Positions 1 through 64,000 of a stretch of 64,000 nucleotides of DNA are shown piece by piece; within the stretch, counting starts at the first letter, position 1; each line of letters starts with the position of its first letter. The position numbers were made by a program, and so were the translations under genes. The notes below the pieces were generated by a model that was given only the letters and a program-made list of their open reading frames with translations, had not been told where the DNA came from and did no database searches. The stretch is from the NCBI GenBank assembly GCA_902796805.1, contig CADBQG010000003.1, positions 21,067 through 85,066 of the forward strand, in the 5' to 3' direction. This stretch comes from an uncultured Bacteroidota bacterium. GTDB taxonomy: Bacteria > Bacteroidota > Bacteroidia > Bacteroidales > WCHB1-69.

Positions 1-353
1 TAGGCATGAGGGGCTACGACGACGGCATCCTATCGCCGAATGTGAACGGAAGCAGTGTGGGTGCGGCGTTCTTCCACAAGTTCACCGCCGAGCTCCGCTA
101 CCCGATAACGCTTAACCCGTCGGCCACGGTCTACCTCCTCGCATTCGCGGAGGCAGGCAAGGGCTGGCTCGATGTGCGCGAGTACAACCCGTTCAACATG
201 TACAAGTCGGCAGGTCTTGGTGTAAGAGTTTACCTCCCGATGTTCGGCTTGCTCGGATTCGACTGGGGCTACGGTTTCGATCCTGTGCCAGGACTTTCGT
301 CGAAGAGCTGGGGAAGCCACTTCCATATATCAATCAACCAGTCTATAGATTAA
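1..353 (+). CDS. bamA: BamA/Omp85 outer-membrane assembly barrel, C-terminal end (partial)
   Basis: This is the last ~117 codons of a gene that begins upstream of the window. The reading frame is open from the first base. BamA is the outer-membrane barrel that inserts other beta-barrel proteins. The visible part has an RGYDDG stretch, which matches the conserved RGY/RGF element of Omp85 barrels. It is followed by amphipathic strands with many Gly and aromatic residues (FAEAGKGW, GLGVRVYLP, FGLLGFDWGYGF). The protein ends in the short strand FHISINQSID. The three Skp-type genes directly downstream on the same strand are the usual neighbours of bamA in Bacteroidales, which supports the call. 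Another Omp85 member such as TamA is possible but less likely in this context. Confidence 0.85.
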   Translation, partial: GMRGYDDGILSPNVNGSSVGAAFFHKFTAELRYPITLNPSATVYLLAFAEAGKGWLDVREYNPFNMYKSAGLGVRVYLPMFGLLGFDWGYGFDPVPGLSSKSWGSHFHISINQSID

Positions 354-404
354 ACCTGAAGCCATGGACTGTTGTCTTACAAAACGCAATAAAAACAAAA
401 AGAG

Positions 405-938
405 ATGAAAAAACAACTTCTTTTAACAGCATTATTTACAATGGCGATGTTATTCGGCTTCGCGCAGAAATACGCGTACATCAACTCCGAGTACATACTT
501 TCGCAGATACCGGAATATAAGGAGGCGCAGGCCGAGTTGGATCGCGTGGCGGTGCAGTGGCAGAGGGAGATTGAGTCGAAGTTCGCCACCATCGACTCGA
601 TGTACAAGCGCTACCAGGTAGAGTCCATAACGCTGCCCGAGCAGATCAAGAGAAGCCGCGAGGAGGCCATCATAGCACAGGAGAAGGCTGCAAAAGACCT
701 GCAGAAGAAGCGTTTCGGACAGGACGGCGACCTCTTCAAAAAGCGCGAGGAGCTTGTAAAGCCTATCCAAGACCGTGTAATCAACGCGGTTAACGACTAC
801 GCAAAGGAAAGGGGCTATGCCTTCGTGTTCGACACGGCCGGGGACCTCACAATAATATATGCCGACCAGAAGTGGGACATAAACGATGCCGTCTTGCAGA
901 AGATGGGCATATCATCGAACAAGAACTTAGACGATTAA
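405..938 (+). CDS. Skp/OmpH-family periplasmic chaperone (copy 1)
   Basis: A 177-residue protein with an N-terminal signal peptide (MKKQLLLTALFTMAMLFGFA, cleavage near AQ). It continues with the OmpH family opening YAYINSEYILSQIPEYKEA and a long charged helical section rich in Glu, Lys and Gln (about residues 50-125) that would form the coiled-coil tentacles. It closes with a GYAFVFDTAGDLTIIYAD segment. Skp proteins are trimeric periplasmic holdases that carry unfolded outer-membrane proteins to BamA, whose gene ends 51 bp upstream. The start is the ATG before the signal peptide. It is the most divergent of the three adjacent copies and has a short extra tail (SSNKNLDD). Confidence 0.9.
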   Translation: MKKQLLLTALFTMAMLFGFAQKYAYINSEYILSQIPEYKEAQAELDRVAVQWQREIESKFATIDSMYKRYQVESITLPEQIKRSREEAIIAQEKAAKDLQKKRFGQDGDLFKKREELVKPIQDRVINAVNDYAKERGYAFVFDTAGDLTIIYADQKWDINDAVLQKMGISSNKNLDD

Positions 939-960
939 CAACAAAACTGAAGATAGAGAC

Positions 961-1458
961 ATGAAAAAATCATTGATTATCCTGGCGGTACTGGCGCTTT
1001 TCTCTTCCCAGGCCGCCAACGCCCAGAAGTACGGACATGTGAACTCCGGAGAGATTCTCGAGGTCATGCCCGGCATCGACTCCTTGCAGACAAAGCTCCA
1101 GAGTTTTCAGCAGGAACTTCAGGGAATGTACGAGAACATGGTTACCGAATTCCAGGCAAAGAAAGACAAGTTCGACCGAGAGGTGGGCACCATGTCGCCG
1201 GCGGTGCGCCAGGTGCGCGAAAAGGAATTGCAGGACCTCGGCACACGCATACAGGAATTCCAGGCCAATGTGCCAGAAGATTTAGAAAACAAGCAGTTTG
1301 AGCTTGCAAAGCCGTTCCAGGACAAAATCCAGAACGCAATCAACAAGGTTGCAAAAAGCAACGGCTATTCTTACGTCTTCGACACAAAGACACTTCTGTA
1401 TTATGCCGACAGCGACGACATCACCCCGCTTGTGAAAAAAGAGTTAGGCATCAAATAA
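961..1458 (+). CDS. Skp/OmpH-family periplasmic chaperone (copy 2)
   Basis: A 165-residue protein with a signal peptide ending in AANAQ. The mature start is KYGHVNSGEILEVMPGID, followed by a coiled-coil Glu/Gln/Lys-rich middle and the C-terminal YSYVFDTKTLLYYADSDD. The opening and the KKELGIK ending closely match the next gene, so copies 2 and 3 look like a more recent duplication than copy 1. It lies 22 bp after copy 1 and 11 bp before copy 3, probably in one transcript with bamA. The expected role is holding outer-membrane proteins in the periplasm. Division of labour between the copies cannot be read from sequence. Confidence 0.9.
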   Translation: MKKSLIILAVLALFSSQAANAQKYGHVNSGEILEVMPGIDSLQTKLQSFQQELQGMYENMVTEFQAKKDKFDREVGTMSPAVRQVREKELQDLGTRIQEFQANVPEDLENKQFELAKPFQDKIQNAINKVAKSNGYSYVFDTKTLLYYADSDDITPLVKKELGIK

Positions 1459-1469
1459 TATACGCAAAG

Positions 1470-1973
1470 ATGAAGAAAGTCGCTTTAACCTGCCTACTTG
1501 TGGCGGCCTTCGCAGTGTCGGGTTTTTCGCAGAAAGCCAAGTTCGCCCATGTTGACTATGGAACCATAATGAAGGAGATGCCTGGCATCGACTCTATCCA
1601 GAAAGTTCTTCTCGACTACCAGCAGGAACTCGAGGCGGTGGGACAGCAGATGGCCGAGGAGTTCAAGACCAAGCAGGAGGAGTACTCCAAGCTCGCCACC
1701 ACATCCACATCGCAGGCCATCCTGAAGGTGAGGGAGGATGAGATAAGGAAGCTGTACCAGCGTTTGCAGGACTTTGTCTCCACAAGTGAGATGGACATCC
1801 AGAGGAAGCAATTGGAGCTTATCCGCCCCTTCCAGGACAAGATCAAGGACGCCATTAAAACCGTTGCCGAGAACGGGAAATACGCATACGTGTTCGACAT
1901 ATCGATGTGCTCGTACCACGGCGACAACGACGACCTCACCGCTGCGGTGAAGAAGGAGTTGGGCATCAATTAG
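1470..1973 (+). CDS. Skp/OmpH-family periplasmic chaperone (copy 3)
   Basis: A 167-residue protein with a signal peptide (MKKVALTCLLVAAFAVSGFSQ). The mature start is KFAHVDYGTIMKEMPGIDSI, followed by a long helical region and a YAYVFDISMCSYHGDND segment, ending KKELGIN. It parallels copy 2 almost throughout. It is the last gene of the apparent bamA-skp run. The next 100 bp hold only an inverted repeat before the tRNA-Arg promoter. The role inferred from the family is periplasmic chaperoning of barrel proteins. Confidence 0.9.
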   Translation: MKKVALTCLLVAAFAVSGFSQKAKFAHVDYGTIMKEMPGIDSIQKVLLDYQQELEAVGQQMAEEFKTKQEEYSKLATTSTSQAILKVREDEIRKLYQRLQDFVSTSEMDIQRKQLELIRPFQDKIKDAIKTVAENGKYAYVFDISMCSYHGDNDDLTAAVKKELGIN

Positions 1974-1993
1974 TGCCGTCTCGCCTTAACGGG

Positions 1994-2039
1994 ACTTCCC
2001 TGCTGTGAATGAAGTTGTGATAAACAATGAAAGGGAAGT
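1994..2039. repeat. Inverted repeat after the skp cluster, possible transcript-end hairpin
   Basis: ACTTCCCT at 1994-2001 is perfectly complementary to AGGGAAGT at 2032-2039, with a 30-nt spacer. It sits between the last skp gene and the tRNA promoter. There is no T-run, so it is not a standard intrinsic terminator. It may be a 3'-end stabilising hairpin or chance. Confidence 0.3.
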
Positions 2040-2061
2040 GCCTGTGGTTCGGAAAAAAGTG

Positions 2062-2069
2062 TATCTTTG
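2062..2069 (+). promoter_or_regulatory. Bacteroidota -7 box (TATCTTTG) for tRNA-Arg
   Basis: The box matches the Bacteroidota consensus TAnnTTTG and ends 11 bp before the first base of the tRNA-Arg gene. A clear -33 TTTG is not seen. Confidence 0.65.
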
Positions 2070-2080
2070 CAGCCGCGTTG

Positions 2081-2150
2081 GCCTTGTAGTTCAATGGATA
2101 GAACGGAAGTTTCCTAAACTTTAAATTCGGGTTCGATTCCCGGCGAGGCT
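2081..2150 (+). tRNA. tRNA-Arg (anticodon CCT)
   Basis: A cloverleaf can be folded by eye. The acceptor GCCTTGT (2081-2087) pairs with GCGAGGC (2143-2149). The anticodon stem GAAGT/ACTTT encloses the 7-nt loop TTCCTAA with anticodon CCT (reads AGG). The T-stem TCGGG/CCCGG encloses TTCGATT. The D-arm is TTC/GAA. No CCA is encoded. A second arginine tRNA (CCG) is at 55800-55873 on the other strand. Confidence 0.93.
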
Positions 2151-2230
2151 ACTTTCCGCTGCAATTCTTTCAACAGTTGTGTTTTAACAAATTTTATGTT
2201 TTTTTTTCGCCGAGTTATCAAAAAAAAAGT

Positions 2231-2238
2231 TATCTTTG
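2231..2238 (+). promoter_or_regulatory. -7 box (TATCTTTG) for the T9SS cargo gene
   Basis: An exact TAnnTTTG match that follows an A/T-rich tract with long T and A runs (2201-2229). The predicted start of transcription is about 2242, giving a leader of roughly 44 nt to the ATG at 2286. Confidence 0.65.
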
Positions 2239-2285
2239 CGAACTTGAAATAAATGTATTTTTTTAATAACTTAAAACAAAGCAAG

Positions 2286-3527
2286 ATGAAAAAATTTTAC
2301 ATGTTATTTGTAGCAGTGCTCTTCGCGGTTACAGCAAGCGCACAGGTTGCACTTCAGAATCCCGTTTCAAACGCCAGGATTCCTTATAAGCCGGCTGACA
2401 AGCAGAAGGCTGTTTTCGCTCCTCGCGCCACCACTTCCGGCGAGATTTGGATCAATTATCCTGTATGGGACGCAATCTATTTCGGAGCCGACACTGTTGC
2501 CGACGGCATGCAAGTCTATTTGCATGGAGACACCGTAGGCCTTATCTCGTATACAGACGGATATCACACTGCGTGGATTCACTCAATCGCGCAAGTTTAT
2601 GACTTCAGATCAACTTTCTTTGACGAAATCATGGACGAGGGTGAGATGTCTTTCAACGCTACGGAGAAGCTCAACCTTGACTCGATAATGATTTATGGAC
2701 TATACATTCGTGACGATGACTACACAGGCGTTGACACTCTTATTGTAGGTTTCATGGCATTGCCGGAAAACACTCCTCTGTGGACCTTCGGCCAAAACTA
2801 TCCCAACACATGTCATGTTTCTTCTTATTACGACATGAACACAGGCGTGCAGACTGGAGCCACACACTTCTTCAAGATACCTCTGACAGAAGCTGAAGAG
2901 TCTGAGCCAGGCGACCAGCCTGGATTCTATAAGTATTCAATCCACTACATTGACGCTGGTATCAAAGACATCACAAACAAGATTTGGCATGTGGCTTTCA
3001 CATTCAAATCAGGCCAGAACTTTGCTGAAAACGACACAATGAAGTCGCGCTTCACCACGTATTTCGACCTCAGTGCCGACCCTGGTTATTTCATTACTCT
3101 TGACAACCCTAACAGATGTTCAAACTTGAGCCATGGTATGGTCAGCGCTACTTTCACCAACTCTGGCTACAGTGAAGACTACTATCCATGCTTCGCGCTC
3201 GGCGATGCCGCTCCAGGCGAAGCTGCGTTCTCAGACAACCTCCGCATCAAGGTTTCATGCACAGAGTGCGCTGTTGTCAACGTTCCTGAAATCGAGAAGA
3301 ACAACCCGACAATCTATCCTAACCCTGCAACCGACAAGTTCACTGTTAACCTCGGCAGCAACGAGACCGCAACAGTTCAACTCTACAACATCGTTGGCCA
3401 GCAGGTTTACAGCGGCGTTGTTACAGGCTCTGAGGACATCAAGACCAACCACCTCAACAGCGGCGTTTATATGCTCAAGATAAACCAGAACGGCAAAGTT
3501 TACACATCAAAGGTTGTTGTGAAATAA
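2286..3527 (+). CDS. Secreted protein with T9SS type A sorting domain
   Basis: A 413-residue exported protein. I use the ATG at 2286 because it begins a clean signal peptide (MKKFYMLFVAVLFAVTASAQ). An upstream in-frame ATG at 2253 would only add an odd 11-residue tail. Residues ~25-325 form a beta-rich region with no motif I recognise. The last ~75 residues are a T9SS type A C-terminal sorting domain: NPTIYPNPATDKFTVNL, then VQLYNIVGQQVYSG, then LNSGVYMLKINQNGKVYTSK and the end VVVK. T9SS cargo crosses the outer membrane and is attached to the surface or released. The gene is monocistronic, with its own promoter and a strong terminator at 3548. The function of the N-terminal part is unknown. 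Confidence 0.85.
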   Translation: MKKFYMLFVAVLFAVTASAQVALQNPVSNARIPYKPADKQKAVFAPRATTSGEIWINYPVWDAIYFGADTVADGMQVYLHGDTVGLISYTDGYHTAWIHSIAQVYDFRSTFFDEIMDEGEMSFNATEKLNLDSIMIYGLYIRDDDYTGVDTLIVGFMALPENTPLWTFGQNYPNTCHVSSYYDMNTGVQTGATHFFKIPLTEAEESEPGDQPGFYKYSIHYIDAGIKDITNKIWHVAFTFKSGQNFAENDTMKSRFTTYFDLSADPGYFITLDNPNRCSNLSHGMVSATFTNSGYSEDYYPCFALGDAAPGEAAFSDNLRIKVSCTECAVVNVPEIEKNNPTIYPNPATDKFTVNLGSNETATVQLYNIVGQQVYSGVVTGSEDIKTNHLNSGVYMLKINQNGKVYTSKVVVK

Positions 3528-3547
3528 TTTTTGCCTTCAAAGACACT

Positions 3548-3581
3548 AAGGGAATAATCGCAAGGTTATTCCCTTTTTTAA
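3548..3581 (+). terminator. Intrinsic terminator
   Basis: The 10-bp stem AAGGGAATAA (3548-3557) / TTATTCCCTT (3566-3575) has an 8-nt loop and is followed by a T-run. It ends the T9SS cargo transcript 21 bp after its stop codon. Confidence 0.9.
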
Positions 3582-3593
3582 TATTTAGAAGCC

Positions 3594-4409
3594 ATGTACA
3601 ATTTCAGAGGAAGAATTAATTCAGGCGACCCGCTTGTGATGGGAATCCTTAATGTAACCGAGGACTCTTTCTTCGACGGAGGGCGCTACACATCGGAGGA
3701 GGCAGTGCTGAGCCGGGCGCGGAGGATAGTGGAGGATGGCGGCGACATCATCGACGTGGGCGCGATGTCAACGCGGCCAAATGCCGCAGAAATCCCTGAG
3801 AATGTCGAAACGGAGAAGATATGCAGCACAGTGCGCCTTCTGCGCCGACACTTCCCGGAAGCAGTGATATCCGTCGACACGTACCGGTCCTCTGTGGCAC
3901 AGGCCGCCGTGGAGGAGGGCGCCGACATGGTGAACGACATCTCAGGCGGAACGTTCGACAGCAACATGATACCCACGATAGGGAAACTGCAGGTGCCGTA
4001 TTGCGCAATGCACACACCCGCGCCGCCGCAGACAATGCAGTCGATGACCGCTTACGACGACATTCTTGCCGACATCCTGAAGTTCTTCGGCGACCAAATC
4101 AGGAAACTTCGCGAACACCATGTGCATGACATAATAATCGATCCCGGCTTCGGCTTCGGAAAGACTTTGGAGCAGAACTACTTCCTGATGAAGAACCTGG
4201 AAGTGTTCAAGGAACTGGGTTATCCTTTGTTGGTGGGAATTTCGCGCAAATCGATGATTTACAAGCTTCTCGGCACTGACCCCGACCATGCCCTCAACGG
4301 CACCACGGTGCTGAACACAATCGCCTTGATGAAAGGCGCATCAATCCTGCGTGTTCACGATGTGAAAGAGGCTGTTGAAGCCAGGACGATATTTCTCCAG
4401 CAAAAATGA
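3594..4409 (+). CDS. folP: Dihydropteroate synthase
   Basis: A 271-residue cytosolic enzyme of folate synthesis that condenses para-aminobenzoate with dihydropterin pyrophosphate to give dihydropteroate; it is the sulfonamide target. The family signatures are in order: MGILNVTEDSFFDGG near residue 17 (the usual Pro of NVTPDSF is Glu here), IIDVGAMSTRPNA, SVDTYRSSVAQAAVEEGADMVNDISGG, IIDPGFGFGKTLEQN, and LVGISRKS. The length is normal for the family. The gene begins 66 bp after the upstream stop and lies just past the terminator, so it needs its own start signal, which I do not see clearly. The -7 box of the next gene begins one base after its stop codon. Confidence 0.95.
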   Translation: MYNFRGRINSGDPLVMGILNVTEDSFFDGGRYTSEEAVLSRARRIVEDGGDIIDVGAMSTRPNAAEIPENVETEKICSTVRLLRRHFPEAVISVDTYRSSVAQAAVEEGADMVNDISGGTFDSNMIPTIGKLQVPYCAMHTPAPPQTMQSMTAYDDILADILKFFGDQIRKLREHHVHDIIIDPGFGFGKTLEQNYFLMKNLEVFKELGYPLLVGISRKSMIYKLLGTDPDHALNGTTVLNTIALMKGASILRVHDVKEAVEARTIFLQQK

Positions 4410-4410
4410 T

Positions 4411-4418
4411 TATCTTTG
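4411..4418 (+). promoter_or_regulatory. -7 box (TATCTTTG) giving a very short leader
   Basis: The box begins one base after the folP stop codon. If transcription starts about 4 nt after the final G, as usual for this box, the leader before the ATG at 4431 is only about 9 nt and almost all A. Confidence 0.6.
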
Positions 4419-4430
4419 CAACAAAAAAAA

Positions 4431-5417
4431 ATGCGCGAACTTTTAGGTTACATATTGATTCCATTGGTCTTGATTACACTTGTAAGCGGTTGTAAATCAA
4501 AAAACAACAATATTACAGAAACCAAGATCGATCAGGATTACAATTATCCTTTCGAAATAATCCGCGACACTATAGCTGCGGATGTCAATGACAAAAGTGC
4601 ATTGTTTCCGATGAAGGAGGATGTTATAGCTTCCTTTTTGGAGAAATCGCAGGAATTTGAGGGAAAGAGGTGGAGTGCTGCGTTAGATTTTCCGCAGGAG
4701 TGGGGTGTGAAGTGCGTGGAGCGCCTCCAAGAGGGGAGAGAATTGTGGGAAATACATTCAATAAGCCGGGAAATGGTGTATCTTGTAACCACATCGGGAT
4801 ACGGCACGCAGCGCATACTTGACGTGCTTCCTGTGGCGATGAGCGTCACAAACCAGGAAGGCGACGAACTTGAAACAGAGAGTTGGACAACCACGCGCCT
4901 TCCCGACGGCCAGTTCATCACCGTTAAGGAATACGAATGGATATACTCCATGTCGAAGGCCACAAGGCAGGATTTCATCAACAATCCCGAAAAATACCAT
5001 AGGAAATCGAGGCACACTGAGCAGTTTTTCATAAACGGGCAGGGCAGGTTCGAGAAGTCGGAGATTGTGGACACCTTGCCTGACTACAAGGCTGTGGTAT
5101 TCTATTTCAACCCCGAGGACAAGCCTTTACAATGGGATGAGACGATACCTCGTCTGCAGTCGTTCTGCGAGGAGAACGGAATCCTTTTCGAGGAGGTTTC
5201 GCAGAACTACGACAGGGTTACTGTCAGAGATTTTGAGTTGACCTTTGCATTGGAGACCGACATCACGCCGTATGTTGCCGAAAGCGGCAGCGGAATGGTG
5301 ATGCTTGCGAACGACAGCGAGCCCAAGGACGTGCATTTCGGCTCTTTCGAGTACATGCGGATGGAGATCCGCAGATTTTTCAAGATTCGCGGTGACTTTG
5401 AAGAGGCAGAAAGTTGA
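4431..5417 (+). CDS. Predicted lipoprotein of unknown function
   Basis: A 328-residue protein. The start is the ATG at 4431; the alternative TTG at 4416 lies inside the promoter box. The N-terminus MRELLGYILIPLVLITLVSGC is a lipoprotein signal with the lipobox LVSGC. The rest is soluble and periplasmic or surface-facing, with no cysteines that suggest a cofactor and no motif I know. It alternates predicted strands and helices and contains acidic, aromatic-rich segments (WIYSMSKATRQDF, YKAVVFYFNPEDKP). The C-terminal ~60 residues end FKIRGDFEEAES. It sits 7 bp upstream of tilS and is probably co-transcribed with it. I do not assign a function. Confidence 0.8.
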   Translation: MRELLGYILIPLVLITLVSGCKSKNNNITETKIDQDYNYPFEIIRDTIAADVNDKSALFPMKEDVIASFLEKSQEFEGKRWSAALDFPQEWGVKCVERLQEGRELWEIHSISREMVYLVTTSGYGTQRILDVLPVAMSVTNQEGDELETESWTTTRLPDGQFITVKEYEWIYSMSKATRQDFINNPEKYHRKSRHTEQFFINGQGRFEKSEIVDTLPDYKAVVFYFNPEDKPLQWDETIPRLQSFCEENGILFEEVSQNYDRVTVRDFELTFALETDITPYVAESGSGMVMLANDSEPKDVHFGSFEYMRMEIRRFFKIRGDFEEAES

Positions 5418-5424
5418 TAATTGC

Positions 5425-6762
5425 ATGGAGGGCAGTATGTTGCGGAGATTTTCTGAATCATTGGGCGAGCTTGCCGGAGCGGACTATGCGGGGAAAAAGT
5501 ACCTCCTGGCCGTGAGCGGCGGCGCCGACTCCACCGTGATGGCAATGCTGTTTCATGCGGCCCGTCTCGACTTTGCAGTAGCCCATTGCAATTTCCACCT
5601 CAGAGGCGATGATTCCGACAGGGACATGGAATTTGTGAAGAAGTTGTCGCAAAACCTTGGTGCAAGGTTGTTTGTGAAGGAATTCGACACTTTGGGGATT
5701 CAGAAGAACGAGAAGAAGTCGGTGGAGATGGTTGCGCGCGACCTGCGCTACGCCTGGTTTGCCGAGATTATGGAAGGTTTCGACTTTTTGGTTACCGCGC
5801 ACAATGCCAACGACGCGGCAGAGACCCAGATTCTGAACATCATAAGGGGATCTGGAATGGAAGGTATGCGCTCGATTCCGGAAAAGAACGGATATGTAAT
5901 ACGTCCGATGCTCTCATTCTCGGCCAAGGAGATCAGAGAGTGGGCGAAGGCCAATGGCGTGCCTTATGTTGAGGATTGCACCAACGCCGACGAGTCGATC
6001 AGAAGAAACCGCATCAGGCACTCAGTTGTTCCGGTTTGCGAAGAAATAAACCCGAATTTCATCGAAACCCACATCCGGAACCGAAAACTGTTTGTCAGAC
6101 AATACGAGTTCTACCGCCATTTCTTGCAAAAAGAAATCAACAAGATGGCGAAATATGAAGACGGAGGCGTGAGAATCGACAAAGAAAGCCTCTTTAAGTC
6201 TTTTGATCCGCAGATACTTCTTTATGAAATACTCTCCAGATATGGTTTTTCAGGGGATACGAGCTTCAAGATTGCGGAAAAGGGAGACATTCCGACAGGA
6301 AAAACATTCTATTCCAGGACACATAAACTGCTTGTAGAGAGGAAGTGTTTGATAGTGAGCGAAATAGAAAAAGATGTACAGGAAGAAACATTGATTTCCG
6401 GCTTTTCCGGTTTGGCCGCTCATTTTCTGATAGAAGAGCATATTAAAGAGGGGAGAGTCCTTTTCGACAAGGATCCTTTTGTCTTTTATGTTCCGGCAGA
6501 GAAGCTGCAATTCCCTTTGCGGATAAGGTTTTGGAAGCATGGCGACTACTTTTGTCCTCTCGGGGCGAAGGGCAGAAAAAAGCTCAGCGATTTCTTTATC
6601 GATGAAAAGGTGAGTCTTTTCGACAAGGGTAGAATACCCATTTTGTGTGATGATGACGCCATAATGTGGATTATTGGATATCGTTCCGACAGGAGGTTCA
6701 AGGTTGACGGCAATACAGTGAAGTATTACAAACTTACATATCTGAAGAAAGACAATGCATAG
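5425..6762 (+). CDS. tilS: tRNA(Ile) lysidine synthetase
   Basis: A 445-residue cytosolic enzyme that uses ATP to attach lysine to C34 of tRNA-Ile(CAU), so that it reads AUA instead of AUG; it is essential in bacteria. The PP-loop ATP-binding motif SGGADST is near residue 28, followed by VAHCNFHLRG, VTAHNANDAAETQ and IIRGSGMEGM, all typical of TilS. The N-terminal PP-loop ATPase is followed by the C-terminal TilS domain with RIRFWKHGDYFCPLG and GRKKLSDFFID. I place the start at ATG 5425 (MEGSML...). ATG 5437 is an alternative, with a GGAGGG stretch just upstream of it. A longer frame reaching back to 5305 would overlap the lipoprotein gene. It overlaps the next gene by 8 bp. Confidence 0.95.
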   Translation: MEGSMLRRFSESLGELAGADYAGKKYLLAVSGGADSTVMAMLFHAARLDFAVAHCNFHLRGDDSDRDMEFVKKLSQNLGARLFVKEFDTLGIQKNEKKSVEMVARDLRYAWFAEIMEGFDFLVTAHNANDAAETQILNIIRGSGMEGMRSIPEKNGYVIRPMLSFSAKEIREWAKANGVPYVEDCTNADESIRRNRIRHSVVPVCEEINPNFIETHIRNRKLFVRQYEFYRHFLQKEINKMAKYEDGGVRIDKESLFKSFDPQILLYEILSRYGFSGDTSFKIAEKGDIPTGKTFYSRTHKLLVERKCLIVSEIEKDVQEETLISGFSGLAAHFLIEEHIKEGRVLFDKDPFVFYVPAEKLQFPLRIRFWKHGDYFCPLGAKGRKKLSDFFIDEKVSLFDKGRIPILCDDDAIMWIIGYRSDRRFKVDGNTVKYYKLTYLKKDNA

Positions 6763-7879
6763 AAAATCAGCGTTTATGATGTTTTTGATATTATTTTTAG
6801 TGATGGCGGCCGGAATTCTTTATTTAGGATTTCGCACAGCCTTTGTGTTTCAGGCCAAACCGTATATTTTCATACTGCTTTACACGGTGATTCTATTCTT
6901 TGCTTTCGGGATGATGATGGCCGGAATGAAAATGAAGAGCCTCGGCCCGGTGATGCATGTGCTGTATGTTTTGGGAAACGTTTTTGTGGGTGTTCTGCTC
7001 TACCAACTTCTGTCATTCATTGTTGTGGACATAATCAGCCTTTTTGCCCATTTCAGTCCTAAAATGTTCGGGTTGATTGCGTTTTTGGCCACGCTGAGCG
7101 TATCAATGTGCGCGATTATTATTGCGGCAACTCCGAGAACGAAAACAACAGACATCAAGGTCGGAAACCTGCAAAGTCCTGTCAGGGTGGTGCACCTCAC
7201 CGACCTGCACCTTGGGCATTATCGTGGCAAACGCAACCTCGAGAAGATTGTGCGTATCACAAACGAGCAGTCGCCCGACTTGGTGGTCATAACCGGCGAT
7301 TTGTTTGAAAGCGAGTATAATTTGAACGAGAGCACGCTTTCTCCTTTGAAAGATATAAAGGCACCCGTTTATTTTGTTGACGGGAACCACGACATTTACA
7401 CAAACGACTCAAAGGTGAAGCGTCTCGTTGCGGATGCCGGTGCGCGCGTGCTTGAGAACGAGATGGTTGAAGAGTGCGGCATTCAGATAATCGGTTTGGA
7501 CTACATGGACGCCGACAACAACAGCACCGAGGATGTTGTCCCGCATGAATCCAAAACGCAGACCATCAGGAACACGATGCCAAAGTTCGTGATTGACAGC
7601 GCGAAGCCGTCGATAGTGCTGCACCATTCTCCCATAGGCGGGAGGTTCATTGCCGAGGCCGGCGCCGGCCTTTTCCTTGCCGGGCACACCCACGGCGGAC
7701 AGATGTTTCCTCTCACAATCATCAACAATTACCTTTTTGAGTTCAACAGGGGGCTTTACGAGAAGTATGGGATGCAGGTGTATGTGTCGTGCGGTACCGG
7801 TACGTTTGGCCCGCCGATGCGGTTCGGCACCACAAGTGAGATAGCAGTCCTCAACCTTCTTCCCGCCGGCAACAGATAA
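6755..7879 (+). CDS. Membrane-anchored metallophosphoesterase (YkuE-like)
   Basis: A 374-residue protein. Residues 1-~130 hold four or five hydrophobic segments. From ~147 on is a calcineurin-like phosphoesterase domain with all metal ligands visible: VVHLTDLHLG, VITGDLFES, FVDGNHDIYT, IVLHHSP and LAGHTHGGQ. Relatives act on phospholipid or lipid-linked phosphate substrates at the membrane, but the substrate here is not deducible. It overlaps tilS by 8 bp, so translation is probably coupled. The next gene has its own promoter. Confidence 0.88.
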   Translation: MHRKSAFMMFLILFLVMAAGILYLGFRTAFVFQAKPYIFILLYTVILFFAFGMMMAGMKMKSLGPVMHVLYVLGNVFVGVLLYQLLSFIVVDIISLFAHFSPKMFGLIAFLATLSVSMCAIIIAATPRTKTTDIKVGNLQSPVRVVHLTDLHLGHYRGKRNLEKIVRITNEQSPDLVVITGDLFESEYNLNESTLSPLKDIKAPVYFVDGNHDIYTNDSKVKRLVADAGARVLENEMVEECGIQIIGLDYMDADNNSTEDVVPHESKTQTIRNTMPKFVIDSAKPSIVLHHSPIGGRFIAEAGAGLFLAGHTHGGQMFPLTIINNYLFEFNRGLYEKYGMQVYVSCGTGTFGPPMRFGTTSEIAVLNLLPAGNR

Positions 7880-7885
7880 AAACGC

Positions 7886-7893
7886 TATTTTTG
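7886..7893 (+). promoter_or_regulatory. -7 box (TATTTTTG) for the 158-residue membrane protein gene
   Basis: A TAnnTTTG match 20 bp before the ATG at 7914, placed 6 bp after the metallophosphoesterase stop. Confidence 0.55.
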
Positions 7894-7913
7894 CACAATC
7901 ACGATTTACCTCG

Positions 7914-8390
7914 ATGATGGATATAAATAACACAGGAGACACAGAAAACAGACCACGCAGGACAGTGGTACTGTGGATATTGGCTGTACTTACCATGCTT
8001 AACACAGGGTTCTCGGCAATCACGTACACCGCATTGGCGCTCAATCCGGGAATCATGGAGCAGTCATTCGAGAGTGTCAGGAAGACGGGGATGTTTCCTG
8101 ACGACAAGGTGGAACAGATGGCCGCCGTTTACGCGTCTGTAGAAAGTTGGCAGTATTTCCTTCTTGCCGTCGTGCAGGCGGTCATTTTTTCAGGCGCCTT
8201 TATAATGCTGAGCAGGCTCAACAGAATAGGACTTCATTTTTACGTAATCGGGCAGATATTACAGTTCTGTGTGCTTAACTTCGTGATTGGCGGCCAGGTT
8301 GCGATGGACATTAACGCTGTGATAACCGCAATACTCTGGGTTTTGATGTATTCAACCCAGCTTCGGTTCATGCAAAAAGAAGAAAAATAG
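7914..8390 (+). CDS. Small integral membrane protein, unknown function
   Basis: A 158-residue protein with a short hydrophilic N-terminus (MMDINNTGDTENRPRRT) and about four membrane helices: VVLWILAVLTMLNTGF, SWQYFLLAVVQAVIFSGAF, HFYVIGQILQFCVLNFVIG and DINAVITAILWVLMY. It ends in a charged tail (QLRFMQKEEK). The pattern resembles uncharacterised four-helix membrane proteins of Bacteroidota; no catalytic motif is visible. The first ATG is used; the next codon is also ATG. It has its own promoter and lies 29 bp before sufS. Confidence 0.75.
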   Translation: MMDINNTGDTENRPRRTVVLWILAVLTMLNTGFSAITYTALALNPGIMEQSFESVRKTGMFPDDKVEQMAAVYASVESWQYFLLAVVQAVIFSGAFIMLSRLNRIGLHFYVIGQILQFCVLNFVIGGQVAMDINAVITAILWVLMYSTQLRFMQKEEK

Positions 8391-8419
8391 AAAATCATTG
8401 CATTTTTCACTATAGAACA

Positions 8420-9622
8420 ATGAGAAGAGAAGATTTTCCGATATTGAAGCAGGAGGTGTATGGCCGGCCGCTCGTTTATCTTGACAACGCGGCCACAACC
8501 CAGAAGCCCAAGGTGGTTATAGACGCTTTGGACGAATACTATTCCAAGTATAACAGCAACATACACAGGGGAGTGCACTACCTCAGCTCGCACGCCACCG
8601 CTGAATTTGAAGAAGCGAGGAAGACAGTTCAGAATTTCATAAATGCAGGGTCTGACTGTGAGATAATATTCACCAGAGGGACGACGGAGTCGATAAACCT
8701 TGTGGCGTCCTCGTTTGGAAAGACATTTTTCGGGGAGGGCGACGAGGTGGTTGTTTCCGAGATGGAGCATCATTCAAACATTGTGCCGTGGCAGATTGCC
8801 TGTGCCGACCGTGGCGCGAAGTTGAAAGTCTTGAAATTCAACGATAAGGGTGAAATTGACATTGCCGATTTAGAGAAGTTGCTCTCCCCGCGGACAAAGA
8901 TAGTGGCCATAACCCACGTTTCAAATTCGTTAGGCACGGTTAATCCGATAGAAAAGATTGTTGAAGTGGCGCACAGCAAAGGAGTTCCTGTTTTGGTTGA
9001 CGGGGCGCAGGCCGTGGCCCATCTGCCTGTCGATGTGAGAAAGACAGACTGTGACTTCTATTGTTTTTCGGGACACAAGATGTATGCCCCGATGGGAGTT
9101 GGCGTTCTTTATGGGAAGAAGGAGTTGCTGGAGCAGATGGAGCCATATCAGGGCGGTGGTGAGATGATAAGGGAAGTTACATTCGAGAAGACCACATACA
9201 ACGACCTGCCTTTCAAGTTCGAGGCCGGCACACCGTCGGTTGGCGATGTGTTCGGTTTGCGAAAGGCCATCGAATACATGCAGGAAACGGGGCTCTGTGA
9301 GATTGAAAGACATGAGCAAAGCCTTATGAAGTATGCGCTTGAAAGGCTCGGGAATGTTGTAGGAATGCGTTTTATCGGAGAAGCCGCCAACCGTGCCGGT
9401 GCGGTTTCCTTCCTGATAGGCGACATCCACCCGTATGATTTGGGTGTTCTTCTTGATCATCAAGGTGTTGCAGTGAGAACAGGTCATCATTGCACGCAAC
9501 CGGTGATGGATCGTTTCGGCATTCCCGGTACTGTGCGCGCGTCATTTGCGCTCTATAACACCACAGAGGACATAGATTCGCTTGTGGCCGCAATTGAAAA
9601 AGCAAAACAGATGTTATCATGA
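8420..9622 (+). CDS. sufS: SufS-type cysteine desulfurase
   Basis: A 400-residue PLP enzyme that removes sulfur from cysteine as an enzyme-bound persulfide for Fe-S cluster assembly. Signature features are YLDNAATTQKP near the N-terminus, NIHRGVHYLSSHAT, TRGTTESINLVA, the PLP-lysine motif FSGHKMYAP, and the catalytic-cysteine loop RTGHHCTQP. These, and the length, match group II (SufS/CsdA) rather than IscS. Its usual sulfur acceptor SufE is encoded at 40672-41106 and a SufT-type DUF59 protein at 43125-43421; sufBCD are not in the window. The stop overlaps the following SDR start (ATGA). Confidence 0.95.
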   Translation: MRREDFPILKQEVYGRPLVYLDNAATTQKPKVVIDALDEYYSKYNSNIHRGVHYLSSHATAEFEEARKTVQNFINAGSDCEIIFTRGTTESINLVASSFGKTFFGEGDEVVVSEMEHHSNIVPWQIACADRGAKLKVLKFNDKGEIDIADLEKLLSPRTKIVAITHVSNSLGTVNPIEKIVEVAHSKGVPVLVDGAQAVAHLPVDVRKTDCDFYCFSGHKMYAPMGVGVLYGKKELLEQMEPYQGGGEMIREVTFEKTTYNDLPFKFEAGTPSVGDVFGLRKAIEYMQETGLCEIERHEQSLMKYALERLGNVVGMRFIGEAANRAGAVSFLIGDIHPYDLGVLLDHQGVAVRTGHHCTQPVMDRFGIPGTVRASFALYNTTEDIDSLVAAIEKAKQMLS

Positions 9623-10398
9623 ACAGAAACACTTATGCCATCATAACGGGGGGAAGTTCAGGCATAGGCTCTGCATACGCGGAAGAGTGGGCGCGAAGAG
9701 GATACAACATTCTGATAGTGAGCAACCGCGAAGACCTGAACGCTGAAGAGCAGAAGCGATTGCAAGGTTTATATCCAGATTTAACGATAAGGTCTAAATA
9801 TCAGGATCTGGCAAAAACCGCTGCCGCTCAAGAGTTGTATGACTATTGCATGGCGGAAAATTTAGAGGTCGAAGTTTTGGTCAACAATGCGGGAATGTTC
9901 TATTTCGGGGCCGTTGTTGAAAAGCCGGCGGCCCTGAGCCAAACCATGACCGCATTGCACTGCGACACGCCAGTGGCGCTTTGCGTGCTTTTCGGCTCCG
10001 AGATGAAGCGCCGTGGCAAGGGCGTTATAATCAATGCAAGCTCGATAACAGCATTTATGAGTTTCCCCACAATAGCTGTATATCAGGCTTCGAAGGCCTT
10101 TCTGCTCAGATTCTCAAAAGGTCTCTCATACGAACTTTCACATCATGGTGTGAAGGTTTGCTGTGTGTGTCCCGGCGCGGTTGACACGGACCTTTACAAT
10201 CTGCCAGTCACTACAAGGAAGATTTTGCGCAAGACGGGGATCATGCTTTCGCCGCGGCAGGTTGCCAGGAGAGGCGTGAGGGCTGCATTGCGTGGCAGGA
10301 AAGTGAAGATACCCGGAGCAATCAACTGGTTTTTCGTGTTTATATGTTTTCTGGTGCCAGGCTTTTTGATTGACCTTGTCAAGAAGAAATTTGTGTAG
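9619..10398 (+). CDS. Short-chain dehydrogenase/reductase
   Basis: A 259-residue classical SDR. The N-terminal NAD(P)-binding motif is TGGSSGIGSAYAEEWARRG, followed by NNAGMF, a serine in INASSITAF and the catalytic pair in YQASKAF. Residues ~230-250 are hydrophobic (WFFVFICFLVPGFLI), so the enzyme may be attached to the membrane. Such SDRs act on fatty-acyl, sterol-like or sugar substrates; nothing here identifies which. Start and stop overlap by 4 bp with sufS, implying coupled translation. It converges on yigZ with 11 bp between the stops. Confidence 0.85.
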   Translation: MNRNTYAIITGGSSGIGSAYAEEWARRGYNILIVSNREDLNAEEQKRLQGLYPDLTIRSKYQDLAKTAAAQELYDYCMAENLEVEVLVNNAGMFYFGAVVEKPAALSQTMTALHCDTPVALCVLFGSEMKRRGKGVIINASSITAFMSFPTIAVYQASKAFLLRFSKGLSYELSHHGVKVCCVCPGAVDTDLYNLPVTTRKILRKTGIMLSPRQVARRGVRAALRGRKVKIPGAINWFFVFICFLVPGFLIDLVKKKFV

Positions 10399-10409
10399 AA
10401 AACGGGTTT

Positions 10410-11012
10410 TCAAATGTTTTCAACCGTTGTGCCGCTAATTTTGCGCAAAGATTCCGCAACTTTGTCGGCGGAGCAGAGCCTTACGGACACAATGTAAGTG
10501 CAGTTAAGGTCGCTTTGCCTGTCAAGAATTTGTATATCAGGGTTTTTCAGAATCTGCATTACATCGTTCATGTTTGCGTACTCGAAAGTGACGCGGTATT
10601 TCAGCTCGATGAATCTTTCAATGATGTTGGCGTTGTCGAGGGCGTCTTTGGCGGCTGCCTTGTAAGCGTTCTGCAATCCGCTGACACCGAGTTTTATGCC
10701 GCCGAAATACCGCACCACAACAATAAGTGTGTCGGTAACATCCTTTGAAAGCATCTGTCCGTGGATAGGGCGTCCGGCGGTTCCCGAAGGTTCGCCGTTG
10801 TCGTTAACTCTGTAGGCGTCCTTGCGCGGCCCCAGGATGTAGGCGTAGCAGTGATGGCGGGCGTCCCAGTGCTTCTTCTGAATCTCGGCGAGCCGCTGCT
10901 TGACCTCGGCTTCTGTTGAAACAGGAAAGGCGTATGCAATGAACTTGCTTCTCTTCTCGCTGTAAAACCCTTCGGCAGGCTTTTCTATTGTCTTATACGT
11001 GTCTTCGAACAT
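10410..11012 (-). CDS. yigZ: YigZ/IMPACT family protein
   Basis: A 200-residue protein of the UPF0029/IMPACT family, linked in various organisms to translation or stress control; the molecular activity is not settled. Family signatures are FIAYAFPVSTEAE, the conserved HHCYAYILG, the NDNGEPSGTAGRPI segment and VVRYFGGIKLGVSGL, followed by the small C-terminal ferredoxin-like domain. The start is the ATG at 11012 (MFEDTYKTIE). An upstream in-frame ATG would extend deep into ribD. It overlaps the end of ribD by 20 bp and is the last gene of a three-gene minus-strand operon. Confidence 0.88.
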   Translation of the reverse strand: MFEDTYKTIEKPAEGFYSEKRSKFIAYAFPVSTEAEVKQRLAEIQKKHWDARHHCYAYILGPRKDAYRVNDNGEPSGTAGRPIHGQMLSKDVTDTLIVVVRYFGGIKLGVSGLQNAYKAAAKDALDNANIIERFIELKYRVTFEYANMNDVMQILKNPDIQILDRQSDLNCTYIVSVRLCSADKVAESLRKISGTTVENI

Positions 11013-11958
11013 AGAACAGTCTGTTTCCGTCAATATTGATTGTCTTTCCGGGAGTTCCAGGCATTTTAGGGGCTTCAAGCCCTCTTCCCCATCTTATGTC
11101 GCCCACAAGAATCCTGGCTTCGTCCCACAGACCGCAGTCAATGAACTTGTCGAGGGTTTTCCTCCCGCCCTCAACAATCACCGACTGCACGTTCAAGGCA
11201 AACAGCTGTCCTACAGCCTCGTGGACATTATCGGAGAGGGGGGTGTAATCATTTCTGGAGAGTATTTCAGAGCCGCGCTGCATGACAAACCTTCCCGGGT
11301 TTTTTCCGGCATATTCCCGGGTTGTGAGTTGCGGTCTGTCGTTGTTCATGGTGTTGAAGCCCACCAGTATGGCGTCTTCCTCGCCGCGCCATTTGTGTGT
11401 CAGGACTTTGAGTGCCCGGTTGGTGATCCAGTTGGACATGTTTTTGTCATACTCTCTGTCTATGTCCATAAATCCGTCCTCGGTCTGCGCCCACTTTAGG
11501 ATTATGTATGGTCTTTTTTTTCTGTGGAATGTAAAGAACCGTCTGTTCAGGTCTTCGCATTCCTGCTTGCAGACATCCACCACAACTTCAACGCCGGCGT
11601 TGCGCAGTTTGGCGATGCCGGTGCCGTTGACCACGTTGTTGCAGTCAACCGAGCCTATCACTACTTTTGGTATGCCGTGGCGTATGATGGCATCGGCACA
11701 CGGGGGAGTCTTGCCGAAGTGAGAGCATGGCTCGAGGTTCACATAAAGCACGCTTTCTTTCAGCAAATTCTCGTCGTTCACCGAGTTGATGGCGTTTATT
11801 TCGGCATGAGGACCGCCGTATTCATGATGGTAGCCTTCTCCTATGATTTTCCCTTCATGCACTATTACCGAACCCACCAACGGATTAGGCGATGTGTACC
11901 CAAGTCCCGCCGCCGCGAGCTGGAGGCATCTGCGGATGTATGTCTCATCGAAGGTCAT
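10993..11958 (-). CDS. ribD: Riboflavin biosynthesis deaminase/reductase
   Basis: A 321-residue bifunctional enzyme. The N-terminal half (to ~145) is the pyrimidine deaminase with zinc ligands in GGPHAEINAIN and PCSHFGKTPPCADAI. The C-terminal half is the NADPH-dependent ribityl-uracil reductase, with WITNRAL, ILVGFNTMNNDRP and the VIVEGGRKTL motif. It carries out two steps from the GTP-derived pyrimidine toward riboflavin. The chosen start (ATG 11958) gives MTFDETYIRRCLQLA, the normal N-terminus. It begins inside the stop of the upstream DUF4340-like gene (TGATG, 1-bp overlap). No FMN riboswitch is visible upstream of the operon; the leader is only about 15 nt. Confidence 0.95.
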   Translation of the reverse strand: MTFDETYIRRCLQLAAAGLGYTSPNPLVGSVIVHEGKIIGEGYHHEYGGPHAEINAINSVNDENLLKESVLYVNLEPCSHFGKTPPCADAIIRHGIPKVVIGSVDCNNVVNGTGIAKLRNAGVEVVVDVCKQECEDLNRRFFTFHRKKRPYIILKWAQTEDGFMDIDREYDKNMSNWITNRALKVLTHKWRGEEDAILVGFNTMNNDRPQLTTREYAGKNPGRFVMQRGSEILSRNDYTPLSDNVHEAVGQLFALNVQSVIVEGGRKTLDKFIDCGLWDEARILVGDIRWGRGLEAPKMPGTPGKTINIDGNRLFYVRRHV

Positions 11959-13043
11959 CAAGGCTGCTCTTTGTTCAGGAAATATGATAGAGGTTGGTTC
12001 TGCCTGTCGAAGTGGAAGTACTGGCATTGGAGCAGTTTGCTGGTATCGCCGTTCATCACGGCATAGAACTTGTCGCGGTTGTAGGGATCGTTTTCGCCGT
12101 TGTCCTGGTTGCCCACGATGGCGTCGAGGTAGTAGAGTTCCGGCTCCATCTTCCTGAACATGTCGAGTGTGGTTTTCTTTCCGTCCACATCGGTGAGCTC
12201 GATGGTCTTGAAGTGGTTGAACCTCAATATGGAGTCCTTTGCCTCTTTGGAGATGTCCATGATCAGGACTTCATAGTTCTTGTCGCGGTATTCAGAAAGC
12301 ATATCGAGGAGTTTCACGGTGTCGTAGTCGGCGATTTGCTGGTTGCTTATGTTGTAGAGATTGAAGAAACGCGCCCCGGTCTTCTCAACGTAGTAGGATT
12401 CTTCGGGATGCTCGAAATCCTGCACCATGAGCGACTTTATGCGTGTTATTTTGGTGCTGAAGATGTCGCAGTTATACCATTCGTGTGGCCTGAACGAGTA
12501 CACAGGCGTGAGGTATCCCCTGAATCCCGGGATGTGCACGATGCATGGTTCGTCAAACCCTGCGAGCACGGCGTAGTTCGACATGTTGTCCATTGTGGAT
12601 GGCCCCATGTAGTATGTCTTCACATTTCTCTCCTTCTTGAAGAAAGGGATTCCGAAGACGGTGAACTTTGGGGCTATCTGGTATATTTCCACCTTTATGG
12701 CGTTCACCGACATCATCTTGTTTATGTTTGACTGGGCGCTTTTGGCCACTATCTGCTGGATGGATATGTTGTGGATTGTGGAGAGGAGTTCCTCAACCTT
12801 CTTCGGCATGGCGGGAATATTCCCATCGACGTACCATCCTCTGTTTTTTCGCTCCAGCAGCGATTTCTCCCCGTGGAGGTCAGCTATGAAGACTTTGGTG
12901 ATGTTGGCGGTGTCTTTCACGGCGAATGCAGACGCTTTCGGATTCCTTTTTGACGACAGTACTCCGTTTTCAAACATGATGGATGCCGCAAGACCAAGTA
13001 ATGCGGCCACGCATACGGCAAGTATGATTCTTCTTTTCTTCAT
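11958..13043 (-). CDS. DUF4340-like protein with N-terminal membrane anchor
   Basis: A 361-residue protein. The N-terminus MKKRRIILAVCVAALLGLAASIMF is a signal anchor. The rest is a beta-rich extracytoplasmic region: IADLHGEKSLLERKNRGWYVDGN, then PKKVEELLSTIHNISIQQIVAKSAQSN. This matches the repeating layout of DUF4340 domains (modification-state readout, x-W-x-V-N/D, x-L-L-x-x-L). DUF4340 proteins elsewhere often accompany gliding/ABC-type gene clusters, but here the partner is ribD. The ATG at 13043 is chosen because longer frames run through the promoter-like TATCTTCG at 13062-13069. Function unknown. Confidence 0.75.
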   Translation of the reverse strand: MKKRRIILAVCVAALLGLAASIMFENGVLSSKRNPKASAFAVKDTANITKVFIADLHGEKSLLERKNRGWYVDGNIPAMPKKVEELLSTIHNISIQQIVAKSAQSNINKMMSVNAIKVEIYQIAPKFTVFGIPFFKKERNVKTYYMGPSTMDNMSNYAVLAGFDEPCIVHIPGFRGYLTPVYSFRPHEWYNCDIFSTKITRIKSLMVQDFEHPEESYYVEKTGARFFNLYNISNQQIADYDTVKLLDMLSEYRDKNYEVLIMDISKEAKDSILRFNHFKTIELTDVDGKKTTLDMFRKMEPELYYLDAIVGNQDNGENDPYNRDKFYAVMNGDTSKLLQCQYFHFDRQNQPLSYFLNKEQP

Positions 13044-13061
13044 CGATGATGTTTTAGGCCG

Positions 13062-13069
13062 CGAAGATA
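13062..13069 (-). promoter_or_regulatory. -7-like box (TATCTTCG) for the DUF4340-ribD-yigZ operon
   Basis: Read on the minus strand this is TATCTTCG, one mismatch from TAnnTTTG, 18 bp before the ATG at 13043. Confidence 0.5.
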
Positions 13070-13159
13070 CAATATTTGGGAGAATAATTGCAGTCGGTTT
13101 AGTTATTTTGCATTGAAAACGCGCAAAAAAAAGGTGCTTTTCACTTGAGAATGTGGTTT

Positions 13160-14077
13160 TTAATCGCGGAGGCAACGAACTGCCATTCCAACGTATCTGG
13201 CATAGCCATTTCTGACCACTCCTGGATAGTCATAGCCTAAAGAACGGTAAAATGAAGTTACACGGAAGACTTCAGTGGAAGTCCAGAAAGAAGCGTGACC
13301 GCCAATATGCTGGCTGTCGAACGCTGCAAGCAAGTCGCACACGTTCACTGCGTTCGAGTCTGTGCAACTGCCAAAAGTGCTGGGCCTTGCAATGGCTGTA
13401 GGATTAGATGGAACAGTGATGGTGCCGCTGGTGAAATTGTTGTTGCCGGCAAACACGTTGTTGCCAGACTTCAAGGGTACATTGTTACAGTTGCTTTCAA
13501 TGGTTGGGCAGAGGTCTGTTTCCGTAATATATTTATTGGTGGTCAAGTAGTTGCCGATACTGTCGCAAATGTTTGGCTTGTTCAGGATATATGCATCTTT
13601 GCTCGAATCAGTCTCGCTCCAGTCGCTTTGCATGTTGACGGATATGCCGTGTTGGTTGATATAATTCGCGATTTGATTTTGGTTCACGCTGTCAGCATAA
13701 TCTGCCTGCATTGCATACGGTACAGCTGAAAAGGATGTTTTGTGAGAGGCGAGCAGTTCTGAACCTTCGTATATCCAAGTAGTTACTCAAGCCGAAGTCT
13801 AGTCAATATCGTTCCAGTCGCCGCTTAGGAAAACTCCATTTCCGATGAGCAGTGAAATAAGGCCGTTGAAGTTTACTGGTTACAAAGTGTCGTTCTGAAT
13901 ATACAGGCGTGCCATTCTCGCTATTGGCGAGGCTCACATCAACAGTCAGTTGTGTGTTCACCACCAGTTAGTCGCGGTGTTGCGCACCACAGCTTGGTAA
14001 CTAACTTTGTTGTTCTGTGCAAACATCGTCACTATACTACACATCACCGCTGAGACGAGCAAAATTGTTTTTCTCAT
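13160..14077 (-). pseudogene. Decayed exported protein with FISUMP-like C-terminus
   Basis: A former gene of ~305 codons. It starts at ATG 14077 with an intact signal peptide (MRKTILLVSAVMCSIVTMFAQ) and the opening NNKVSYQAVVRNTATN. It is then broken by an apparent 1-bp deletion near 13967 and an apparent 1-bp insertion near 13874. The stretch between them reads VVNTQLTVDVSLANSEN in the shifted frame. Back in the original frame there are two stops, TAG at 13799-13801 and TGA at 13787-13789, four codons apart. The C-terminal 183 codons (from 13711) are open and end FYRSLGYDYPG...GYARYVGMAVRCLRD, typical of FISUMP surface domains, although the N-terminal half of that domain is missing. Four lesions make sequencing error unlikely. 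Confidence 0.8.
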
Positions 14078-14118
14078 CTTTGAATTTTTTTTGATTATAT
14101 TACTGTTTCGATTTGATT

Positions 14119-15240
14119 TTAATAATTTTTCACACAGCGCACGCTATATGCGTTCCCGGCAATCATGGTCGATGGTACTGGTGAGTCGCAGTAGTAGGAG
14201 TAGCCGAGCAGTGCAGGTTTGTCCGGGGTCAATGTGCCTGCGGCCAACCAAATAGAACCTTCTGTGAGCAAACCCTCAAAGCGTCCAGATGAAGCGTTGT
14301 ACTTGCCGGAGGGCAGCAATGTGAAATCCGTGGAGTTGTCGCCCGGGTCGTTCAGCCAGAGAGTCTCGCTTTTCACTGTAAAAGCTGAATGTGCGTTAAG
14401 GGCGGCCACTTCCGCCGCGGCAGGCAAATGCCATCCAACAGGACAAATACCTTGCACAAAACCGTTTTCATCGGCGGCTGCGGCAGTTTCAGGGGAGCCT
14501 TCCGCTATGCCTGCAGCCGACCACCAAATATAGAGACGCCCGTAAACAGATTCATTGGCGGCCACATCGGGGTGGCGGTTGCTTTGGTAAACTAAAGCTC
14601 TGGCCACGGGTGTTGCATTACCGTCGTCATACACTGTGGCCTGCGAGTTGCGCTGTGTCCAACAATAGCGGTCAAGCACCAGTGTGGGATAAGTGATGTT
14701 GCTGCCGTCGGTTACAGTGAACGGACAAATCATAGCATAGAGATGCACCACGCTGTCGCAGCTGTGGACAGTGGCGAGATCCAAGTTGTTTGCACCCTCG
14801 TTAATGCCCGCAGGAAAGTCTCCATGAAACATCACAGTGTCATAAATTTCATAAGTCGGCCACACTGTGAGCGTAAGCCGTTTTATGAGGTCGTAGTTGT
14901 AAAGAGTGTCTATAGTTACAACATATTGCTCATACTTCTTAACACCCTCCGAGAGTTCGTCAACAGATATGTTGAAGTTGTTTTGGGTATACGGTTGGTT
15001 GTCGCAGGTTTCATCAGTGATTTCTTCAGTCATAAGTTGTGCCTGCGCCACCGAATAGGCCAGCTCATAGTCGCCTGAAACTATCTGCTCGTAGAACGGC
15101 TGCCCGATAGCCACGTATGTGTTGTTTTGGGTGCTTCCTGCAGCAACCACCGCCCACACAGTCTCGGGAGGCCCTGTTTGCGCCACAGCATCTGTCAACA
15201 CACTGAACAACATGCAGAAAAGTATTGCTTTCTTCCTTAT
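14119..15240 (-). CDS. FISUMP-domain exported protein with degenerate start codon
   Basis: A FISUMP-family surface protein. The C-terminal domain (last ~200 residues) has RLYIWWSAAGIAEGS, GICPVGWHLPAAAEVAAL, the LLPSGKYN region and a terminal YSVRCVKNY. The middle has the repeated CDSVVHLY and THSCDS-like adhesin pattern. The first ATG in frame is at 15213, but it lies inside the signal peptide. The full signal (RKKAILFCMLFSVLTDAVAQ) needs a start nine codons earlier, where the codon is ATA (15238-15240); an in-frame TAG lies seven codons before that. Either ATA is used or an ATG has mutated. I give the coordinates with ATA (373 codons). It is probably monocistronic and lies beside a decayed relative. 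Confidence 0.7.
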   Translation of the reverse strand: MRKKAILFCMLFSVLTDAVAQTGPPETVWAVVAAGSTQNNTYVAIGQPFYEQIVSGDYELAYSVAQAQLMTEEITDETCDNQPYTQNNFNISVDELSEGVKKYEQYVVTIDTLYNYDLIKRLTLTVWPTYEIYDTVMFHGDFPAGINEGANNLDLATVHSCDSVVHLYAMICPFTVTDGSNITYPTLVLDRYCWTQRNSQATVYDDGNATPVARALVYQSNRHPDVAANESVYGRLYIWWSAAGIAEGSPETAAAADENGFVQGICPVGWHLPAAAEVAALNAHSAFTVKSETLWLNDPGDNSTDFTLLPSGKYNASSGRFEGLLTEGSIWLAAGTLTPDKPALLGYSYYCDSPVPSTMIAGNAYSVRCVKNY

Positions 15241-15290
15241 ATAGTCTAATCTACAAATCTATACTGAATAGATAAAATCTCAAAATTCTG

Positions 15291-15298
15291 CAAAAGTA
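15291..15298 (-). promoter_or_regulatory. -7 box (TACTTTTG) for the FISUMP gene
   Basis: The minus-strand TACTTTTG matches TAnnTTTG. The expected transcript start is near 15287, about 47 nt before the ATA codon. The box survives although the start codon looks damaged. Confidence 0.55.
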
Positions 15299-15353
15299 CC
15301 CTTTTTCTGTTGTAAGTTTACAACAATAATAGTATTTGTGCAGCTTTTTTCAT

Positions 15354-15385
15354 AAAAAAAGGAGGCGGAAACATTTTCCACCCCC
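15354..15385 (-). terminator. Intrinsic terminator of the ftcD transcript
   Basis: On the minus strand an imperfect 11-bp GC-rich hairpin (arms 15361-15371 and 15375-15385, two mismatches, 3-nt loop) is followed by seven T. It lies 25 bp after the ftcD stop. Confidence 0.8.
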
Positions 15386-15409
15386 TTTCGTTTTTCGGAA
15401 AAAGTAATC

Positions 15410-17107
15410 CTAACCTATCACTTTCTCGGTCTTCTTCATCAGGTTTTTCTCGATGCGGTCGGCTTTGACCACAAAATCGTGGGCCTTGGCAATCATCATG
15501 TCTGCATATTCTTTGTCTTGAAGGGAAGACGCGTTGATTTTCACGTTCAGATATGCGCCGTGGATAGCGGCGCGGGCGCAAAGCACGCCAACGCCGGCAT
15601 CGGAGACGGAGTTCGGGTTTCCCTTGTTTATCATGGCCTCGCAGATTTCGAACACTTTGAATGAAGTCTCGATTGTGCGCATGGGAACCTCGGTGGCGTA
15701 TTTTGTGGCATCTTGTATGGCCTGGGTTCTCGCGGCTTTTTCTTCAGGAGTGCCTTTGGGCAGTCCGAAAGCGCTCATGATGACGTTGAAAGCGTTGGTG
15801 TCCTCGTCAACGAGTGCGAGCAGCTGGTCTTTCACAATCTGGCCTTTTTCAGCCCATTGAGAGAAATAGGCCCATTTGTCGTCCCAGCCTGGTTTGTGCG
15901 ACGACAGGTTTGCCACCATAGTTGCAAGTGCTGCTCCAAGTGCGCCCATATATGCGGATATTGAGCCGCCGCCGGGAGCCGGACTTTCCGATGCGGTCTC
16001 GTCTGTGAAGCCCTTGCAGGTCATGTCGACCAGTTTCTTTGTGGTGTCCTCCTTCTCGAGCAGGTATTCTATGACTTTTTCTTCGGGATTGAAAGGCTTG
16101 AGGTCGTCGAGTCCCATAGATTTGACGGCGATTTTCACGATTTCGCGTTCATCGACTCCGAGTGAGCGTTTCTGTTTTGCGAGGTAGTATTTCCCGGCCT
16201 GGATGAGTACCTTCTTCGGCACGAGACCCACGATTTCGGCGCCGGTTACCCTTACGCCGCGTTTAGCAGCCTTGGCGCAAACCTCATCGAAGGCTACATG
16301 CAGCGGAGTGGCGTTTATATCGGTGATGTTCATCGAGACTTGCGCCACGCCGTATTCATCGATGTACCAGCCAATGGCCTTGGTGCCTTTCAGTGTACCC
16401 GGCAGCATTATCGTGTTGCCGTTTTCATCCTTCATAACCTTGCCTGTAATCTTGTTGCCTTCACGCTTCGGGCGACCTTTCTCGCGCACGTCGAAGGCTA
16501 TGGCGTTGGCGCGCCGTGTGGACGTTGTGTTGAGGTTGTAGTTGACAGCTATGAGAAAGTCGCGGGCGCCTATTGCCGTGGCACCGCTTTTGGCCACGCT
16601 TTCTGTGAACTTCGCAGGTCCGAAGTCAGGCTTCCATTCCTTCGAGACAATCCTCTCCTTCAAGGCCTCGTATTCGCCGTGGCGGCAGTTGGCCAAGTTG
16701 CGCCTCTCTTCCTTGAAAGCGGCGTTTTCGTAGCAATAGACGGGAATGTTGAGTTCCTTGCCGACCCTTTCAGCGAGTTTCCTGGCGTATTCAACAGTCT
16801 CCTCCATCGTTATGTTGGCGATGGGCACCAACGGGCATACGTCGGTTGCCCCGAAGCGCGGATGGTCGCCGTGATGGTGGCGCATGTCTATGAGTTCCTG
16901 GCATTTGGCGATGAACTTCACGGCAGCGTCAACAACGTGTTCCGGTTCGCCTACAAAGGTCACCACAGTGCGGTTTGTTGTCACGCCCGGGTCCACATCC
17001 AGCAATGTAACGCCTTCAGCCTGGCGGATTACGTCAACAACCTGGTTGATGATTTCACTGTTCCTTCCCTCACTGAAGTTAGGAACACATTCGATCAATT
17101 GTTTCAT
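15410..17107 (-). CDS. ftcD: Glutamate formimidoyltransferase / formiminotetrahydrofolate cyclodeaminase
   Basis: A 565-residue fusion enzyme of histidine degradation. Residues 1-~330 are the formiminotransferase (IECVPNFSEGRN, LLDVDPGVTTNRTVVTFVG, HHGDHPRFGATDVCPLVP). It moves the formimino group from formiminoglutamate to tetrahydrofolate. Residues ~365-565 are the cyclodeaminase (SESPAPGGGSISAYMGALGAAL, a four-helix protein with DAGVGVLCARAAIHGAYLNV). It releases ammonia and gives methenyl-tetrahydrofolate. The two-domain form is standard in Bacteroidales. Other hut genes are not in the window. It is the last gene of a minus-strand run with manC, pgk, thyA and mrp, 23 bp after manC. Confidence 0.95.
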   Translation of the reverse strand: MKQLIECVPNFSEGRNSEIINQVVDVIRQAEGVTLLDVDPGVTTNRTVVTFVGEPEHVVDAAVKFIAKCQELIDMRHHHGDHPRFGATDVCPLVPIANITMEETVEYARKLAERVGKELNIPVYCYENAAFKEERRNLANCRHGEYEALKERIVSKEWKPDFGPAKFTESVAKSGATAIGARDFLIAVNYNLNTTSTRRANAIAFDVREKGRPKREGNKITGKVMKDENGNTIMLPGTLKGTKAIGWYIDEYGVAQVSMNITDINATPLHVAFDEVCAKAAKRGVRVTGAEIVGLVPKKVLIQAGKYYLAKQKRSLGVDEREIVKIAVKSMGLDDLKPFNPEEKVIEYLLEKEDTTKKLVDMTCKGFTDETASESPAPGGGSISAYMGALGAALATMVANLSSHKPGWDDKWAYFSQWAEKGQIVKDQLLALVDEDTNAFNVIMSAFGLPKGTPEEKAARTQAIQDATKYATEVPMRTIETSFKVFEICEAMINKGNPNSVSDAGVGVLCARAAIHGAYLNVKINASSLQDKEYADMMIAKAHDFVVKADRIEKNLMKKTEKVIG

Positions 17108-17130
17108 TTTGTCTTGTTATTTTATATAGA

Positions 17131-18225
17131 TTAAACAAATTCTTTGCCAAAATCCACTTGGATGTCGGTCACATATTGCCTTATCTGCTGCTCGTCGGAT
17201 TTTTTGCATATCAGGAGCATATTGTCGTTTTCCACAACTATATAGTCGTCGAGACCTTGTACCACCACAACTTTGTTGCGCGGCATGTTGATGATGCATT
17301 TACTTGACTCGTAAACTTTTACATGGTTGCCGACAACGGCGTTGAGGTTGTCGTCCTTTTTTCTGAGTTCGTACAATGAACTCCATGTACCGAGGTCCGA
17401 CCAGCCGAAGTTCGCCGCGTAAACCCAGATGTTCTCGGCCTTTTCCATGATTCCGTAGTCGATGGAAATCTTGCGGCACACCTGGTATGTACGGTCGATG
17501 AAATCTTCTTCCTGAGGCGTGTTATAGAGACCTTCGCCCTGCCTGAACAGGTCGTAGATATCAGGGAGATGCTGTTTGAAGGCGGCGTTTATAGTTGAAA
17601 GAGAGCAGATGAAAATGCCTGCGTTCCAGAGGAAGTCTCCGCTTTCGAGGAAGCTTTTGGCCATTTCGAGTTCCGGCTTCTCAGTGAAGGTCTTCACAGA
17701 ATATACTGAATGGTTTTCGCTCAAGGCGTTGTCCTCGTCGTACTGGATATATCCGTAGCCTGTGTTGGGTGAGGTAGGCCTGATGCCGATTGTCAGCAAA
17801 TAGGGGTTGGTCTCAGTTATTTCCAAGCCTTTTCCGATGATCTCCACAAACATGTCTTCTTTCTCGATGTAGTGGTCTGACGGGGCCACAACGATGACAG
17901 CGTTGGGATTCTTGGCTTTGATTTTGAAGCAGGCGTAAGCGATGCAGGGTGCAGTGTTGCGGCGATACGGCTCGAGAATGACCTGTTCGTCGGTAAGCTC
18001 TGGAAGCTGCTCCTTGGTGATTTCCTTATAGGATTTGTTGGTTACTATGTAGATGTTCTCTTTGGGGCAAACCTTGGCGAACCTGTTGAAAGTCTTCTGA
18101 ATCAGAGTTTCGCCGTCGCCCAGGATGTCGATGAACTGTTTCGGGGTGTTGCTGTTGCTCACGGGCCAGAACCTGGCGCCCACGCCGCCGGCCATGATGA
18201 TGCAGTAGTAGTTGGGGTTTTGCAT
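17131..18225 (-). CDS. manC: Mannose-1-phosphate guanylyltransferase
   Basis: A 364-residue cytosolic nucleotidyltransferase that makes GDP-mannose from mannose-1-phosphate and GTP, feeding surface glycan synthesis. The N-terminal signature IIMAGGVGARFWPVSNSNTPKQF holds the nucleotide-binding loop and catalytic lysine. LEPYRRNTAPCIAYA and VVAPSDHYI follow, and FGWSDLGTWSSLYEL is the conserved family motif. It is short, lacking the C-terminal isomerase domain of type II PMI/ManC fusions. The start MQNPNYYCIIMAGG is normal. It lies between pgk (19 bp) and ftcD (23 bp). Confidence 0.93.
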   Translation of the reverse strand: MQNPNYYCIIMAGGVGARFWPVSNSNTPKQFIDILGDGETLIQKTFNRFAKVCPKENIYIVTNKSYKEITKEQLPELTDEQVILEPYRRNTAPCIAYACFKIKAKNPNAVIVVAPSDHYIEKEDMFVEIIGKGLEITETNPYLLTIGIRPTSPNTGYGYIQYDEDNALSENHSVYSVKTFTEKPELEMAKSFLESGDFLWNAGIFICSLSTINAAFKQHLPDIYDLFRQGEGLYNTPQEEDFIDRTYQVCRKISIDYGIMEKAENIWVYAANFGWSDLGTWSSLYELRKKDDNLNAVVGNHVKVYESSKCIINMPRNKVVVVQGLDDYIVVENDNMLLICKKSDEQQIRQYVTDIQVDFGKEFV

Positions 18226-18244
18226 TATTGAAGTTGTTTAGTGC

Positions 18245-19438
18245 TTAGTTTTCATTCAAGGCTTTGACACCGGGCAGTTCCTTGCCTTCGAGGTATTCGA
18301 GCATGGCGCCTCCGCCGGTGCTGATGTATGAGATATAGTCGCCGAGGTCGTATTTGTTGATGGCCGCTATCGAGTCGCCGCCGCCGACGATGGAGTATGC
18401 GCCGGCCAGTGTAGCCGCTGCAACGCTCAGCGCCACGGCGCGCGTGCCCTTGCTGAAATTCTCGAGCTCGAAAACACCAACAGGGCCGTTCCACAGTATA
18501 GTGTTCGAGTTCTTGATAACCTGGGCTATGTTCCTGCGGCTCTTGGGGCCTATGTCAAGGCCCTCCCAGCCTTCAGGGATGTTGTTGTCGTTGGGTATGA
18601 GGATGTTGGCGTCGTTGCTGAAGCGGTCGGCGCATACACTGTCCAAGCGAACCACAAAGTTCACGCCAGTCTTGTCAACCTCCTTCAGTATATCCTTGGC
18701 AACGTCAAGCATGTCGGACTCGAAAAGCGAGTTTCCTATTTCGAGACCCATGGCTTTCAGGAATGTGTAGCTCAGTCCGCCGCCCACGACGAGGTTGTCG
18801 ACTTTGTGGAGCAGGTTCTTGAGGATGTTGATTTTCGTGGAGACCTTGGAGCCGCCTATTATGGCGGTGAAGGGGCGGACCTGTCCGTTCAAGGTTTTCT
18901 CCAGGTTCATCACCTCGTTGTACATCAGGAACCCGGCAAAGGCCTTGCCGTTGAAGAAGCGCGCCACAGTGGCTGTTGAGGCGTGTTCGCGGTGTGCTGT
19001 GCCGAAAGCGTCGTTCACATACACGTCGCCCAAGCGCGCGATGGACTCCGCGAAACCGGCATCGCCCTTTTCCTCTTCCTTGTGGAAGCGTAGGTTTTCC
19101 ATGAGCGCCACTTCCCCGGGCTTGAGGTTGGAGCACACTGTCACGGCCTCCTCAGAGAGAACGTCGCCACCGAATATCACATCCTTCTCCAGTATTTCAG
19201 AGACCTTCCCTACGATATGGCGGAGTGAGAATTCGTCTTTAGCCTCTCCCTTGGGGCGACCGAGGTGAGAGAGAAGGATTACAGAGCCGCCGTCGCCAAG
19301 AATCTTGTTTATCGTTTCCCTCGTGCGTTCTATCCTTGTGGTGTCTGTAACCTCGAACTTTTCGTTCAAAGGAACGTTGTAGTCAACGCGAATCAGGGCC
19401 CTTTCGCCTTTAAAGTTATGTTCATTGATGGATTTCAT
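18245..19438 (-). CDS. pgk: Phosphoglycerate kinase
   Basis: A 397-residue glycolytic kinase that transfers phosphate from 1,3-bisphosphoglycerate to ADP. Signatures: RVDYNVPLNEKFEVTD at the N-terminus, LLSHLGRPKGEAKDEFSL, ENLRFHKEEEKG, the hinge IIGGSKVSTKI, and VGGGLSYTFLKA. NGPVGVFELENFSKGT and VGGGDSIAAINKY form the nucleotide site. The length is normal. It lies between thyA (27 bp) and manC in one minus-strand gene run. Confidence 0.97.
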   Translation of the reverse strand: MKSINEHNFKGERALIRVDYNVPLNEKFEVTDTTRIERTRETINKILGDGGSVILLSHLGRPKGEAKDEFSLRHIVGKVSEILEKDVIFGGDVLSEEAVTVCSNLKPGEVALMENLRFHKEEEKGDAGFAESIARLGDVYVNDAFGTAHREHASTATVARFFNGKAFAGFLMYNEVMNLEKTLNGQVRPFTAIIGGSKVSTKINILKNLLHKVDNLVVGGGLSYTFLKAMGLEIGNSLFESDMLDVAKDILKEVDKTGVNFVVRLDSVCADRFSNDANILIPNDNNIPEGWEGLDIGPKSRRNIAQVIKNSNTILWNGPVGVFELENFSKGTRAVALSVAAATLAGAYSIVGGGDSIAAINKYDLGDYISYISTGGGAMLEYLEGKELPGVKALNEN

Positions 19439-19465
19439 AATGATGTTTTTTTGTGAATGAATATT

Positions 19466-20260
19466 TTAAATTGCCACCTCCGCTTTTATGTGCGGGTGGG
19501 GATTGTAATTTTCCAGACTGAAGTCTTCGTACTTGAACCCGAAAATGTCTTTTACGTCAGGATTTATTGACATCTTTGGAAGTTCGCGTGGCTCGCGCCC
19601 AAGTTGAAGACGTGCTTGTTCAACATGGTTTGAATAGATGTGGGCGTCGCCGAGCGTGTGCACGAACTCTTTCGGCTTCAGGCCGCATACCTGCGCCACC
19701 ATCATGGTGAGGAGTGCATACGACGCGATGTTGAACGGCACGCCGAGGAACACGTCGGCGCTCCGCTGGTAGAGTTGGCACGACAAGTGGCCGTTGCTCA
19801 CATAGAACTGGAAGAGGGCGTGGCAGGGCGGCAACGCCATCCTGTCAACGTCAGCCACGTTCCATGCGCTGACTATCAGCCTGCGCGAGTCGGGATTGTT
19901 TTTGATTTGTTCCACAAGGTTGGAAATCTGGTCGATAGTGCGGTGGTCTGGAGCCTCCCACGAGCGCCACTGCTTGCCGTAAACAGGCCCGAGATCACCG
20001 TTCTCGTCGGCCCATTCGTCCCAAATTGACACGCCGTTGTCGTGCAAGTATTTCACGTTGGTGTCGCCGCTCAGAAACCACAGAAGTTCGTGTATTATCG
20101 AGCGAAGATGCAGTTTCTTTGTCGTGAGAAGCGGGAAACCCTCTTCAAGGTCGAAGCGCATCTGATAGCCGAAGACACTGTACGTCCCGGTTCCGGTACG
20201 GTCGGACTTGAAGTTTCCTTCATCCAAAATTTTTTGCAGCAAGTCAAGATATTGCTTCAT
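19466..20260 (-). CDS. thyA: Thymidylate synthase
   Basis: A 264-residue enzyme that methylates dUMP to dTMP using methylene-tetrahydrofolate. Visible signatures are [19 protein letters not shown], the catalytic cysteine in [12 protein letters not shown] (~146), [19 protein letters not shown] and the C-terminal [11 protein letters not shown]. The length equals E. coli ThyA. The gene is 9 bp after mrp. No dihydrofolate reductase gene follows, unlike many thyA loci. Confidence 0.97.
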
Positions 20261-20269
20261 GATGTGGTT

Positions 20270-21097
20270 TTATTGGGCTACTTCCAAACTTTCAAGCATG
20301 TCGATTACGTTCGCAAGACTGTCGTTTTCAACATTCTCAATCTCGCCATTGTCGCAAAGTCCGGCCATTTCCGGGTCAACAGGCATCTTTGCCAGAAGTT
20401 TGATTTTGAACTCTTCCGCAACGCTTTCGGCCTTGCTTTCGCCGAACATCGGGATGTTCTCGCCGCAGTGCGGGCATTTAACGTAGCTGTAGTTCTCAAT
20501 CAGCCCGAGTACCGGTATGTTCATCATTCCCGCCATGTTCACGGCCTTGCTCACGATAAGTCCCACGAGGTCCTGTGGCGAGGTTATCATGAGGATTCCG
20601 TCCAGTGCGATGGTCTGGAAAACGGTGAGAGGAACATCGCCGGTGCCGGGGGGCATGTCGATGAGCAAGAAGTCGATGTTTTCCCAAATCACCTCAGTCC
20701 AGAACTGCTTCACCATGCCGGCAACCATGGGCCCGCGCCATATCACTGGCGACTTTTCGTCGGCTATCAGAAGGTTGCTCGAGATGACCTTGATGCCAGT
20801 GGATGTTTCGGCGGGATATACACCCTGTTCCGTACCCCTCACCATTTCGTGCAGATTGAACATTTTAGGTATCGACGGCCCTGTAACGTCCGCGTCCAAG
20901 ATGCCCACGCGATAGCCTTTCCTGCGCAGTCCCACGGCCAACAGGGATGTTACGGAACTTTTCCCCACGCCGCCCTTGCCGCTGACTATGCCGATAACTT
21001 TCTTTATGTTGCTCAATGCGTTAGGACTCTCGTGCATGTCGCGCGAATCGCAGTCCTGCTTGCTGCATCCTTGGCAGTTATGGTTGCATTCACTCAT
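20270..21097 (-). CDS. mrp: Mrp/NBP35-type P-loop ATPase, Fe-S carrier
   Basis: A 275-residue cytosolic ATPase that carries Fe-S clusters to target proteins. The deviant Walker A is GIVSGKGGVGKSSVTS; GILDADVTGPSIPKMF, the switch LIDMPPGTGDVPL and the cluster-binding CPHCGENIPMFG are all present. The N-terminus (MSECNHNCQGCSKQDC) carries four cysteines like Nbp35, instead of the DUF59 domain that precedes the ATPase in many Bacteroidota Mrp proteins. A separate DUF59 protein is encoded at 43125-43421. The ATG at 21097 is used; longer frames cross the promoter box at 21120-21127. It is the first gene of the mrp-thyA-pgk-manC-ftcD run. Confidence 0.93.
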   Translation of the reverse strand: MSECNHNCQGCSKQDCDSRDMHESPNALSNIKKVIGIVSGKGGVGKSSVTSLLAVGLRRKGYRVGILDADVTGPSIPKMFNLHEMVRGTEQGVYPAETSTGIKVISSNLLIADEKSPVIWRGPMVAGMVKQFWTEVIWENIDFLLIDMPPGTGDVPLTVFQTIALDGILMITSPQDLVGLIVSKAVNMAGMMNIPVLGLIENYSYVKCPHCGENIPMFGESKAESVAEEFKIKLLAKMPVDPEMAGLCDNGEIENVENDSLANVIDMLESLEVAQ

Positions 21098-21119
21098 GTC
21101 TGTCTTTTTATAAAACGCG

Positions 21120-21127
21120 CAAAAGTA
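21120..21127 (-). promoter_or_regulatory. -7 box (TACTTTTG) for mrp and following genes
   Basis: The minus-strand TACTTTTG is 22 bp before the mrp ATG. It likely drives the mrp-thyA-pgk-manC-ftcD run. Confidence 0.6.
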
Positions 21128-21262
21128 CAAAAATAAGTGAAATAAGATCAGCCTTGCAGCCATAAAATAAGTGCTGCCAAGAGTTCTGCTTTTCAGCAAC
21201 GGGTTATTTGATGTCTTTTTTGTAATTTCGCGCTTTGTTTTTATAACGGAATTATATCAACA

Positions 21263-23374
21263 GTGAAGAAGTATTTTGTTTATCTGTCAGTGCTTATGAT
21301 TTTTGTAAATGGTTGCAAACAAGAGCATAAAAGCAAGACCCAGGCAATTATAGACAAAGAAAGCCGTGAGGTTCCCGACTTTTCCAAGGGTGTCATGGAT
21401 GAGAAGATTCTGTGGTATCTTGGCCGTCTTTCCGATGTGTGCGTGTCGCCGGACGGCAAGACAATACTCTATGCGGTAACTTATTATGACTACCGCGAAA
21501 ACAAGGGCAACACCGAACTATACACCATGCCCGTTGAAGGCGGCGAACCGGTGCGTGTCACCGTTTCAGAGAATAGCGAGATGCAGCCGGTGTGGCGCCC
21601 CGACGGGAAAAAGGTGGCCTATCTTCTGGCCGGAGACAACGGCACGCAGATTTGGGAAAGCGATCCTGACGGAAAGAACGCCAAGGCTGTCAGCAGTTTG
21701 GACGGCGGCATAGACGGCTTCGGCTACTCTCCCGATATGAAGCGCATCTGCTATTTCAAGAAGGTGCGCCTTGAACCCACCATTGAGGAACTTTACCACG
21801 ACTTGCCTAAAACCAACGCCATGATCTACGATGACCTGATGTACCGCCATTGGAACTACTGGGCCGACGGCACCTACAGCCACCTCTTTGTGGCCGACTA
21901 TCCTTCGTTTGAGAATGCCGTTGACCTACAGGAAGGCAAAAAGTTCCATTGCCCCAACCCTCCTTTCGGCGGCATGGAGGAGGTTTCGTGGCATCCCGAT
22001 GGAAACAGGCTGGTGTTCTGCTGTAAAACCCTCTCAGGAAAGGACTTTGCCGAAAGTACTAATACCGACATATTCCTCTATGACCTGAAATCCGGCACCG
22101 CCGCGAACCTAACGGAGTTCAACAAAGGTTACGACATGGATCCTGTGATTTCGCCCGATGGAAGGAAGATGGCGTGGTGGAGCATGAAGACCGACGGTTT
22201 CGAGTCGGAGAAGCACAGGCTGATGGTATATGACTTTGAGACTGGCAGCCACGAGGACTTCAGCGCTGAGTTCGACCAGGACGCGACCAACTTCTCATGG
22301 AGTGAGGATTCAAGGAAAGTGTATTTCACGAGCTGCAAAGAGGCCACATATCAGATATATTCGCTGGATTTGGAATCCAGGGTTATCGAGCAGATAACCG
22401 ATGGTGATTGTGACTACAACACAGTTGCTGTGGCCTGCAACGGACGACTTGTGGCAACACGCACAACGCACGCGAACCCGTCGGAGATTTTCTCGATAGA
22501 CTTGAAAGACGGGAGTGTAAGTAAGATCTCTTCGATAAACGACGAGGTTCTTGGCAAGATAACACACGGCGAGACTGTGAAGCGCTGGGTGAAGACCACC
22601 GACGGCAAGCAGATGCTTGTGTGGGTGATTCTGCCCCCGAATTTCGATTCAACGAAAAAATATCCCGCACTTCTCTACTGTCAGGGCGGCCCGCAGTTGT
22701 CGGTGAGCCAGTTTTTCTCCTATCGGTGGAATTTCCAGATGATGGCAGCGCACGGCTATATAGTGGTCGCGCCCAACCGCCGCGGAGTGCCGGGGTTCGG
22801 CAGCGAGTGGAACGACCAGATCAGTGGCGACTATGCCGGACAGAACATGAAGGACTATCTCTCTGCCATCGACGATGTGGCCAGGGAACCGTATGTTGAC
22901 AAGGAGAGACTTGGCTGTGTGGGCGCAAGCTACGGCGGATTCTCGGTGTACTGGCTTGCTGGCCACCATGAGAAGCGGTTCAAGACATTCATTGCGCACT
23001 GCGGAATGTTCAATTTAGAGAGCTGGTATGCCACCACAGAGGAACTCTTCTTTGCCAATCACGATATTGAAGGGCCGTATTGGAAGCAGCCGCAGCCCAA
23101 AACCTACAGTTTTTCCCCGCACAAGTTCGTGGGGAACTGGGATACGCCGATACTGGTGATACATGGAGGCAAAGACTTCCGTATTCCTTACACTGAAGGG
23201 ATGCAGGCCTTCAACGCCGCGCAGATACAGGGCATACCGAGCCGGTTTCTCTACTTCCCTGAAGAATGCCATTTCGTGTCGTCGCCGCAGAACTCCATGC
23301 TTTGGCAACGCGAATTCTTCCGCTGGCTCGACCATTGGCTGAAACCCGACACCGAAAAGCAGGCCGCCAGATGA
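21263..23374 (+). CDS. S9-family prolyl oligopeptidase-like lipoprotein
   Basis: A 703-residue exported serine peptidase. The start is GTG at 21263, giving MKKYFVYLSVLMIFVNGC, a lipoprotein signal with cysteine at 18. Residues ~45-430 form a beta-propeller with repeated PDGKxxxY/W motifs (VSPDGKTILYAVTYY, WRPDGKKVAYLL, ISPDGRKMAWWS). From ~450 on is the alpha/beta-hydrolase domain with the nucleophile GASYGGFS, the acid in HGGKDFRIPYTEG and the histidine in ECHFVS. Such DPP/POP-type enzymes trim proline-containing or other peptides in the periplasm or at the surface. The stop overlaps the next gene by ATGA, so the two are translationally coupled. Confidence 0.92.
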   Translation: MKKYFVYLSVLMIFVNGCKQEHKSKTQAIIDKESREVPDFSKGVMDEKILWYLGRLSDVCVSPDGKTILYAVTYYDYRENKGNTELYTMPVEGGEPVRVTVSENSEMQPVWRPDGKKVAYLLAGDNGTQIWESDPDGKNAKAVSSLDGGIDGFGYSPDMKRICYFKKVRLEPTIEELYHDLPKTNAMIYDDLMYRHWNYWADGTYSHLFVADYPSFENAVDLQEGKKFHCPNPPFGGMEEVSWHPDGNRLVFCCKTLSGKDFAESTNTDIFLYDLKSGTAANLTEFNKGYDMDPVISPDGRKMAWWSMKTDGFESEKHRLMVYDFETGSHEDFSAEFDQDATNFSWSEDSRKVYFTSCKEATYQIYSLDLESRVIEQITDGDCDYNTVAVACNGRLVATRTTHANPSEIFSIDLKDGSVSKISSINDEVLGKITHGETVKRWVKTTDGKQMLVWVILPPNFDSTKKYPALLYCQGGPQLSVSQFFSYRWNFQMMAAHGYIVVAPNRRGVPGFGSEWNDQISGDYAGQNMKDYLSAIDDVAREPYVDKERLGCVGASYGGFSVYWLAGHHEKRFKTFIAHCGMFNLESWYATTEELFFANHDIEGPYWKQPQPKTYSFSPHKFVGNWDTPILVIHGGKDFRIPYTEGMQAFNAAQIQGIPSRFLYFPEECHFVSSPQNSMLWQREFFRWLDHWLKPDTEKQAAR

Positions 23375-24501
23375 AGTCAAACCCTTTCAAGCAGTTGAAG
23401 GAACTTTTCCGCGAGAAAACCGGCTGGAAGATCATCGACGGATACCTGCTGAAAAAGATGCTCGGCTCGGTGGTGTTCTCAATAACGCTTCTCATGACTA
23501 TAGTGGTGGTTTTCGATGTTTCGGAGAACATCCAGAGGTTCATGTCGCACAACGTCCCGGCCAAGGAGGTCATAACAGGATATTATCTCAATTTCATACC
23601 CTATTTCATAAACCTTTTCATACCGCTGTTCACATTTATAAGCGTGATATGGTTCACATCGAAACTCTCATCCCACAACGAAATCATCTCCATTTTCGAC
23701 AACGGAATCAGTTTCAACAGGATGTTGGTGCCGTACATCACCGGGGCGATCATAATAATGCTCTTCTCGTTGGTCATGTCGAATTTCATCGTTCCGCGCA
23801 CAAACCGCGAGCTCAACGAGTTCAAGTACAACTTTTTCGGGCGAAGAACATCAACATCGTCATATATTCATATAAAAAACTCCGCGAACAGCTACATTTT
23901 TGTGGAACACTGGGACAAATTGGAGGAGAAGGGCTATTTTTTCACTTTCGAGGAGTTCGACAACAATGCCATAAGGCAGAAGATTTCCGCCAACACCATC
24001 ACCTACAGTGAGGATGACGGTGTATGGACACTGCACAAGTACACTCGCAGGACTGTCGACAGCAGCGGGGTGGAGACAATAGTCACCGGGGAGAGCTTTG
24101 ACACGACTCTGAACATCACGCCGATGAACCTCTATCAGGACGCTTATGTGAGCGAGACGATGTCGTACAGAGAGCTTCGCAGGTTCATCAAGGAAGAGAA
24201 AAAGAGGGGGTCGTCGCTGTTGGCAAACTACCAGATTGAACAGCACAAGCGGTTGGCCAACCCGTTAGGAATAATAATAATGACGTTGCTGGGCGTGAGC
24301 GTGTCGTGCCGCAAGTCGAGCAGAGGGGTGGGAGTGCACATCTTCATAGGCATGGGTCTTGCATTCACCTTCATTTTCCTCCAGCAGATCTCGACTGTTT
24401 TTTCCGTCTCGGGCGGTTTGCCCCCGATATTGGGCACATGGTTTCCCAACTTGATATTTGCTGCTATAACCGTAGTCATGCTGAAAATAACGCCGAAATG
24501 A
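23371..24501 (+). CDS. LptF/LptG-family permease (YjgP/YjgQ)
   Basis: A 376-residue inner-membrane protein of the lipopolysaccharide export transporter. Membrane helices occur near the N-terminus (MLGSVVFSITLLMTIVVVF, INLFIPLFTFISVIWFTS, ITGAIIIMLFSLVMSNFIV) and at the C-terminus (LGIIIMTLLGVSVSC, IFIGMGLAFTFIFLQQI, LIFAAITVVMLKI). Between them is the periplasmic jellyroll region (~130-280). I cannot separate LptF from LptG by sequence alone. The start at 23371 overlaps the S9 peptidase stop; a longer in-frame extension would run back into that gene and is rejected. Confidence 0.9.
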   Translation: MKSNPFKQLKELFREKTGWKIIDGYLLKKMLGSVVFSITLLMTIVVVFDVSENIQRFMSHNVPAKEVITGYYLNFIPYFINLFIPLFTFISVIWFTSKLSSHNEIISIFDNGISFNRMLVPYITGAIIIMLFSLVMSNFIVPRTNRELNEFKYNFFGRRTSTSSYIHIKNSANSYIFVEHWDKLEEKGYFFTFEEFDNNAIRQKISANTITYSEDDGVWTLHKYTRRTVDSSGVETIVTGESFDTTLNITPMNLYQDAYVSETMSYRELRRFIKEEKKRGSSLLANYQIEQHKRLANPLGIIIMTLLGVSVSCRKSSRGVGVHIFIGMGLAFTFIFLQQISTVFSVSGGLPPILGTWFPNLIFAAITVVMLKITPK

Positions 24502-24632
24502 CGCCTGTTTCCCGCAAGTTGTAAAATTATTTCGTTAAAATCTATAATCATTAAATAGTATATATATTTATACATGTATTTTTGAGTTCATATATTTTTT
24601 TCACAACGAAAAAAAGGTATGAGAAAATTTTT

Positions 24633-24640
24633 TAACTTTG
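24633..24640 (+). promoter_or_regulatory. -7 box (TAACTTTG) of the TBDR / giant protein / PorV-like operon
   Basis: A TAnnTTTG match in a very A/T-rich 186-bp gap (24502-24687), 47 bp before the ATG at 24688. It is the only promoter-like element seen for the three genes that run to the terminator at 34452. Nothing resembling a cobalamin or other riboswitch is visible in the gap. Confidence 0.6.
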
Positions 24641-24687
24641 CAGGCTTGTTATAATGTGGAATAGAATTTAATGTTTAATATAAATTA

Positions 24688-27600
24688 ATGGCTATGATTA
24701 AAAAATTACTCGCAACTTTAGGAGTAATCATCCTGTTCGCCGGTGCGGCATTCTCACAGAGCCAGATTAAGGGTAAAGTGATAGACCAGACGAAATCACC
24801 TTTGGCATACACAAGGGTGTTTTTGAAGGTCGGAGACCGCGTTGTAAACATGGCTACGGCCGACGCGAACGGTGATTACACATTGTTCAACATCGATGCC
24901 GGAACTTACGATTTGGAGGCGGACGCTCAGATGACCTGCAAGAAGTCTCAGAAGAAGACAGGCGTGAACGTGCCGTCGAACCAGATTATGTTCATTGATT
25001 TCGAAATCGACTGCACATCAGATGTTGCTGAAGTCGTGATCACCTACGAGCCTCCGGTGTTCTCTGCCGACAACACTACGTCTTCAAGCCGTTTGTCGGG
25101 CGACAATGTGCGCAACACCCCCGGTCGTTCCGTGGAGTCAGCCCTCGCGAACTTGGAGGGTGTGTCGTCTGTGGACGGCAACATGTCGTCGGTGCGCGGT
25201 AACCGTTCCGACGGACAGCAGACCATTGTGGATGGTATGCGCGTGCGTGGCGGTACGGGTGTCTCGATGTCTTCCATCGAGGAGGTGCAGTTGATACAAG
25301 GCGGTGTGCCGGCCGAGTACGGCGACGGTACCTCTTTCACCGTCATCACCACAAAGCAGGCTCCCAAGGACTTCCACGGCTCATTCGAGTTGCGCGGCTC
25401 AATCGACGGATACAACAACTTCCTCGCGGCCGCTTCTGTTTCCGGTCCCCTGTTGAAGGGCAAGACCAAAAACGACCCCACAAGGATCGGATTCCTGTTC
25501 AGCGGTGAGGTTTCCTATACACACGACTACTCGCCTCTCCGCGGCGGCTACTGGGTTGCCAACGACGATGTGCTCGAGTCTATCATCGCGAACCCGATAC
25601 GCTACAGCCAGTCGGAATTCGGCGCTCACTACCTTGAGGCCGCATACCTCACAAGCGACGCCTTCCACAAAGAGCGCGTGCGCAAGAACGCCGGCTCATG
25701 GGACTATCTCGGACAGTTAAAGCTCGACTTCATCCTCGGAAAGAGACATAACATGAAACTCTCCCTCAGCGGCTCATACGAGTACATCAAAGGCAAGTCG
25801 TGGGGTATGACTTCGGCCCTCTTCAACAATTTCAACAACCCGATATCAACCTCGAGCATGGCCCGTGCGAACGCCCGCTTCAACCACCGCGTGATTACCG
25901 ACACTACTGGAAACGCGGTTCTCAAGAACCTCATGTATGACATCAACGTGTCGTACACACGTATCGACGGCCGCTCCTACGACGCTAACCACAAGGACAA
26001 CCTGTTCGAATACGGCTACCTCGGCCAGTTTACAACCAACAAAGTGAGGAGCTACTCGTACAACGACGAGCTCACAATCAATATAGACAGTGTGCCTGCG
26101 ATATTCTACAACGCCTACCAGTTCAACGGCTGGTGGGATTCTGTAGTAACATTCAGAATCCACCCCAACTACAACTGCAACCCCGTGCTCGCGCAATACA
26201 CACTCAACTTCCTCGACCGTTTCCCGACAGAGACCATTTATGACTACTACGGAACAACTATGATTCCATACGACCTTAACCTCTACCAGCAGTTCGGCGC
26301 CTTGAGGAACGGTGACAGCCCCGAGTCGATCTACTCGATGTACACATCGCCCGGCGTTGTACTCTCCGGCTACAGCAAGTCGTCGTCTGACCAGTTGGGC
26401 GTGAAGGCCAGTGTCTCGATGAACATCAAGGATCATGAGCTGAAGTTCGGTTACGACTTCGAGAAGCTGACATACCGCGGCTGGGGAATCTCCCCCACAG
26501 CACTGTGGCAGCTCATGCGCAACGAGACCAACTACCATATATCAGAGCTTGACCTCGACAACCCCATCATAAGCGACAACGGCGAAAACATCTATATTGA
26601 CTATAACCGTTTGAACAAACTCGAGGACCAGACAGTTTTCGACAGAAACCTTCGTACAGCCCTTGGAATGGATCCCAACGGTTCAGAATGGATTGACATC
26701 GACAACCTGACGCCGAACACTTTCGATGTGAGCATGTTCTCAGCTGAAGAGCTCCTGCTCGGAACCTCTTCCGGCGCCGGCTCACTTGTAAGCTACTATG
26801 GTTATGACTACACCGGAAAGAAGTACAACAAGAAGACAACAATCGACGACTTCTTCAACGGTGTTGACAAGAACGGACAGAAGACCTACCACATAGGCGC
26901 CTACGAGCCTATCTACATGGCATTCTACATCCAGGACAAGTTTGCCATAAACTCATTGCTTTTCAACATCGGTCTCCGTGTTGACCGTTTCGACGCGAAC
27001 CAGCCGGTGCTGAAGGACCCGTATCTTTTCCGCGAAGCCTATACCGTGGGCCAGCTCCGCAACATCAACAAGGATCTCAACTTTGTTGAGAACGCGACCA
27101 GCGACTGGGTTGTTTATTGTGCCGGAGAAAACGTTTACATGAGCGAGGCTGACATTGCCGCCGACGGTTTCACCGAAAATTCAATCATAGGTTACCGTTA
27201 CGGCGACACTTGGTACGACGCGAAAGGTAACATCGTTACAGACCCTGAGGCAGAGCTTTCCATGATCATGAGCCCTGTGCTCAAGAACGAGGTTAACCCT
27301 GAAGCCATCACAAAAGTTGAGGCCGCCGCTTTCACGGACTACAAGGCCCAATGGTCGGTGATGCCGCGTATCTCCTTCTCTTTTCCTGTAAGCGACAACT
27401 CATTGTTCTACGCACACTACAACATCATAACCTCACGTCCAACAAACCTGCAGATTTCGCCTGTTGACTACATGTTCATCTCAAGGCGTAACTCCGCAAG
27501 CAACATTGTGTACAACCCGAGCATGAAGCCGCAGCAGAGTATCGACTACGAAATCGGTTTCCGTCAGAAGATCGGTGCGCGTTCAGCCATCAGCATCAGC

Positions 27601-28473
27601 GCATACTATTCCGAAAAGCGTAACCAGATTCAGGCGTACCGCTTCTCGGGCGCATATCCGAACACTTACTATTCGTTCCAGAACATAGACTTCGGAACAG
27701 TTCAAGGTTTCACATTCTCATACAAGATGAACAGGACCAAGAATATGACACTTTCTGCCAACTACACACTCCAGTTCGCGAAGGGTACCGGTTCAAGCTC
27801 GCAGTCGCAGCTGTCGATTATCGCTTCCGGCCAGCCGAACCTCAGAACCCTCACCAACCTTTCATTCGACCAGCGTCACAGAATCGGTGTCAACTTCGAC
27901 TATCGTTTCGAGAGCGGCCTGAACTACGACGGCCCGAAGTCTGAGAAAGTGAAGATTGTTGACGGCAAGGAGACTGTTAAGACGATAGAGTGGCTTGCCA
28001 ACACCGGATTCTCGTTCTTGTTCTCGGCTGCTTCAGGAACACCGTACACACGTTCCAGCACGCCTTATTCAACCATCGTTTCGGGAACACGTTCAACACT
28101 TTCCGGTTCTATAAACGGCTCGAACCTTCCTTGGCAGTACCAGGCCGACCTGCGTATAGACAAGACCTTCATGTTCAACTTCAACAAGAACAAGAAGGAC
28201 GAGAACGGCAAGGCGAAGGCAGCGAAGATGGGCTATGTTACTGTTTACATTGACATCCAGAACCTCTTCAACTTCAAGAACGTGATTTCAGTTTACGACT
28301 ACACAGGCAACCCCGACGACGACGGTTACCTCTCGGCTGCCACTTACCAGCAGCAGATCAACTCCCAGATCTATGTTCCCGCATACATAAACTACTACCA
28401 GATGAGGATGCAGACACCTTATAACTACAGCCGTCCATTCCGTGCAAGTTTGGGTGTCCAGTTCGGATTTTAA
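24688..28473 (+). CDS. TonB-dependent receptor with N-terminal carboxypeptidase-like domain, no SusD partner
   Basis: A 1261-residue outer-membrane receptor. Signal peptide to about residue 24 (LFAGAAFSQ). A carboxypeptidase-regulatory-like domain follows (~26-110; IKGKVIDQTKSPLAYTRVFL), then a TonB-box-like stretch EVVITYEPPVF. The plug domain (~125-245) has RNTPGRSVESALANLEGV, VRGNRSDGQQTIVDGMRVRG and the end QGGVPAEYGDGTSFTVIT. The remainder is a large barrel ending FRASLGVQFGF. The plug wording differs from SusC-type receptors and no SusD gene follows. TonB receptors use inner-membrane energy to move a ligand or to gate the barrel. A second ATG at 24694 is an equally possible start. It is the first gene of a three-gene operon. 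Confidence 0.92.
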   Translation: MAMIKKLLATLGVIILFAGAAFSQSQIKGKVIDQTKSPLAYTRVFLKVGDRVVNMATADANGDYTLFNIDAGTYDLEADAQMTCKKSQKKTGVNVPSNQIMFIDFEIDCTSDVAEVVITYEPPVFSADNTTSSSRLSGDNVRNTPGRSVESALANLEGVSSVDGNMSSVRGNRSDGQQTIVDGMRVRGGTGVSMSSIEEVQLIQGGVPAEYGDGTSFTVITTKQAPKDFHGSFELRGSIDGYNNFLAAASVSGPLLKGKTKNDPTRIGFLFSGEVSYTHDYSPLRGGYWVANDDVLESIIANPIRYSQSEFGAHYLEAAYLTSDAFHKERVRKNAGSWDYLGQLKLDFILGKRHNMKLSLSGSYEYIKGKSWGMTSALFNNFNNPISTSSMARANARFNHRVITDTTGNAVLKNLMYDINVSYTRIDGRSYDANHKDNLFEYGYLGQFTTNKVRSYSYNDELTINIDSVPAIFYNAYQFNGWWDSVVTFRIHPNYNCNPVLAQYTLNFLDRFPTETIYDYYGTTMIPYDLNLYQQFGALRNGDSPESIYSMYTSPGVVLSGYSKSSSDQLGVKASVSMNIKDHELKFGYDFEKLTYRGWGISPTALWQLMRNETNYHISELDLDNPIISDNGENIYIDYNRLNKLEDQTVFDRNLRTALGMDPNGSEWIDIDNLTPNTFDVSMFSAEELLLGTSSGAGSLVSYYGYDYTGKKYNKKTTIDDFFNGVDKNGQKTYHIGAYEPIYMAFYIQDKFAINSLLFNIGLRVDRFDANQPVLKDPYLFREAYTVGQLRNINKDLNFVENATSDWVVYCAGENVYMSEADIAADGFTENSIIGYRYGDTWYDAKGNIVTDPEAELSMIMSPVLKNEVNPEAITKVEAAAFTDYKAQWSVMPRISFSFPVSDNSLFYAHYNIITSRPTNLQISPVDYMFISRRNSASNIVYNPSMKPQQSIDYEIGFRQKIGARSAISISAYYSEKRNQIQAYRFSGAYPNTYYSFQNIDFGTVQGFTFSYKMNRTKNMTLSANYTLQFAKGTGSSSQSQLSIIASGQPNLRTLTNLSFDQRHRIGVNFDYRFESGLNYDGPKSEKVKIVDGKETVKTIEWLANTGFSFLFSAASGTPYTRSSTPYSTIVSGTRSTLSGSINGSNLPWQYQADLRIDKTFMFNFNKNKKDENGKAKAAKMGYVTVYIDIQNLFNFKNVISVYDYTGNPDDDGYLSAATYQQQINSQIYVPAYINYYQMRMQTPYNYSRPFRASLGVQFGF

Positions 28474-28498
28474 TCAATAGAAAAAAAATAAAAGATAT

Positions 28499-31400
28499 AT
28501 GAAAAGTATTAAACAAATTTTCTGCTTGACACTTCTGACGGTGCTGCTGGCCTCCGGCTCGCTGCACGCCGAAAAGGTAAAGGGAGTGGTTAAACGTTCT
28601 TCCTCATCGAAGCCCGCAGAATCAGCTACTTGTCTTCCGGCAACGAGTTCCAACGAGCTTACGGTGAACAATGTGCGCGCCTACATAGAGACAGGCGGTA
28701 CGATGTGGTTCAAGGAAGTTTCAGAATACGAGGTTCCCAAAGGATCTGGAAAGACTTCCATGTTCTCATCAGGTCTTTGGATCGGCGGTCTGGACGTGAA
28801 CGGCCAGCTCAAGCTCGCTGCTGTGCGTTTCAGGCAGTTGGGTGACGACTACTGGACTGGCCCGCTCAAGATCACCGGCGCCAGCACCACGCAGTCCACA
28901 TGTATCAAATTCGACAAGCTTTTCAAGATCACGCGTGCCGAGGTTGACGACCACATTTCGAGTTACAACACCTCAGGATACGTTATGCCGTCGAGCATCG
29001 CCAACTGGCCAGCCCACGGCGACGAGGGCTATTCATACTATCTCGCTCCTTTCAAGGATGTGAATGAGAACGGTGTGTATGACCCCGAAAACGGCGACTA
29101 TCCGTACTATGATGTGAACAACGACCTCTGTCCGTGGACGGAGCAGAACATCGCGTTGGCCGCGAAGCACGAGCTGCCGAGAACCCCTGAGGACATCCTC
29201 TACTACGGCGACAACTGGCAGAACTCCAACGGTATGATCTATTCAGACCATGTGCTCAAAGGCGACGAGACACTTTTCTGGATATTCAACGACAACGCCG
29301 GTCCGCACACCGAATCGAAAGGCCCCGCCATCGGCCTTGAAATCCGCGGCCAGGCTTTTGGTTTTTCTACAAACGACGAGTTGAACAACATGACTTTCTA
29401 CTCATACGAAATCATCAACCGTTCTACTTACACCCTTACCAACACCTATTTCTCACAGTGGACTGACCCTGACCTCGGTTTTGCAGAGGACGACTTTGTA
29501 GGCTGTGACGTTTCAAGAGGTTTGGGATACTGCTACAACGGCTCCAACGTTGACGGTTCCGGCCAAAGCTGGGCTTACGGAGATCAGCCGCCTGCAGTTG
29601 GTGTGGACTTCTTCCAGGGACCGTATATGGACCCGGATGGTCGCGACAACCCGAAATTCTACCAGGACAGCGCGATTTATGAAGACTATTGTAAGAAATT
29701 CGTCGGCAACACCGTTAACCCGGCCGACCAGATGGCCATCAACGGTGTGAACTTCGGCGACAGCATCGTTGACAACGAGCGTTTCGGTATGAGAAGGTTC
29801 GTGTTCCACAACAACTCGAGCGGTCCTGTAGGCGACCCGAGCGTTGCTTTTGAGTACTATAACCTGTTGCAGGGTATATGGAAGGACAACACCAAGATGC
29901 GTTTCGGCGGCAACGCCCATGCGTCTAACGGTGGTAACGGCCCCGCCTGCGACTTCATGTTCCCGGGTCTTTCGGATCCGTGTAACTGGGGAACCCAGGG
30001 CGAGACTCCTCCTGCAATCCCGGGTAACCAGGGATGGACTGAACAGGCTGTGGGCAACGCGCCCGCCGACCGTCGTATAATGCAGTCAGCCGGCCCGTTC
30101 ACCTTGAAACCCGGTTCCGTCAACTACATCACAGTGGGTATTCCATGGGCACGTGCCGCTCAGGGTGGCGCCATGGCTTCTGTAGAGCTCCTCAAACGCG
30201 CCGACGACAAGTGCCAGCTTCTGTTCGAGAACTGCTTCAAGACACTCGACGGCCCCGACGCTCCGGATGTAACTATCCGTGAGCTCGAGAACGAGTTGAT
30301 ACTCTACATCTCGAACAACAACCCGAGAAGAAACAACTATCATGAGACATATTCTGAGATCGACCCGAGAATCCCGAGAACTGTTGAGTCAACAAAGCTT
30401 GTTGAACTTCAGGATTCAGTGATGGCCTACACAGCCGACGCACGCGATACAGTCATCTATACAACAAAGTATGAAACTGTAACAACCATTGACACTCTTT
30501 CAACAAAAGACCGTTCATACGTTTTCGAAGGTTATCAGATTTACCAATTGAAGAGCGCTTCAGTAAGTGTTACCGACCTTGACGACGCCAACAAGGCACG
30601 TCTCGTTGCGCAGTGCGACATCCAAAACGACGCCAAGCAGCTTATCAACTGGATTTACAACGACGCTCTCGGCACCTCAGTTGCCACAGAGATGGTTAAC
30701 GGTGCAAATGCCGGCATATCCCACTCATTCAGAATCACAGAAGACAAGTTTGCAACCGGTACTAACCCGCAGCTTGTGAACCATAAGGAGTACTACTTCT
30801 TAGTTATTGCCTACGGTTACAACCAATACAAGAAATTCAGTCTTGACGCCGACAACCTCGACGGCCAGACGACAACCTATCTTGCAGGTCGCCGCAACAT
30901 CGAAGTTGCAGTGGGTATTCCTCACAAGCCGGTTGAGAGCATCCTCAATTCAAAATACGGCGACGTGCCTATGATTACCCGTATCGAAGGTCAGGGCAAC
31001 GGCGGCTTCTACCTCGATATGACCGACGAGTCGCGCGAGAAGATTCTTGCAAACAATGTTTACAACAACATCCAGTACAAGAACAACTACGGTCCGCTTA
31101 ACATCCAGGTTGTTGACCCGTTGAAGGTTAAGCCTTACGACTACACCATCAAGTTCCTCCCCAACGACGTTTCAGAGGATGTAAACGACAGCACAATGTG
31201 GCAGTTGACAATCTCCGACGAGGTAACCGACGAGGAGCTGAATGAGATGGGGCTCGAGAGGACAATAACAGCCGCTATGCCTATCAGCATGACTAACGAA
31301 CAGTTGTTCCTCGACTTGGGTATCTCAATATCAATCAAGAACGCCAACTTCAAGGTTTACCAGGCCAACCTTGACGAGCACATCATGAGCGGTGACGGTT

Positions 31401-33208
31401 ACACGTTCGCTAACACTTCATACTATGCGCAGCCCGACATGCTCGGCTCGGAGATTACGTTCTCTGACGACATTCCATGGCTCACCGGCTTGGTTGACAG
31501 GGAGGGTGACTATCCTGCAAACTGGATACGTTCAGGCCAGCAAGTTTCGCTTCAGCACTGGCAGGGAAGCGGCGGTGTACAGGAGGGTGCTTCCGCTGAC
31601 TACAATCTGTGGCGTTCAGAAGACGCGTTCAACCTCTTCACATATTCTCCTCCTGGAAAGTCTGCTGAAGTAGTTCGTGGTTTCATGGATCCCAATCAGC
31701 AGTTCGAGAACATGGTTTACGGTACTTGGGCTCCTTATCCTCTTTCTTCCCCGTATGACGGAGGTCCGAAGGCTAAGTATCTTGTTGAAGACAATACAAG
31801 GTATCAGAATAACCCGACGTCGGAGCCTCTCAACAACTACTACGATTTCAGGCAAGTTGCCGGCATACCGAACCGTGGCGGTTACAACCAGACTCTAACG
31901 AACCTCTATTCAGTGGACATAGTGTTGACTCCCGACCAGAGCCTCTGGACACGCGCCTTGGTTCTCGAGTCAGGTTCTTCAAAGTCAACGGATGATTATT
32001 CTGTAACCCAGAACTTCAACGGACAGACTTACAAGAACATACGTCATGAACCTAAGAATTGTCCTTCAGTGGGCAAGGACGGTCGGCCTGACAACAGCGG
32101 AACAACAGGTTTCGGATGGTTCCCGGGATATGCAATCAATGTTGAAACAGGCGAGAGGCTGAATATTATGTTCGCCGAGAACTCAACCGACGAGTTGAAC
32201 AATGGTAACGACATGATATTCAACCCTACAGATGTCTACGCGTATGCCCGCGACCCAAGGGCTGACACTTTCCTGTTGGACGAAGAAGGCAATAAGATTG
32301 AACTCTCCGAAACCCAGTTCGATAACTTACGCGATTCATATGGTTTGGTTTATGGTGAGCCTTCAAACGGCGGACGTCACTATGTATATATCCTTGGAAG
32401 CTCTGGCAACACTGCCAACACTTTCTATACATATTCATCGAGAAAGCGTAACTACAATGATTCAGAATCAAGGGTGTCGGCTCAGGGAGTACAGCATGGC
32501 GGCAGGTTCACCGGCAGCAATGGTGTTGAATACCCTTACTATGAGTGCGGTCCATACGATGAGTGCACTTGGGTGTGCGAGAAGTTCAAAACTTTGGGCA
32601 ACGAGTACGCCTCAAATCAGCGAAAGTCACGCAAGATGCAGATTTTCAACAATGTGATGTACACCAGCATTCCTATGCCTACGCAGATGAACAGAGACAG
32701 GTGGCTTGCCTCTGACGCGACCATCAAGTTGCGCGTGTCTCGTCCTTACATGAGATATTCATCGAGGTGGTATGACAACGTGTCGCAGGCTCCATACGCC
32801 GACCAGAACGACGGCTATCCGATGTACAGCTTCACAACCAAGAACGTTTCTCCCGAGAAGATCGAGAAGGCAGAGGTTGTTGACAACATGTTGCAGGAAA
32901 TCAACATTGTTCCGAACCCGTACTACGGATTCTCGACCTACGAGCACAACGCTCTTCAGAACTACATCCGCATTGTCAACCTTCCTACGAGATGTACAAT
33001 CTCGATTTACACGGTCAACGGTACGTTGATCAGGACACTGACAAAGGGTACAGACGCCCAGTCGTTTGTTGAATGGGATTTGAAGAACCATGCCAACATT
33101 CCGATTGCCAGCGGTGTTTACATCATACATGTGAAGGCCGACGGTTACGGCGAGCGTACTCTGAGATTCTTCTGCAATATGCGTCCTACTGACTTGAATG
33201 GTTTCTAA
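28499..33208 (+). CDS. Giant exported protein (1569 aa) with T9SS-like C-terminal domain
   Basis: A signal peptide (MKSIKQIFCLTLLTVLLASGSLHA) is followed by ~1440 residues rich in Asn, Asp, Tyr and Gly with no catalytic motif I recognise. Near residue 60-125 is NNVRAYIETGGTMWF and SGLWIGGLDVNGQLKLAA. At 187-200 is DVNENGVYDPENGD, a dockerin/EF-hand-like calcium loop. The last ~100 residues resemble a T9SS type A sorting domain (NIVPNPYYGF, CTISIYTVNGTLIRTL, IASGVYIIHVKADGYG). Unlike standard ones, it continues past the last strand with CNMRPTDLNGF. It is probably surface-exposed or part of an outer-membrane complex. It begins 25 bp after the TonB receptor with an A-rich leader and precedes the PorV-like gene by 27 bp. 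Function unknown. Confidence 0.85.
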   Translation: MKSIKQIFCLTLLTVLLASGSLHAEKVKGVVKRSSSSKPAESATCLPATSSNELTVNNVRAYIETGGTMWFKEVSEYEVPKGSGKTSMFSSGLWIGGLDVNGQLKLAAVRFRQLGDDYWTGPLKITGASTTQSTCIKFDKLFKITRAEVDDHISSYNTSGYVMPSSIANWPAHGDEGYSYYLAPFKDVNENGVYDPENGDYPYYDVNNDLCPWTEQNIALAAKHELPRTPEDILYYGDNWQNSNGMIYSDHVLKGDETLFWIFNDNAGPHTESKGPAIGLEIRGQAFGFSTNDELNNMTFYSYEIINRSTYTLTNTYFSQWTDPDLGFAEDDFVGCDVSRGLGYCYNGSNVDGSGQSWAYGDQPPAVGVDFFQGPYMDPDGRDNPKFYQDSAIYEDYCKKFVGNTVNPADQMAINGVNFGDSIVDNERFGMRRFVFHNNSSGPVGDPSVAFEYYNLLQGIWKDNTKMRFGGNAHASNGGNGPACDFMFPGLSDPCNWGTQGETPPAIPGNQGWTEQAVGNAPADRRIMQSAGPFTLKPGSVNYITVGIPWARAAQGGAMASVELLKRADDKCQLLFENCFKTLDGPDAPDVTIRELENELILYISNNNPRRNNYHETYSEIDPRIPRTVESTKLVELQDSVMAYTADARDTVIYTTKYETVTTIDTLSTKDRSYVFEGYQIYQLKSASVSVTDLDDANKARLVAQCDIQNDAKQLINWIYNDALGTSVATEMVNGANAGISHSFRITEDKFATGTNPQLVNHKEYYFLVIAYGYNQYKKFSLDADNLDGQTTTYLAGRRNIEVAVGIPHKPVESILNSKYGDVPMITRIEGQGNGGFYLDMTDESREKILANNVYNNIQYKNNYGPLNIQVVDPLKVKPYDYTIKFLPNDVSEDVNDSTMWQLTISDEVTDEELNEMGLERTITAAMPISMTNEQLFLDLGISISIKNANFKVYQANLDEHIMSGDGYTFANTSYYAQPDMLGSEITFSDDIPWLTGLVDREGDYPANWIRSGQQVSLQHWQGSGGVQEGASADYNLWRSEDAFNLFTYSPPGKSAEVVRGFMDPNQQFENMVYGTWAPYPLSSPYDGGPKAKYLVEDNTRYQNNPTSEPLNNYYDFRQVAGIPNRGGYNQTLTNLYSVDIVLTPDQSLWTRALVLESGSSKSTDDYSVTQNFNGQTYKNIRHEPKNCPSVGKDGRPDNSGTTGFGWFPGYAINVETGERLNIMFAENSTDELNNGNDMIFNPTDVYAYARDPRADTFLLDEEGNKIELSETQFDNLRDSYGLVYGEPSNGGRHYVYILGSSGNTANTFYTYSSRKRNYNDSESRVSAQGVQHGGRFTGSNGVEYPYYECGPYDECTWVCEKFKTLGNEYASNQRKSRKMQIFNNVMYTSIPMPTQMNRDRWLASDATIKLRVSRPYMRYSSRWYDNVSQAPYADQNDGYPMYSFTTKNVSPEKIEKAEVVDNMLQEINIVPNPYYGFSTYEHNALQNYIRIVNLPTRCTISIYTVNGTLIRTLTKGTDAQSFVEWDLKNHANIPIASGVYIIHVKADGYGERTLRFFCNMRPTDLNGF

Positions 33209-33235
33209 AATTATTAATCAAAAAAATCAGACAAT

Positions 33236-34417
33236 ATGAAAAATACATATAAAACGTTAATAATTTGCACCATCATAGCTCTGTTGTCTGCAAGTGCCAT
33301 GCCGGCATTTGCAGGTAACAGGGACCGTTCCGGTCAGGCCGGTGCATCTCACTTGCTTATCGACCCATGGGCTCGTACAAGCGGTTTGGCCGGTGCAGGT
33401 GTTGCCGAAGTACGCGGTTTGGAATCAATATTTTCAAACGTTGCAGGTCTCACGAGTGTCAGGAAAACGGAGCTTGCATTCAACAGGACACAATATCTTG
33501 TGGGTTCCAATTGCGGTATCAGCATCAATTCCATGGCGATTGCACAGAAATTGGGAAAGAAGAAGGATTTCGGTGTTATAGGCGTATCTTTCTTTTCGCA
33601 GAATTTCGGAAATGTAACAATCACCACTCCCGACCAGCCTGAAGGCGGTCTTGGTACGTTCAGCCCGAGACTTAACTACATTGGTCTTCACTATGCCAAG
33701 TCGTTCAACAACTTCATCAAGGGAGGTGTCTCGTTGAAGATTATCACTGAGAGTATCTCCGACTCGAGGGCAACCGGCTTTGCAATTGATGCAGGTGTTC
33801 AGTACATCACAGGCAAGTTCGAGAACTTCAAGATTGGTGTTACATTGAAGAACATCGGTCTTCCGATGCGTTACAAGGGCGACGGTCTTTCAATCCGCGC
33901 GCAGATCCCAAGCCAGGAGTTCGAGCAGACCCTTGAAATGCGCTCGGCAGAATTCGAGATGCCGTCGTTGCTCTCAATCGGTATATCCTACGACCTTCTG
34001 TTCTTCGGAGGCGAATATGCCGACATGACGAGGGATGAACTCGCAGAAGAGGGTTTGACACGCGACGACGCGATGCACAGAATCACCTTCGCAGGAGCTT
34101 TCACGGCTAACTCCTACACCCGCGACGTCTTCTCCTTGGGCATAGAATACGGTTTCAGGAATCTGTTCATGATCCGTGCTGGCTACGGACTCGAGAGCGT
34201 TGGCAAGGGAGCAGCCGAGATGAACGAGAAAGCTGCGATACTCTTCAACAGCGACTCGTTCTTTGCAGGCCCCGCAGTAGGTGCCACAGCCGTTGTGCCT
34301 TTGACAAAGGAGCGCAAGAACCACACCGTAGGTCCGAGAATCTATTTCGACTATGGCTACAGGTTCACGAACAAGTGGAGAGGCAACCATTACATGGGTA
34401 TAAAGGTTACTTTGTAA
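33236..34417 (+). CDS. PorV/PorQ-family outer-membrane barrel protein
   Basis: A 393-residue protein with a signal peptide (ending MPAFAG). The PorV/UPF0164 opening is HLLIDPWARTSGLAGAGVAEVRGLESIFSNVAG, equivalent to the family's 'A-R-x-x-x-x-G-A-x-x-A...N-P-A-G' layout. Alternating barrel strands and a closing strand (HYMGIKVTL) follow. PorV of the T9SS is a FadL-like barrel that accepts cargo from the translocon and hands it to the attachment complex. This copy is tied by operon to a TonB receptor and a giant T9SS-like protein rather than to por genes, so a dedicated role is inferred. A terminator follows at 34452. Confidence 0.85.
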   Translation: MKNTYKTLIICTIIALLSASAMPAFAGNRDRSGQAGASHLLIDPWARTSGLAGAGVAEVRGLESIFSNVAGLTSVRKTELAFNRTQYLVGSNCGISINSMAIAQKLGKKKDFGVIGVSFFSQNFGNVTITTPDQPEGGLGTFSPRLNYIGLHYAKSFNNFIKGGVSLKIITESISDSRATGFAIDAGVQYITGKFENFKIGVTLKNIGLPMRYKGDGLSIRAQIPSQEFEQTLEMRSAEFEMPSLLSIGISYDLLFFGGEYADMTRDELAEEGLTRDDAMHRITFAGAFTANSYTRDVFSLGIEYGFRNLFMIRAGYGLESVGKGAAEMNEKAAILFNSDSFFAGPAVGATAVVPLTKERKNHTVGPRIYFDYGYRFTNKWRGNHYMGIKVTL

Positions 34418-34451
34418 GAAACTATAATTCTTAAATATTTTAGTCTAATTT

Positions 34452-34482
34452 AATAGAAGAGACTTTCACAGTCTCTTCTATT
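34452..34482. terminator. Perfect 13-bp hairpin ending the three-gene operon
   Basis: AATAGAAGAGACT (34452-34464) and AGTCTCTTCTATT (34470-34482) are perfect complements around a 5-nt loop. The tract after the stem is TTTGTG, a weak U-run, so termination may be partial. It lies between the PorV-like gene and greA. Confidence 0.8.
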
Positions 34483-34507
34483 TGTGTAAATAAGTCGATT
34501 ACTAATT

Positions 34508-34981
34508 ATGGAAGATGTTAAGTATTACACACAGGAAGACTTGGACGCGCTTAAGGCGGAACTCAACAATTTGGAGTCTGTGGAGCGTCCGAGAATATCG
34601 CAGGCGATAGCTGACGCGCGCGACAAGGGCGACCTTTCGGAGAATGCCGAGTACGACGCCGCGAAGGAGGCCCAGGGGCTTCTTGAACTCAAAATAGCGA
34701 AATTAAGGAATCTCATCGCCAAGGCACGCGTGCTCGACGAGTCGAAGATCGACATTTCAAAGGTGCTGATATATTCAATAGTCAAGATCAAGAACCTTGC
34801 CAACAAGATGGAGATGACCTACACAATTGTGCCGGAGTCGGAATCTGACCTTAAGGGCGGCAAGATCTCTGTCTCGAGTCCTATTGCAAAAGCCTTGATC
34901 GGGAACAAGAAAGGCGACGTAGTGAGTGTTCAGGCCCCTGCGGGTGTCATGGAGTTCGAAATCCTTGATGTGTCACGTTAA
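34508..34981 (+). CDS. greA: Transcription elongation factor GreA
   Basis: A 157-residue cytosolic factor that restarts backtracked RNA polymerase by stimulating transcript cleavage. The N-terminal coiled coil includes LDALKAELNNLESVERPRISQAIADAR, then the tip motif DKGDLSENAEYDAAKEAQG with the two acidic residues. The C-terminal FKBP-like domain has YTIVPESESDLKGGKISVSSPIAKALIG and GDVVSVQAPAGVMEFEILDV. The length is normal. It lies 11 bp before the HIT gene. Confidence 0.97.
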   Translation: MEDVKYYTQEDLDALKAELNNLESVERPRISQAIADARDKGDLSENAEYDAAKEAQGLLELKIAKLRNLIAKARVLDESKIDISKVLIYSIVKIKNLANKMEMTYTIVPESESDLKGGKISVSSPIAKALIGNKKGDVVSVQAPAGVMEFEILDVSR

Positions 34982-34991
34982 TTCTGCTAAT

Positions 34992-35393
34992 ATGGAAGAA
35001 ACAATATTCACCAAGATTGTAAAAGGAGAGATTCCCTGCTATAAGGTTGCCGAAAACGACAAATTCCTGGCTTTTCTTGACATATCGCCAGTGGCTAAAG
35101 GTCATACTCTGGTAATTACAAAGATTCAGAACGACTATATTTTCGACCTTGAAGACGAACTTCTTGCCGAAATGTCGGTGTTTTCAAAGAAAGTGGCCAA
35201 GGCAATAAGGCAGGTGGTGCCGTGCAAGCGCATAGGTGTGGCTGTTATAGGACTTGACGTACCGCACAACCATATCCATCTTGTCCCGATAAACGGCGGC
35301 GGCGACCTTGACTTCACCGGTCCGCGCGTACAGTTGTCTAAAGACGAATTTGCGGCCCTTGCTGCCGATATTTCCGGTAAAATAGAGTTGTAG
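34992..35393 (+). CDS. HIT-family nucleotide hydrolase
   Basis: A 133-residue histidine-triad protein. The start is ATG 34992 (MEETIFTKIVKGEIPCYK); a longer frame back into greA is rejected. The opening is the HINT-type FxKIxxGEIPxxK, followed by FLDISPVAKGHTLVI and the histidine triad VPHNHIHLVPI. HIT proteins of this kind hydrolyse adenosine phosphoramidates or related nucleotides. The catalytic site shown is complete. It lies directly against the next gene, whose start codon follows its stop with no gap. Confidence 0.93.
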   Translation: MEETIFTKIVKGEIPCYKVAENDKFLAFLDISPVAKGHTLVITKIQNDYIFDLEDELLAEMSVFSKKVAKAIRQVVPCKRIGVAVIGLDVPHNHIHLVPINGGGDLDFTGPRVQLSKDEFAALAADISGKIEL

Positions 35394-36818
35394 TTGTTTA
35401 GAAGAGTATTTGCCATCGCTTTAGCCTGTCTCGTTTTCAGCGAGACGATTAGCGGCACAAATGTCTTTTTTGTGTCTCCCGCCGGCAACGACTCCAACGC
35501 CGGATCGATTCAGTCGCCGTTTCTCACGCTGCAGAAAGCTTTCGACATGCTTTCTCCGGGAGACACGGTTTTTCTGCGCGATGGTGTTTACAAGGCTGTG
35601 GGACATCAGTATGCCAACAATTTCATCAAAGACAAGTCGGGAACAGCCGAAAGTCCTATTGTATTGATGGCGTACAATGACGAAACGCCTGTGATTGACG
35701 GCTCGGATTTTCCATATTCGGCGACTACGGACCCGAGCATGGCCGTGATACTCATGTGGAACGTGAGCCATGTAGTAGTTGACGGGCTTGTTGTGAGGAA
35801 CGGTCCGAGAACCGGAATCCACTTCGTTGGCCAGTGCGAGGATGTTATTGTCAGAAACTGCCTTGTGGAGGACTGTCTTGGCCCTGGCATAGGAGTTGGA
35901 GGTTTCGATGCGCCATATACTCTTTGCAAAAATGTTGTGATTACCCAAAACACAGTTGTAAACTGTGCCCAGTTGTTCAGAGAAGCCGTTTCGTTGCGCT
36001 GGGTTGAGGGTTTCGAGGTTTCGCATAACCGTGTGATGAATGTGGTGAAAGAGTGTATAGATGTCAAGTCAGGGTGCTCTGACGGCAGAATCTTCAATAA
36101 CACAATAGTAGAAGGCGGTGATGTAAGCATCTATATAGACGCTGGATTTTCAAACACTTCAGTCTTGAAAAACATTCATGTGTACGACAATTCGATAGTA
36201 AACCCGCATGGCGTCGGCATTGCCATAGCTTCCGAGGAAGGAAACGAAGGGTACGGCATACATGTATATAACAACCTGATATATGATTACAACGGCGGCC
36301 AGGGTGCCGGCATCAAGATTGCAAAAAACAGCGCAAGCGGTAACGACGGCTACATACATGATGTTTTTGTGTGCAACAACACGGTGTATGGCAGGGGTCA
36401 ACAGGGTTTTTACGTAAACTTGGGTGGTGTTGCCAACATTGTTTTTCGCAACAACATATCTGTCAACAATGCCTCACAGATGGCTTTGAACACTGCTAAC
36501 GGCGTGAATCCGGATGAGGTTGTGATAGAAAACAACCTTTTTTGCGGAGCGGTGTCGTACATAGGCCTGAACGCTGTTGTAGTTGAGGATGTCGGCGTTG
36601 TCTTCGAGAACGCCGGGGCAGGAGATTTCCACTTGAGGGAGAACTCCCCCGCCATAGACGCTGGCACGTCAGCAACCGCACCGGAAACCGACGCCGAAGG
36701 AAGAATGCGCCCTTTTGGCGACGGCTATGACATTGGCTGCTACGAGTTTGTGACGGCATCCCCGTTGAGGAGCGGGTTGCGCGCACGCACGCTCAAGAAC
36801 GTGCGCATGAAGTTTTAG
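35394..36818 (+). CDS. Exported right-handed beta-helix protein
   Basis: A 474-residue protein. The only workable start is TTG at 35394, immediately after the HIT stop, giving the signal peptide MFRRVFAIALACLVFSETISG. The opening of the mature part (VFFVSPAGNDSNAGSIQSPFLTLQKAFDMLSPGDTV) is the DUF1565/pectate-lyase-like start. Residues ~110-390 are beta-helix coils with runs of V/I and Asn (VIVRNCLVEDC, VVITQNTVVNC, VHVYDNSIVNP). It ends with a SPAIDAGTSATAPETDAEGR ... DIGCYEF closure typical of these proteins. No clear catalytic set or T9SS sorting domain is seen. It is probably a periplasmic or surface polysaccharide-binding or -cleaving protein. Confidence 0.8.
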   Translation: MFRRVFAIALACLVFSETISGTNVFFVSPAGNDSNAGSIQSPFLTLQKAFDMLSPGDTVFLRDGVYKAVGHQYANNFIKDKSGTAESPIVLMAYNDETPVIDGSDFPYSATTDPSMAVILMWNVSHVVVDGLVVRNGPRTGIHFVGQCEDVIVRNCLVEDCLGPGIGVGGFDAPYTLCKNVVITQNTVVNCAQLFREAVSLRWVEGFEVSHNRVMNVVKECIDVKSGCSDGRIFNNTIVEGGDVSIYIDAGFSNTSVLKNIHVYDNSIVNPHGVGIAIASEEGNEGYGIHVYNNLIYDYNGGQGAGIKIAKNSASGNDGYIHDVFVCNNTVYGRGQQGFYVNLGGVANIVFRNNISVNNASQMALNTANGVNPDEVVIENNLFCGAVSYIGLNAVVVEDVGVVFENAGAGDFHLRENSPAIDAGTSATAPETDAEGRMRPFGDGYDIGCYEFVTASPLRSGLRARTLKNVRMKF

Positions 36819-36848
36819 CAGTGCTGAATGTTCTATGGGTGGCGGGGA

Positions 36849-38018
36849 TTATCTGTCCACCACCTTCTTCATCAGGTCTTCAAGAATCTGTGTGGCGTTT
36901 GTCCAGTCGTACTTGTTGTGTACGAAAGCGTTGCCGTTTTGCGAAATTTCTTGATAGAATTTTTCATCGGAGAGAAGTCTGTCAATGGCTTCCACGTACT
37001 GCAGTGTCGTGTGGCATTGCAGCACTTCGCCGGGACTGGCATCGAGCGGTTTTGCGGCGAGCGGCGATGTTACGCAGGGAAGTTTCATTGACATGGCCTC
37101 CAGAAGTTTGTTCTGCAGGCCGGTGCCGAGTCGCATGGGAGCTACAAAAACGCGGCATTTTGCGTAGCAGTCTGACATTGACGGCACCCATCCGGTTACA
37201 GTAACATTCTCGTTCTGCAGTGCGCGCACCTTCTGAGCCGGATCCGCCCCGGCAATCATAACCTTTATGTCGGGGCGCTTTTTCTTCAGTTCCGGAAGAA
37301 TGCTTTTGCAGAGATAGACGGCGGCATCGACGTTGGGGGCGTAGTTCATGTTTCCGGAAAAGATTATGTCGTGGGTTTTAGTGGAGTCTGCGACGGCAAA
37401 TTTCGAGAAGTCGACACCGTTGGGGACAACCTTGATCTCGTGGTTCATAGGGTGCTTGATTAAGCGGCTGTCAACTTCTGAAATCATGGTCTTTGCGTCG
37501 AAGTCGTCGAAAATGTCAACCTCGTATTTGGCAATTCTGCGGGACTCCATTCTCATAATCTGTTTCACCGGGAAGAAAGCCCTTTCGGCGCGCCGTTCAA
37601 GCCCCATGGAGAAGGCGTCCTGATAGTCAAGGATTTTGCTTGTCTTGCAGTTTCTCACGTATTCGGCCATTCTGAAAAGCTGGCAGTATATCACATCCGG
37701 CTGTACAGAGGCGATGATTCTCTCCAACCTCTTGCGGTTCCTGTTGCTGTAGAAATAGCCGCATTGAATCGGTATCCCCTTGAGCAAGGCCCTGAGCATG
37801 TTCAGGGCGCTGCGAAAGCGGCTTTGTTTCAGGAAAAGAATCTTCCGGCAATATGGCGAGAGCTCCGGAAAGGCGTTTTCCGGGATTTTGCCATGGTAGA
37901 GCGCGGCTATGTACACGTCGTGCGACTTCGAGAGCTCGCGGATTTGGTAGTAGGCCCTCAACTTGTCGCCCTTTTCCAAGGGGTACGGTATTCGCGACAG
38001 AACCACAAGAATCTTCAT
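36849..38018 (-). CDS. Glycosyltransferase, GT4 family
   Basis: A 389-residue GT-B fold enzyme. The N-terminal domain has VLSRIPYPLEKGDKLRAYYQIREL (acceptor side). The linker holds KVVPNGVDFSKF, and the C-terminal domain has IIFSGNMNYAPNVDAA, VMIAGADP, VTVTGWVPSM and the donor motif APMRLGTGLQNKLLEAMSM (the GT4 E-x7-E region). It transfers a sugar from a nucleotide donor, presumably to a surface glycan; donor and acceptor cannot be read. It has its own promoter at 38041-38048, just downstream of the acyltransferase stop, and converges on the beta-helix gene. Confidence 0.9.
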   Translation of the reverse strand: MKILVVLSRIPYPLEKGDKLRAYYQIRELSKSHDVYIAALYHGKIPENAFPELSPYCRKILFLKQSRFRSALNMLRALLKGIPIQCGYFYSNRNRKRLERIIASVQPDVIYCQLFRMAEYVRNCKTSKILDYQDAFSMGLERRAERAFFPVKQIMRMESRRIAKYEVDIFDDFDAKTMISEVDSRLIKHPMNHEIKVVPNGVDFSKFAVADSTKTHDIIFSGNMNYAPNVDAAVYLCKSILPELKKKRPDIKVMIAGADPAQKVRALQNENVTVTGWVPSMSDCYAKCRVFVAPMRLGTGLQNKLLEAMSMKLPCVTSPLAAKPLDASPGEVLQCHTTLQYVEAIDRLLSDEKFYQEISQNGNAFVHNKYDWTNATQILEDLMKKVVDR

Positions 38019-38040
38019 GTTTGTAAAAGCAAAAAGTCTG

Positions 38041-38048
38041 CAAAGATA
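38041..38048 (-). promoter_or_regulatory. -7 box (TATCTTTG) for the glycosyltransferase gene
   Basis: A minus-strand exact TAnnTTTG, 22 bp before the ATG at 38018 and one base past the stop of the upstream acyltransferase gene. Confidence 0.65.
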
Positions 38049-38049
38049 A

Positions 38050-38637
38050 TCATTTCATGTCAAACCATTCGGGATGGGCGTGGGGTTTGTCCTCAAGATT
38101 GAAACGCCCTTTTTTGTATCCCTGAAGGCCGTTGTATTGCGAAAGTATGTATTCCATGTCTTTCTCATAGTCGCCGGTGGGTTCAAAAATCGACATTATT
38201 CCGCATGTTCTTGTTTTGTAGTCGATGTATCCCAGGCTGATTGGCACGCCGGCCTCCATGGCAATCTGGTAGAATCCACGTTTCCATTTGTCGGTGCGCT
38301 TGCGCGTCCCTTCCGGACAGATAATGAGAGTGATTCTGTCGCTCTTCTTGATTATGCTGGCCGCGTAGGAGGTGAAGTTGCGGATGTGCTTGCGGTCAAC
38401 CGGGATGCCGCCGAGTTTCTTCAGTATGATGTTGAGCGGAAAGACAAAGAACTCCTTCTTGATGATGGTGGAGGCGTGCAGGTCATAGTGTTTCATGGCC
38501 GAGAGGCCGATAATGAAGTCCATCATTGAGGTGTGCGGTGCCATCATGAGCACGCTTTTCCTCACGGTTCCGCCGGGTTTCGGGTAAGGTATGGGCTTCA
38601 CCCTGTAAATGTATTTGAACAAGAAATCACTTATCAT
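38050..38637 (-). CDS. Lysophospholipid-type acyltransferase (PlsC family)
   Basis: A 195-residue acyltransferase. The HX4D motif is in APHTSMMDFIIG, the substrate site in GGIPVDRK and the ICPEGTRKRTDKWKRGFY motif follows; this is the order expected for PlsC. The length is short and there is no clear N-terminal membrane helix. It probably acylates lysophosphatidate or a lipid precursor at the inner membrane. The start overlaps the LD-carboxypeptidase stop by 4 bp. It is the last gene of the dnaG-led run. Confidence 0.88.
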   Translation of the reverse strand: MISDFLFKYIYRVKPIPYPKPGGTVRKSVLMMAPHTSMMDFIIGLSAMKHYDLHASTIIKKEFFVFPLNIILKKLGGIPVDRKHIRNFTSYAASIIKKSDRITLIICPEGTRKRTDKWKRGFYQIAMEAGVPISLGYIDYKTRTCGIMSIFEPTGDYEKDMEYILSQYNGLQGYKKGRFNLEDKPHAHPEWFDMK

Positions 38638-39545
38638 ATCGTGCGGTTGCTTATTTTGAAAACATTGTCATGAACGGAACCCTCGGTGAGGCATCCGAGG
38701 CGGAAGGCGCGGTTGTCGGCGAGATGCCCTGCCGGTATGTTGAAAATCACGGGATACCCGTATTCAGAGCAGTGTTCGAGTATAATCTCCTCGGCGGTCT
38801 TCCCGAAAGGTATCGTATTGTCGTGCATGTTGTTCAGATGTCCTACAAGGAGTGCTTTAAGGTTTTTTAACTTTCCGTTTCTTTTTATGTTTAGCATCAT
38901 TCTGTCAATGTGGTAGAGATATTCGTCGAGGTCTTCCAAAAGAAGCACTTTGTTGTCGGTCATGATGTCGGATGGAGAGCCTATAAGTGAGTGTATCACC
39001 GAGATGTTGCCGCCGGTAATAGTGCCGGAGAAGTCGCCCAACCTCGACAGTTTGTGAGGTAAAATGTTATATGAGAGTTCTTTGCCGGTGAGTGCGTCAA
39101 GCAGCGAGTTGCAAGTTTGGGAAGATGCTTCATCTCCGGTGACGTTTATGGGCATTGTGCAGTGAATGGTTGCGATGCCGAGGTTCTGCTGCACGTGGTT
39201 GTGGAACACGGTGATGTCGCTGTATCCGCATATCCATTTGGGATTTTCTGCAAATTTTGAGAAATCCAGTCTGTCGATGATCCTTGCTGATCCATAACCG
39301 CCTCTAACGCACCAAATTGCCTGAATGTCGGCATTGTCGAGCAAATACTGGAAGTAAGTTGCCCTCAAGGAGTCGCTGCCCGCGAACTGGTTTTCTGTGG
39401 CGAAGAGCCTCTCGTCATAAAAAACGTTAAAACCGCATTTTTGCAGCCATCTTTCCGCGCAGTTTATTTCTGCGGGCGATATGCTGCGCGCGGGAGCCGC
39501 CAGTGCCACAGTGTCGTTTTCTTTCAGGTATCGCGGAGTCTTCAT
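38634..39545 (-). CDS. LD-carboxypeptidase (peptidase S66)
   Basis: A 303-residue enzyme that removes the terminal D-alanine from tetrapeptide murein fragments in peptidoglycan recycling. Signatures are ALAAPARSISPAEI at the N-terminus, the WCVRGGYGSARIID stretch, the nucleophile serine in CGYSDITVFHN, the acidic residue in LLLEDLDEYLYH and the histidine in IPAGHLADN; together these supply the Ser-Glu-His set. No signal peptide is seen, so it is cytosolic. It overlaps its neighbours on both sides by 4 bp. Confidence 0.9.
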   Translation of the reverse strand: MKTPRYLKENDTVALAAPARSISPAEINCAERWLQKCGFNVFYDERLFATENQFAGSDSLRATYFQYLLDNADIQAIWCVRGGYGSARIIDRLDFSKFAENPKWICGYSDITVFHNHVQQNLGIATIHCTMPINVTGDEASSQTCNSLLDALTGKELSYNILPHKLSRLGDFSGTITGGNISVIHSLIGSPSDIMTDNKVLLLEDLDEYLYHIDRMMLNIKRNGKLKNLKALLVGHLNNMHDNTIPFGKTAEEIILEHCSEYGYPVIFNIPAGHLADNRAFRLGCLTEGSVHDNVFKISNRTI

Positions 39546-40408
39546 AGCACTATGTTGTTGGCGGCGAGGAACTCGAGGGTTGTCTCCATCAGGAGTTCCC
39601 TGTCGCGGGCGTTGTTGTAGAATCTCTTTTTGTGTGGCACCACCTCTCCTTTCTTGATTATCTTGCCGGTGACACCGGTGAATTTCGGGTCTGTGGCGGC
39701 TGCAATCATCGAGGCGGCGCCCTGTTCAGGCGTGTTGATCAGCGGTCTGAAGAAAATGTCGCACAGTTTGTCGGCAACCCTGTTGTCGAGCCTGATGATG
39801 TTTGTGCTGACGATGTCAGGGTCCGCCGCATTGAATGTTATACCCCTCTCTTTCCATTTTTCGGAGGCGTCGAGCATGAAGTAGTAGAGAGCGAGTTTCG
39901 AGTTGCCGTATGACAGGAAGCGGTTGTAGTTCAGTTTAGTTTTCGGTTTCAGGAAGTCAGGTCTTATCCTGCCCAGCACGTAGGCTATGGATATCATGCT
40001 GACGATGCGTGTGCCATCTCCCATAATGGGCAGAAGGAGGTTTGTGAGGGTGAAGTGCCCGAGGTAGTTCACCGCCACGGTGTATTCCACGTTGTCGGCA
40101 CTGGTTCTGCATTTGCTCGAGAGCACGCCGGCATTGTTGAGCAGAACCTTCAGCGAGCCGTGCCTCGACTTGACCTCGTCGCAGAAGTCCACCACCGACT
40201 TGAGGTCGGCGAGGTCAACTTGCATGAGGTGCAGTGTGCCGCCGGTCTCTTCCTGTATTCTGTCGCGCAAGGGGCGCGCCGCCTCAATGTCGTAGCAGGC
40301 CATGATCACCTCATAGCCCTTTCCGGCAAGGGCGCGGGTGTGAACCTGTCCCATGCCTCCGTCGGCGCCTGTTATGATGGCCAGGCCTTTGCCGTCTGTG
40401 CCGCCCAT
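39542..40408 (-). CDS. Short-chain dehydrogenase (protochlorophyllide reductase/WW-domain oxidoreductase-like)
   Basis: A 288-residue SDR with the cofactor motif TGADGGMGQVHTRALAGKG, LLNNAGVLSS, ISIAYV and the catalytic YGNSKLALYYFM. The family form with AADPDIVSTNI and a C-terminal PLINTPEQGAASMIAAATD matches long SDRs related to retinol dehydrogenases. The substrate is unknown. The stop overlaps the next gene by ATGA-type overlap, and the start is 3 bp from the small lipoprotein stop. It is unrelated in detail to the SDR at 9619-10398. Confidence 0.87.
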   Translation of the reverse strand: MGGTDGKGLAIITGADGGMGQVHTRALAGKGYEVIMACYDIEAARPLRDRIQEETGGTLHLMQVDLADLKSVVDFCDEVKSRHGSLKVLLNNAGVLSSKCRTSADNVEYTVAVNYLGHFTLTNLLLPIMGDGTRIVSMISIAYVLGRIRPDFLKPKTKLNYNRFLSYGNSKLALYYFMLDASEKWKERGITFNAADPDIVSTNIIRLDNRVADKLCDIFFRPLINTPEQGAASMIAAATDPKFTGVTGKIIKKGEVVPHKKRFYNNARDRELLMETTLEFLAANNIVL

Positions 40409-40411
40409 CGC

Positions 40412-40666
40412 CTACTCCTCTTCGCAGAGCAAAGTGTGTGTTATAGTCCTTGCGGAGTCAATCAGCATGGTCTCCTCCTTGTTGAAATCCTCGCACTTGT
40501 GGCGGGTGCTGTTGCTTACGGTGTCGATAGTAACCTGGATTAGCGAGTCGTTCGCGGTAATCACGTTCTTTGAATAGCATTTGCAGTCTTTCATTCCGCA
40601 ACTTGCGAGAGTAAGTGCGAAAATGGTGAAAATTGACAGTTTTGCGGTGAAATTCTTCATGTCCAT
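40412..40666 (-). CDS. Small predicted lipoprotein
   Basis: An 84-residue protein. The N-terminus MDMKNFTAKLSIFTIFALTLASC is a lipoprotein signal with lipobox TLASC (a start at the second Met, MKNF, is equally good). The mature part is ~60 residues with cysteines in GMKDCKCYS, KCEDF and LLCEEE, and many Thr/Asp. No domain is recognised. It sits between sufE (5 bp) and the SDR gene (3 bp) in a tight operon, which argues it is real. Confidence 0.7.
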   Translation of the reverse strand: MDMKNFTAKLSIFTIFALTLASCGMKDCKCYSKNVITANDSLIQVTIDTVSNSTRHKCEDFNKEETMLIDSARTITHTLLCEEE

Positions 40667-40671
40667 AGTTG

Positions 40672-41106
40672 TTATTTGTTGTCTGTTTTTGAAAAAGCAA
40701 GGGCGTAGAGCTTTATTTGTTTCATCATGGAGGCAAGTCCGTTTGAGCGGGTGGGGGAGAGGTGTTCCTTGAGACCGATCTTGTCGATGTATGACAGGTC
40801 GTTGTCGAGGATTTCCTGGGGTGTGTGGCCGGAAAGAACCCTTATGAGCAGGTTCACGATGCCCTTTGTTATGATGGCGTCGCTGTCGGCGGTGAAGTAT
40901 AGTTTGCCGCCGGAAAACTCAGGATGCAGCCACACTTGCGACTGGCAGCCGCTTATCAGGAACTGTTCTGTCTTGAACTGTGGGTCGATTTTTGGGAGTT
41001 CCTTGCCGATTTCTATGATGTAGTTGTATTTGTCCATCCAATCGTCAAACAATTCAAATTCGCTTATCAAGGCTTCTTCTGCCTCTTTCATCGTATTCAT
41101 AATCAA
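40672..41106 (-). CDS. sufE: SufE-type sulfur acceptor
   Basis: A 144-residue protein that accepts persulfide sulfur from SufS. It has the conserved LISGCQSQVWLHPE with the active cysteine, then LYFTADSDAIITKGIVNLLIRVLSG and IGLKEHLSPTRSNGLASM, the standard SufE sequence order. The partner desulfurase gene is at 8420-9622, far away. The gene has alternative starts two Met codons apart (MIMNTM). It lies 25 bp after cvpA in the dnaG-led run. Confidence 0.94.
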   Translation of the reverse strand: MIMNTMKEAEEALISEFELFDDWMDKYNYIIEIGKELPKIDPQFKTEQFLISGCQSQVWLHPEFSGGKLYFTADSDAIITKGIVNLLIRVLSGHTPQEILDNDLSYIDKIGLKEHLSPTRSNGLASMMKQIKLYALAFSKTDNK

Positions 41107-41131
41107 TTGCTTATTTTTAATTGTGAAAAAA

Positions 41132-41602
41132 TCAAGGTTGTTCTTTTTTCCAAGTAGTGATGAACGACATTACTGGAGAAATAGTGCGGTAAGCCACAGA
41201 ATTTTCTTTAGTCTCTTTCTTTATTACTGTGCAGTTGCTGTCAACGGTGTCGATGAAATAGAACAGGGCTGCAAAAACGACCACAACTTTGGCGACACCG
41301 AATATTACGCCGAGGGCTTTGTCGATGAATTCGGAGAATATGGGCTTGAGCATTCTTTTGAGTACACCTCCGAGAAGGTTCACGAGCAGGAGTATCACTA
41401 TGAAGCAGAGCAGGAAAGAGATGGGTTTTGCCATGATTTTGCCTGTAATCCATGTTACCACAAGGTCGGAGAACTTGAAAGAGACGAACAGGCCGAGGAA
41501 GATGGCGCAGAGGGAGATAACCTCCTGAAGGAAGCCGTTCTTAAGTCCTTTGTATGCGAACCAGCAGGCCGGTATGAGAACGATGATGTCAATCCAGTTC
41601 AT
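41132..41602 (-). CDS. cvpA: CvpA-family membrane protein
   Basis: A 156-residue protein with four hydrophobic segments: WIDIIVLIPACWFAYKGLKNG, VISLCAIFLGLFVSF, ISFLLCFIVILLLVNLLGG and LGVIFGVAKVVVVFAALFYFI. The opening and the FKNGF/LKNGFLQEV pattern match CvpA (colicin V production) proteins, which affect envelope integrity and, in E. coli, curb purF-linked phenotypes. It lies 3 bp after mlaF. Confidence 0.85.
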   Translation of the reverse strand: MNWIDIIVLIPACWFAYKGLKNGFLQEVISLCAIFLGLFVSFKFSDLVVTWITGKIMAKPISFLLCFIVILLLVNLLGGVLKRMLKPIFSEFIDKALGVIFGVAKVVVVFAALFYFIDTVDSNCTVIKKETKENSVAYRTISPVMSFITTWKKEQP

Positions 41603-41605
41603 GAT

Positions 41606-42352
41606 TTATTTTTTAAGGCGTTGTACAAGAGGCTGGGCGAAGATGAAGTCGTTGAGCACGGGGTTGTCGGAGGCAAGCACATTGCTGCTGTTGCCGGTCC
41701 ATTCCAGGCGGCCCTGGTAGATGAAGGAGATGGTTTCGCCGATGGTTATTATTGAGTTCATGTCGTGAGTGTTCACTACGGTGGTGGTGTTGAAGTCGTG
41801 GGTTATCTTGGTGATGAGTTCGTCGATGAGGAGCGAGGTTTTGGGGTCGAGGCCGGAGTTGGGCTCGTCGAAGAAGAGGTATTTGGGGTTGCAGGCGAGT
41901 GCGCGGGCAATGGCGGCGCGCTTTTTCATTCCGCCGCTAAGTTCGGCCGGGTAAAGCCTGTTGATGTTCTGCAGGTCGACGCATTCCAGGCAGAAGTCCA
42001 CCCTGTCCCTTTTCTCCCCTTCGCCCTGCTGCGTGAACATGTCGAGGGGGAACGCCACGTTTTCCTCGATGGTCATGGAGTCGAAGAGAGCCGAGCCCTG
42101 GAACACCATCCCCATCTCGGCACGGAGATGCTGTTTCTCGCCGTCGGGCATGTTGTGGAACTCGCGCCCGCTGTACAGCACCTTTCCCTCTTCTGGCGCG
42201 TGCAGGCCCACTAAACACTTCATCAGCACTGTTTTTCCGGAACCCGAGCGTCCAATGATAAGGTTGACTTTACCCTCCTCAAAATTTGTGTTTATGCTGT
42301 GAAGGACTTGCTTTTCGCCGAAATATTTTGAAACATCGCAAACTTCTATCAT
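41606..42352 (-). CDS. mlaF: ABC transporter ATPase, MlaF-type
   Basis: A 248-residue ABC ATPase. Walker A is GRSGSGKTVLMKCL, followed by a Q-loop region, the signature LSGGMKKRAAIARALA, Walker B YLFFDEPNSGLDP and the H-loop NTHDMNS. With the adjacent MlaE permease (4 bp) it forms the inner-membrane core of a retrograde phospholipid transporter that keeps outer-membrane asymmetry. The substrate-binding MlaD and the small MlaB are not encoded next to it. A different lipid substrate is possible. Confidence 0.92.
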   Translation of the reverse strand: MIEVCDVSKYFGEKQVLHSINTNFEEGKVNLIIGRSGSGKTVLMKCLVGLHAPEEGKVLYSGREFHNMPDGEKQHLRAEMGMVFQGSALFDSMTIEENVAFPLDMFTQQGEGEKRDRVDFCLECVDLQNINRLYPAELSGGMKKRAAIARALACNPKYLFFDEPNSGLDPKTSLLIDELITKITHDFNTTTVVNTHDMNSIITIGETISFIYQGRLEWTGNSSNVLASDNPVLNDFIFAQPLVQRLKK

Positions 42353-42356
42353 CTTG

Positions 42357-43100
42357 TCAGAGCATTAGGTTAGTGATAACAACGTTGAGTATCAATATGA
42401 TGAAACTTGATACAATAATACCTTGGGTGCTCGCCTTTCCCAGTTCCAGGGCGCCGCCCTCAATCTTGTACCCGTAGAACGACGACACCGTCGACATCAC
42501 GAAGGCGAAGATCGTGGTTTTGGTGACTGCGTAGATGACGTCGTAGACCCGGAAGCAGTACGTGAGGCCGTCGATGTAGTTGTAGGTGGACACGCAGTCG
42601 GTGATCCAAACGGTGAGGAAACCTCCCACCAGCGCGAAGGCGATGCTGAAGATGCAAAGCACGGGGTTGACAATCACGGAGGCAGAAACCTTCGGAAGCA
42701 CGAGGTACGAAGCCGGGTTTATGCCCATGACTTCCAGTGCGTCGATTTGCTCGGTAACGCGCATGCTTCCAATCTCGGCGGTGATGCGCGAACCGATGTT
42801 GCCCACAAGCAGCAGGCTGAGGATTGTGGGGCAGAGCTCCATCACTATTGAGGTTCTTGCAGTGAAGCCCACCGTCCATGAGGGAATCCAACTGCTCTCT
42901 ATCTGGAGGGCGGTCTGGAGCGTTATAACACTTCCCATGGCAACTGACACTATGCTGACAATCAGCATTGAGCCTATGCCCATTGTGTCCATCTCGAAAA
43001 CCAGCTTCTTGAAAAACACAGACCATTTTGCTGGTTTTGAGAAAACCTTCTTCAGGAAGATGAAATAATCCCCTATGGTTACTAATCCTTTGAAGAGCAT
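42357..43100 (-). CDS. mlaE: MlaE-family lipid transporter permease
   Basis: A 247-residue inner-membrane protein. MlaE/DUF140 features are GIGSMLIVSIVSVAMGSVITLQTALQIES, IVMELCPTILSLLLVGNIGSRITAEIGSMRVTEQIDALEVMGINP and YLVLPKVSASVIVNPVLCIFSI, with about five membrane spans. It is the permease half of the MlaEF pair, 4 bp from mlaF. Confidence 0.93.
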   Translation of the reverse strand: MLFKGLVTIGDYFIFLKKVFSKPAKWSVFFKKLVFEMDTMGIGSMLIVSIVSVAMGSVITLQTALQIESSWIPSWTVGFTARTSIVMELCPTILSLLLVGNIGSRITAEIGSMRVTEQIDALEVMGINPASYLVLPKVSASVIVNPVLCIFSIAFALVGGFLTVWITDCVSTYNYIDGLTYCFRVYDVIYAVTKTTIFAFVMSTVSSFYGYKIEGGALELGKASTQGIIVSSFIILILNVVITNLML

Positions 43101-43124
43101 TGTGGCGGTTTTTGTGATGAGGTG

Positions 43125-43421
43125 TCAGAAGAGGCCGAGTTCTATTTTGGCCGCGTCGGTCATTCTGTCCATTGTCCACGGCGGGTCGAAGGTTACATCA
43201 ACGACGGCCTTGTTGACACCCGGGATCATCGAAACGCGCGTTTGGACTTCCATGGGGAGGCTTTCGGCCACGGGGCAGTTCGGGGCGGTCAGGGTCATGA
43301 GTATGTACACGTCATTGTTCTTGTTAACCTCCAACTTGTATATGAAACCCAGTTCCCAGATGTTGACCGGGATTTCAGGGTCGTATATCGAACTCAGAAC
43401 TTCTATTATCTTGGTCTTCAT
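43125..43421 (-). CDS. DUF59/MIP18-family Fe-S assembly protein (SufT-like)
   Basis: A 98-residue standalone DUF59 protein. Signatures are LSSIYDPEIPVNIWELGFIYKL, ILMTLTAPNCPVAESLP with the conserved cysteine, and VDVTFDPPWTMDRMTDAAK. Relatives (SufT, PaaD, MIP18) help late delivery of Fe-S clusters. In many Bacteroidota this domain is fused to the N-terminus of Mrp; the Mrp encoded at 20270-21097 lacks it, so this gene may supply it in trans. It lies between yitT (6 bp) and mlaE (24 bp). Confidence 0.88.
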   Translation of the reverse strand: MKTKIIEVLSSIYDPEIPVNIWELGFIYKLEVNKNNDVYILMTLTAPNCPVAESLPMEVQTRVSMIPGVNKAVVDVTFDPPWTMDRMTDAAKIELGLF

Positions 43422-43427
43422 ATTGTG

Positions 43428-44363
43428 TTAATTTAAAGCTTTCTCTCTCAACGAGCTGAAACCGTCTCCCAGAATCTCGGAGGCGTCTATGATGGTGACA
43501 AAAGCGTTGCTGTCGATTTCATGTATGTGATGTATCAGGTTTGGCAGTTCCTTGCTCGAAATGGATGTGAATATTATTTTTTTCTCGTCATGGTTGTACA
43601 TGCCTTCGCCTTTGAGGTAAGTGCCGCCTCTTCCCATTTCCTCGATAATGCGCTTGCGAATCACGTCGTGCTTCTCGGAGACTATCAGCAGTGCCTTGTT
43701 GGAACGGAAACCTCCTATCACTTTGTCCATCACAACGCCGGTGACATAAATCACAAGCCACGAGTAAAGCGGTATTGTCCAGTCTTTGAACGTGGCCAGC
43801 GCTATAAGCACTATGGTTGAGTCAACGAATATGAGAATAGTTCCTAATGGTATGTGTTTCAGATATTTGCCTATGATCATTGCTATGATGTCGGTGCCGC
43901 CGGAGGTTGCGCGCGACTTGAAAACAAGTCCAAGCCCAATGCCGATGATCACACCTCCGAAAAGTGCGAGAATGAACACGGAGGAGGGGTCGGGGGTCAT
44001 GGGGTTGCCGGGCACGGAGATGAGCGGGGCATAGCCGTAAATTTTTTCCCAAAACGATATGAAAGCGGGCAGGGTGATGACACCAACAAGGGTTTTCGCA
44101 CCGAATTTGGGGCCCAGCCACAGAGTCCCGATTATCAGCAAGGGAAGGTCAAGGCAGATGCCCGACAAGCCTATGGGGAAGTTGAAGACGTGGTGCAAAA
44201 TGATGGCGATGCCATAAACGCCGCCCGGGGCGAGTTTCAACGGAGAGATGAAGACAACAAATCCTATCGACATTATGAATGTACCCAGGATAATCAAGGA
44301 ATATGTCTTGATTACGTCAGTCTTCTGCTTATCTGTAAGTTTCTTTATTTTTTCAAGTGCCAT
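43428..44363 (-). CDS. YitT-family membrane protein (DUF161 + DUF2179)
   Basis: A 311-residue protein with about six hydrophobic segments (YSLIILGTFIMSIGFVVFI, LGPKFGAKTLVGVITLPAF, GVIIGIGLGLVFKSRATSGGTDIIA, IPLYSWLVIYVTGVVMDKVIGG) and the SGGTDIIAMI family motif. The C-terminal ~80 residues are a cytosolic DUF2179 domain (IIEEMGRGGTYLKGEGMY, KIIFTSISSKEL). Transport of an unknown substrate has been proposed for the family. It lies 6 bp after dnaG. Confidence 0.9.
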   Translation of the reverse strand: MALEKIKKLTDKQKTDVIKTYSLIILGTFIMSIGFVVFISPLKLAPGGVYGIAIILHHVFNFPIGLSGICLDLPLLIIGTLWLGPKFGAKTLVGVITLPAFISFWEKIYGYAPLISVPGNPMTPDPSSVFILALFGGVIIGIGLGLVFKSRATSGGTDIIAMIIGKYLKHIPLGTILIFVDSTIVLIALATFKDWTIPLYSWLVIYVTGVVMDKVIGGFRSNKALLIVSEKHDVIRKRIIEEMGRGGTYLKGEGMYNHDEKKIIFTSISSKELPNLIHHIHEIDSNAFVTIIDASEILGDGFSSLREKALN

Positions 44364-44369
44364 GATGGT

Positions 44370-46379
44370 TTATTTGCTTACAACCCTGTTGAGAAGTGCC
44401 GAAATTGCTGATTTTGACTTGTTTATCAGACTGATTTGGTGAAGACCAATGTTCACACTCTCTTCGGGTAAGTCGTTGTTGCTGATGATTTGTTGTATTT
44501 TTTCCGCCTCTTGTTCCAACATTCGGAGCTTGTGGTTCAGGATCACGTTCTGCACCATCGTCTGCAATGTCCTGATGTTGTTGCGCGTGGTGTGGGTATA
44601 GACTTCATATTTCTTGATCCAGCGGTCGCTGAATTTGGGTTCCTCCTTGAGGAGGTTCTTTATCACAAAATCGCTGATTTCAGGTTCGTCATAGTTTGTG
44701 AAGTTGCGGATAATCTGTTCTTGGTCAAGAATATAAGAAGCCCAGTCGGTGTAAAGTTCAAAGATTTTCCCGAGTATTTTGTAGTGGAAAGCGATTTCAC
44801 CGTTCTGGATCTGGTCGCACACAAGCTGGTCGATGCGTATGGGCACGGGAGTGTCCCCGTCCTCTTTTTCCACAAAGATCTCGATGTTGCCGTGGTTGAT
44901 GAGCAGCGACAGAATGTCTTTCTCAGATTCGAACAGGAGGTCGGTGTGTGTTTCCTGTTGCGGCTGCGCGGTTTCTATGAGTTGGGGGTCAGCTGTGGCT
45001 GTCCCGGGCGCGCTGTGCTGAGTTGCGGCCTCACCGGCGTTCCTGCCTCGGGGGTTCTGCTCCTTGATTTTGTTCCATACGTAGCGGCGTAGGTTGAGGT
45101 TGAGGTCGTTTTCCGACAGTCCGAACATTCTCGCGCACTCCTTCACATAAAAGGCGCGTTCGATGTTGTCTTTCACGCAGCTTATGGACTTCAATATCTC
45201 GTTGACCATGCCGGCGCGCTTTATGGGGTCAGTGCCTGCCTCTTCCGACAAGATTCCCGCCTTGAAAAGGAGAAAGTCTTTCGATTCCTTCTCAAGGTAT
45301 TCCTGCAACTCGCTGTCTCTGTGTTTCTTTGCGAACGAATCAGGATCCTCGCCGTCGGGGAGCAGGCATACCCGAATCTTCAAGTCGTTCTCCAAAAGCA
45401 TGTCGATGCCCCGCATGGAAGCCTTGATTCCGGCGCGGTCGCCGTCGTAAAGCACCGTTATGTTCTTCGTCCGCTTCGAGATCATCCGTATCTGGCCAGT
45501 GGTGAGCGAGGTGCCGGAGGAGGCAACCACGTTCTCGATGCCCGATTCGTGCATTGATATTACGTCGGTGTAGCCCTCCACAAGATAGACGTTGTCTTTT
45601 TTGTGAATGGAGTTCTTGGCGTGGAAGATGCCGTACAGAGTGTCGCTTTTGTGGTAAATGGTGTTCTCGCGCGAGTTGACGTATTTTCGAGGGTCTTTTG
45701 AGTCCTTTTTAAGTATTCTGCCGCCAAAGCCGATGACTTTCCCGGCGTCGTTGTGGATGGGGAAGATCACCCTCCCGCGGTAGATGTCGTAGAGTTTGCC
45801 GCTCTGTGACTTCCCCGTGAGCCCGAGTTCGATGAGGTACTCCTCCTTGTAGCCCTGTCTGAGCGCCTCCTGCGTGAAAGAGTCCCATGATTCGGGACAG
45901 TATCCGAGCCTGAACTTGTCAATGGTTGCGTTCATGAAGCCACGCTCCTTAAGGTACGACATTCCTATCAGTTTGCCCTCCTCGGTGTTCCTCAGCTGGT
46001 CGAAGAAAAACTTCTCTGCGAATTCGTTCACCACGAACAGGCTTTCGCGCAGGGAGCGCTCCCTGCGCTCCTCCTCGCTTTCAGTATTCTCGTACTCGAG
46101 CTGGATGCTGTATTTCTTCGCCAGGTACTCGATGGCCTCTGGATACGACATCTTCTCGTGCTCCATCAGGAACTTCACGGAATTCCCGGCCGCGTCGCAC
46201 ACAAAGCACTTGTAAATCCCAAGCCTGGGACTCACATGAAGCGACGGGTTCTTGTCGTCGTGGAAGGGGCAAATGCCCACGAAATCGCGCCCTTGCTTGC
46301 GCAAGGAGACGAAGTCGCCGACAACCTCCTCAATCTGTGTCGCCGAAAGCACACTGTCTATTGACTTCTGTTTTATCAC
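44370..46379 (-). CDS. dnaG: DNA primase
   Basis: A 669-residue cytosolic enzyme that lays RNA primers for replication. The zinc-binding domain has GICPFHDDKNPSLHVSPRLG and IYKCFVCDAAG (Cys-His-Cys-Cys). The TOPRIM core has LVEGYTDVISMHESG, SSGTSLT and VLYDGDRAGIKASMRG with the metal acidic residues. The C-terminal helicase-binding part follows (~420-669), with an Ala/Gln/Thr linker near ~460-490. I place the start at GTG 46379 (VIKQKSIDSV), since the zinc domain needs no more upstream sequence and the promoter box lies at 46385-46392. No ATG is available there. A longer frame would read through the promoter. It is first in an eleven-gene run. Confidence 0.93.
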   Translation of the reverse strand: MIKQKSIDSVLSATQIEEVVGDFVSLRKQGRDFVGICPFHDDKNPSLHVSPRLGIYKCFVCDAAGNSVKFLMEHEKMSYPEAIEYLAKKYSIQLEYENTESEEERRERSLRESLFVVNEFAEKFFFDQLRNTEEGKLIGMSYLKERGFMNATIDKFRLGYCPESWDSFTQEALRQGYKEEYLIELGLTGKSQSGKLYDIYRGRVIFPIHNDAGKVIGFGGRILKKDSKDPRKYVNSRENTIYHKSDTLYGIFHAKNSIHKKDNVYLVEGYTDVISMHESGIENVVASSGTSLTTGQIRMISKRTKNITVLYDGDRAGIKASMRGIDMLLENDLKIRVCLLPDGEDPDSFAKKHRDSELQEYLEKESKDFLLFKAGILSEEAGTDPIKRAGMVNEILKSISCVKDNIERAFYVKECARMFGLSENDLNLNLRRYVWNKIKEQNPRGRNAGEAATQHSAPGTATADPQLIETAQPQQETHTDLLFESEKDILSLLINHGNIEIFVEKEDGDTPVPIRIDQLVCDQIQNGEIAFHYKILGKIFELYTDWASYILDQEQIIRNFTNYDEPEISDFVIKNLLKEEPKFSDRWIKKYEVYTHTTRNNIRTLQTMVQNVILNHKLRMLEQEAEKIQQIISNNDLPEESVNIGLHQISLINKSKSAISALLNRVVSK

Positions 46380-46384
46380 AGCCG

Positions 46385-46417
46385 CAAAGATACTCTTTTT
46401 ATCGTTGCACGGCAAAA
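46385..46417 (-). promoter_or_regulatory. dnaG promoter, -33 TTTTG and -7 TATCTTTG, near-leaderless
   Basis: On the minus strand, TTTTG (46413-46417) and TATCTTTG (46385-46392) are 20 bp apart, the Bacteroidota spacing. The predicted start of transcription is about 46381, only ~2 nt before the GTG codon. Confidence 0.7.
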
Positions 46418-46458
46418 CTTGTGTGGGCATTGTGAAAAGTCCAGGATTGCAAGACATT

Positions 46459-46490
46459 AAAAAAGTCCCGTTAATGAAAGCGGGACTTTT
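46459..46490 (-). terminator. Intrinsic terminator of the 965-residue adhesin-like gene
   Basis: On the minus strand AAAAGTCCCG/CGGGACTTTT (arms 46461-46470 and 46481-46490, 10-nt loop) is followed by a T-run. A second hairpin, CGGAACC/GGTTCCG (46491-46509), lies just before it. Confidence 0.88.
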
Positions 46491-46532
46491 CGGAACCGTT
46501 GTGGTTCCGGGTTGAAAGTATAAGTGCAAGTG

Positions 46533-49430
46533 CTATTTCAGTATGACTTTGCGGGTCTGGCTGCAGTTGCCGGAAGTGAGGCGCAGCATGTAGATGCCTG
46601 CCGGAAGGACTCCGCGATTGATTCGCAGCGGGGTTCCGTCGGCATCCATGGTCTCGCGGCGGAGCGTGCGGCCGCTGATGTCGAGAAGTTCAACGCTCAC
46701 CGCGCCGCTCACGTTCTTCACGCTTACCGCAAAATAGTCGGTTGCGGGATTCGGAGATATTGTAACCGCCGCACTGCCGAAACTCTCTATCCCGACGGTT
46801 TCGGTCAGCACCAATGTTATCACGCTGTCGCATCCGTTCACAGTCTCGAGGTTTTGCACATAAGTGCCTGCCCCGCCCACGTTGAATCCGTGATTGTTGT
46901 AAGTCTCGCCAGGAGCCACACTGTCGTTGATTGTTATGTTGTAAGTAGGATTCACGGTTATGACGATAGTGTAGGTTGTGTCTCCTGAAACCACTGTGTG
47001 CGTGCCTTCTGCTGAATAGGTGTTGCCGTTGAACTCATAGGTCTCGCCGTTGCAAATCGAGGCGTCGAGGGTTACAAACACCGGGTCGGGAGTTGTTCCA
47101 CCTGTAACTGTGAGAACAAGGGTTATGACGCTGTCGCAGCCGTTCACGGTCTCGAGATACTGGTGATATGTGCCGCCTTGGCTCTCGTTGAAACCGTGTC
47201 CGGTGTATGTTTCGCCCTCGTTTATCGTGGCCTCGTAGGTCATCGAGAAAGTGGGGTTGACAGTAAGATTCAGTGTGATTACAGTATCGCCTTCATTTTC
47301 GTGTGAGACGATTATCTGGTATGTCCCGCCGATGCTGAAGGTCTCGCCGCCTATCACCACACTGCTGCCTTCACATATCGCTGTGTCTATGTTTACAGGG
47401 ATGTTTTCATACTCGTGTGTTCCGTCTGAAACAACGATGTTGTCGATGGCCATGTTGTATCCGTCTTCGTAGTAAGCTTTGAAGATGATGTACCCGAACT
47501 CTTCCTGGGCGGGGATTGACACGGTTGCGCTCTTCCATCCGAAAGATTCTGAATATCCGTTCACGGTGGTGAGAAGGCTTGCGTTCTCAACGGAGCCGTC
47601 GCCGCTGACATAGATCTCGATTTTTTCAGACATCGGCTTCCACCACATCTCTTCATTGTCGGGATATTCCTCGAACAAGTCGAAGTCGAAGATTTCCTCC
47701 TGTCCGCATGTGTGATACTGGAACGTCAGGGTCTTTTCCTGACTGAGGTCTATCTGTGGAGAGGTGAGAGTTCCCCAGTTTCCGGCGGTGAACTGCCATG
47801 CGTTGAACTGCATCATGTTGTTTCCGGAGTAAGGCTGGTAGGGGGTGTTGTAGAAGTCGGCGTGGCCGCCTGCTGAAACCAACGCCCAGTTCTGTCCGGC
47901 AGCCGACGAGTTCAGTGTCCAGCAGGATACGCCGTTCTCAAAGCTTTCACTCCAAGGAAACTCGGTGATTGCCTCGCATGATGTTGTGAATGTGTAAGTT
48001 GCACTTGCCGCCGAGACCTCATCTTCGCCGCATACCGAAACAATGTAGAATTCATAAGTGGTTCCGGCGGGAAGGCTCTCGAAAATGTTGTAGTCCTCTT
48101 CGGCAATCTCTATCTCCTCGAAATCGGTGTCCTCCTCAGACTTGTAGTACAGTTTGGCGCCTTGCGCGTTGTTGGTGTATGTCCAGGAAACTGTTACATA
48201 GTCGCCGTCAACGTCGGCTACTATGTCCACGGGAGGCGTGCAGAAGGCAGAAGCCTCAACGTTTATGTCGTCGATAAAGCAGCTGGGGTACAACGATGAG
48301 GAATATTCCCGGCTCAGCAGCAATGCGATGTAGCGTCCGTCGCCGGTGTATGCGGCAAAGTTTATCTCCTTGTTCTCAAATCCGAAAGAAGTACCTTCGC
48401 GGGAAACGGTCTGCACGAGCTCGAAAGTGGAGGGATTGTCAGGGTTTGTCATCACGCCTACTGCAACAACCGTGGTGTTCTGCTGCGCGGTTTTGAATCT
48501 GAAACTCATCGTCAGGTTCTGTATTGAATATCCGTCGGCCAGTCTCGGCAGGATGGCGTATTCGGCGTCGGTGTCCATCAGCGTGAAGAACAGGCTCTGG
48601 TCGTAGTTGTCGGCGGCACTGCCCGGGCCCACGCACGGAGTGTAGTAGCCGAGGTATTCGTTGTATTCTTCGGAAATACGTGTCCAGCATTCAGGCATTG
48701 CGGCGTATGCCTCATAGCTTTGGAAATCATCACTGTACGGTATGTTCAGAAAGCAGTCGTGGGTGGTGTTGCCTCCAAATGTGAAGAAAATGTCGGGACG
48801 TTCGGTTGTAGAGCTGTGGAAAGAGCCTGAGAGGCCGGACATCACCTCGTGAATGTCGAACATCTCGTCATCTTGCATCATCACCCAGCAGTGGTCCTCG
48901 TCGCTATCGTTTGTGTAGAGGGCTATCTCGTAGTCGGTGCCGCCGTAATACTCGTTGGACATCACCCCTTCCACAAGCACTATCAGGTTGCCGCCGGTAT
49001 AAGCGAAAGCCTGGCTGAATGGAAATTCATGCCAATAGTAGTCGAAAGGCGTTATGTTGTCGAGGGAACCGTCGTACACCAAAGTCGCGGAGTTGGTAAT
49101 GTCGTACCACGACTGCGACAGGTCGAGAGTCTCATCGGACGTCTCTATCAGCCATATCTTCGCGGACGAGTACTCGAAGTCGTAGCCGTTGCCCGGGGCG
49201 ATGCTGTACGACAGCGAGGTGATGTTTCCGGCCTCGTGGTTTATCTCCCCGGCCTCGTACAGACAGGCGGATATGTGGAATCCGTAGGAGCCGGGCAGCA
49301 CGCTGTAAGGCGAATAGCCTATGTAGTCGCCTGTGATGGTGTCGGAAGTGTTTTGCGCAAAAAGTGCGAAAAGCGGCATCATCAGCGCCGCAATCAGCAC
49401 GAACTTTCTAATAGGTAGTGTTTTATTCAT
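46533..49430 (-). CDS. T9SS-sorted adhesin-like surface protein with repeats
   Basis: A 965-residue protein with a signal peptide (IAALMMPLFALFAQ). In order: a beta-sandwich with GYSPYSVLPGSYGFH (to ~220); a choice-of-anchor J/cleaved-adhesin-like domain (IPYSDDFQSYEAYAAMPECW, ~235-395); a fibronectin type III-like stretch (CTPPVDIVADVDGDYVTVSW, ~395-490); and a second anchor-like domain (FPWSESFENGVSCWTLNS). Then come short repeats with two nearly identical units (HGFN...GTY, LETVNGCDSVITLVLT). It ends in a T9SS type A sorting domain (ISPNPATDYFAVSV, GIYMLRLTSGNCSQTRKVILK). It is probably a cell-surface adhesin or scaffold. Long promoter leader (~88 nt), terminator downstream. Confidence 0.87.
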   Translation of the reverse strand: MNKTLPIRKFVLIAALMMPLFALFAQNTSDTITGDYIGYSPYSVLPGSYGFHISACLYEAGEINHEAGNITSLSYSIAPGNGYDFEYSSAKIWLIETSDETLDLSQSWYDITNSATLVYDGSLDNITPFDYYWHEFPFSQAFAYTGGNLIVLVEGVMSNEYYGGTDYEIALYTNDSDEDHCWVMMQDDEMFDIHEVMSGLSGSFHSSTTERPDIFFTFGGNTTHDCFLNIPYSDDFQSYEAYAAMPECWTRISEEYNEYLGYYTPCVGPGSAADNYDQSLFFTLMDTDAEYAILPRLADGYSIQNLTMSFRFKTAQQNTTVVAVGVMTNPDNPSTFELVQTVSREGTSFGFENKEINFAAYTGDGRYIALLLSREYSSSLYPSCFIDDINVEASAFCTPPVDIVADVDGDYVTVSWTYTNNAQGAKLYYKSEEDTDFEEIEIAEEDYNIFESLPAGTTYEFYIVSVCGEDEVSAASATYTFTTSCEAITEFPWSESFENGVSCWTLNSSAAGQNWALVSAGGHADFYNTPYQPYSGNNMMQFNAWQFTAGNWGTLTSPQIDLSQEKTLTFQYHTCGQEEIFDFDLFEEYPDNEEMWWKPMSEKIEIYVSGDGSVENASLLTTVNGYSESFGWKSATVSIPAQEEFGYIIFKAYYEDGYNMAIDNIVVSDGTHEYENIPVNIDTAICEGSSVVIGGETFSIGGTYQIIVSHENEGDTVITLNLTVNPTFSMTYEATINEGETYTGHGFNESQGGTYHQYLETVNGCDSVITLVLTVTGGTTPDPVFVTLDASICNGETYEFNGNTYSAEGTHTVVSGDTTYTIVITVNPTYNITINDSVAPGETYNNHGFNVGGAGTYVQNLETVNGCDSVITLVLTETVGIESFGSAAVTISPNPATDYFAVSVKNVSGAVSVELLDISGRTLRRETMDADGTPLRINRGVLPAGIYMLRLTSGNCSQTRKVILK

Positions 49431-49521
49431 AACTTTATGATTTATTGTTAATTGTTATTTGTTCTGAACAATATTTCCCGGTCTTTATGGCGGTCTGCCT
49501 CCGTCTGCTGGAAACTGTACG

Positions 49522-49529
49522 CAAAAGTA
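49522..49529 (-). promoter_or_regulatory. -7 box (TACTTTTG) for the adhesin-like gene
   Basis: A minus-strand TAnnTTTG match. The expected transcript start is ~49518, giving an ~88-nt leader, longer than most leaders in this window. Confidence 0.55.
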
Positions 49530-49678
49530 GGTTAGGCGTATTGACTGGAAATAGCCTAAACAGGGTATTTTTGAAAGATTATTGACGATTTTTGATGATG
49601 ATGAAGTGTGATGTCGCAAGCGCAGATGTGCCGTGTCGCAATCAGTTTCGGCCCCGCAAGGCGGTATGTTTTTTTTGG

Positions 49679-49710
49679 TTGCCCGGCGTTTCAAAAAAAA
49701 AGTACCTTTG
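49679..49710 (+). promoter_or_regulatory. gmhA promoter, -33 TTG and -7 TACCTTTG
   Basis: TTG (49679-49681) and TACCTTTG (49703-49710) are 21 bp apart. The leader to the GTG start is about 58 nt. Confidence 0.65.
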
Positions 49711-49771
49711 CGCCAGTTTTAATCTTTAATCTTGACGTCGCATTGAGAGTCAAGAAAAATAGTTTGTTTAC

Positions 49772-50350
49772 GTGGACAAGAGGATTATACAATCAATTAG
49801 TGACAGTGTGTCGGTGAAGCAGGCGATTCTTGGCAACGCTGCGTTCCTGGAGCGCGTGCAGTCGGCTGCCGACATGATTGCCGAGTCTTTGAGAAACGGC
49901 GGCAGGGTTCATTTCTGCGGCAACGGCGGGAGCGCATCCGACGCGCAGCACCTCGCCGCTGAGCTTTCAGGCCGCTTCTATTTCGACCGCCCGCCGCTGA
50001 ACGCCGAGGCACTGCACTGCAACACGTCATATCTCACCGCTGTGGGCAACGACTACGGCTACGACATCGTCTTTTCCCGCCTACTGCAAGGCACCTCGAA
50101 GAAAGGCGACGTGGTTGTGGGCATCTCAACTTCCGGGAACTCAGCAAATGTTGTCAAAGCATTTGAAACCGCCAAGGAAATGGGCCTCAAGACCATAGCG
50201 ATGACCGGAGCTTCGGGCGGAGAGATGAGGAAGACTGCCGACATATTGCTCAATGTACCCTCTGAAGACACACCGCGTATCCAGGAGTCCCACATAATGC
50301 TGGGCCACATCATCTGCGAACTCGTCGAAAAAAACCTATTCAAGTCATAA
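49772..50350 (+). CDS. gmhA: Sedoheptulose 7-phosphate isomerase (SIS domain)
   Basis: A 192-residue cytosolic SIS-domain protein that makes D-glycero-D-manno-heptose 7-phosphate, the first step toward heptose for lipopolysaccharide or glycans. The strong GmhA signatures are HFCGNGGSASDAQHLAAELSGRF, the substrate loop LTAVGNDYGYDIVFSRLL, VGISTSGNSANVVKAFETAKEMG and the C-terminal QESHIMLGHIICELVE. Start GTG at 49772 gives MDKRIIQSISDSVSVKQ, a normal N-terminus; no ATG lies nearby. The other heptose genes are not in the window. Confidence 0.93.
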   Translation: MDKRIIQSISDSVSVKQAILGNAAFLERVQSAADMIAESLRNGGRVHFCGNGGSASDAQHLAAELSGRFYFDRPPLNAEALHCNTSYLTAVGNDYGYDIVFSRLLQGTSKKGDVVVGISTSGNSANVVKAFETAKEMGLKTIAMTGASGGEMRKTADILLNVPSEDTPRIQESHIMLGHIICELVEKNLFKS

Positions 50351-50372
50351 ATCTCACTAAAAAAATAAAAAA

Positions 50373-50807
50373 ATGAAAAAGTTTTTACCTTTAATCCTTA
50401 TTGCGGTACTCGCATTCACCGCATGTTCCGACAAGAACCCCTATGCAGGCAAATATTCCGGAACCTACACATTTGTTACCGACAAACTCGAGAAAAGCGG
50501 CAATATGCGCATCACATCAAATCCGTTGAGCAACGGACTTTTGATTTATGCAGTAGTGCCCGTTGACTTCGTGGAAGGCACAACCTACAGGACAAACAGC
50601 GTTAATGCCCAGATGATTACCCAGCTTCTCCAGTTGGTGGGAAACAATAACAATATATACAATTCAGCCACTGAACAGATCAAGAATGTTGCGATTGAGG
50701 CCAAATTCAGTGGAAACACAGTGTATGTCGACATGTATTACACACTTTCCATCATGGGAACTGAACTGACAAGAGTCAGTATCGTCAAGTTCGTAGGAAC
50801 GAAATAA
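50373..50807 (+). CDS. Predicted lipoprotein, unknown function
   Basis: A 144-residue protein with a lipoprotein signal MKKFLPLILIAVLAFTAC (lipobox AFTAC). The mature part is a small beta-rich domain: NPYAGKYSGTYTFVTDKLEKSGNMRI, IYAVVPVDFVEGTTYRT, IKNVAIEAKFSGNTVYVDMYYTL, looking like one closed barrel or sandwich that could bind a lipid or hydrophobic ligand (inference). It follows gmhA by 22 bp. Confidence 0.78.
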   Translation: MKKFLPLILIAVLAFTACSDKNPYAGKYSGTYTFVTDKLEKSGNMRITSNPLSNGLLIYAVVPVDFVEGTTYRTNSVNAQMITQLLQLVGNNNNIYNSATEQIKNVAIEAKFSGNTVYVDMYYTLSIMGTELTRVSIVKFVGTK

Positions 50808-50835
50808 TACTGGCTAAGAAATCTGATCTGTAAAT

Positions 50836-52335
50836 ATGAAAAGAAGGAATCTTGGGTTCGTGCTTGCAATGCTTTGGATGTCATGCGCAGCCCAAGATTC
50901 CGTTTTTTTAAATGACTACAAGATATTCTACTATCCGTCAGGAGTGAAATCGTCTGAAGGACGCATTGTTGATGGAAAGCCGGAAGGCTGGTGGAAATCA
51001 TACAACGAGAAAGGAGTCCTCATATCGGAGGGAAACAGGAAGAATTTCCTTCTCGACAGCCTCTGGGTGTTCTACAACGACGACTCTTCTCCAAAAATGA
51101 CAGTCAATTACCTTGAAAACAAAAAGCACGGTGTTCAGACGGTTTACGGCGAGGACGAATACACCGTGACACATTGGAAAAGCGACACAATAACTGGCTC
51201 CGTGAACACCTATAGGAACAACGGCACCCTTGTGAGGACGGTGCCCTACGAGGACGGCCTGCCCAACGGTCTCTCGAAGGAGTTCAACGACACCGGGCTT
51301 GTGGTTGCGGTTGCAAGGTACTACCGTGGCGTGCGCAGCCGCCGTGAACTTGTGAACCGTACCGACCGGTTCGGACTGAAGCAGGGGAGCTGGAAATATT
51401 TCTGGGACAACGGGAATCTCAAGTTGGAGGCTCAGTATCTCAACGACAAAAGCCACGGCTTCTTCAAATATTACGACGAAAACGGCAACTTCCTCCGGGT
51501 GGAGAAGTTCGAGCACGGCAATTTGGTGCACGACGCCAAGGAGACCAAGCAGCTTGAGAGGAGGCAGACATACCATAACAACGGCCGCGTGGCGATTTCA
51601 GCGACCTATTTCAACGGCCGTCCCGACGGAGTGCGCCGGGATTTCGACACGGCGGGTAAAATTGTAAACGGCTACCTGTATGAAGACGGCTGGCTCCGGT
51701 ATGAGGGAGTAACCGATCTGAACGGCCTCCGCCAGGGCTTGTGGAAAGAGTACTATCCTACAGGAGAGCTGCGTTCAAAAGGAAAATACAAAAACTCGCG
51801 TCAGATAGGCGATTGGTATTTCTATTTCCCCGACAAAACAGTGGAAATATCAGGAAGCTATGATTCAAAAGGGAAGAAGTCGGGCGACTGGTTCTGGTTC
51901 TATCCCTCGGGCGACACCATGGTTGTTGCATACTATGAGGAAGGCGAACTCGAGGGAAGATATGTGGAATATGACGATGAAAACAGAATAGTGACTAACG
52001 GACAGTACACCGCAGGCTTTGAAGAGGGAAGATGGACATATACGAACGGAAGCGCCATTGAGACAGGCATCTATGAGGGCGGGCTGCGCAGCGGCACCTG
52101 GAAATCGTACTTTGAATCAGGAAAGATAGCCTCCGAGGTTAACTATACCGAAAACATCTTGGACGGAAAATACACCCTTTTCTGGGAAAACGGCAACTTG
52201 AGGCTTTCAGGAATATACAAGAACGGCCTGCAGGATGGAATCTGGCAGCAGTATAACGAGGATGGAATCCTGACACTTACAACACTTTTCAAGGAGGGTC
52301 AGGAACTTAAATGGAACAACTACACAATAAAATAG
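50836..52335 (+). CDS. YwqK/MORN-repeat exported protein
   Basis: A 499-residue protein with a signal peptide that ends near WMSCAAQ (the cysteine could also be a lipid site). The rest is an array of roughly a dozen imperfect YwqK-type repeats of ~23 residues with the pattern GxWKxYxxNGxLxxExxYxxG. Clear units are GSWKYFWDNGNLKLEAQY, GLWKEYYPTGELRSKGKY, GTWKSYFESGKIASEVNY and GKYTLFWENGNLRLSGIY. Repeats of this type form an extended beta-strand sheet and act as binding surfaces. The 'antitoxin' label given to some relatives is not supported here: no toxin gene is adjacent. It lies 29 bp after the lipoprotein gene. Confidence 0.83.
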   Translation: MKRRNLGFVLAMLWMSCAAQDSVFLNDYKIFYYPSGVKSSEGRIVDGKPEGWWKSYNEKGVLISEGNRKNFLLDSLWVFYNDDSSPKMTVNYLENKKHGVQTVYGEDEYTVTHWKSDTITGSVNTYRNNGTLVRTVPYEDGLPNGLSKEFNDTGLVVAVARYYRGVRSRRELVNRTDRFGLKQGSWKYFWDNGNLKLEAQYLNDKSHGFFKYYDENGNFLRVEKFEHGNLVHDAKETKQLERRQTYHNNGRVAISATYFNGRPDGVRRDFDTAGKIVNGYLYEDGWLRYEGVTDLNGLRQGLWKEYYPTGELRSKGKYKNSRQIGDWYFYFPDKTVEISGSYDSKGKKSGDWFWFYPSGDTMVVAYYEEGELEGRYVEYDDENRIVTNGQYTAGFEEGRWTYTNGSAIETGIYEGGLRSGTWKSYFESGKIASEVNYTENILDGKYTLFWENGNLRLSGIYKNGLQDGIWQQYNEDGILTLTTLFKEGQELKWNNYTIK

Positions 52336-52365
52336 TTGTTTCTTTCGTTGAAAAAAGTATCTTTG
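52336..52365 (+). promoter_or_regulatory. mltD promoter, -33 TTG and -7 TATCTTTG
   Basis: TTG (52336-52338) and TATCTTTG (52358-52365) are 19 bp apart. The leader of ~80 nt to the ATG at 52449 has no obvious structure. Confidence 0.68.
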
Positions 52366-52448
52366 CCGTTTCGTGTCGGGCAAGGTGTGTAAAGTCGGAC
52401 TGAATATGTGTTTGAGGTTTCGGCATTTCGTTTTAATTAGAGAATATT

Positions 52449-54065
52449 ATGAGTAATAAATATTTGGTAATCATCTTATTGGCATTTTTTCCGTTTCTGC
52501 TTTGGTCGCAAGAAACCACTTTTCAACCCGACAGTTCTTCTTCAGGTTCGGTGAATGAAAACATGGAGATTTTTGCCAGGCGTGAGATAAGAATCATGGA
52601 TTCGCTGCTTAACTTGTGGTATGTGAAGCGAGATTTGGCGAGCCAGAATTCCGTTCTTTCAAAACTAACAGACGATACAACCAAATACGACAGCAACGAT
52701 TCGTTGATTTTCAATCGTTTAAGCCAGATTAACTCTCCTATCAAAGTTGCTTACAACAACAGGGTGAAGCGTTTCATCGAGCTTTATTCTGTTCAGCGGC
52801 AGCGCAGTTCCTCGGTGGTATTGGGCTTGGCACAGTACTACTTTCCGTGGATGAAGGCCATATTCGACAAGTACGGTCTTCCGGAGGAGTTGGTTTACAT
52901 AACGATAATAGAGTCGGCCCTCAACCCAACGGCGGTTTCTCCCGCCGGCGCAACGGGGATATGGCAGTTCATGTACGGGACCGGGAAGATCTACGGCCTT
53001 GAGGTCGACTCGTATGTTGACGACCGTCGCGACCCCTACAAGGCCACCGACGCCGCCGCAAGGCACTTCCGCGACCTCTACCGGATTTTCGGCGACTGGG
53101 GACTTGCCATCTCGGCATATAACTGCGGCGCTGGCAATGTACGCAAGGCAATCCAACGTTCGGGCGGGAAAACCGACTTCTGGGGTATCTGCAACTACCT
53201 TCCGCGTGAAACCCAGAACTATTTCCCGGCGTTCATCGGGGCCATGTACATGATGACCTATCACAACCTCTACGGCATACAGCCCGCTGAAATCAAGATA
53301 CCCACCGATGTCGACACCGTGATGGTTGACAGCGAGTTGCACTTCAGGCAGGTGGCCGAGGTGATGGGAATCAGTTATGACGAGATAAAGTCGCTTAACC
53401 CTCAATACAAGCGCGACATAATCCCGGCGTTCAACAACTCGCTGCGGCCTCTCCGCCTACAGTCCGCCGATGTGGTCAGGTTCATCGCCATGAGCGACTC
53501 GGTTTACAAATATGACCACGACCAGTATTTCAGTCCTTCGAAGAACCTTGACGTTCTTGCATCAAATTCATCTGTTGATGAAGACGGTACAATTGTGCAG
53601 AAGACACCCAACAAGTACCACGTTGTGAAAAAGGGGGAGACACTCGGCAAGATTGCCTCCAAATACCGCACCACAGTGGCTTCCATCAAGTCGATGAACC
53701 ATTTGCGCGGAACCACGTTGAGGGCAGGGCAACGGCTGTTGGTAAAGAAAGGCACCACGATAAGGGTTGCCAATCCTAACCCGAAGCCGCAGGCTCTTGA
53801 CACCGTGAAGTCCATAGCCCAGAACATAGTGTCAGACACAACAAACGCTGCCGACACCGCAAAACACGAATTGCAGGTAAAGCCGGTGATAATGCCTGTG
53901 CAGAAGCAGATCGACTATACTTCATACACCATCAGGCAAGGCGACACACTCACGTCCATCGCCCGCCGTTACGGCACCACTGCCAACGACATCGCCCAGT
54001 ACAACAACTTGTCGAACAAGGACGCGATAAGGATAGGGCAGAAGTTGAAAATACCCAAGAAATAA
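52449..54065 (+). CDS. mltD: Membrane-bound lytic murein transglycosylase D with LysM domains
   Basis: A 538-residue exported enzyme that cleaves the glycan strands of peptidoglycan. The signal peptide is IILLAFFPFLLWSQ. The SLT domain (~130-300) has YITIIESALNPTAVSPAGATGIWQFM with the catalytic glutamate (IIESAL), then GLAISAYNCGAGNVRKAI. Two LysM modules follow: YHVVKKGETLGKIASKYRTT (~400-443) and SYTIRQGDTLTSIARRYGTT (~492-537). The linker is rich in Asp/Thr/Ala. It converges on murB with a hairpin between. Confidence 0.92.
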   Translation: MSNKYLVIILLAFFPFLLWSQETTFQPDSSSSGSVNENMEIFARREIRIMDSLLNLWYVKRDLASQNSVLSKLTDDTTKYDSNDSLIFNRLSQINSPIKVAYNNRVKRFIELYSVQRQRSSSVVLGLAQYYFPWMKAIFDKYGLPEELVYITIIESALNPTAVSPAGATGIWQFMYGTGKIYGLEVDSYVDDRRDPYKATDAAARHFRDLYRIFGDWGLAISAYNCGAGNVRKAIQRSGGKTDFWGICNYLPRETQNYFPAFIGAMYMMTYHNLYGIQPAEIKIPTDVDTVMVDSELHFRQVAEVMGISYDEIKSLNPQYKRDIIPAFNNSLRPLRLQSADVVRFIAMSDSVYKYDHDQYFSPSKNLDVLASNSSVDEDGTIVQKTPNKYHVVKKGETLGKIASKYRTTVASIKSMNHLRGTTLRAGQRLLVKKGTTIRVANPNPKPQALDTVKSIAQNIVSDTTNAADTAKHELQVKPVIMPVQKQIDYTSYTIRQGDTLTSIARRYGTTANDIAQYNNLSNKDAIRIGQKLKIPKK

Positions 54066-54082
54066 GACTTGCGGGAGCAAGT
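54066..54082. terminator. Hairpin between convergent mltD and murB
   Basis: ACTTGC (54067-54072) pairs with GCAAGT (54077-54082) around a GGGA loop. There is no T-run on either side; probably a bidirectional transcript-end hairpin, weak. Confidence 0.4.
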
Positions 54083-55093
54083 TCAAACGCGGTTTATCTC
54101 CATTTCCAACTCCACTCCGAACTCGTTTCTCACGTCGCTGACAATCATGCCGGCAAGGTTCAGGATTTCGTCGGGAGAGGCGTTGCCGTAGTTCACCAAC
54201 ACCAAGGCCTGTTTCGGGTAAACGCCCGCGTTTCCCACTCTTCTGCCTTTCCAGCCGCATTTCTCTATAAGATGCCCTGCCGACAGTTTCTTGTTGCCGC
54301 CGTCAGCGTCGAACACGACGAGGTCGGGGTGCTTTTCGAGCAGTTTTGCGCAAAACCCATCAGACACCACCGGGTTCTTGAAAAAACTGCCGCAGTTGCC
54401 CAAAATCCTGTAGTCGGGAAGTTTGGAGTCCCTTATCTCTCGTACAGTGTCCGATATGGCCTTCAAGGTAGGCTCAGAATATCTGTCGCTGATCGTTTTC
54501 GCCAGAGCGTTGTACGAGAGATTGAAACGCTTCTTTCTTGAAAGCCTGAAAAAGACGTGTGTTATCAGGAAGTCGCGTTTTGTGTTAGCCTTGAACACGG
54601 AGTTCCTGTATGAGAATCCGCATTCGGCGTTCGAGAACTCGCTGAGCTGTTTTTTTGAGAAGTCGAACCCCGACACCTTGAGTATGCAGTCTTTCACCTC
54701 CACGCCGTAAGCGCCGATGTTCTGCACGGGCGCGCTGCCTACAAGCCCGGGGATAGCAGTGAGGTTCTCGAGTCCGTAGAGTTCGTTTTTTATGCAGAAG
54801 TTTATGAGATTGTCCCACTCCTCGCCCGCCGCGGCGCACACCACCACGCTTTCGGAACTCTCTTCCACGATTTCAATCCCGGTGATTTCCGGATGGATGA
54901 TTATCCCGCCAAAGTTCTTGGTGAAAAGGGTGTTGCTGCCTCCGCCGAGTATGTAGAACTTCTCGTTTTTGAGAATGTTTTCTGAAAAATCCTCAAGTTC
55001 TTCGACACTGTCGATGCAGGCAAATGTGCTGCACTGCACATCGATGCCGAATGTGTTGTTGTTCTTAAGACTGTGGTTTTCTGTTATTTTCAT
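54083..55093 (-). CDS. murB: UDP-N-acetylenolpyruvoylglucosamine reductase
   Basis: A 336-residue FAD enzyme that reduces enolpyruvyl-UDP-GlcNAc to UDP-MurNAc. The FAD-binding motif GGGSNTLFTKNFGG, AIPGLVGSAPVQNIGAYGVEV, CGFSYRNSVFK, the active-site serine/glutamate region NCGSFFKNPVVS and HLIEKCGWKG are all present. The type I/E. coli-like form has the additional SxxxN...C-terminal segment (QALVLVNYGNASPDEILN). It lies 13 bp after yggS. Confidence 0.95.
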   Translation of the reverse strand: MKITENHSLKNNNTFGIDVQCSTFACIDSVEELEDFSENILKNEKFYILGGGSNTLFTKNFGGIIIHPEITGIEIVEESSESVVVCAAAGEEWDNLINFCIKNELYGLENLTAIPGLVGSAPVQNIGAYGVEVKDCILKVSGFDFSKKQLSEFSNAECGFSYRNSVFKANTKRDFLITHVFFRLSRKKRFNLSYNALAKTISDRYSEPTLKAISDTVREIRDSKLPDYRILGNCGSFFKNPVVSDGFCAKLLEKHPDLVVFDADGGNKKLSAGHLIEKCGWKGRRVGNAGVYPKQALVLVNYGNASPDEILNLAGMIVSDVRNEFGVELEMEINRV

Positions 55094-55106
55094 CGCAAAC
55101 AGGAGG

Positions 55107-55784
55107 TCAGATGGAGTGGCTGTAGTTGCGTTCGCCGAAAATGGCGCTGCCGATGCGCACCATCGTGCTGCCTTCCTCTATGGCGATGCCGTAGTCGTGG
55201 GTCATGCCCATGGAAACCTCTTTGAAACAGTCGCTTTCTTTGAAGAAATTCTCTTTCAGCCTTTCGAAAATCTGCCTGAGGTTTTTGAATTCACGGCGCA
55301 CCTGGGTCTCGTCATCAGTGAATGTGGCCATGCCCATCACCCCGTGAATTTCCACGTTATTCAGCAGTTTGAAACTTGGACTCTCCAGCATTTCGATGCA
55401 TTCCTCAAGCGAGAAACCGAATTTTGTCTCCTCGGCGGCGATGTGGAATTGCAGCAGGCACGGAATGACTCTGCCGTTCTTTGCGGCGATTCTGTCCACC
55501 TCCTCGAGTAGGCTGAAACTGTCTATGCTGTGGATTAGTGTCACGAAAGGGGCGATGTACTTGATTTTGTTCTTCTGGAGATGCCCGATGAAGTGCCATT
55601 CTATGTCTTCGGGGAGAGATTCATGCTTGCCCTTGAGCTCTTGGGCCTTGTTTTCGCCGAACGCTCTCTGTCCGGTGTTGTAGAGCCGCTCTATGTCTTC
55701 AGCGGGCTTTGTCTTGGATACGGCGACAAGTTTCACGTTCTCCGGCAGCGCGGCGCAAATCTCTCTGTAACGGTTAATATCCAT
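55107..55784 (-). CDS. yggS: PLP homeostasis protein (YggS/PROSC family)
   Basis: A 225-residue PLP-binding protein that carries or buffers pyridoxal phosphate rather than catalysing a known reaction. The PLP lysine is in LVAVSKTKPAEDI; AFGENKAQELKGK, WHFIGHLQKNKIKYI and HSIDSFSLLEEVDR follow, and the phosphate-binding SMGMTHDYGIAIEEGSTMVRIGSAIFG is complete. The length is standard. It lies 13 bp before murB, and the tRNA-Arg gene is 15 bp upstream. Confidence 0.93.
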   Translation of the reverse strand: MDINRYREICAALPENVKLVAVSKTKPAEDIERLYNTGQRAFGENKAQELKGKHESLPEDIEWHFIGHLQKNKIKYIAPFVTLIHSIDSFSLLEEVDRIAAKNGRVIPCLLQFHIAAEETKFGFSLEECIEMLESPSFKLLNNVEIHGVMGMATFTDDETQVRREFKNLRQIFERLKENFFKESDCFKEVSMGMTHDYGIAIEEGSTMVRIGSAIFGERNYSHSI

Positions 55785-55799
55785 AGCGTTCTCTCTTAG

Positions 55800-55873
55800 T
55801 GACCCCGGCGGGATTCAAACCCACGACTTTCAGAACCGGAATCTGACGTTCTATTCAGCTGAACTACGGGGCC
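55800..55873 (-). tRNA. tRNA-Arg (anticodon CCG)
   Basis: A minus-strand 74-nt cloverleaf. The acceptor GGCCCCG pairs with CGGGGTC (one G-T). The anticodon stem TCAGA/TCTGA holds the loop TTCCGGT with anticodon CCG (reads CGG). The T-arm GTGGG TTTGAAT CCCGC is regular. No CCA is encoded. The gene has its own -7 box at 55883-55890. Confidence 0.93.
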
Positions 55874-55882
55874 AAGGCGCGG

Positions 55883-55890
55883 CAAAGGTA
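55883..55890 (-). promoter_or_regulatory. -7 box (TACCTTTG) for tRNA-Arg(CCG), possibly also yggS-murB
   Basis: A minus-strand TAnnTTTG match ending 9 bp before the tRNA 5' end. yggS starts only 15 bp past the tRNA, so a read-through transcript is possible. Confidence 0.65.
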
Positions 55891-55911
55891 CAAAAATTAT
55901 CCGTATTGCCG

Positions 55912-56772
55912 CTATCTGAATTTTCGGTGGTTCAAAAACCTGTTTTCCTTTTCTATCTCTGAAATTCTCGCAAATGTTTCCTCGTCGAAGAACGACTCGG
56001 CGATTTTTTCTTCAAGATAACTGACAGCCAGGTCGTTAGGATGACACAGATCCCTGCCGTAGAAGCGATAGTCGCGAAGGTCGTCCATAAGGTATTCGAA
56101 AGCCGGGAAGTAGAACGTGGTTGTGTTGTCGACAAGTTTTTCAGTTGACAGAATGAGCGAAGCCTTGCTGATGGAGTTGCCGTGGGCGCCGTCGCTGAGA
56201 TGCCTTACCGGGCTCACCGTGAATATGATTTTCATCTCCGGACACGTTTCGGTGAGTTTGCTGATGAGGCCTTTCCAAAGTGATACAATCTGCTTCGTGT
56301 CGAGGCGTGTCCTCTCGAACTGATGGTTCGGAATTTTGTGGCAGTTCGACACTATCAGGTCTTTCGGGATGAACTTGTAGCAGTATGCGGTTCCGAAAGT
56401 GATGAAAAGATACCTGGTTTTCTGAAGAAACTCGTGTCCATCGTGCAATTGCCTTTCAATGTTGCGCTCGAAGTCCTCGTAAATCTCGTTCGAGAACTTG
56501 CCATGGTGCGCGAAGCTGACCCACAGGTCGCGATATTTGTGGAAATACCTGTCTTTGTCGAATTTTTCGGGTTCGAGCATGAATTGCATGGCCCTTTCGA
56601 TGGAGACTGGGTTGAAGAGCACTCCGAACGGGTTCGAAGACACGTCGAAGCGGCGCGTTGCGAAGTAGTGTCCGATGTTGTCGGAAAAGCACGACCCGAC
56701 AAGCATTATGGAGTCTTCCGTTTTTATGCTGAAGGGGAACTGTGGGGCTGGCAGTATTGTTCTGAATTGCAT
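55912..56772 (-). CDS. GSCFA-domain protein
   Basis: A 286-residue cytosolic protein of the GSCFA family, named for the motif seen here as LVGSCFSDNIGHYFA near residue 25. NPFGVLFNPVSIERAM, FITFGTAYCYKF, IIFTVSPVRHLSDG and LSTEKLVDN follow; HPNDLAVSYLEEKI is the C-terminal conserved block. The fold is related to SGNH-type hydrolases (Gly-Ser nucleophile, Asn, and the HPND His/Asp), so an esterase or acyl transfer activity is likely but unproved. It lies 4 bp after the uvrD gene. Confidence 0.9.
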   Translation of the reverse strand: MQFRTILPAPQFPFSIKTEDSIMLVGSCFSDNIGHYFATRRFDVSSNPFGVLFNPVSIERAMQFMLEPEKFDKDRYFHKYRDLWVSFAHHGKFSNEIYEDFERNIERQLHDGHEFLQKTRYLFITFGTAYCYKFIPKDLIVSNCHKIPNHQFERTRLDTKQIVSLWKGLISKLTETCPEMKIIFTVSPVRHLSDGAHGNSISKASLILSTEKLVDNTTTFYFPAFEYLMDDLRDYRFYGRDLCHPNDLAVSYLEEKIAESFFDEETFARISEIEKENRFLNHRKFR

Positions 56773-56776
56773 GACC

Positions 56777-59140
56777 TTAGTTTGGGATTATAAGTTTGGC
56801 GAATTTTAGCACGAGGGTCTTTGTGCCCACGGTGTCGAATCTCACCACCGCGCGGGCGTCAAGGTCTGTGCCCGACAAGGAGTCGACATTGCCGAAGCCG
56901 AACTTGGAATGGTACACCCTGATTCCCGGCCTGATGTCGCCGAGGGCTGCCGGGGTGCCTATCTGTTCGAGCTTAACATCCTCCTTGGTCTTGATGTTCG
57001 GTTTGTTGCCTGCTGTTTGCTGTCTTCTTTCGGGAACGTTGCGCTCCCATGGCCTTCTGTTTTCCGACGTCTCAAACCTGAAGCCTGAGCCGGGTCTCGA
57101 AAATCCGCCTCTTCCTTCGGAAGCCTTTGACGTAACCTTGAGGTATTTCTCAGGAATCTCGTCGAGGAACCTGCTGGGCTCGCAGATTCTGAACTGCCCG
57201 AACTGGAAGCGTGAGGTGGCCATTGTCAGGTATATCTCCTTGCGGGCCCTTGTTATCGCCACGTAAAACAGACGGCGCTCCTCCTCAATGCTCTGCCTCG
57301 ATTCGAGCGACATCGACGAGGGAAAGAGGTTTTCCTCCATTCCCGTAACAAACACGTAGTCGAATTCCAGACCTTTTGCCGAATGTATAGTCATCAGGCG
57401 TACAACGTTGGCGTCGGAGTCGTCCTTCGCTTTTCCGCTGAGGTTTGTCTCCTCAAGAAGCGATACCGACTGCATGTATTGGTCGAGGGATGGGAAGTAG
57501 TCCTCGATTATCTCTCCTGTGGACTCGTTGATGAGGTTTTCAGGCTCCGCCTCGGTGAACAGTTTCATAGAGTTGAGAAGTTCGTTGACGTTGTCGAGGC
57601 GCTCCTTGTCCTCGGGGCTTTCGTTGAGGGCCTTTGCCACGCCCGACTTTGCCACGATGTGCATTCCGAGGTCGTAGGCGTCGTTGGTGGTAAGCTGTGC
57701 TGAAAATCCCTGGATCATCGCGGCGAAGTCTTTCAGTTTGCCGGCAATCCCTGCGTTCAGTTCGGGGCAATAATGTTCAGGTTGCGCGACGGCTTCCCAA
57801 AGGGGGACATGCGCGCTTGTGGCGGCTGTGAGAAGGCGGGCCACAGTAACGTCGCCTATCCCCCTCATCGGGAAGTTTATGACGCGTTTCAGCGACTCCT
57901 CGTCGTAGTGGTTTATCGTTACCCTGAAGTAGGCGAGCACGGTCTTGATTTCCTTTCTGTTGTAGAACGACACGTTACCGTAGATTTTGTACGGTATGTT
58001 GCGCTTCACAAGCGCTTCCTCAATGGCACGCGATTGTGTGTTCGTCCTGTAGAGAATCGCGAACTGGTCGTTGCGCACATGCTTGTTCATGCGTGTTTCG
58101 AAAATTTTTTCGGCAACGGTCGCCGCTTCGTCGGTGTCCGACGAGGTTTTCATGAGTTCTATCTTTGCGCCCTCGTCGTTGTCGGTCCACACCTCTTTCG
58201 GCATTCTGTCCTTGTTGTGTCTTATCACCGAATTGGCCGCGTTCACGATGTTCTGGGTGGAGCGGTAGTTCTGCTCAAGCTTGAAGATCCTGGTGCTCGG
58301 GTAGTCGCGCTTGAAGCTCAGTATGTTCTGTATGTCGGCACCGCGGAAGCCGTAGATGCTTTGCGCGTCGTCGCCCACCACGCAGATGTTCTGGTTGAGG
58401 GCGGCAAGCTGCTTGATGATGAAATATTGCGCGTGGTTGGTGTCCTGGTACTCGTCGACGAGGATGTATGTGAACCTGTTTTGGTATTTGTACAGGGCCT
58501 CGGGCGAGTCGCGCAGCAGGACGTTCATGTAGTAGAGCAGGTCGTCGAAGTCCATGGCGTTCGACAGTTTGAGGCGTTCGTTGTATGTCTTGAATATCTG
58601 GTGTATGAGCGGCCTGTTGGCCATGTTGTCGATCGCGGTTATCTCGCTGTTGTTGGCGTAGTCGTCGGGGGAGAGCAGGCTCGACTTCGCCGACGAGATG
58701 CGGTTTGCTATGAACCTCGCGTCGTACACCTTCGGATCGAGCGACATCTCCTTGACGATCGTTTTAATAAGAGCCTTGGTGTCGTCTGTGTCGTAGATGG
58801 TTATGTTGTTGGAGAAGCCTATTTTCTCGGCCTCCGCCCTGAGTATCTTCAGGAATACGGAGTGGAAAGTGCCCATGGTCACGGCCTTGGCGTTTTCCAC
58901 CCCTACGAGGGAAGTTATTCTCTCGCGCATTTCCGCTGCGGCCTTGTTGGTGAATGTGAGCGCCAATATCCGGTACGGGCTTATGTGCTTGACGGCGAGC
59001 ATGTAGGCTATGCGGTATGTCAGCACGCGTGTTTTGCCTGAGCCTGCGCCGGCCAGCACCATCATCGGGCCTTCTGTCTCAGTTACGGCTATTCTCTGCT
59101 GTTCGTTGAGTTCCGACAGTATTTGTTCTTCCTGGTTCAT
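56777..59140 (-). CDS. UvrD/PcrA-type 3'-5' DNA helicase
   Basis: A 787-residue superfamily 1 helicase for repair or replication-fork processing. Motif Q/I: ELNEQQRIAVTETEG, LAGAGSGKTRVLTYR. Motif II: VDEYQDTNHAQY. Motif III: VVGDDAQSIYGFRGADI. Motif IV/V: LEQNYRSTQNIVNAAN, LMTIHSAKGLEFDYVFVTGMEE. Motif VI: EEERRLFYVAITRARKEIYLT. The C-terminal ~130 residues end with the PcrA/UvrD Tudor-like element VYHSKFGFGNVDSLSGTDLDARAVVRF. PcrA is the usual form in Bacteroidota; I do not choose between uvrD and pcrA. A weak -7-like TACCTTTA lies at 59151-59158. Confidence 0.95.
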   Translation of the reverse strand: MNQEEQILSELNEQQRIAVTETEGPMMVLAGAGSGKTRVLTYRIAYMLAVKHISPYRILALTFTNKAAAEMRERITSLVGVENAKAVTMGTFHSVFLKILRAEAEKIGFSNNITIYDTDDTKALIKTIVKEMSLDPKVYDARFIANRISSAKSSLLSPDDYANNSEITAIDNMANRPLIHQIFKTYNERLKLSNAMDFDDLLYYMNVLLRDSPEALYKYQNRFTYILVDEYQDTNHAQYFIIKQLAALNQNICVVGDDAQSIYGFRGADIQNILSFKRDYPSTRIFKLEQNYRSTQNIVNAANSVIRHNKDRMPKEVWTDNDEGAKIELMKTSSDTDEAATVAEKIFETRMNKHVRNDQFAILYRTNTQSRAIEEALVKRNIPYKIYGNVSFYNRKEIKTVLAYFRVTINHYDEESLKRVINFPMRGIGDVTVARLLTAATSAHVPLWEAVAQPEHYCPELNAGIAGKLKDFAAMIQGFSAQLTTNDAYDLGMHIVAKSGVAKALNESPEDKERLDNVNELLNSMKLFTEAEPENLINESTGEIIEDYFPSLDQYMQSVSLLEETNLSGKAKDDSDANVVRLMTIHSAKGLEFDYVFVTGMEENLFPSSMSLESRQSIEEERRLFYVAITRARKEIYLTMATSRFQFGQFRICEPSRFLDEIPEKYLKVTSKASEGRGGFSRPGSGFRFETSENRRPWERNVPERRQQTAGNKPNIKTKEDVKLEQIGTPAALGDIRPGIRVYHSKFGFGNVDSLSGTDLDARAVVRFDTVGTKTLVLKFAKLIIPN

Positions 59141-59223
59141 CGTGTGTCTCTAAAGGTAGTTCAAGATATTAACTAAAAAATTGTTAATAAAAATTATACA
59201 AATATTAAAAAAAATAAAGAATA

Positions 59224-59292
59224 TTAAGTTATCTTTGCCATGATGAAAGCATAAGAGAGGCGGCCGGTAAGTCCTACATTACTTGAAATCAT
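59224..59292 (-). CDS. Candidate 22-codon micro-ORF with strong Shine-Dalgarno
   Basis: Between dacA and the helicase gene, minus strand. ATG at 59292 is preceded at 7 nt by GGAGG (59300-59304), an unusually good ribosome site for a Bacteroidota genome. The product would be MISSNVGLTGRLSYAFIMAK plus IT, ending TAA. It lies 57 bp after the dacA stop and inside a long inverted repeat (59259-59346). I recognise no family. It could be a leader peptide for the helicase gene, a small protein, or chance. Confidence 0.3.
   Translation of the reverse strand: MISSNVGLTGRLSYAFIMAKIT
59230..59237 (+). promoter_or_regulatory. -7 box (TATCTTTG) facing dacA, possible small-RNA promoter
   Basis: An exact plus-strand TAnnTTTG box in an A/T-rich stretch. 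No plus-strand gene follows; only a ~105-nt region bounded by a long inverted repeat and then the 3' end of dacA on the opposite strand. The -33 element is not clear. Confidence 0.4.
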
Positions 59293-59343
59293 AATCTTCC
59301 CTCCTTCACACTATTTGGCAATTACTACTGAAACCCGGCCGCC
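59259..59343. repeat. Long-range inverted repeat GGCGGCCGG / CCGGCCGCC
   Basis: GGCGGCCGG at 59259-59267 is perfectly complementary to CCGGCCGCC at 59335-59343, with a 67-bp spacer. The repeat is far more GC-rich than the surrounding sequence. It could close a structured RNA of ~85 nt on either strand, with the micro-ORF start and its Shine-Dalgarno sequence inside the loop. A link with dacA or the helicase gene is open. Confidence 0.5.
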
Positions 59344-59348
59344 CTTTC

Positions 59349-60143
59349 TTAGTGTTCCTTGATGAGGATCTCTTCAAGAGCTTGGCGCAGCGTGGAGGAT
59401 GTGAAGTCCCTTGTCATCACACCGTCCTTGCATATCGATATGTTGCCGGTCTGTTCGGAGACGACGACGGCCACCGCGTCGGTGAACTCGGTGGCGCCGA
59501 GCGCGGAGCGGTGCCTCAGCCCAACCTCCTGCGGGAGGTCCTTGTTCTTCGACACGGGGAGTATGCACCGCGCCGCGGCGATGCGGTGGTCTTTGATGAT
59601 CACCGCACCGTCGTGCAACGGACTGTTCTTGTAGAAGATGTTCTCCAGCAGGTCGGCCGACGGCTTGGCGTCAATCTCCTCGCCGGTGTTGAGGAAGTCG
59701 TCCAGGGGAGTTTTCCGGGCGAAGACTATGAGCGCGCCGGTGTTGTTCGCCGACATGTGCCGGCAGGCCTTCTTCACTGCCTCAATCTCGTCAGAATAGG
59801 ATTTGTCGCCGTTCTGTTTCACAAACCTGTCACTGAAGAAATGCAGGATTCTTCCGTCTCCTATGTACAGCAGGAATTTTCTGATTTCGGGCTGGAAAAG
59901 GATAATTATGGCCAGAACGCCTACATTTATGAGCTCGTTTGTCAGGTCGGTCAGCATCGTGAAATGGAAATATGCAACCACCTTCCAAAGGACGTATATC
60001 AGCGCGAGGACCCAGAACAGCTTCACCGCCGCGGTCCCCTTGGTTAGTTTGTAAAGCTCGAACAGCAGGATGGCCACAATGAGGATGTCGAGGACATCCA
60101 CGATCCTGAAGTCCACAAAACTGAAGATAGTTGCTATGTCCAT
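59349..60143 (-). CDS. dacA: Diadenylate cyclase (CdaA/DacA type)
   Basis: A 264-residue enzyme that joins two ATP into the second messenger cyclic di-AMP. Three N-terminal membrane helices (VDVLDILIVAILLFEL, FWVLALIYVLWKVVAYF, NVGVLAIIILFQPEI) are followed by the DAC domain with NSPLHDGAVIIKD and GLRHRSALGATEF (DGA and RHR motifs intact). In many Bacteroidota the gene is near folP; here folP is 55 kb away. It lies 10 bp after ptb. Confidence 0.95.
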   Translation of the reverse strand: MDIATIFSFVDFRIVDVLDILIVAILLFELYKLTKGTAAVKLFWVLALIYVLWKVVAYFHFTMLTDLTNELINVGVLAIIILFQPEIRKFLLYIGDGRILHFFSDRFVKQNGDKSYSDEIEAVKKACRHMSANNTGALIVFARKTPLDDFLNTGEEIDAKPSADLLENIFYKNSPLHDGAVIIKDHRIAAARCILPVSKNKDLPQEVGLRHRSALGATEFTDAVAVVVSEQTGNISICKDGVMTRDFTSSTLRQALEEILIKEH

Positions 60144-60153
60144 CCGTGCGAAC

Positions 60154-61056
60154 TTAAGCGAGCAGTGCGGCCAGTGCTATGGAATAGAGTTTTGTCTTCG
60201 CGCTGTCGCCACGAGATGAAAGAACGCAGGGCACCTTGGCGCCTTTCAGTATTGCGCCTATCTCGGCGTGGTTGAACTTCGTGCAGCACTTGTAGAACAC
60301 GTTTCCGCTCTCGATATTCGGGAACACGAGGCAGTCTGCATCGCCGGCAACGTCGCTTTTCAGCTTCTTGATTTCGGCGGTCTCTTTGTCTATCGCGATG
60401 TCGAGCGACAGCGGCCCGTCTATGTATGCGTCGCTGATCTGGCCTCTGTTGCCCATGGCGGCGAGAATTGCGGCGTCAACGCAGGCTTGCATTCCCGGCG
60501 ACACCTGCTCGGTGGCCGCGAGTACGGCTACCTTCGGCTTCTCTATGCCCAAGGCTTTCGCGGTGTCTATCAGGTAGCGCATGATGGCCTGTTTCTCCTT
60601 CAGCTCGGGAGCCGGAATTATGGCCACGTCGCCCACAACTAACAGCTTGTGGTATGCCGGGTTGTCAATCACCGAAACGTGCGAAAGGGTGGCCTTGGGA
60701 GGACAGAGTCCCTTTTCCTTGTTGAGTATCGCGCGCATGTACTTGTCGGTGGGCAGAAGTCCCTTCATCAGGATGTCGCCCTCGCCGTTGTTGATGAGGT
60801 CGCAGCTCCTTGCCGCAGCCTTGGTGTCGACAGTCTCCGCTATGACAGTGAATTTTTTGATGTCTATTCCGAGTTCCTTGCACACCTTCTCTATCGATTC
60901 GGGGTTTCCCACAAGCGTGGCGTCGATAACCCCCATGTCAACAGCGGCATTGACAGCTTCTATGGTGTGGGCATCGTTGGCGTTTGCTGCTACAAGCCTT
61001 TTCTTGGGTTTGGACTTAACCAATTCAACTAATTGATCTAATTTCGTGATTGCCAT
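60154..61056 (-). CDS. ptb: Phosphate butyryl/acetyltransferase (Ptb family)
   Basis: A 300-residue enzyme that exchanges CoA and phosphate on a short acyl group. The Ptb/Pta signature is seen in ATLVGNPESIEKV, NNGEGDILMKGLLPTDKYMRAIL, SHVSVIDNPAYHKLLVVGDVAIIPAP, VAVLAATEQVSPGMQACVDA and GDADCLVFPNIESGNVFYKCC. The butyrate-kinase gene that often follows is not adjacent; instead dacA follows at 10 bp. The start (ATG 61056, MAITKLDQL) lies 25 nt from the predicted transcript start. Confidence 0.88.
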   Translation of the reverse strand: MAITKLDQLVELVKSKPKKRLVAANANDAHTIEAVNAAVDMGVIDATLVGNPESIEKVCKELGIDIKKFTVIAETVDTKAAARSCDLINNGEGDILMKGLLPTDKYMRAILNKEKGLCPPKATLSHVSVIDNPAYHKLLVVGDVAIIPAPELKEKQAIMRYLIDTAKALGIEKPKVAVLAATEQVSPGMQACVDAAILAAMGNRGQISDAYIDGPLSLDIAIDKETAEIKKLKSDVAGDADCLVFPNIESGNVFYKCCTKFNHAEIGAILKGAKVPCVLSSRGDSAKTKLYSIALAALLA

Positions 61057-61084
61057 AATGTTATGTTTTTTCTGTTTCGAACTG

Positions 61085-61092
61085 CAAAGATA
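61085..61092 (-). promoter_or_regulatory. -7 box (TATCTTTG) for ptb-dacA
   Basis: A minus-strand exact match, 28 bp before the ATG at 61056. It probably also drives dacA. Confidence 0.65.
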
Positions 61093-61100
61093 CACATTTA

Positions 61101-61142
61101 TTTAGAACTTAGAGCTTGGAGTTTAGAACTTAGAGTTTGGAA
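61101..61142. repeat. Two tandem copies of a 21-bp unit
   Basis: TTTAGAACTTAGAGCTTGGAG (61101-61121) is followed directly by a copy with two differences (61122-61142) and a partial, degenerate third. It lies between the ptb promoter and the serA terminator. Confidence 0.8.
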
Positions 61143-61182
61143 CTTAGGGGTTATGAGTTAGAAGTTGTAATGTATGGAAATG

Positions 61183-61214
61183 AAAAAAAAGGGGAGAACG
61201 TGGAGTCTCCCCTT
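61183..61214 (-). terminator. Intrinsic terminator of serA
   Basis: On the minus strand AAGGGGAGA/TCTCCCCTT (arms 61189-61197 and 61206-61214, 8-nt loop) is followed by eight T. It is 25 bp past the serA stop. Confidence 0.92.
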
Positions 61215-61238
61215 ATGAAAATGTTTGTGATACAAATC

Positions 61239-62156
61239 TTATTTGTTCACTTGGAATTTCTTGTCGCCGTTCACGAAGAAGTTCACGATCTGTGTTGCAG
61301 CGGCGAGGCCGGCGTTGATGTTGGCTTCTGCGGTTTCAGCACCCTGTTTCTTTGGTGTCGCGAAGAAGCGTTTTTCGAACTTGCTGAACTCTTCCATTGC
61401 ATCTGGAGCTATGTCGGTGCAGTACTTGATGTCTTCGCGCTCTGCCATGAGGGCGATGAGTTCCTCCTCGTTGATGACTTCCTTGCGGGCTGTGTTTATC
61501 ACGCAGCCGCCTTTCGGCATGAGCGAGACGAGAGCCTTGTTGATTGACTTCTTGGTCTGGTCGTTGGCAGGAATGTGAAGTGATATGTAGTCGCAGTTCT
61601 TGTACATGTCTTCGAGGGTGGCGGGAACGACAACCCCTTCGGCTTCCATTTTCTCTTTCGGCACGAACGGGTCGAATGCCCACACTTCCATGCCGAGGGC
61701 GCGTGCCTTCTCAGCCACGAGGCGGCCTACGTTGCCGTAAGCCTGGATGCCCACTTTCTTGCCCTTAAGTTCGGAGCCTGTGCCGGGCTTGAAGGTGTTG
61801 CGGGCCATGTAGATCATCATGCCGAGGGCGAGTTCGGCCACGGCGTTCGAGTTCTGACCCGGGGTGTTCATGGCCACGATGTTGTTGGCCGTGCATGCGG
61901 CGAGGTCGAGGTTGTCGAAGCCGGCGCCGGCGCGTACAACCACCTTGAGGTTCTTGGCAGCGTCGATAACCTGTGCCGTAACTTTGTCGGAACGCACAAT
62001 CATTGCGTCAACGTCTGCAACTGCTGCGTAAAGCTCCTCAGCGGTTTCATATTTTTCTAACAAGGCCAACTCGTAACCGGCCTTCTCAACAATGGCGCGG
62101 ATACCGTCAACTGCGGCCTTTGCGAATGGTTTTTGTGTTGCAACGAGTACTTTCAT
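61239..62156 (-). CDS. serA: D-3-phosphoglycerate dehydrogenase, short Bacteroidales form
   Basis: A 305-residue NAD-dependent enzyme for the first step of serine synthesis. The substrate domain has VVRAGAGFDNLDLAA and NTPGQNSNAVAELALGMM. The NAD domain has KKVGIQAYGNVGRLVAEKARALG and the PKGGCVINTARKEVINEEEL arginine site. There is no C-terminal ACT domain. The usual catalytic histidine of the family (in P-H-x-G) is replaced by lysine here (FFATPKKQGAETAEAN), a change I recall as common to Bacteroidales SerA. It lies downstream of serC, with a four-helix-bundle gene between them. Confidence 0.9.
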   Translation of the reverse strand: MKVLVATQKPFAKAAVDGIRAIVEKAGYELALLEKYETAEELYAAVADVDAMIVRSDKVTAQVIDAAKNLKVVVRAGAGFDNLDLAACTANNIVAMNTPGQNSNAVAELALGMMIYMARNTFKPGTGSELKGKKVGIQAYGNVGRLVAEKARALGMEVWAFDPFVPKEKMEAEGVVVPATLEDMYKNCDYISLHIPANDQTKKSINKALVSLMPKGGCVINTARKEVINEEELIALMAEREDIKYCTDIAPDAMEEFSKFEKRFFATPKKQGAETAEANINAGLAAATQIVNFFVNGDKKFQVNK

Positions 62157-62290
62157 TGTTTATTAGTTTAATTGTTTATTCGTTTAATTGTTTGTTTAGT
62201 TGTTTAGTTGTTTTTTGTGGGATTGTTGGTTGTTGATTGTTGTAAGCGTTTAAGCTGACTTTTTTTGAGAGCGTTTATCTTGTTTGTGAT
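62157..62290. repeat. Low-complexity T/G-rich tract between serA and the four-helix-bundle gene
   Basis: Short direct repeats such as TTTAGTTGTTTAGTTG and TTTAATTGTTTATTC run through 62157-62240 (minus strand: AAC/ATC-rich). A similar, shorter AAT/CAAC-rich tract is on the other side of the gene (62612-62642). No gene seen. Confidence 0.6.
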
Positions 62291-62611
62291 TTAGTTGATT
62301 TGGTCTTTCATGCTTTGCAGTTGTTCGTCATTTACATACCCAAAATCAAAAGCTAACAAAAACGAACAATACACTTCAATGGACGAGCCAAATGCTATTT
62401 TTGAAAAATGAGCTTGTTCTTTCAAAGAAGAACGTGATGTCATTTCAGCCAAGTTCAATACAATAGATGTAGAAGCTCTGCGAATTTGATCTGTTAAATT
62501 GTATTTTTCCTTTTGAGGAAAAGAGTCAATTATGGGATAAACACTTTTCAAGAAAGTTCTTGCCAAATTCCAGACATCCAACTTCTCAAACGAAAATGAA
62601 TATGACCCCAT
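62291..62611 (-). CDS. Four-helix-bundle protein (S23-like)
   Basis: A 106-residue protein of the 'four helix bundle' (TIGR02436/rRNA intervening-sequence) family. Signature: SFEKLDVWNLARTFLKSVYPI, then LTDQIRRASTSIVLNLAEMTSRSS, FSKIAFGSSIEVYCSFLLA. ATG at 62611 is used; a TTG one codon earlier is possible. Homologues occur inside 23S rRNA intervening sequences and as free genes, with function unknown. It sits between serA and serC, genes that are usually adjacent, flanked by low-complexity repeats, which suggests it was inserted. Confidence 0.88.
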   Translation of the reverse strand: MGSYSFSFEKLDVWNLARTFLKSVYPIIDSFPQKEKYNLTDQIRRASTSIVLNLAEMTSRSSLKEQAHFSKIAFGSSIEVYCSFLLAFDFGYVNDEQLQSMKDQIN

Positions 62612-62642
62612 CAATCAAATCAACAAATCAACAATTCAACAA

Positions 62643-63761
62643 TTATTTGTTCTTCTTCTCAAACTCCTGCATGCAAGCCACGAGTGCTTCAACGTCTTCA
62701 ACGGTGCAGGCGTTGTAGAGGGATGCGCGGAAGCCGCCCACCGAGCGGTGTCCCTTGATTCCTACCATGCCGCATTCCTTTGCGTATGCCATGAAAGCGT
62801 CTTGCTTGTCCTCGTAGCCCGGAGCCATAACCCAGCAATGGTTCATGATGGAACGGTCTTCCTTGTTGGCTACTGTACCCACAAACATGCTGTTTCGGTC
62901 TATTTCTTCGTAGAGGAGATTAGACTTCTTAACATTGATCTTGTTCATCTCAGCCACGCCACCGATAGTGTTTTTGAGCCATAAAAGTGTTTCGTGCATA
63001 ACGAAGATTGGAAGTACAGGAGGAGTGTTGAACATAGAGATGTTCTTGGCTTCTTCAGCTGCGTGTGTACGGTAGTCAACCATTGTCGGCAGCGGGTTCA
63101 TGTAGGCGCGGTCGCCGATCTTGCCGAGGATGTCCTTGCGCACGATAACGAAGGTAACACCGGCCGGGCCGACGTTCTTCTGCGCGCCGCCGTATATGAG
63201 GCCGTATTTCGTGACGTCAACCGGACGGCTCATGATGTCTGACGACATGTCGGCCACGAGCATCACGTTGTTGATTTCTTCCGGTGCGAAGTCCTTGCGG
63301 ATTTCGGTGCCGTAGATGGTGTTGTTGGTGGTGATATGGAAGTAGTCTGCGTCAGCGGGAACAGTCCAGCCTTTCGGGATGTAGTTGTAGGTCTTGTCCT
63401 CAGATGAGGCCACGATCTCTGTTGTGCCGAAATTTTTGGCTTCCTTTGCGGCTTTCTTAGCCCAGACACCGGTCTGCAGGTAGGCCGCCTTCGTCTTCAT
63501 GAGGTTTGCGGGAACCATGAAGAACTGCGTGCTTGCGCCGCCGCCGAGGAAAAGAACCTCGTATTCGTCGGGTATGTTGAGGAGGTCGCGCCAGAGCTGG
63601 CGTGTCTCCGCCATCACGCGCTCCCAGCCCGGGGTGCGGTGCGAGATTTCCATAAGGCCTATGCCTGTGTTGTCGAAGTTGCGGATTGCGTTGATCGTTG
63701 ACTCAACGGCTTCTTTCGGAAGGACACACGGTCCTGCGTTGAAATTATGTACTTTGTTCAT
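62643..63761 (-). CDS. serC: Phosphoserine aminotransferase
   Basis: A 372-residue PLP enzyme of serine and pyridoxine synthesis. Start ATG 63761 gives [19 protein letters not shown], the standard opening; longer frames are rejected. Signatures: [46 protein letters not shown], the PLP lysine in [15 protein letters not shown], and [16 protein letters not shown]. It pairs with serA (61239) in one pathway. Confidence 0.95.
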
Positions 63762-63809
63762 AACTGTAAATGTTATTTTAGGTGTTATACAATATTGTAA
63801 ATTGCGCGG

Positions 63810-63817
63810 CAAAGATA
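63810..63817 (-). promoter_or_regulatory. -7 box (TATCTTTG) for serC
   Basis: A minus-strand exact match, giving an ~45-nt leader to the serC ATG. Confidence 0.65.
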
Positions 63818-63918
63818 CAAAAAAAGCGACCAAAAGTCGAGTTCGGCACTGTTGTATTTTTTTTTCCACAAACATTATATCAAAAGAAAAAAATTGTATT
63901 TTTACACCCAAATTTTTC

Positions 63919-64000
63919 GGAGAGATGGCCGAGTGGTCGAAGGCGCGCGCCTGGAGAGCGCGTAAGCGCCAAAAGCGCTTCAAGGGTTCGAATCCCTTTC
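63919..64000 (+). tRNA. tRNA-Ser (anticodon GGA), 3' end cut by the window
   Basis: Acceptor 5' strand GGAGAGA, a D-arm GGCCGAGTGGTCGAAGGC, the anticodon loop CTGGAGA with GGA (reads UCC), a long variable arm (GCGC CAAAA GCGC) typical of serine tRNA and a T-arm AAGGG TTCGAAT CCCTT. The window ends two bases into the 3' acceptor strand. A TATTTTTA box at 63897-63904 may be its -7 element. Confidence 0.92.

Follow-up and report, generated by a model that had tools for sequence, protein, structure and literature searches.

The locus studied here raises the question of why a TonB-dependent receptor, a giant protein with a sorting-domain-like C-terminus and a PorV-family outer-membrane barrel are encoded together. 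It lies in the genome of an uncultured Bacteroidota bacterium, within a window (the whole stretch of DNA that was analysed) of 64,000 nucleotides. The features of the unit are as follows.

24633..24640, + strand: box TAACTTTG, a match to TAnnTTTG, ~50 bp upstream of the receptor gene
24688..28473, + strand: TonB-dependent receptor gene, 1261 aa
28499..33208, + strand: giant protein gene, 1569 aa
32807..33205, + strand: C-terminal part of the giant protein, residues 1437-1569, with PNP, seven predicted strands, SGVY and the tail MRPTDLNGF
33236..34417, + strand: PorV/PorQ-family outer-membrane barrel gene, 393 aa
34452..34482, + strand: perfect 13-bp inverted repeat around a loop of 5 nt, which probably terminates the unit

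Organization of the unit

The three genes lie on the + strand in the order receptor, giant, barrel and are separated by 25 and 27 bp, as the earlier note on this DNA had described. The flanking signals are less clear. The box TAACTTTG at 24633-24640 matches TAnnTTTG, which we take to be the -7 type box of Bacteroidota. Yet the window contains 37 copies of TANNTTTG where 29.75 would be expected, and a count of 37 is reached in 10 of 100 shuffles, a frequency within chance, so that the box noted earlier is present but is by itself no evidence of a promoter. No -33 box was seen near it by eye, and a promoter scan of the window was uninformative. The inverted repeat noted as a perfect terminator is likewise present and folds well (z of -4.0, with 1 of 200 shuffles folding as well), but the T tail that follows it is weak and a terminator scan did not include it among its predictions; it is probably the terminator of the unit.

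The receptor contains CarboxypepD_reg (26-99), Plug (128-215) and TonB barrel domains, all above the Pfam cut-offs (PF07715, 26.9 bits against 23.9; PF00593, 55.2 against 27). The Plug and barrel scores identify it as a TonB-dependent receptor, and its N-terminus was judged by eye to be signal-like. None of the three window proteins matches a SusC or SusD model and no SusD family was found among the ten neighbouring window ORFs, in agreement with its description as SusD-less; SusD was also not found among 50 scanned proteins that flank copies in other classes.

Conservation of the unit and its link to the T9SS

The trio is a conserved unit in Bacteroidota. All 29 same-genus loci hold it, with the receptor homologue in the same position in each, and it occurs at 111 of 122 giant ORFs of a broader set (L068-L187), which includes repeats and same-genus assemblies and reduces to 120 distinct ORFs, 109 with the trio. 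The receptor homologue precedes the giant at these 111 ORFs, and at two of them (L099 and L122) its distance from the giant exceeds 1 kb. With the 29 genus loci set aside, 101 of 112 distinct giant genes belong to a trio. Other classes of the phylum show the same arrangement at 19 of 20 loci; these come from 20 genomes that were picked for strong N- and C-terminal matches among the 58 matching genomes of other classes. Of 63 nonredundant in-frame pairs, set A2 includes 54, and of 120 rows, set A3 includes 89, the window sequence being added to each. Because the three genes are found together at most of the loci studied, rather than occurring independently in most genomes, the proposal of a self-contained, dedicated unit is supported. 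An operon of convenience is made unlikely by this conservation within the genus, across L068-L187 and in the other classes.

Matches to the giant are almost confined to genomes that carry the T9SS channel gene sprA, which supports the proposed tie to the T9SS. Only a few candidates per genome were scored in the three samples, and the counts refer to the matches listed. In the phylum sample, matches occur in 0 of 27 sprA-negative and 65 of 91 sprA-positive genomes, the negative genomes not being independent since at least 19 of the 27 belong to one family. The class sample gives 2 of 9 and 243 of 286, respectively, and one of its two sprA-negative exceptions carries a canonical PorV scoring 500 bits. 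The order sample by itself shows a weak link, with matches in 2 of 9 sprA-negative and 67 of 140 sprA-positive genomes (Fisher p 0.18). A core part of the T9SS was also considered for the trio and rejected: among the matches listed, none falls in 43 of the 286 sprA-positive genomes of the class sample or in 73 of the 140 of the order sample.

The PorV-family barrel and the giant protein

The product of the third gene belongs to the PorV/PorQ family (NCBIfam NF033709, 122.6 bits against 90) and falls far short of the PorV, PorQ and PorV2 equivalogs (58.5, 64.8 and 31 bits against 250, 220 and 325). One PorV, one PorQ and one PorV2 gene are present elsewhere in the genome and the trio barrel is distinct from all three. 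Its model is of the FadL type, with 14 predicted strands by manual count if two short strands are counted as loop. A model of the CTD (C-terminal domain) fused to the barrel yields 8gl6_F and 6h3i_F as best PDB matches, followed by FadL proteins, in a search dominated by the barrel part; by length and fold these two chains of T9SS translocon structures appear to be PorV.

The giant consists of a large β-rich N-terminal and middle region followed by the CTD, and its N-terminus is signal-like by eye. A Pfam scan of its 1569 residues found no family above cut-off. Residues 1-1200 were predicted with a pLDDT of 83 and a pTM of 0.76, and a PDB fold search with this model gave no convincing match (TM ≤0.22 among the best 50). 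The weak top matches among these 50 are mostly enzymes of the GH15, GH94, GH116 and GH161 types, which presumably share a supersandwich domain; we take this as a hint only. PorU was rejected as an identity for the giant, because no peptidase domain was found in it and because the canonical porV, together with a presumed porU end, lies elsewhere on the contig.

The sorting-domain-like character claimed for the C-terminus finds support more in motifs and predicted fold than in the sequence models. The region scores 20.9 bits against TIGR04183, below the cut-off of 23, PF18962 is not among the Pfam matches of the giant, and of 57 PF18962 matches in the genome none is the giant; a type A CTD assignment by curated score thus fails. 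None of four other-class giants scanned matched a type A CTD model at E 0.01. With the models below cut-off, the label T9SS-like would be weak from them alone; it is strengthened by the PNP motif, present in 158 of 158 giants, and by the predicted structure, which has seven strands of at least 3 residues. CTDs have been described with seven strands (PMC11285876).

The end of the giant has features of its own. In the class of the window organism a conserved tail of about 10 residues (MRPTDLNGF in the window copy) extends beyond the CTD. SGxY lies 31-36 residues from the end in 128 of 139 class members (those with the motif), and F is the last residue in 120 of 139 class giants; in other classes the distance is 31-35 residues in 16 of 19 giants. 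Type A CTDs of the same genome end about 21-25 residues after GxY (7 CTDs from 8 loci tried), a spacing that the class giants do not share, but 13 of the 16 giants of two other-class genomes (G403 and G423) end in IK, like type A. A plain type A cargo therefore fits only in part, given the sub-threshold scores and the longer end spacing. The extra tail of the class members would be a candidate specificity element.

Couplings between CTD and barrel were computed for the 143 of 159 pairs that were kept. They do not clearly exceed those of shuffled partners and give no clear signal for a complex: the best score is 0.655 against a maximum of 0.885 over 20 shuffles, and the tenth is 0.519, slightly higher than in any shuffle (at most 0.481).

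Comparison with known systems

Among the nearest relatives in design are two pairs from the attachment complex of the T9SS, PorU-PorV and PorZ-PorQ, in which a T9SS cargo with an unremoved CTD is likewise paired with a PorV-family barrel (PMC10202324); for the trio this pairing is read from sequence. The porV gene of the present genome comes after one that has a CTD-like end and is presumably porU (L238), so that the two are arranged as giant and barrel are in the trio. The giant, in which no PorU peptidase domain was found, sets the trio apart, as do a barrel other than PorV, PorQ and PorV2 and the TonB receptor that belongs to the unit. PG1035-PorP and SprB-SprF, with type B CTDs, also combine a dedicated FadL-type barrel with one T9SS surface protein (PMC9143113), whereas the trio has a PorV/PorQ-type barrel, a type-A-like CTD with PNP and SGVY, and the receptor. 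SusCD shares with the trio a TonB receptor and a dedicated surface protein, multiple copies in some genomes and, for some copies, proximity to glycan-degrading genes. The trio lacks a SusD lipoprotein and a SusC model match, its surface protein is apparently a T9SS cargo, and it has a third, barrel partner.

The resemblance to PorU-PorV and PorZ-PorQ would also suit a T9SS-delivered adhesin, enzyme or coat protein anchored by the barrel, with the receptor a loosely related, co-transcribed importer and no transport complex; an interaction of receptor and giant is, after all, hypothetical. We consider this unlikely, though it deserves more weight than the other alternatives, since the receptor stays beside the giant as strictly as the barrel does. 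In two genomes the trio has been duplicated as a whole, with 10 copies in G423 and 6 in G403, and the distance matrices of its members agree within these genomes (9 and 6 trios; r 0.73-0.98). Receptor distances track those of the giant at least as closely as barrel distances do (r 0.86 and 0.98 against 0.73 and 0.92). Congruent distances within a genome are also expected if the unit is simply copied whole.

Uptake or export

Oar-type TonB-dependent transporters have a CarboxypepD_reg, Plug and barrel make-up, which the trio receptor shares. Myxococcus Oar is required for PopC secretion (PMC6434023), and, as the earlier note had proposed, the receptor could by analogy energise or gate the secretion of the giant or its assembly at the surface. 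The trio differs from the Oar case in that the partner carries its own T9SS-type signal. The signal-like N-terminus and T9SS-type CTD make the SprA machinery the expected route for the giant and, with the sprA co-distribution, imply an export that needs no receptor; the carbohydrate neighbours of paralogues suggest import. Receptor-driven export is thus improbable, and less likely than a SusCD-like uptake role.

These neighbours are cellulase, phosphorylase, carbohydrate-binding or sugar-regulator genes adjoining some copies elsewhere, which fits uptake. GH9, GHL10, GH94, LacI or RpiR genes lie directly beside 6 of the 16 trios of G403 and G423, with CBM9 proteins on the opposite side in three of the six. 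GH9 genes are few in these genomes, 3 in G403 and 2 in G423, and in each genome one is directly downstream of a trio. A solute-binding protein adjoins the trio of another locus (L237). For 10 of the 16 trios the directly adjoining genes included none for carbohydrates that could be found; peptidases and GWxTD proteins are among the other neighbours. The regulators prompt a further alternative, a surface sensor in which the receptor would pass a signal from the ligand-bound giant on to a regulator and net transport would be small. LacI- and RpiR-type regulators do stand beside single paralogues, but beside only 2 of the 16 trios, and no sigma/anti-sigma family occurs in the 50 paralogue-flanking proteins or ten window neighbours scanned; a sensor is very improbable.

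The window trio is preceded by LptF/LptG-type and S9 peptidase genes and followed by greA, HIT and a β-helix gene, with no carbohydrate-uptake neighbour among the ten neighbouring ORFs. The greA and HIT neighbours are common to 96 and 90 of 110 class loci. The ligand of the window copy may therefore differ from that of the carbohydrate-flanked paralogues.

Proposed role

We propose, at about even odds (roughly 0.5), that the trio is a T9SS-built analogue of SusCD, in which the giant, held by the PorV-type barrel, is the surface partner of an uptake receptor. Sec would take the giant across the inner membrane, and its CTD would direct it to SprA, the T9SS channel, for passage through the outer membrane, as motifs, predicted fold and sprA co-distribution suggest. 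The trio barrel would then take and keep the CTD uncleaved, as PorV does with PorU and PorQ with PorZ. Precedent for CTDs retained on PorV-like barrels is given in PMC10202324. The tethered giant would serve as extracellular partner or lid of the co-encoded receptor, which would import its ligand using TonB; for some paralogues, judging by their neighbours, this would probably be oligosaccharides. No description of the trio was found among titles and abstract openings of the open-licence literature.

More tentatively, and with the odds slightly against it, the trio may represent a third kind of surface importer powered by TonB and spread across the phylum, with receptor, T9SS-delivered binding protein and PorV-family anchor in one complex, ancestral to Bacteroidota and expanded in some lineages as SusCD is, and with a CTD subtype read by its cognate barrel instead of the PorU sortase. 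If true, this would join T9SS secretion and TonB-dependent uptake, two separately studied fields, and would give PorV paralogues a use outside the secretion machine. It would also test the suggestion, made in PMC10202324, that a cognate PorV-like barrel keeps the CTD from being cleaved, and would explain many Bacteroidota proteins of 1000-1600 residues that the family models used here leave unnamed.

The three-gene unit in the window

The earlier note described three tightly spaced genes, and this layout is borne out by the gene coordinates in the window, with gaps of 25 and 27 bp:

24688–28473, + strand: TonB receptor
28499–33208, + strand: giant protein, 1569 residues
33236–34417, + strand: PorV/PorQ-family barrel protein

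The receptor comprises CarboxypepD_reg, Plug and TonB barrel domains, and the third gene product belongs to the PorV/PorQ family. The giant matches no Pfam family above cut-off; the sorting-domain-like end ascribed to it does find a match, but a sub-threshold one. A sequence check confirmed the perfect 13-bp repeat after the unit, and the proposed promoter box proved no better than chance in the window. S9 peptidase and LptF/LptG-type genes lie upstream and greA, a HIT gene and a beta-helix gene downstream; the unit was said to lack a SusD, and none occurs among the ten window neighbours scanned. The 2.1-Mb draft genome has 57 Por_Secre_tail matches. In a genome-wide PF18962 search (positions converted), two ordinary type A T9SS C-terminal domain (CTD) proteins fall at 2253–3527 and 46533–49430 of the window.

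Conservation of the trio

The giant has matches in 43 of 60 genomes, among them the window's own and all 35 others of its genus in that set, and in 245/295 genomes (126/156 genera) of the class sample. The three-gene order recurs: the giant lies between receptor and barrel genes in 29/29 same-genus loci, and for 111 of 122 giant ORFs in the further class loci the two partner genes flank the giant in this order and on its strand (101/112 once repeats and the 29 genus loci are removed). In six of the 11 exceptions (L096, L118, L122, L144, L163, L165) the contig breaks off or, in one case, a gene is interrupted; in four others (L069, L082 for its second copy, L086, L107) the giant has neither partner gene. 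The last is L072, where the upstream receptor is absent and the downstream sequence stops too early to judge the barrel. The L107 protein (6560–14512), from a genome of the window's genus, is a giant relative of 2650 residues with neither partner. Because a greA-like gene (96/110 class loci) and a HIT-like gene (90/110) follow the unit, both named by eye from the sequences with Pfam confirmation in the window, the class loci evidently represent one inherited locus.

The giant profile matched 65 of 118 phylum genomes, and 58 of these belong to other classes. A genome yielded as many as 33 first-look candidates; several matches span the C-terminal domain only. Consecutive trios occur in 19/20 fetched other-class loci (17 at first, then L218 and L223 once profiles were rebuilt; L235 is the one without). 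Genome G403 contains six trios and G423 ten, nine inside the gap limit and one (L250) with ORF calls overlapping by 83 nt. The three proteins have correlated distances within G423 (9 trios, r 0.73–0.88, ≤2/5000 permutations) and within G403 (6 trios, r 0.92–0.98, 16–60/5000 permutations); the trios were thus duplicated as whole units. Three consecutive giant-related proteins occur in L257 (G403:C87), and proteins of ~530–950 residues, there and among short relatives in the giant searches, share the giant's N-terminal core in the absence of a trio. One giant (L248:4581–8342) carries a CHRD domain above cut-off at residues 775–884 of the scanned protein.

Neighbours of paralogous and other-class trios

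Fifty flanking proteins were scanned (48 of 53 distinct flanking ORFs and two others). A carbohydrate gene directly adjoins 6 of the 16 trios of G403 and G423. The chance of a GH9 gene directly downstream of a trio is ~0.004 and 0.005 in these two genomes, assuming 0.95 genes per kb and with GH9 picked after being observed.

Genes found near trios, by locus
GH9 gene, directly beside trio: L244, L249
GHL10 gene, directly beside trio: L247
GH94 gene, directly beside trio: L251
LacI gene, directly beside trio: L254
RpiR gene, directly beside trio: L256
CBM9 proteins, upstream: L244, L249, L251
Solute-binding protein: L237
CBM-bearing protein: L234
GWxTD-domain protein, downstream of barrel gene, other-class loci: L219, L225, L228 (below cut-off), L230, L236
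Multihaem cytochrome c–TPR protein, downstream of barrel gene, three other-class genomes: L218, L220, L223

Further neighbours are M14 and M16 peptidases, PPIases, DUF4397 proteins and unnamed CTD proteins. Small proteins, lipoprotein-like by eye, lie upstream of the receptor in L225, L230 and L248; small DUF4397-match proteins lie upstream in L231 and L232 (the latter below cut-off) and downstream in L222. The small proteins beside other-class trios are possible candidates for a fourth component.

Association with the T9SS

The T9SS channel gene sprA was searched with TIGR04189 in the same samples. It occurs in 91/118 phylum genomes, including all 65 giant-positive ones, and the giant has no match in the 27 sprA-negative genomes, of which at least 19 belong to one family and one is G099. 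In the class sample (sprA in 286/295), the giant occurs in 243/286 sprA-positive versus 2/9 sprA-negative genomes (Fisher p 8e-5), with 30 giant-negative genomes placed by inference from the two lists. In one of the two exceptions, G118, a canonical PorV scores 500 bits; the other, G242, is 56% complete and has no PorV match above cut-off. In the order sample matches occur in 67/140 versus 2/9 genomes (p 0.18), the two sprA-negative ones not being full giants: C-terminal only in an 847-residue frame (G507), and short relatives in 530-residue frames (G541). From the counts in the three samples, the giant is nested within sprA-bearing genomes without belonging to the T9SS core.

The C-terminus of the giant and the barrel

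A PNP motif lies within the last 140 residues of 158/158 giants, and the predicted model of the C-terminus has seven strands, the number described for CTDs in PMC11285876. Among class giants, 128/139 have SGxY, with the chain ending 31–36 residues past it, 120/139 end in F and 113/139 have an RPxDLxxF-like tail; seven ordinary CTDs of the window's genome end 21–25 residues past GxY. Tails of similar length occur in 16/19 other-class giants, the RPxDLxxF pattern in 0/19, and 13/16 giants of G403 and G423 have type A-like endings. Judging from these endings, a long C-terminal tail is common among giants but the trio does not need one.

The window's genome has canonical PorV, PorQ and PorV2 besides the trio barrel; a further relative is BamG-like but scores under the cut-off for that family. 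The canonical porV (477 bits; G000:C3:15512–16594) is on the same contig, ~4.5 kb before the window, preceded by a putative porU with a CTD-like end (L238). The predicted model of giant C-terminus plus barrel has a mean pLDDT of 78 and a pTM of 0.54, the barrel part lying mostly at 76–95 with one loop down to 41; its best PDB matches are chains of 8gl6 and 6h3i (TM 0.66 and 0.67 by target length).

The giant is likely a T9SS cargo. It is probably held by its cognate barrel, by analogy with the PorU–PorV and PorZ–PorQ pairs described in PMC10202324. For the whole unit our best guess, at about one in two, is that the giant is the surface partner of an importing receptor.
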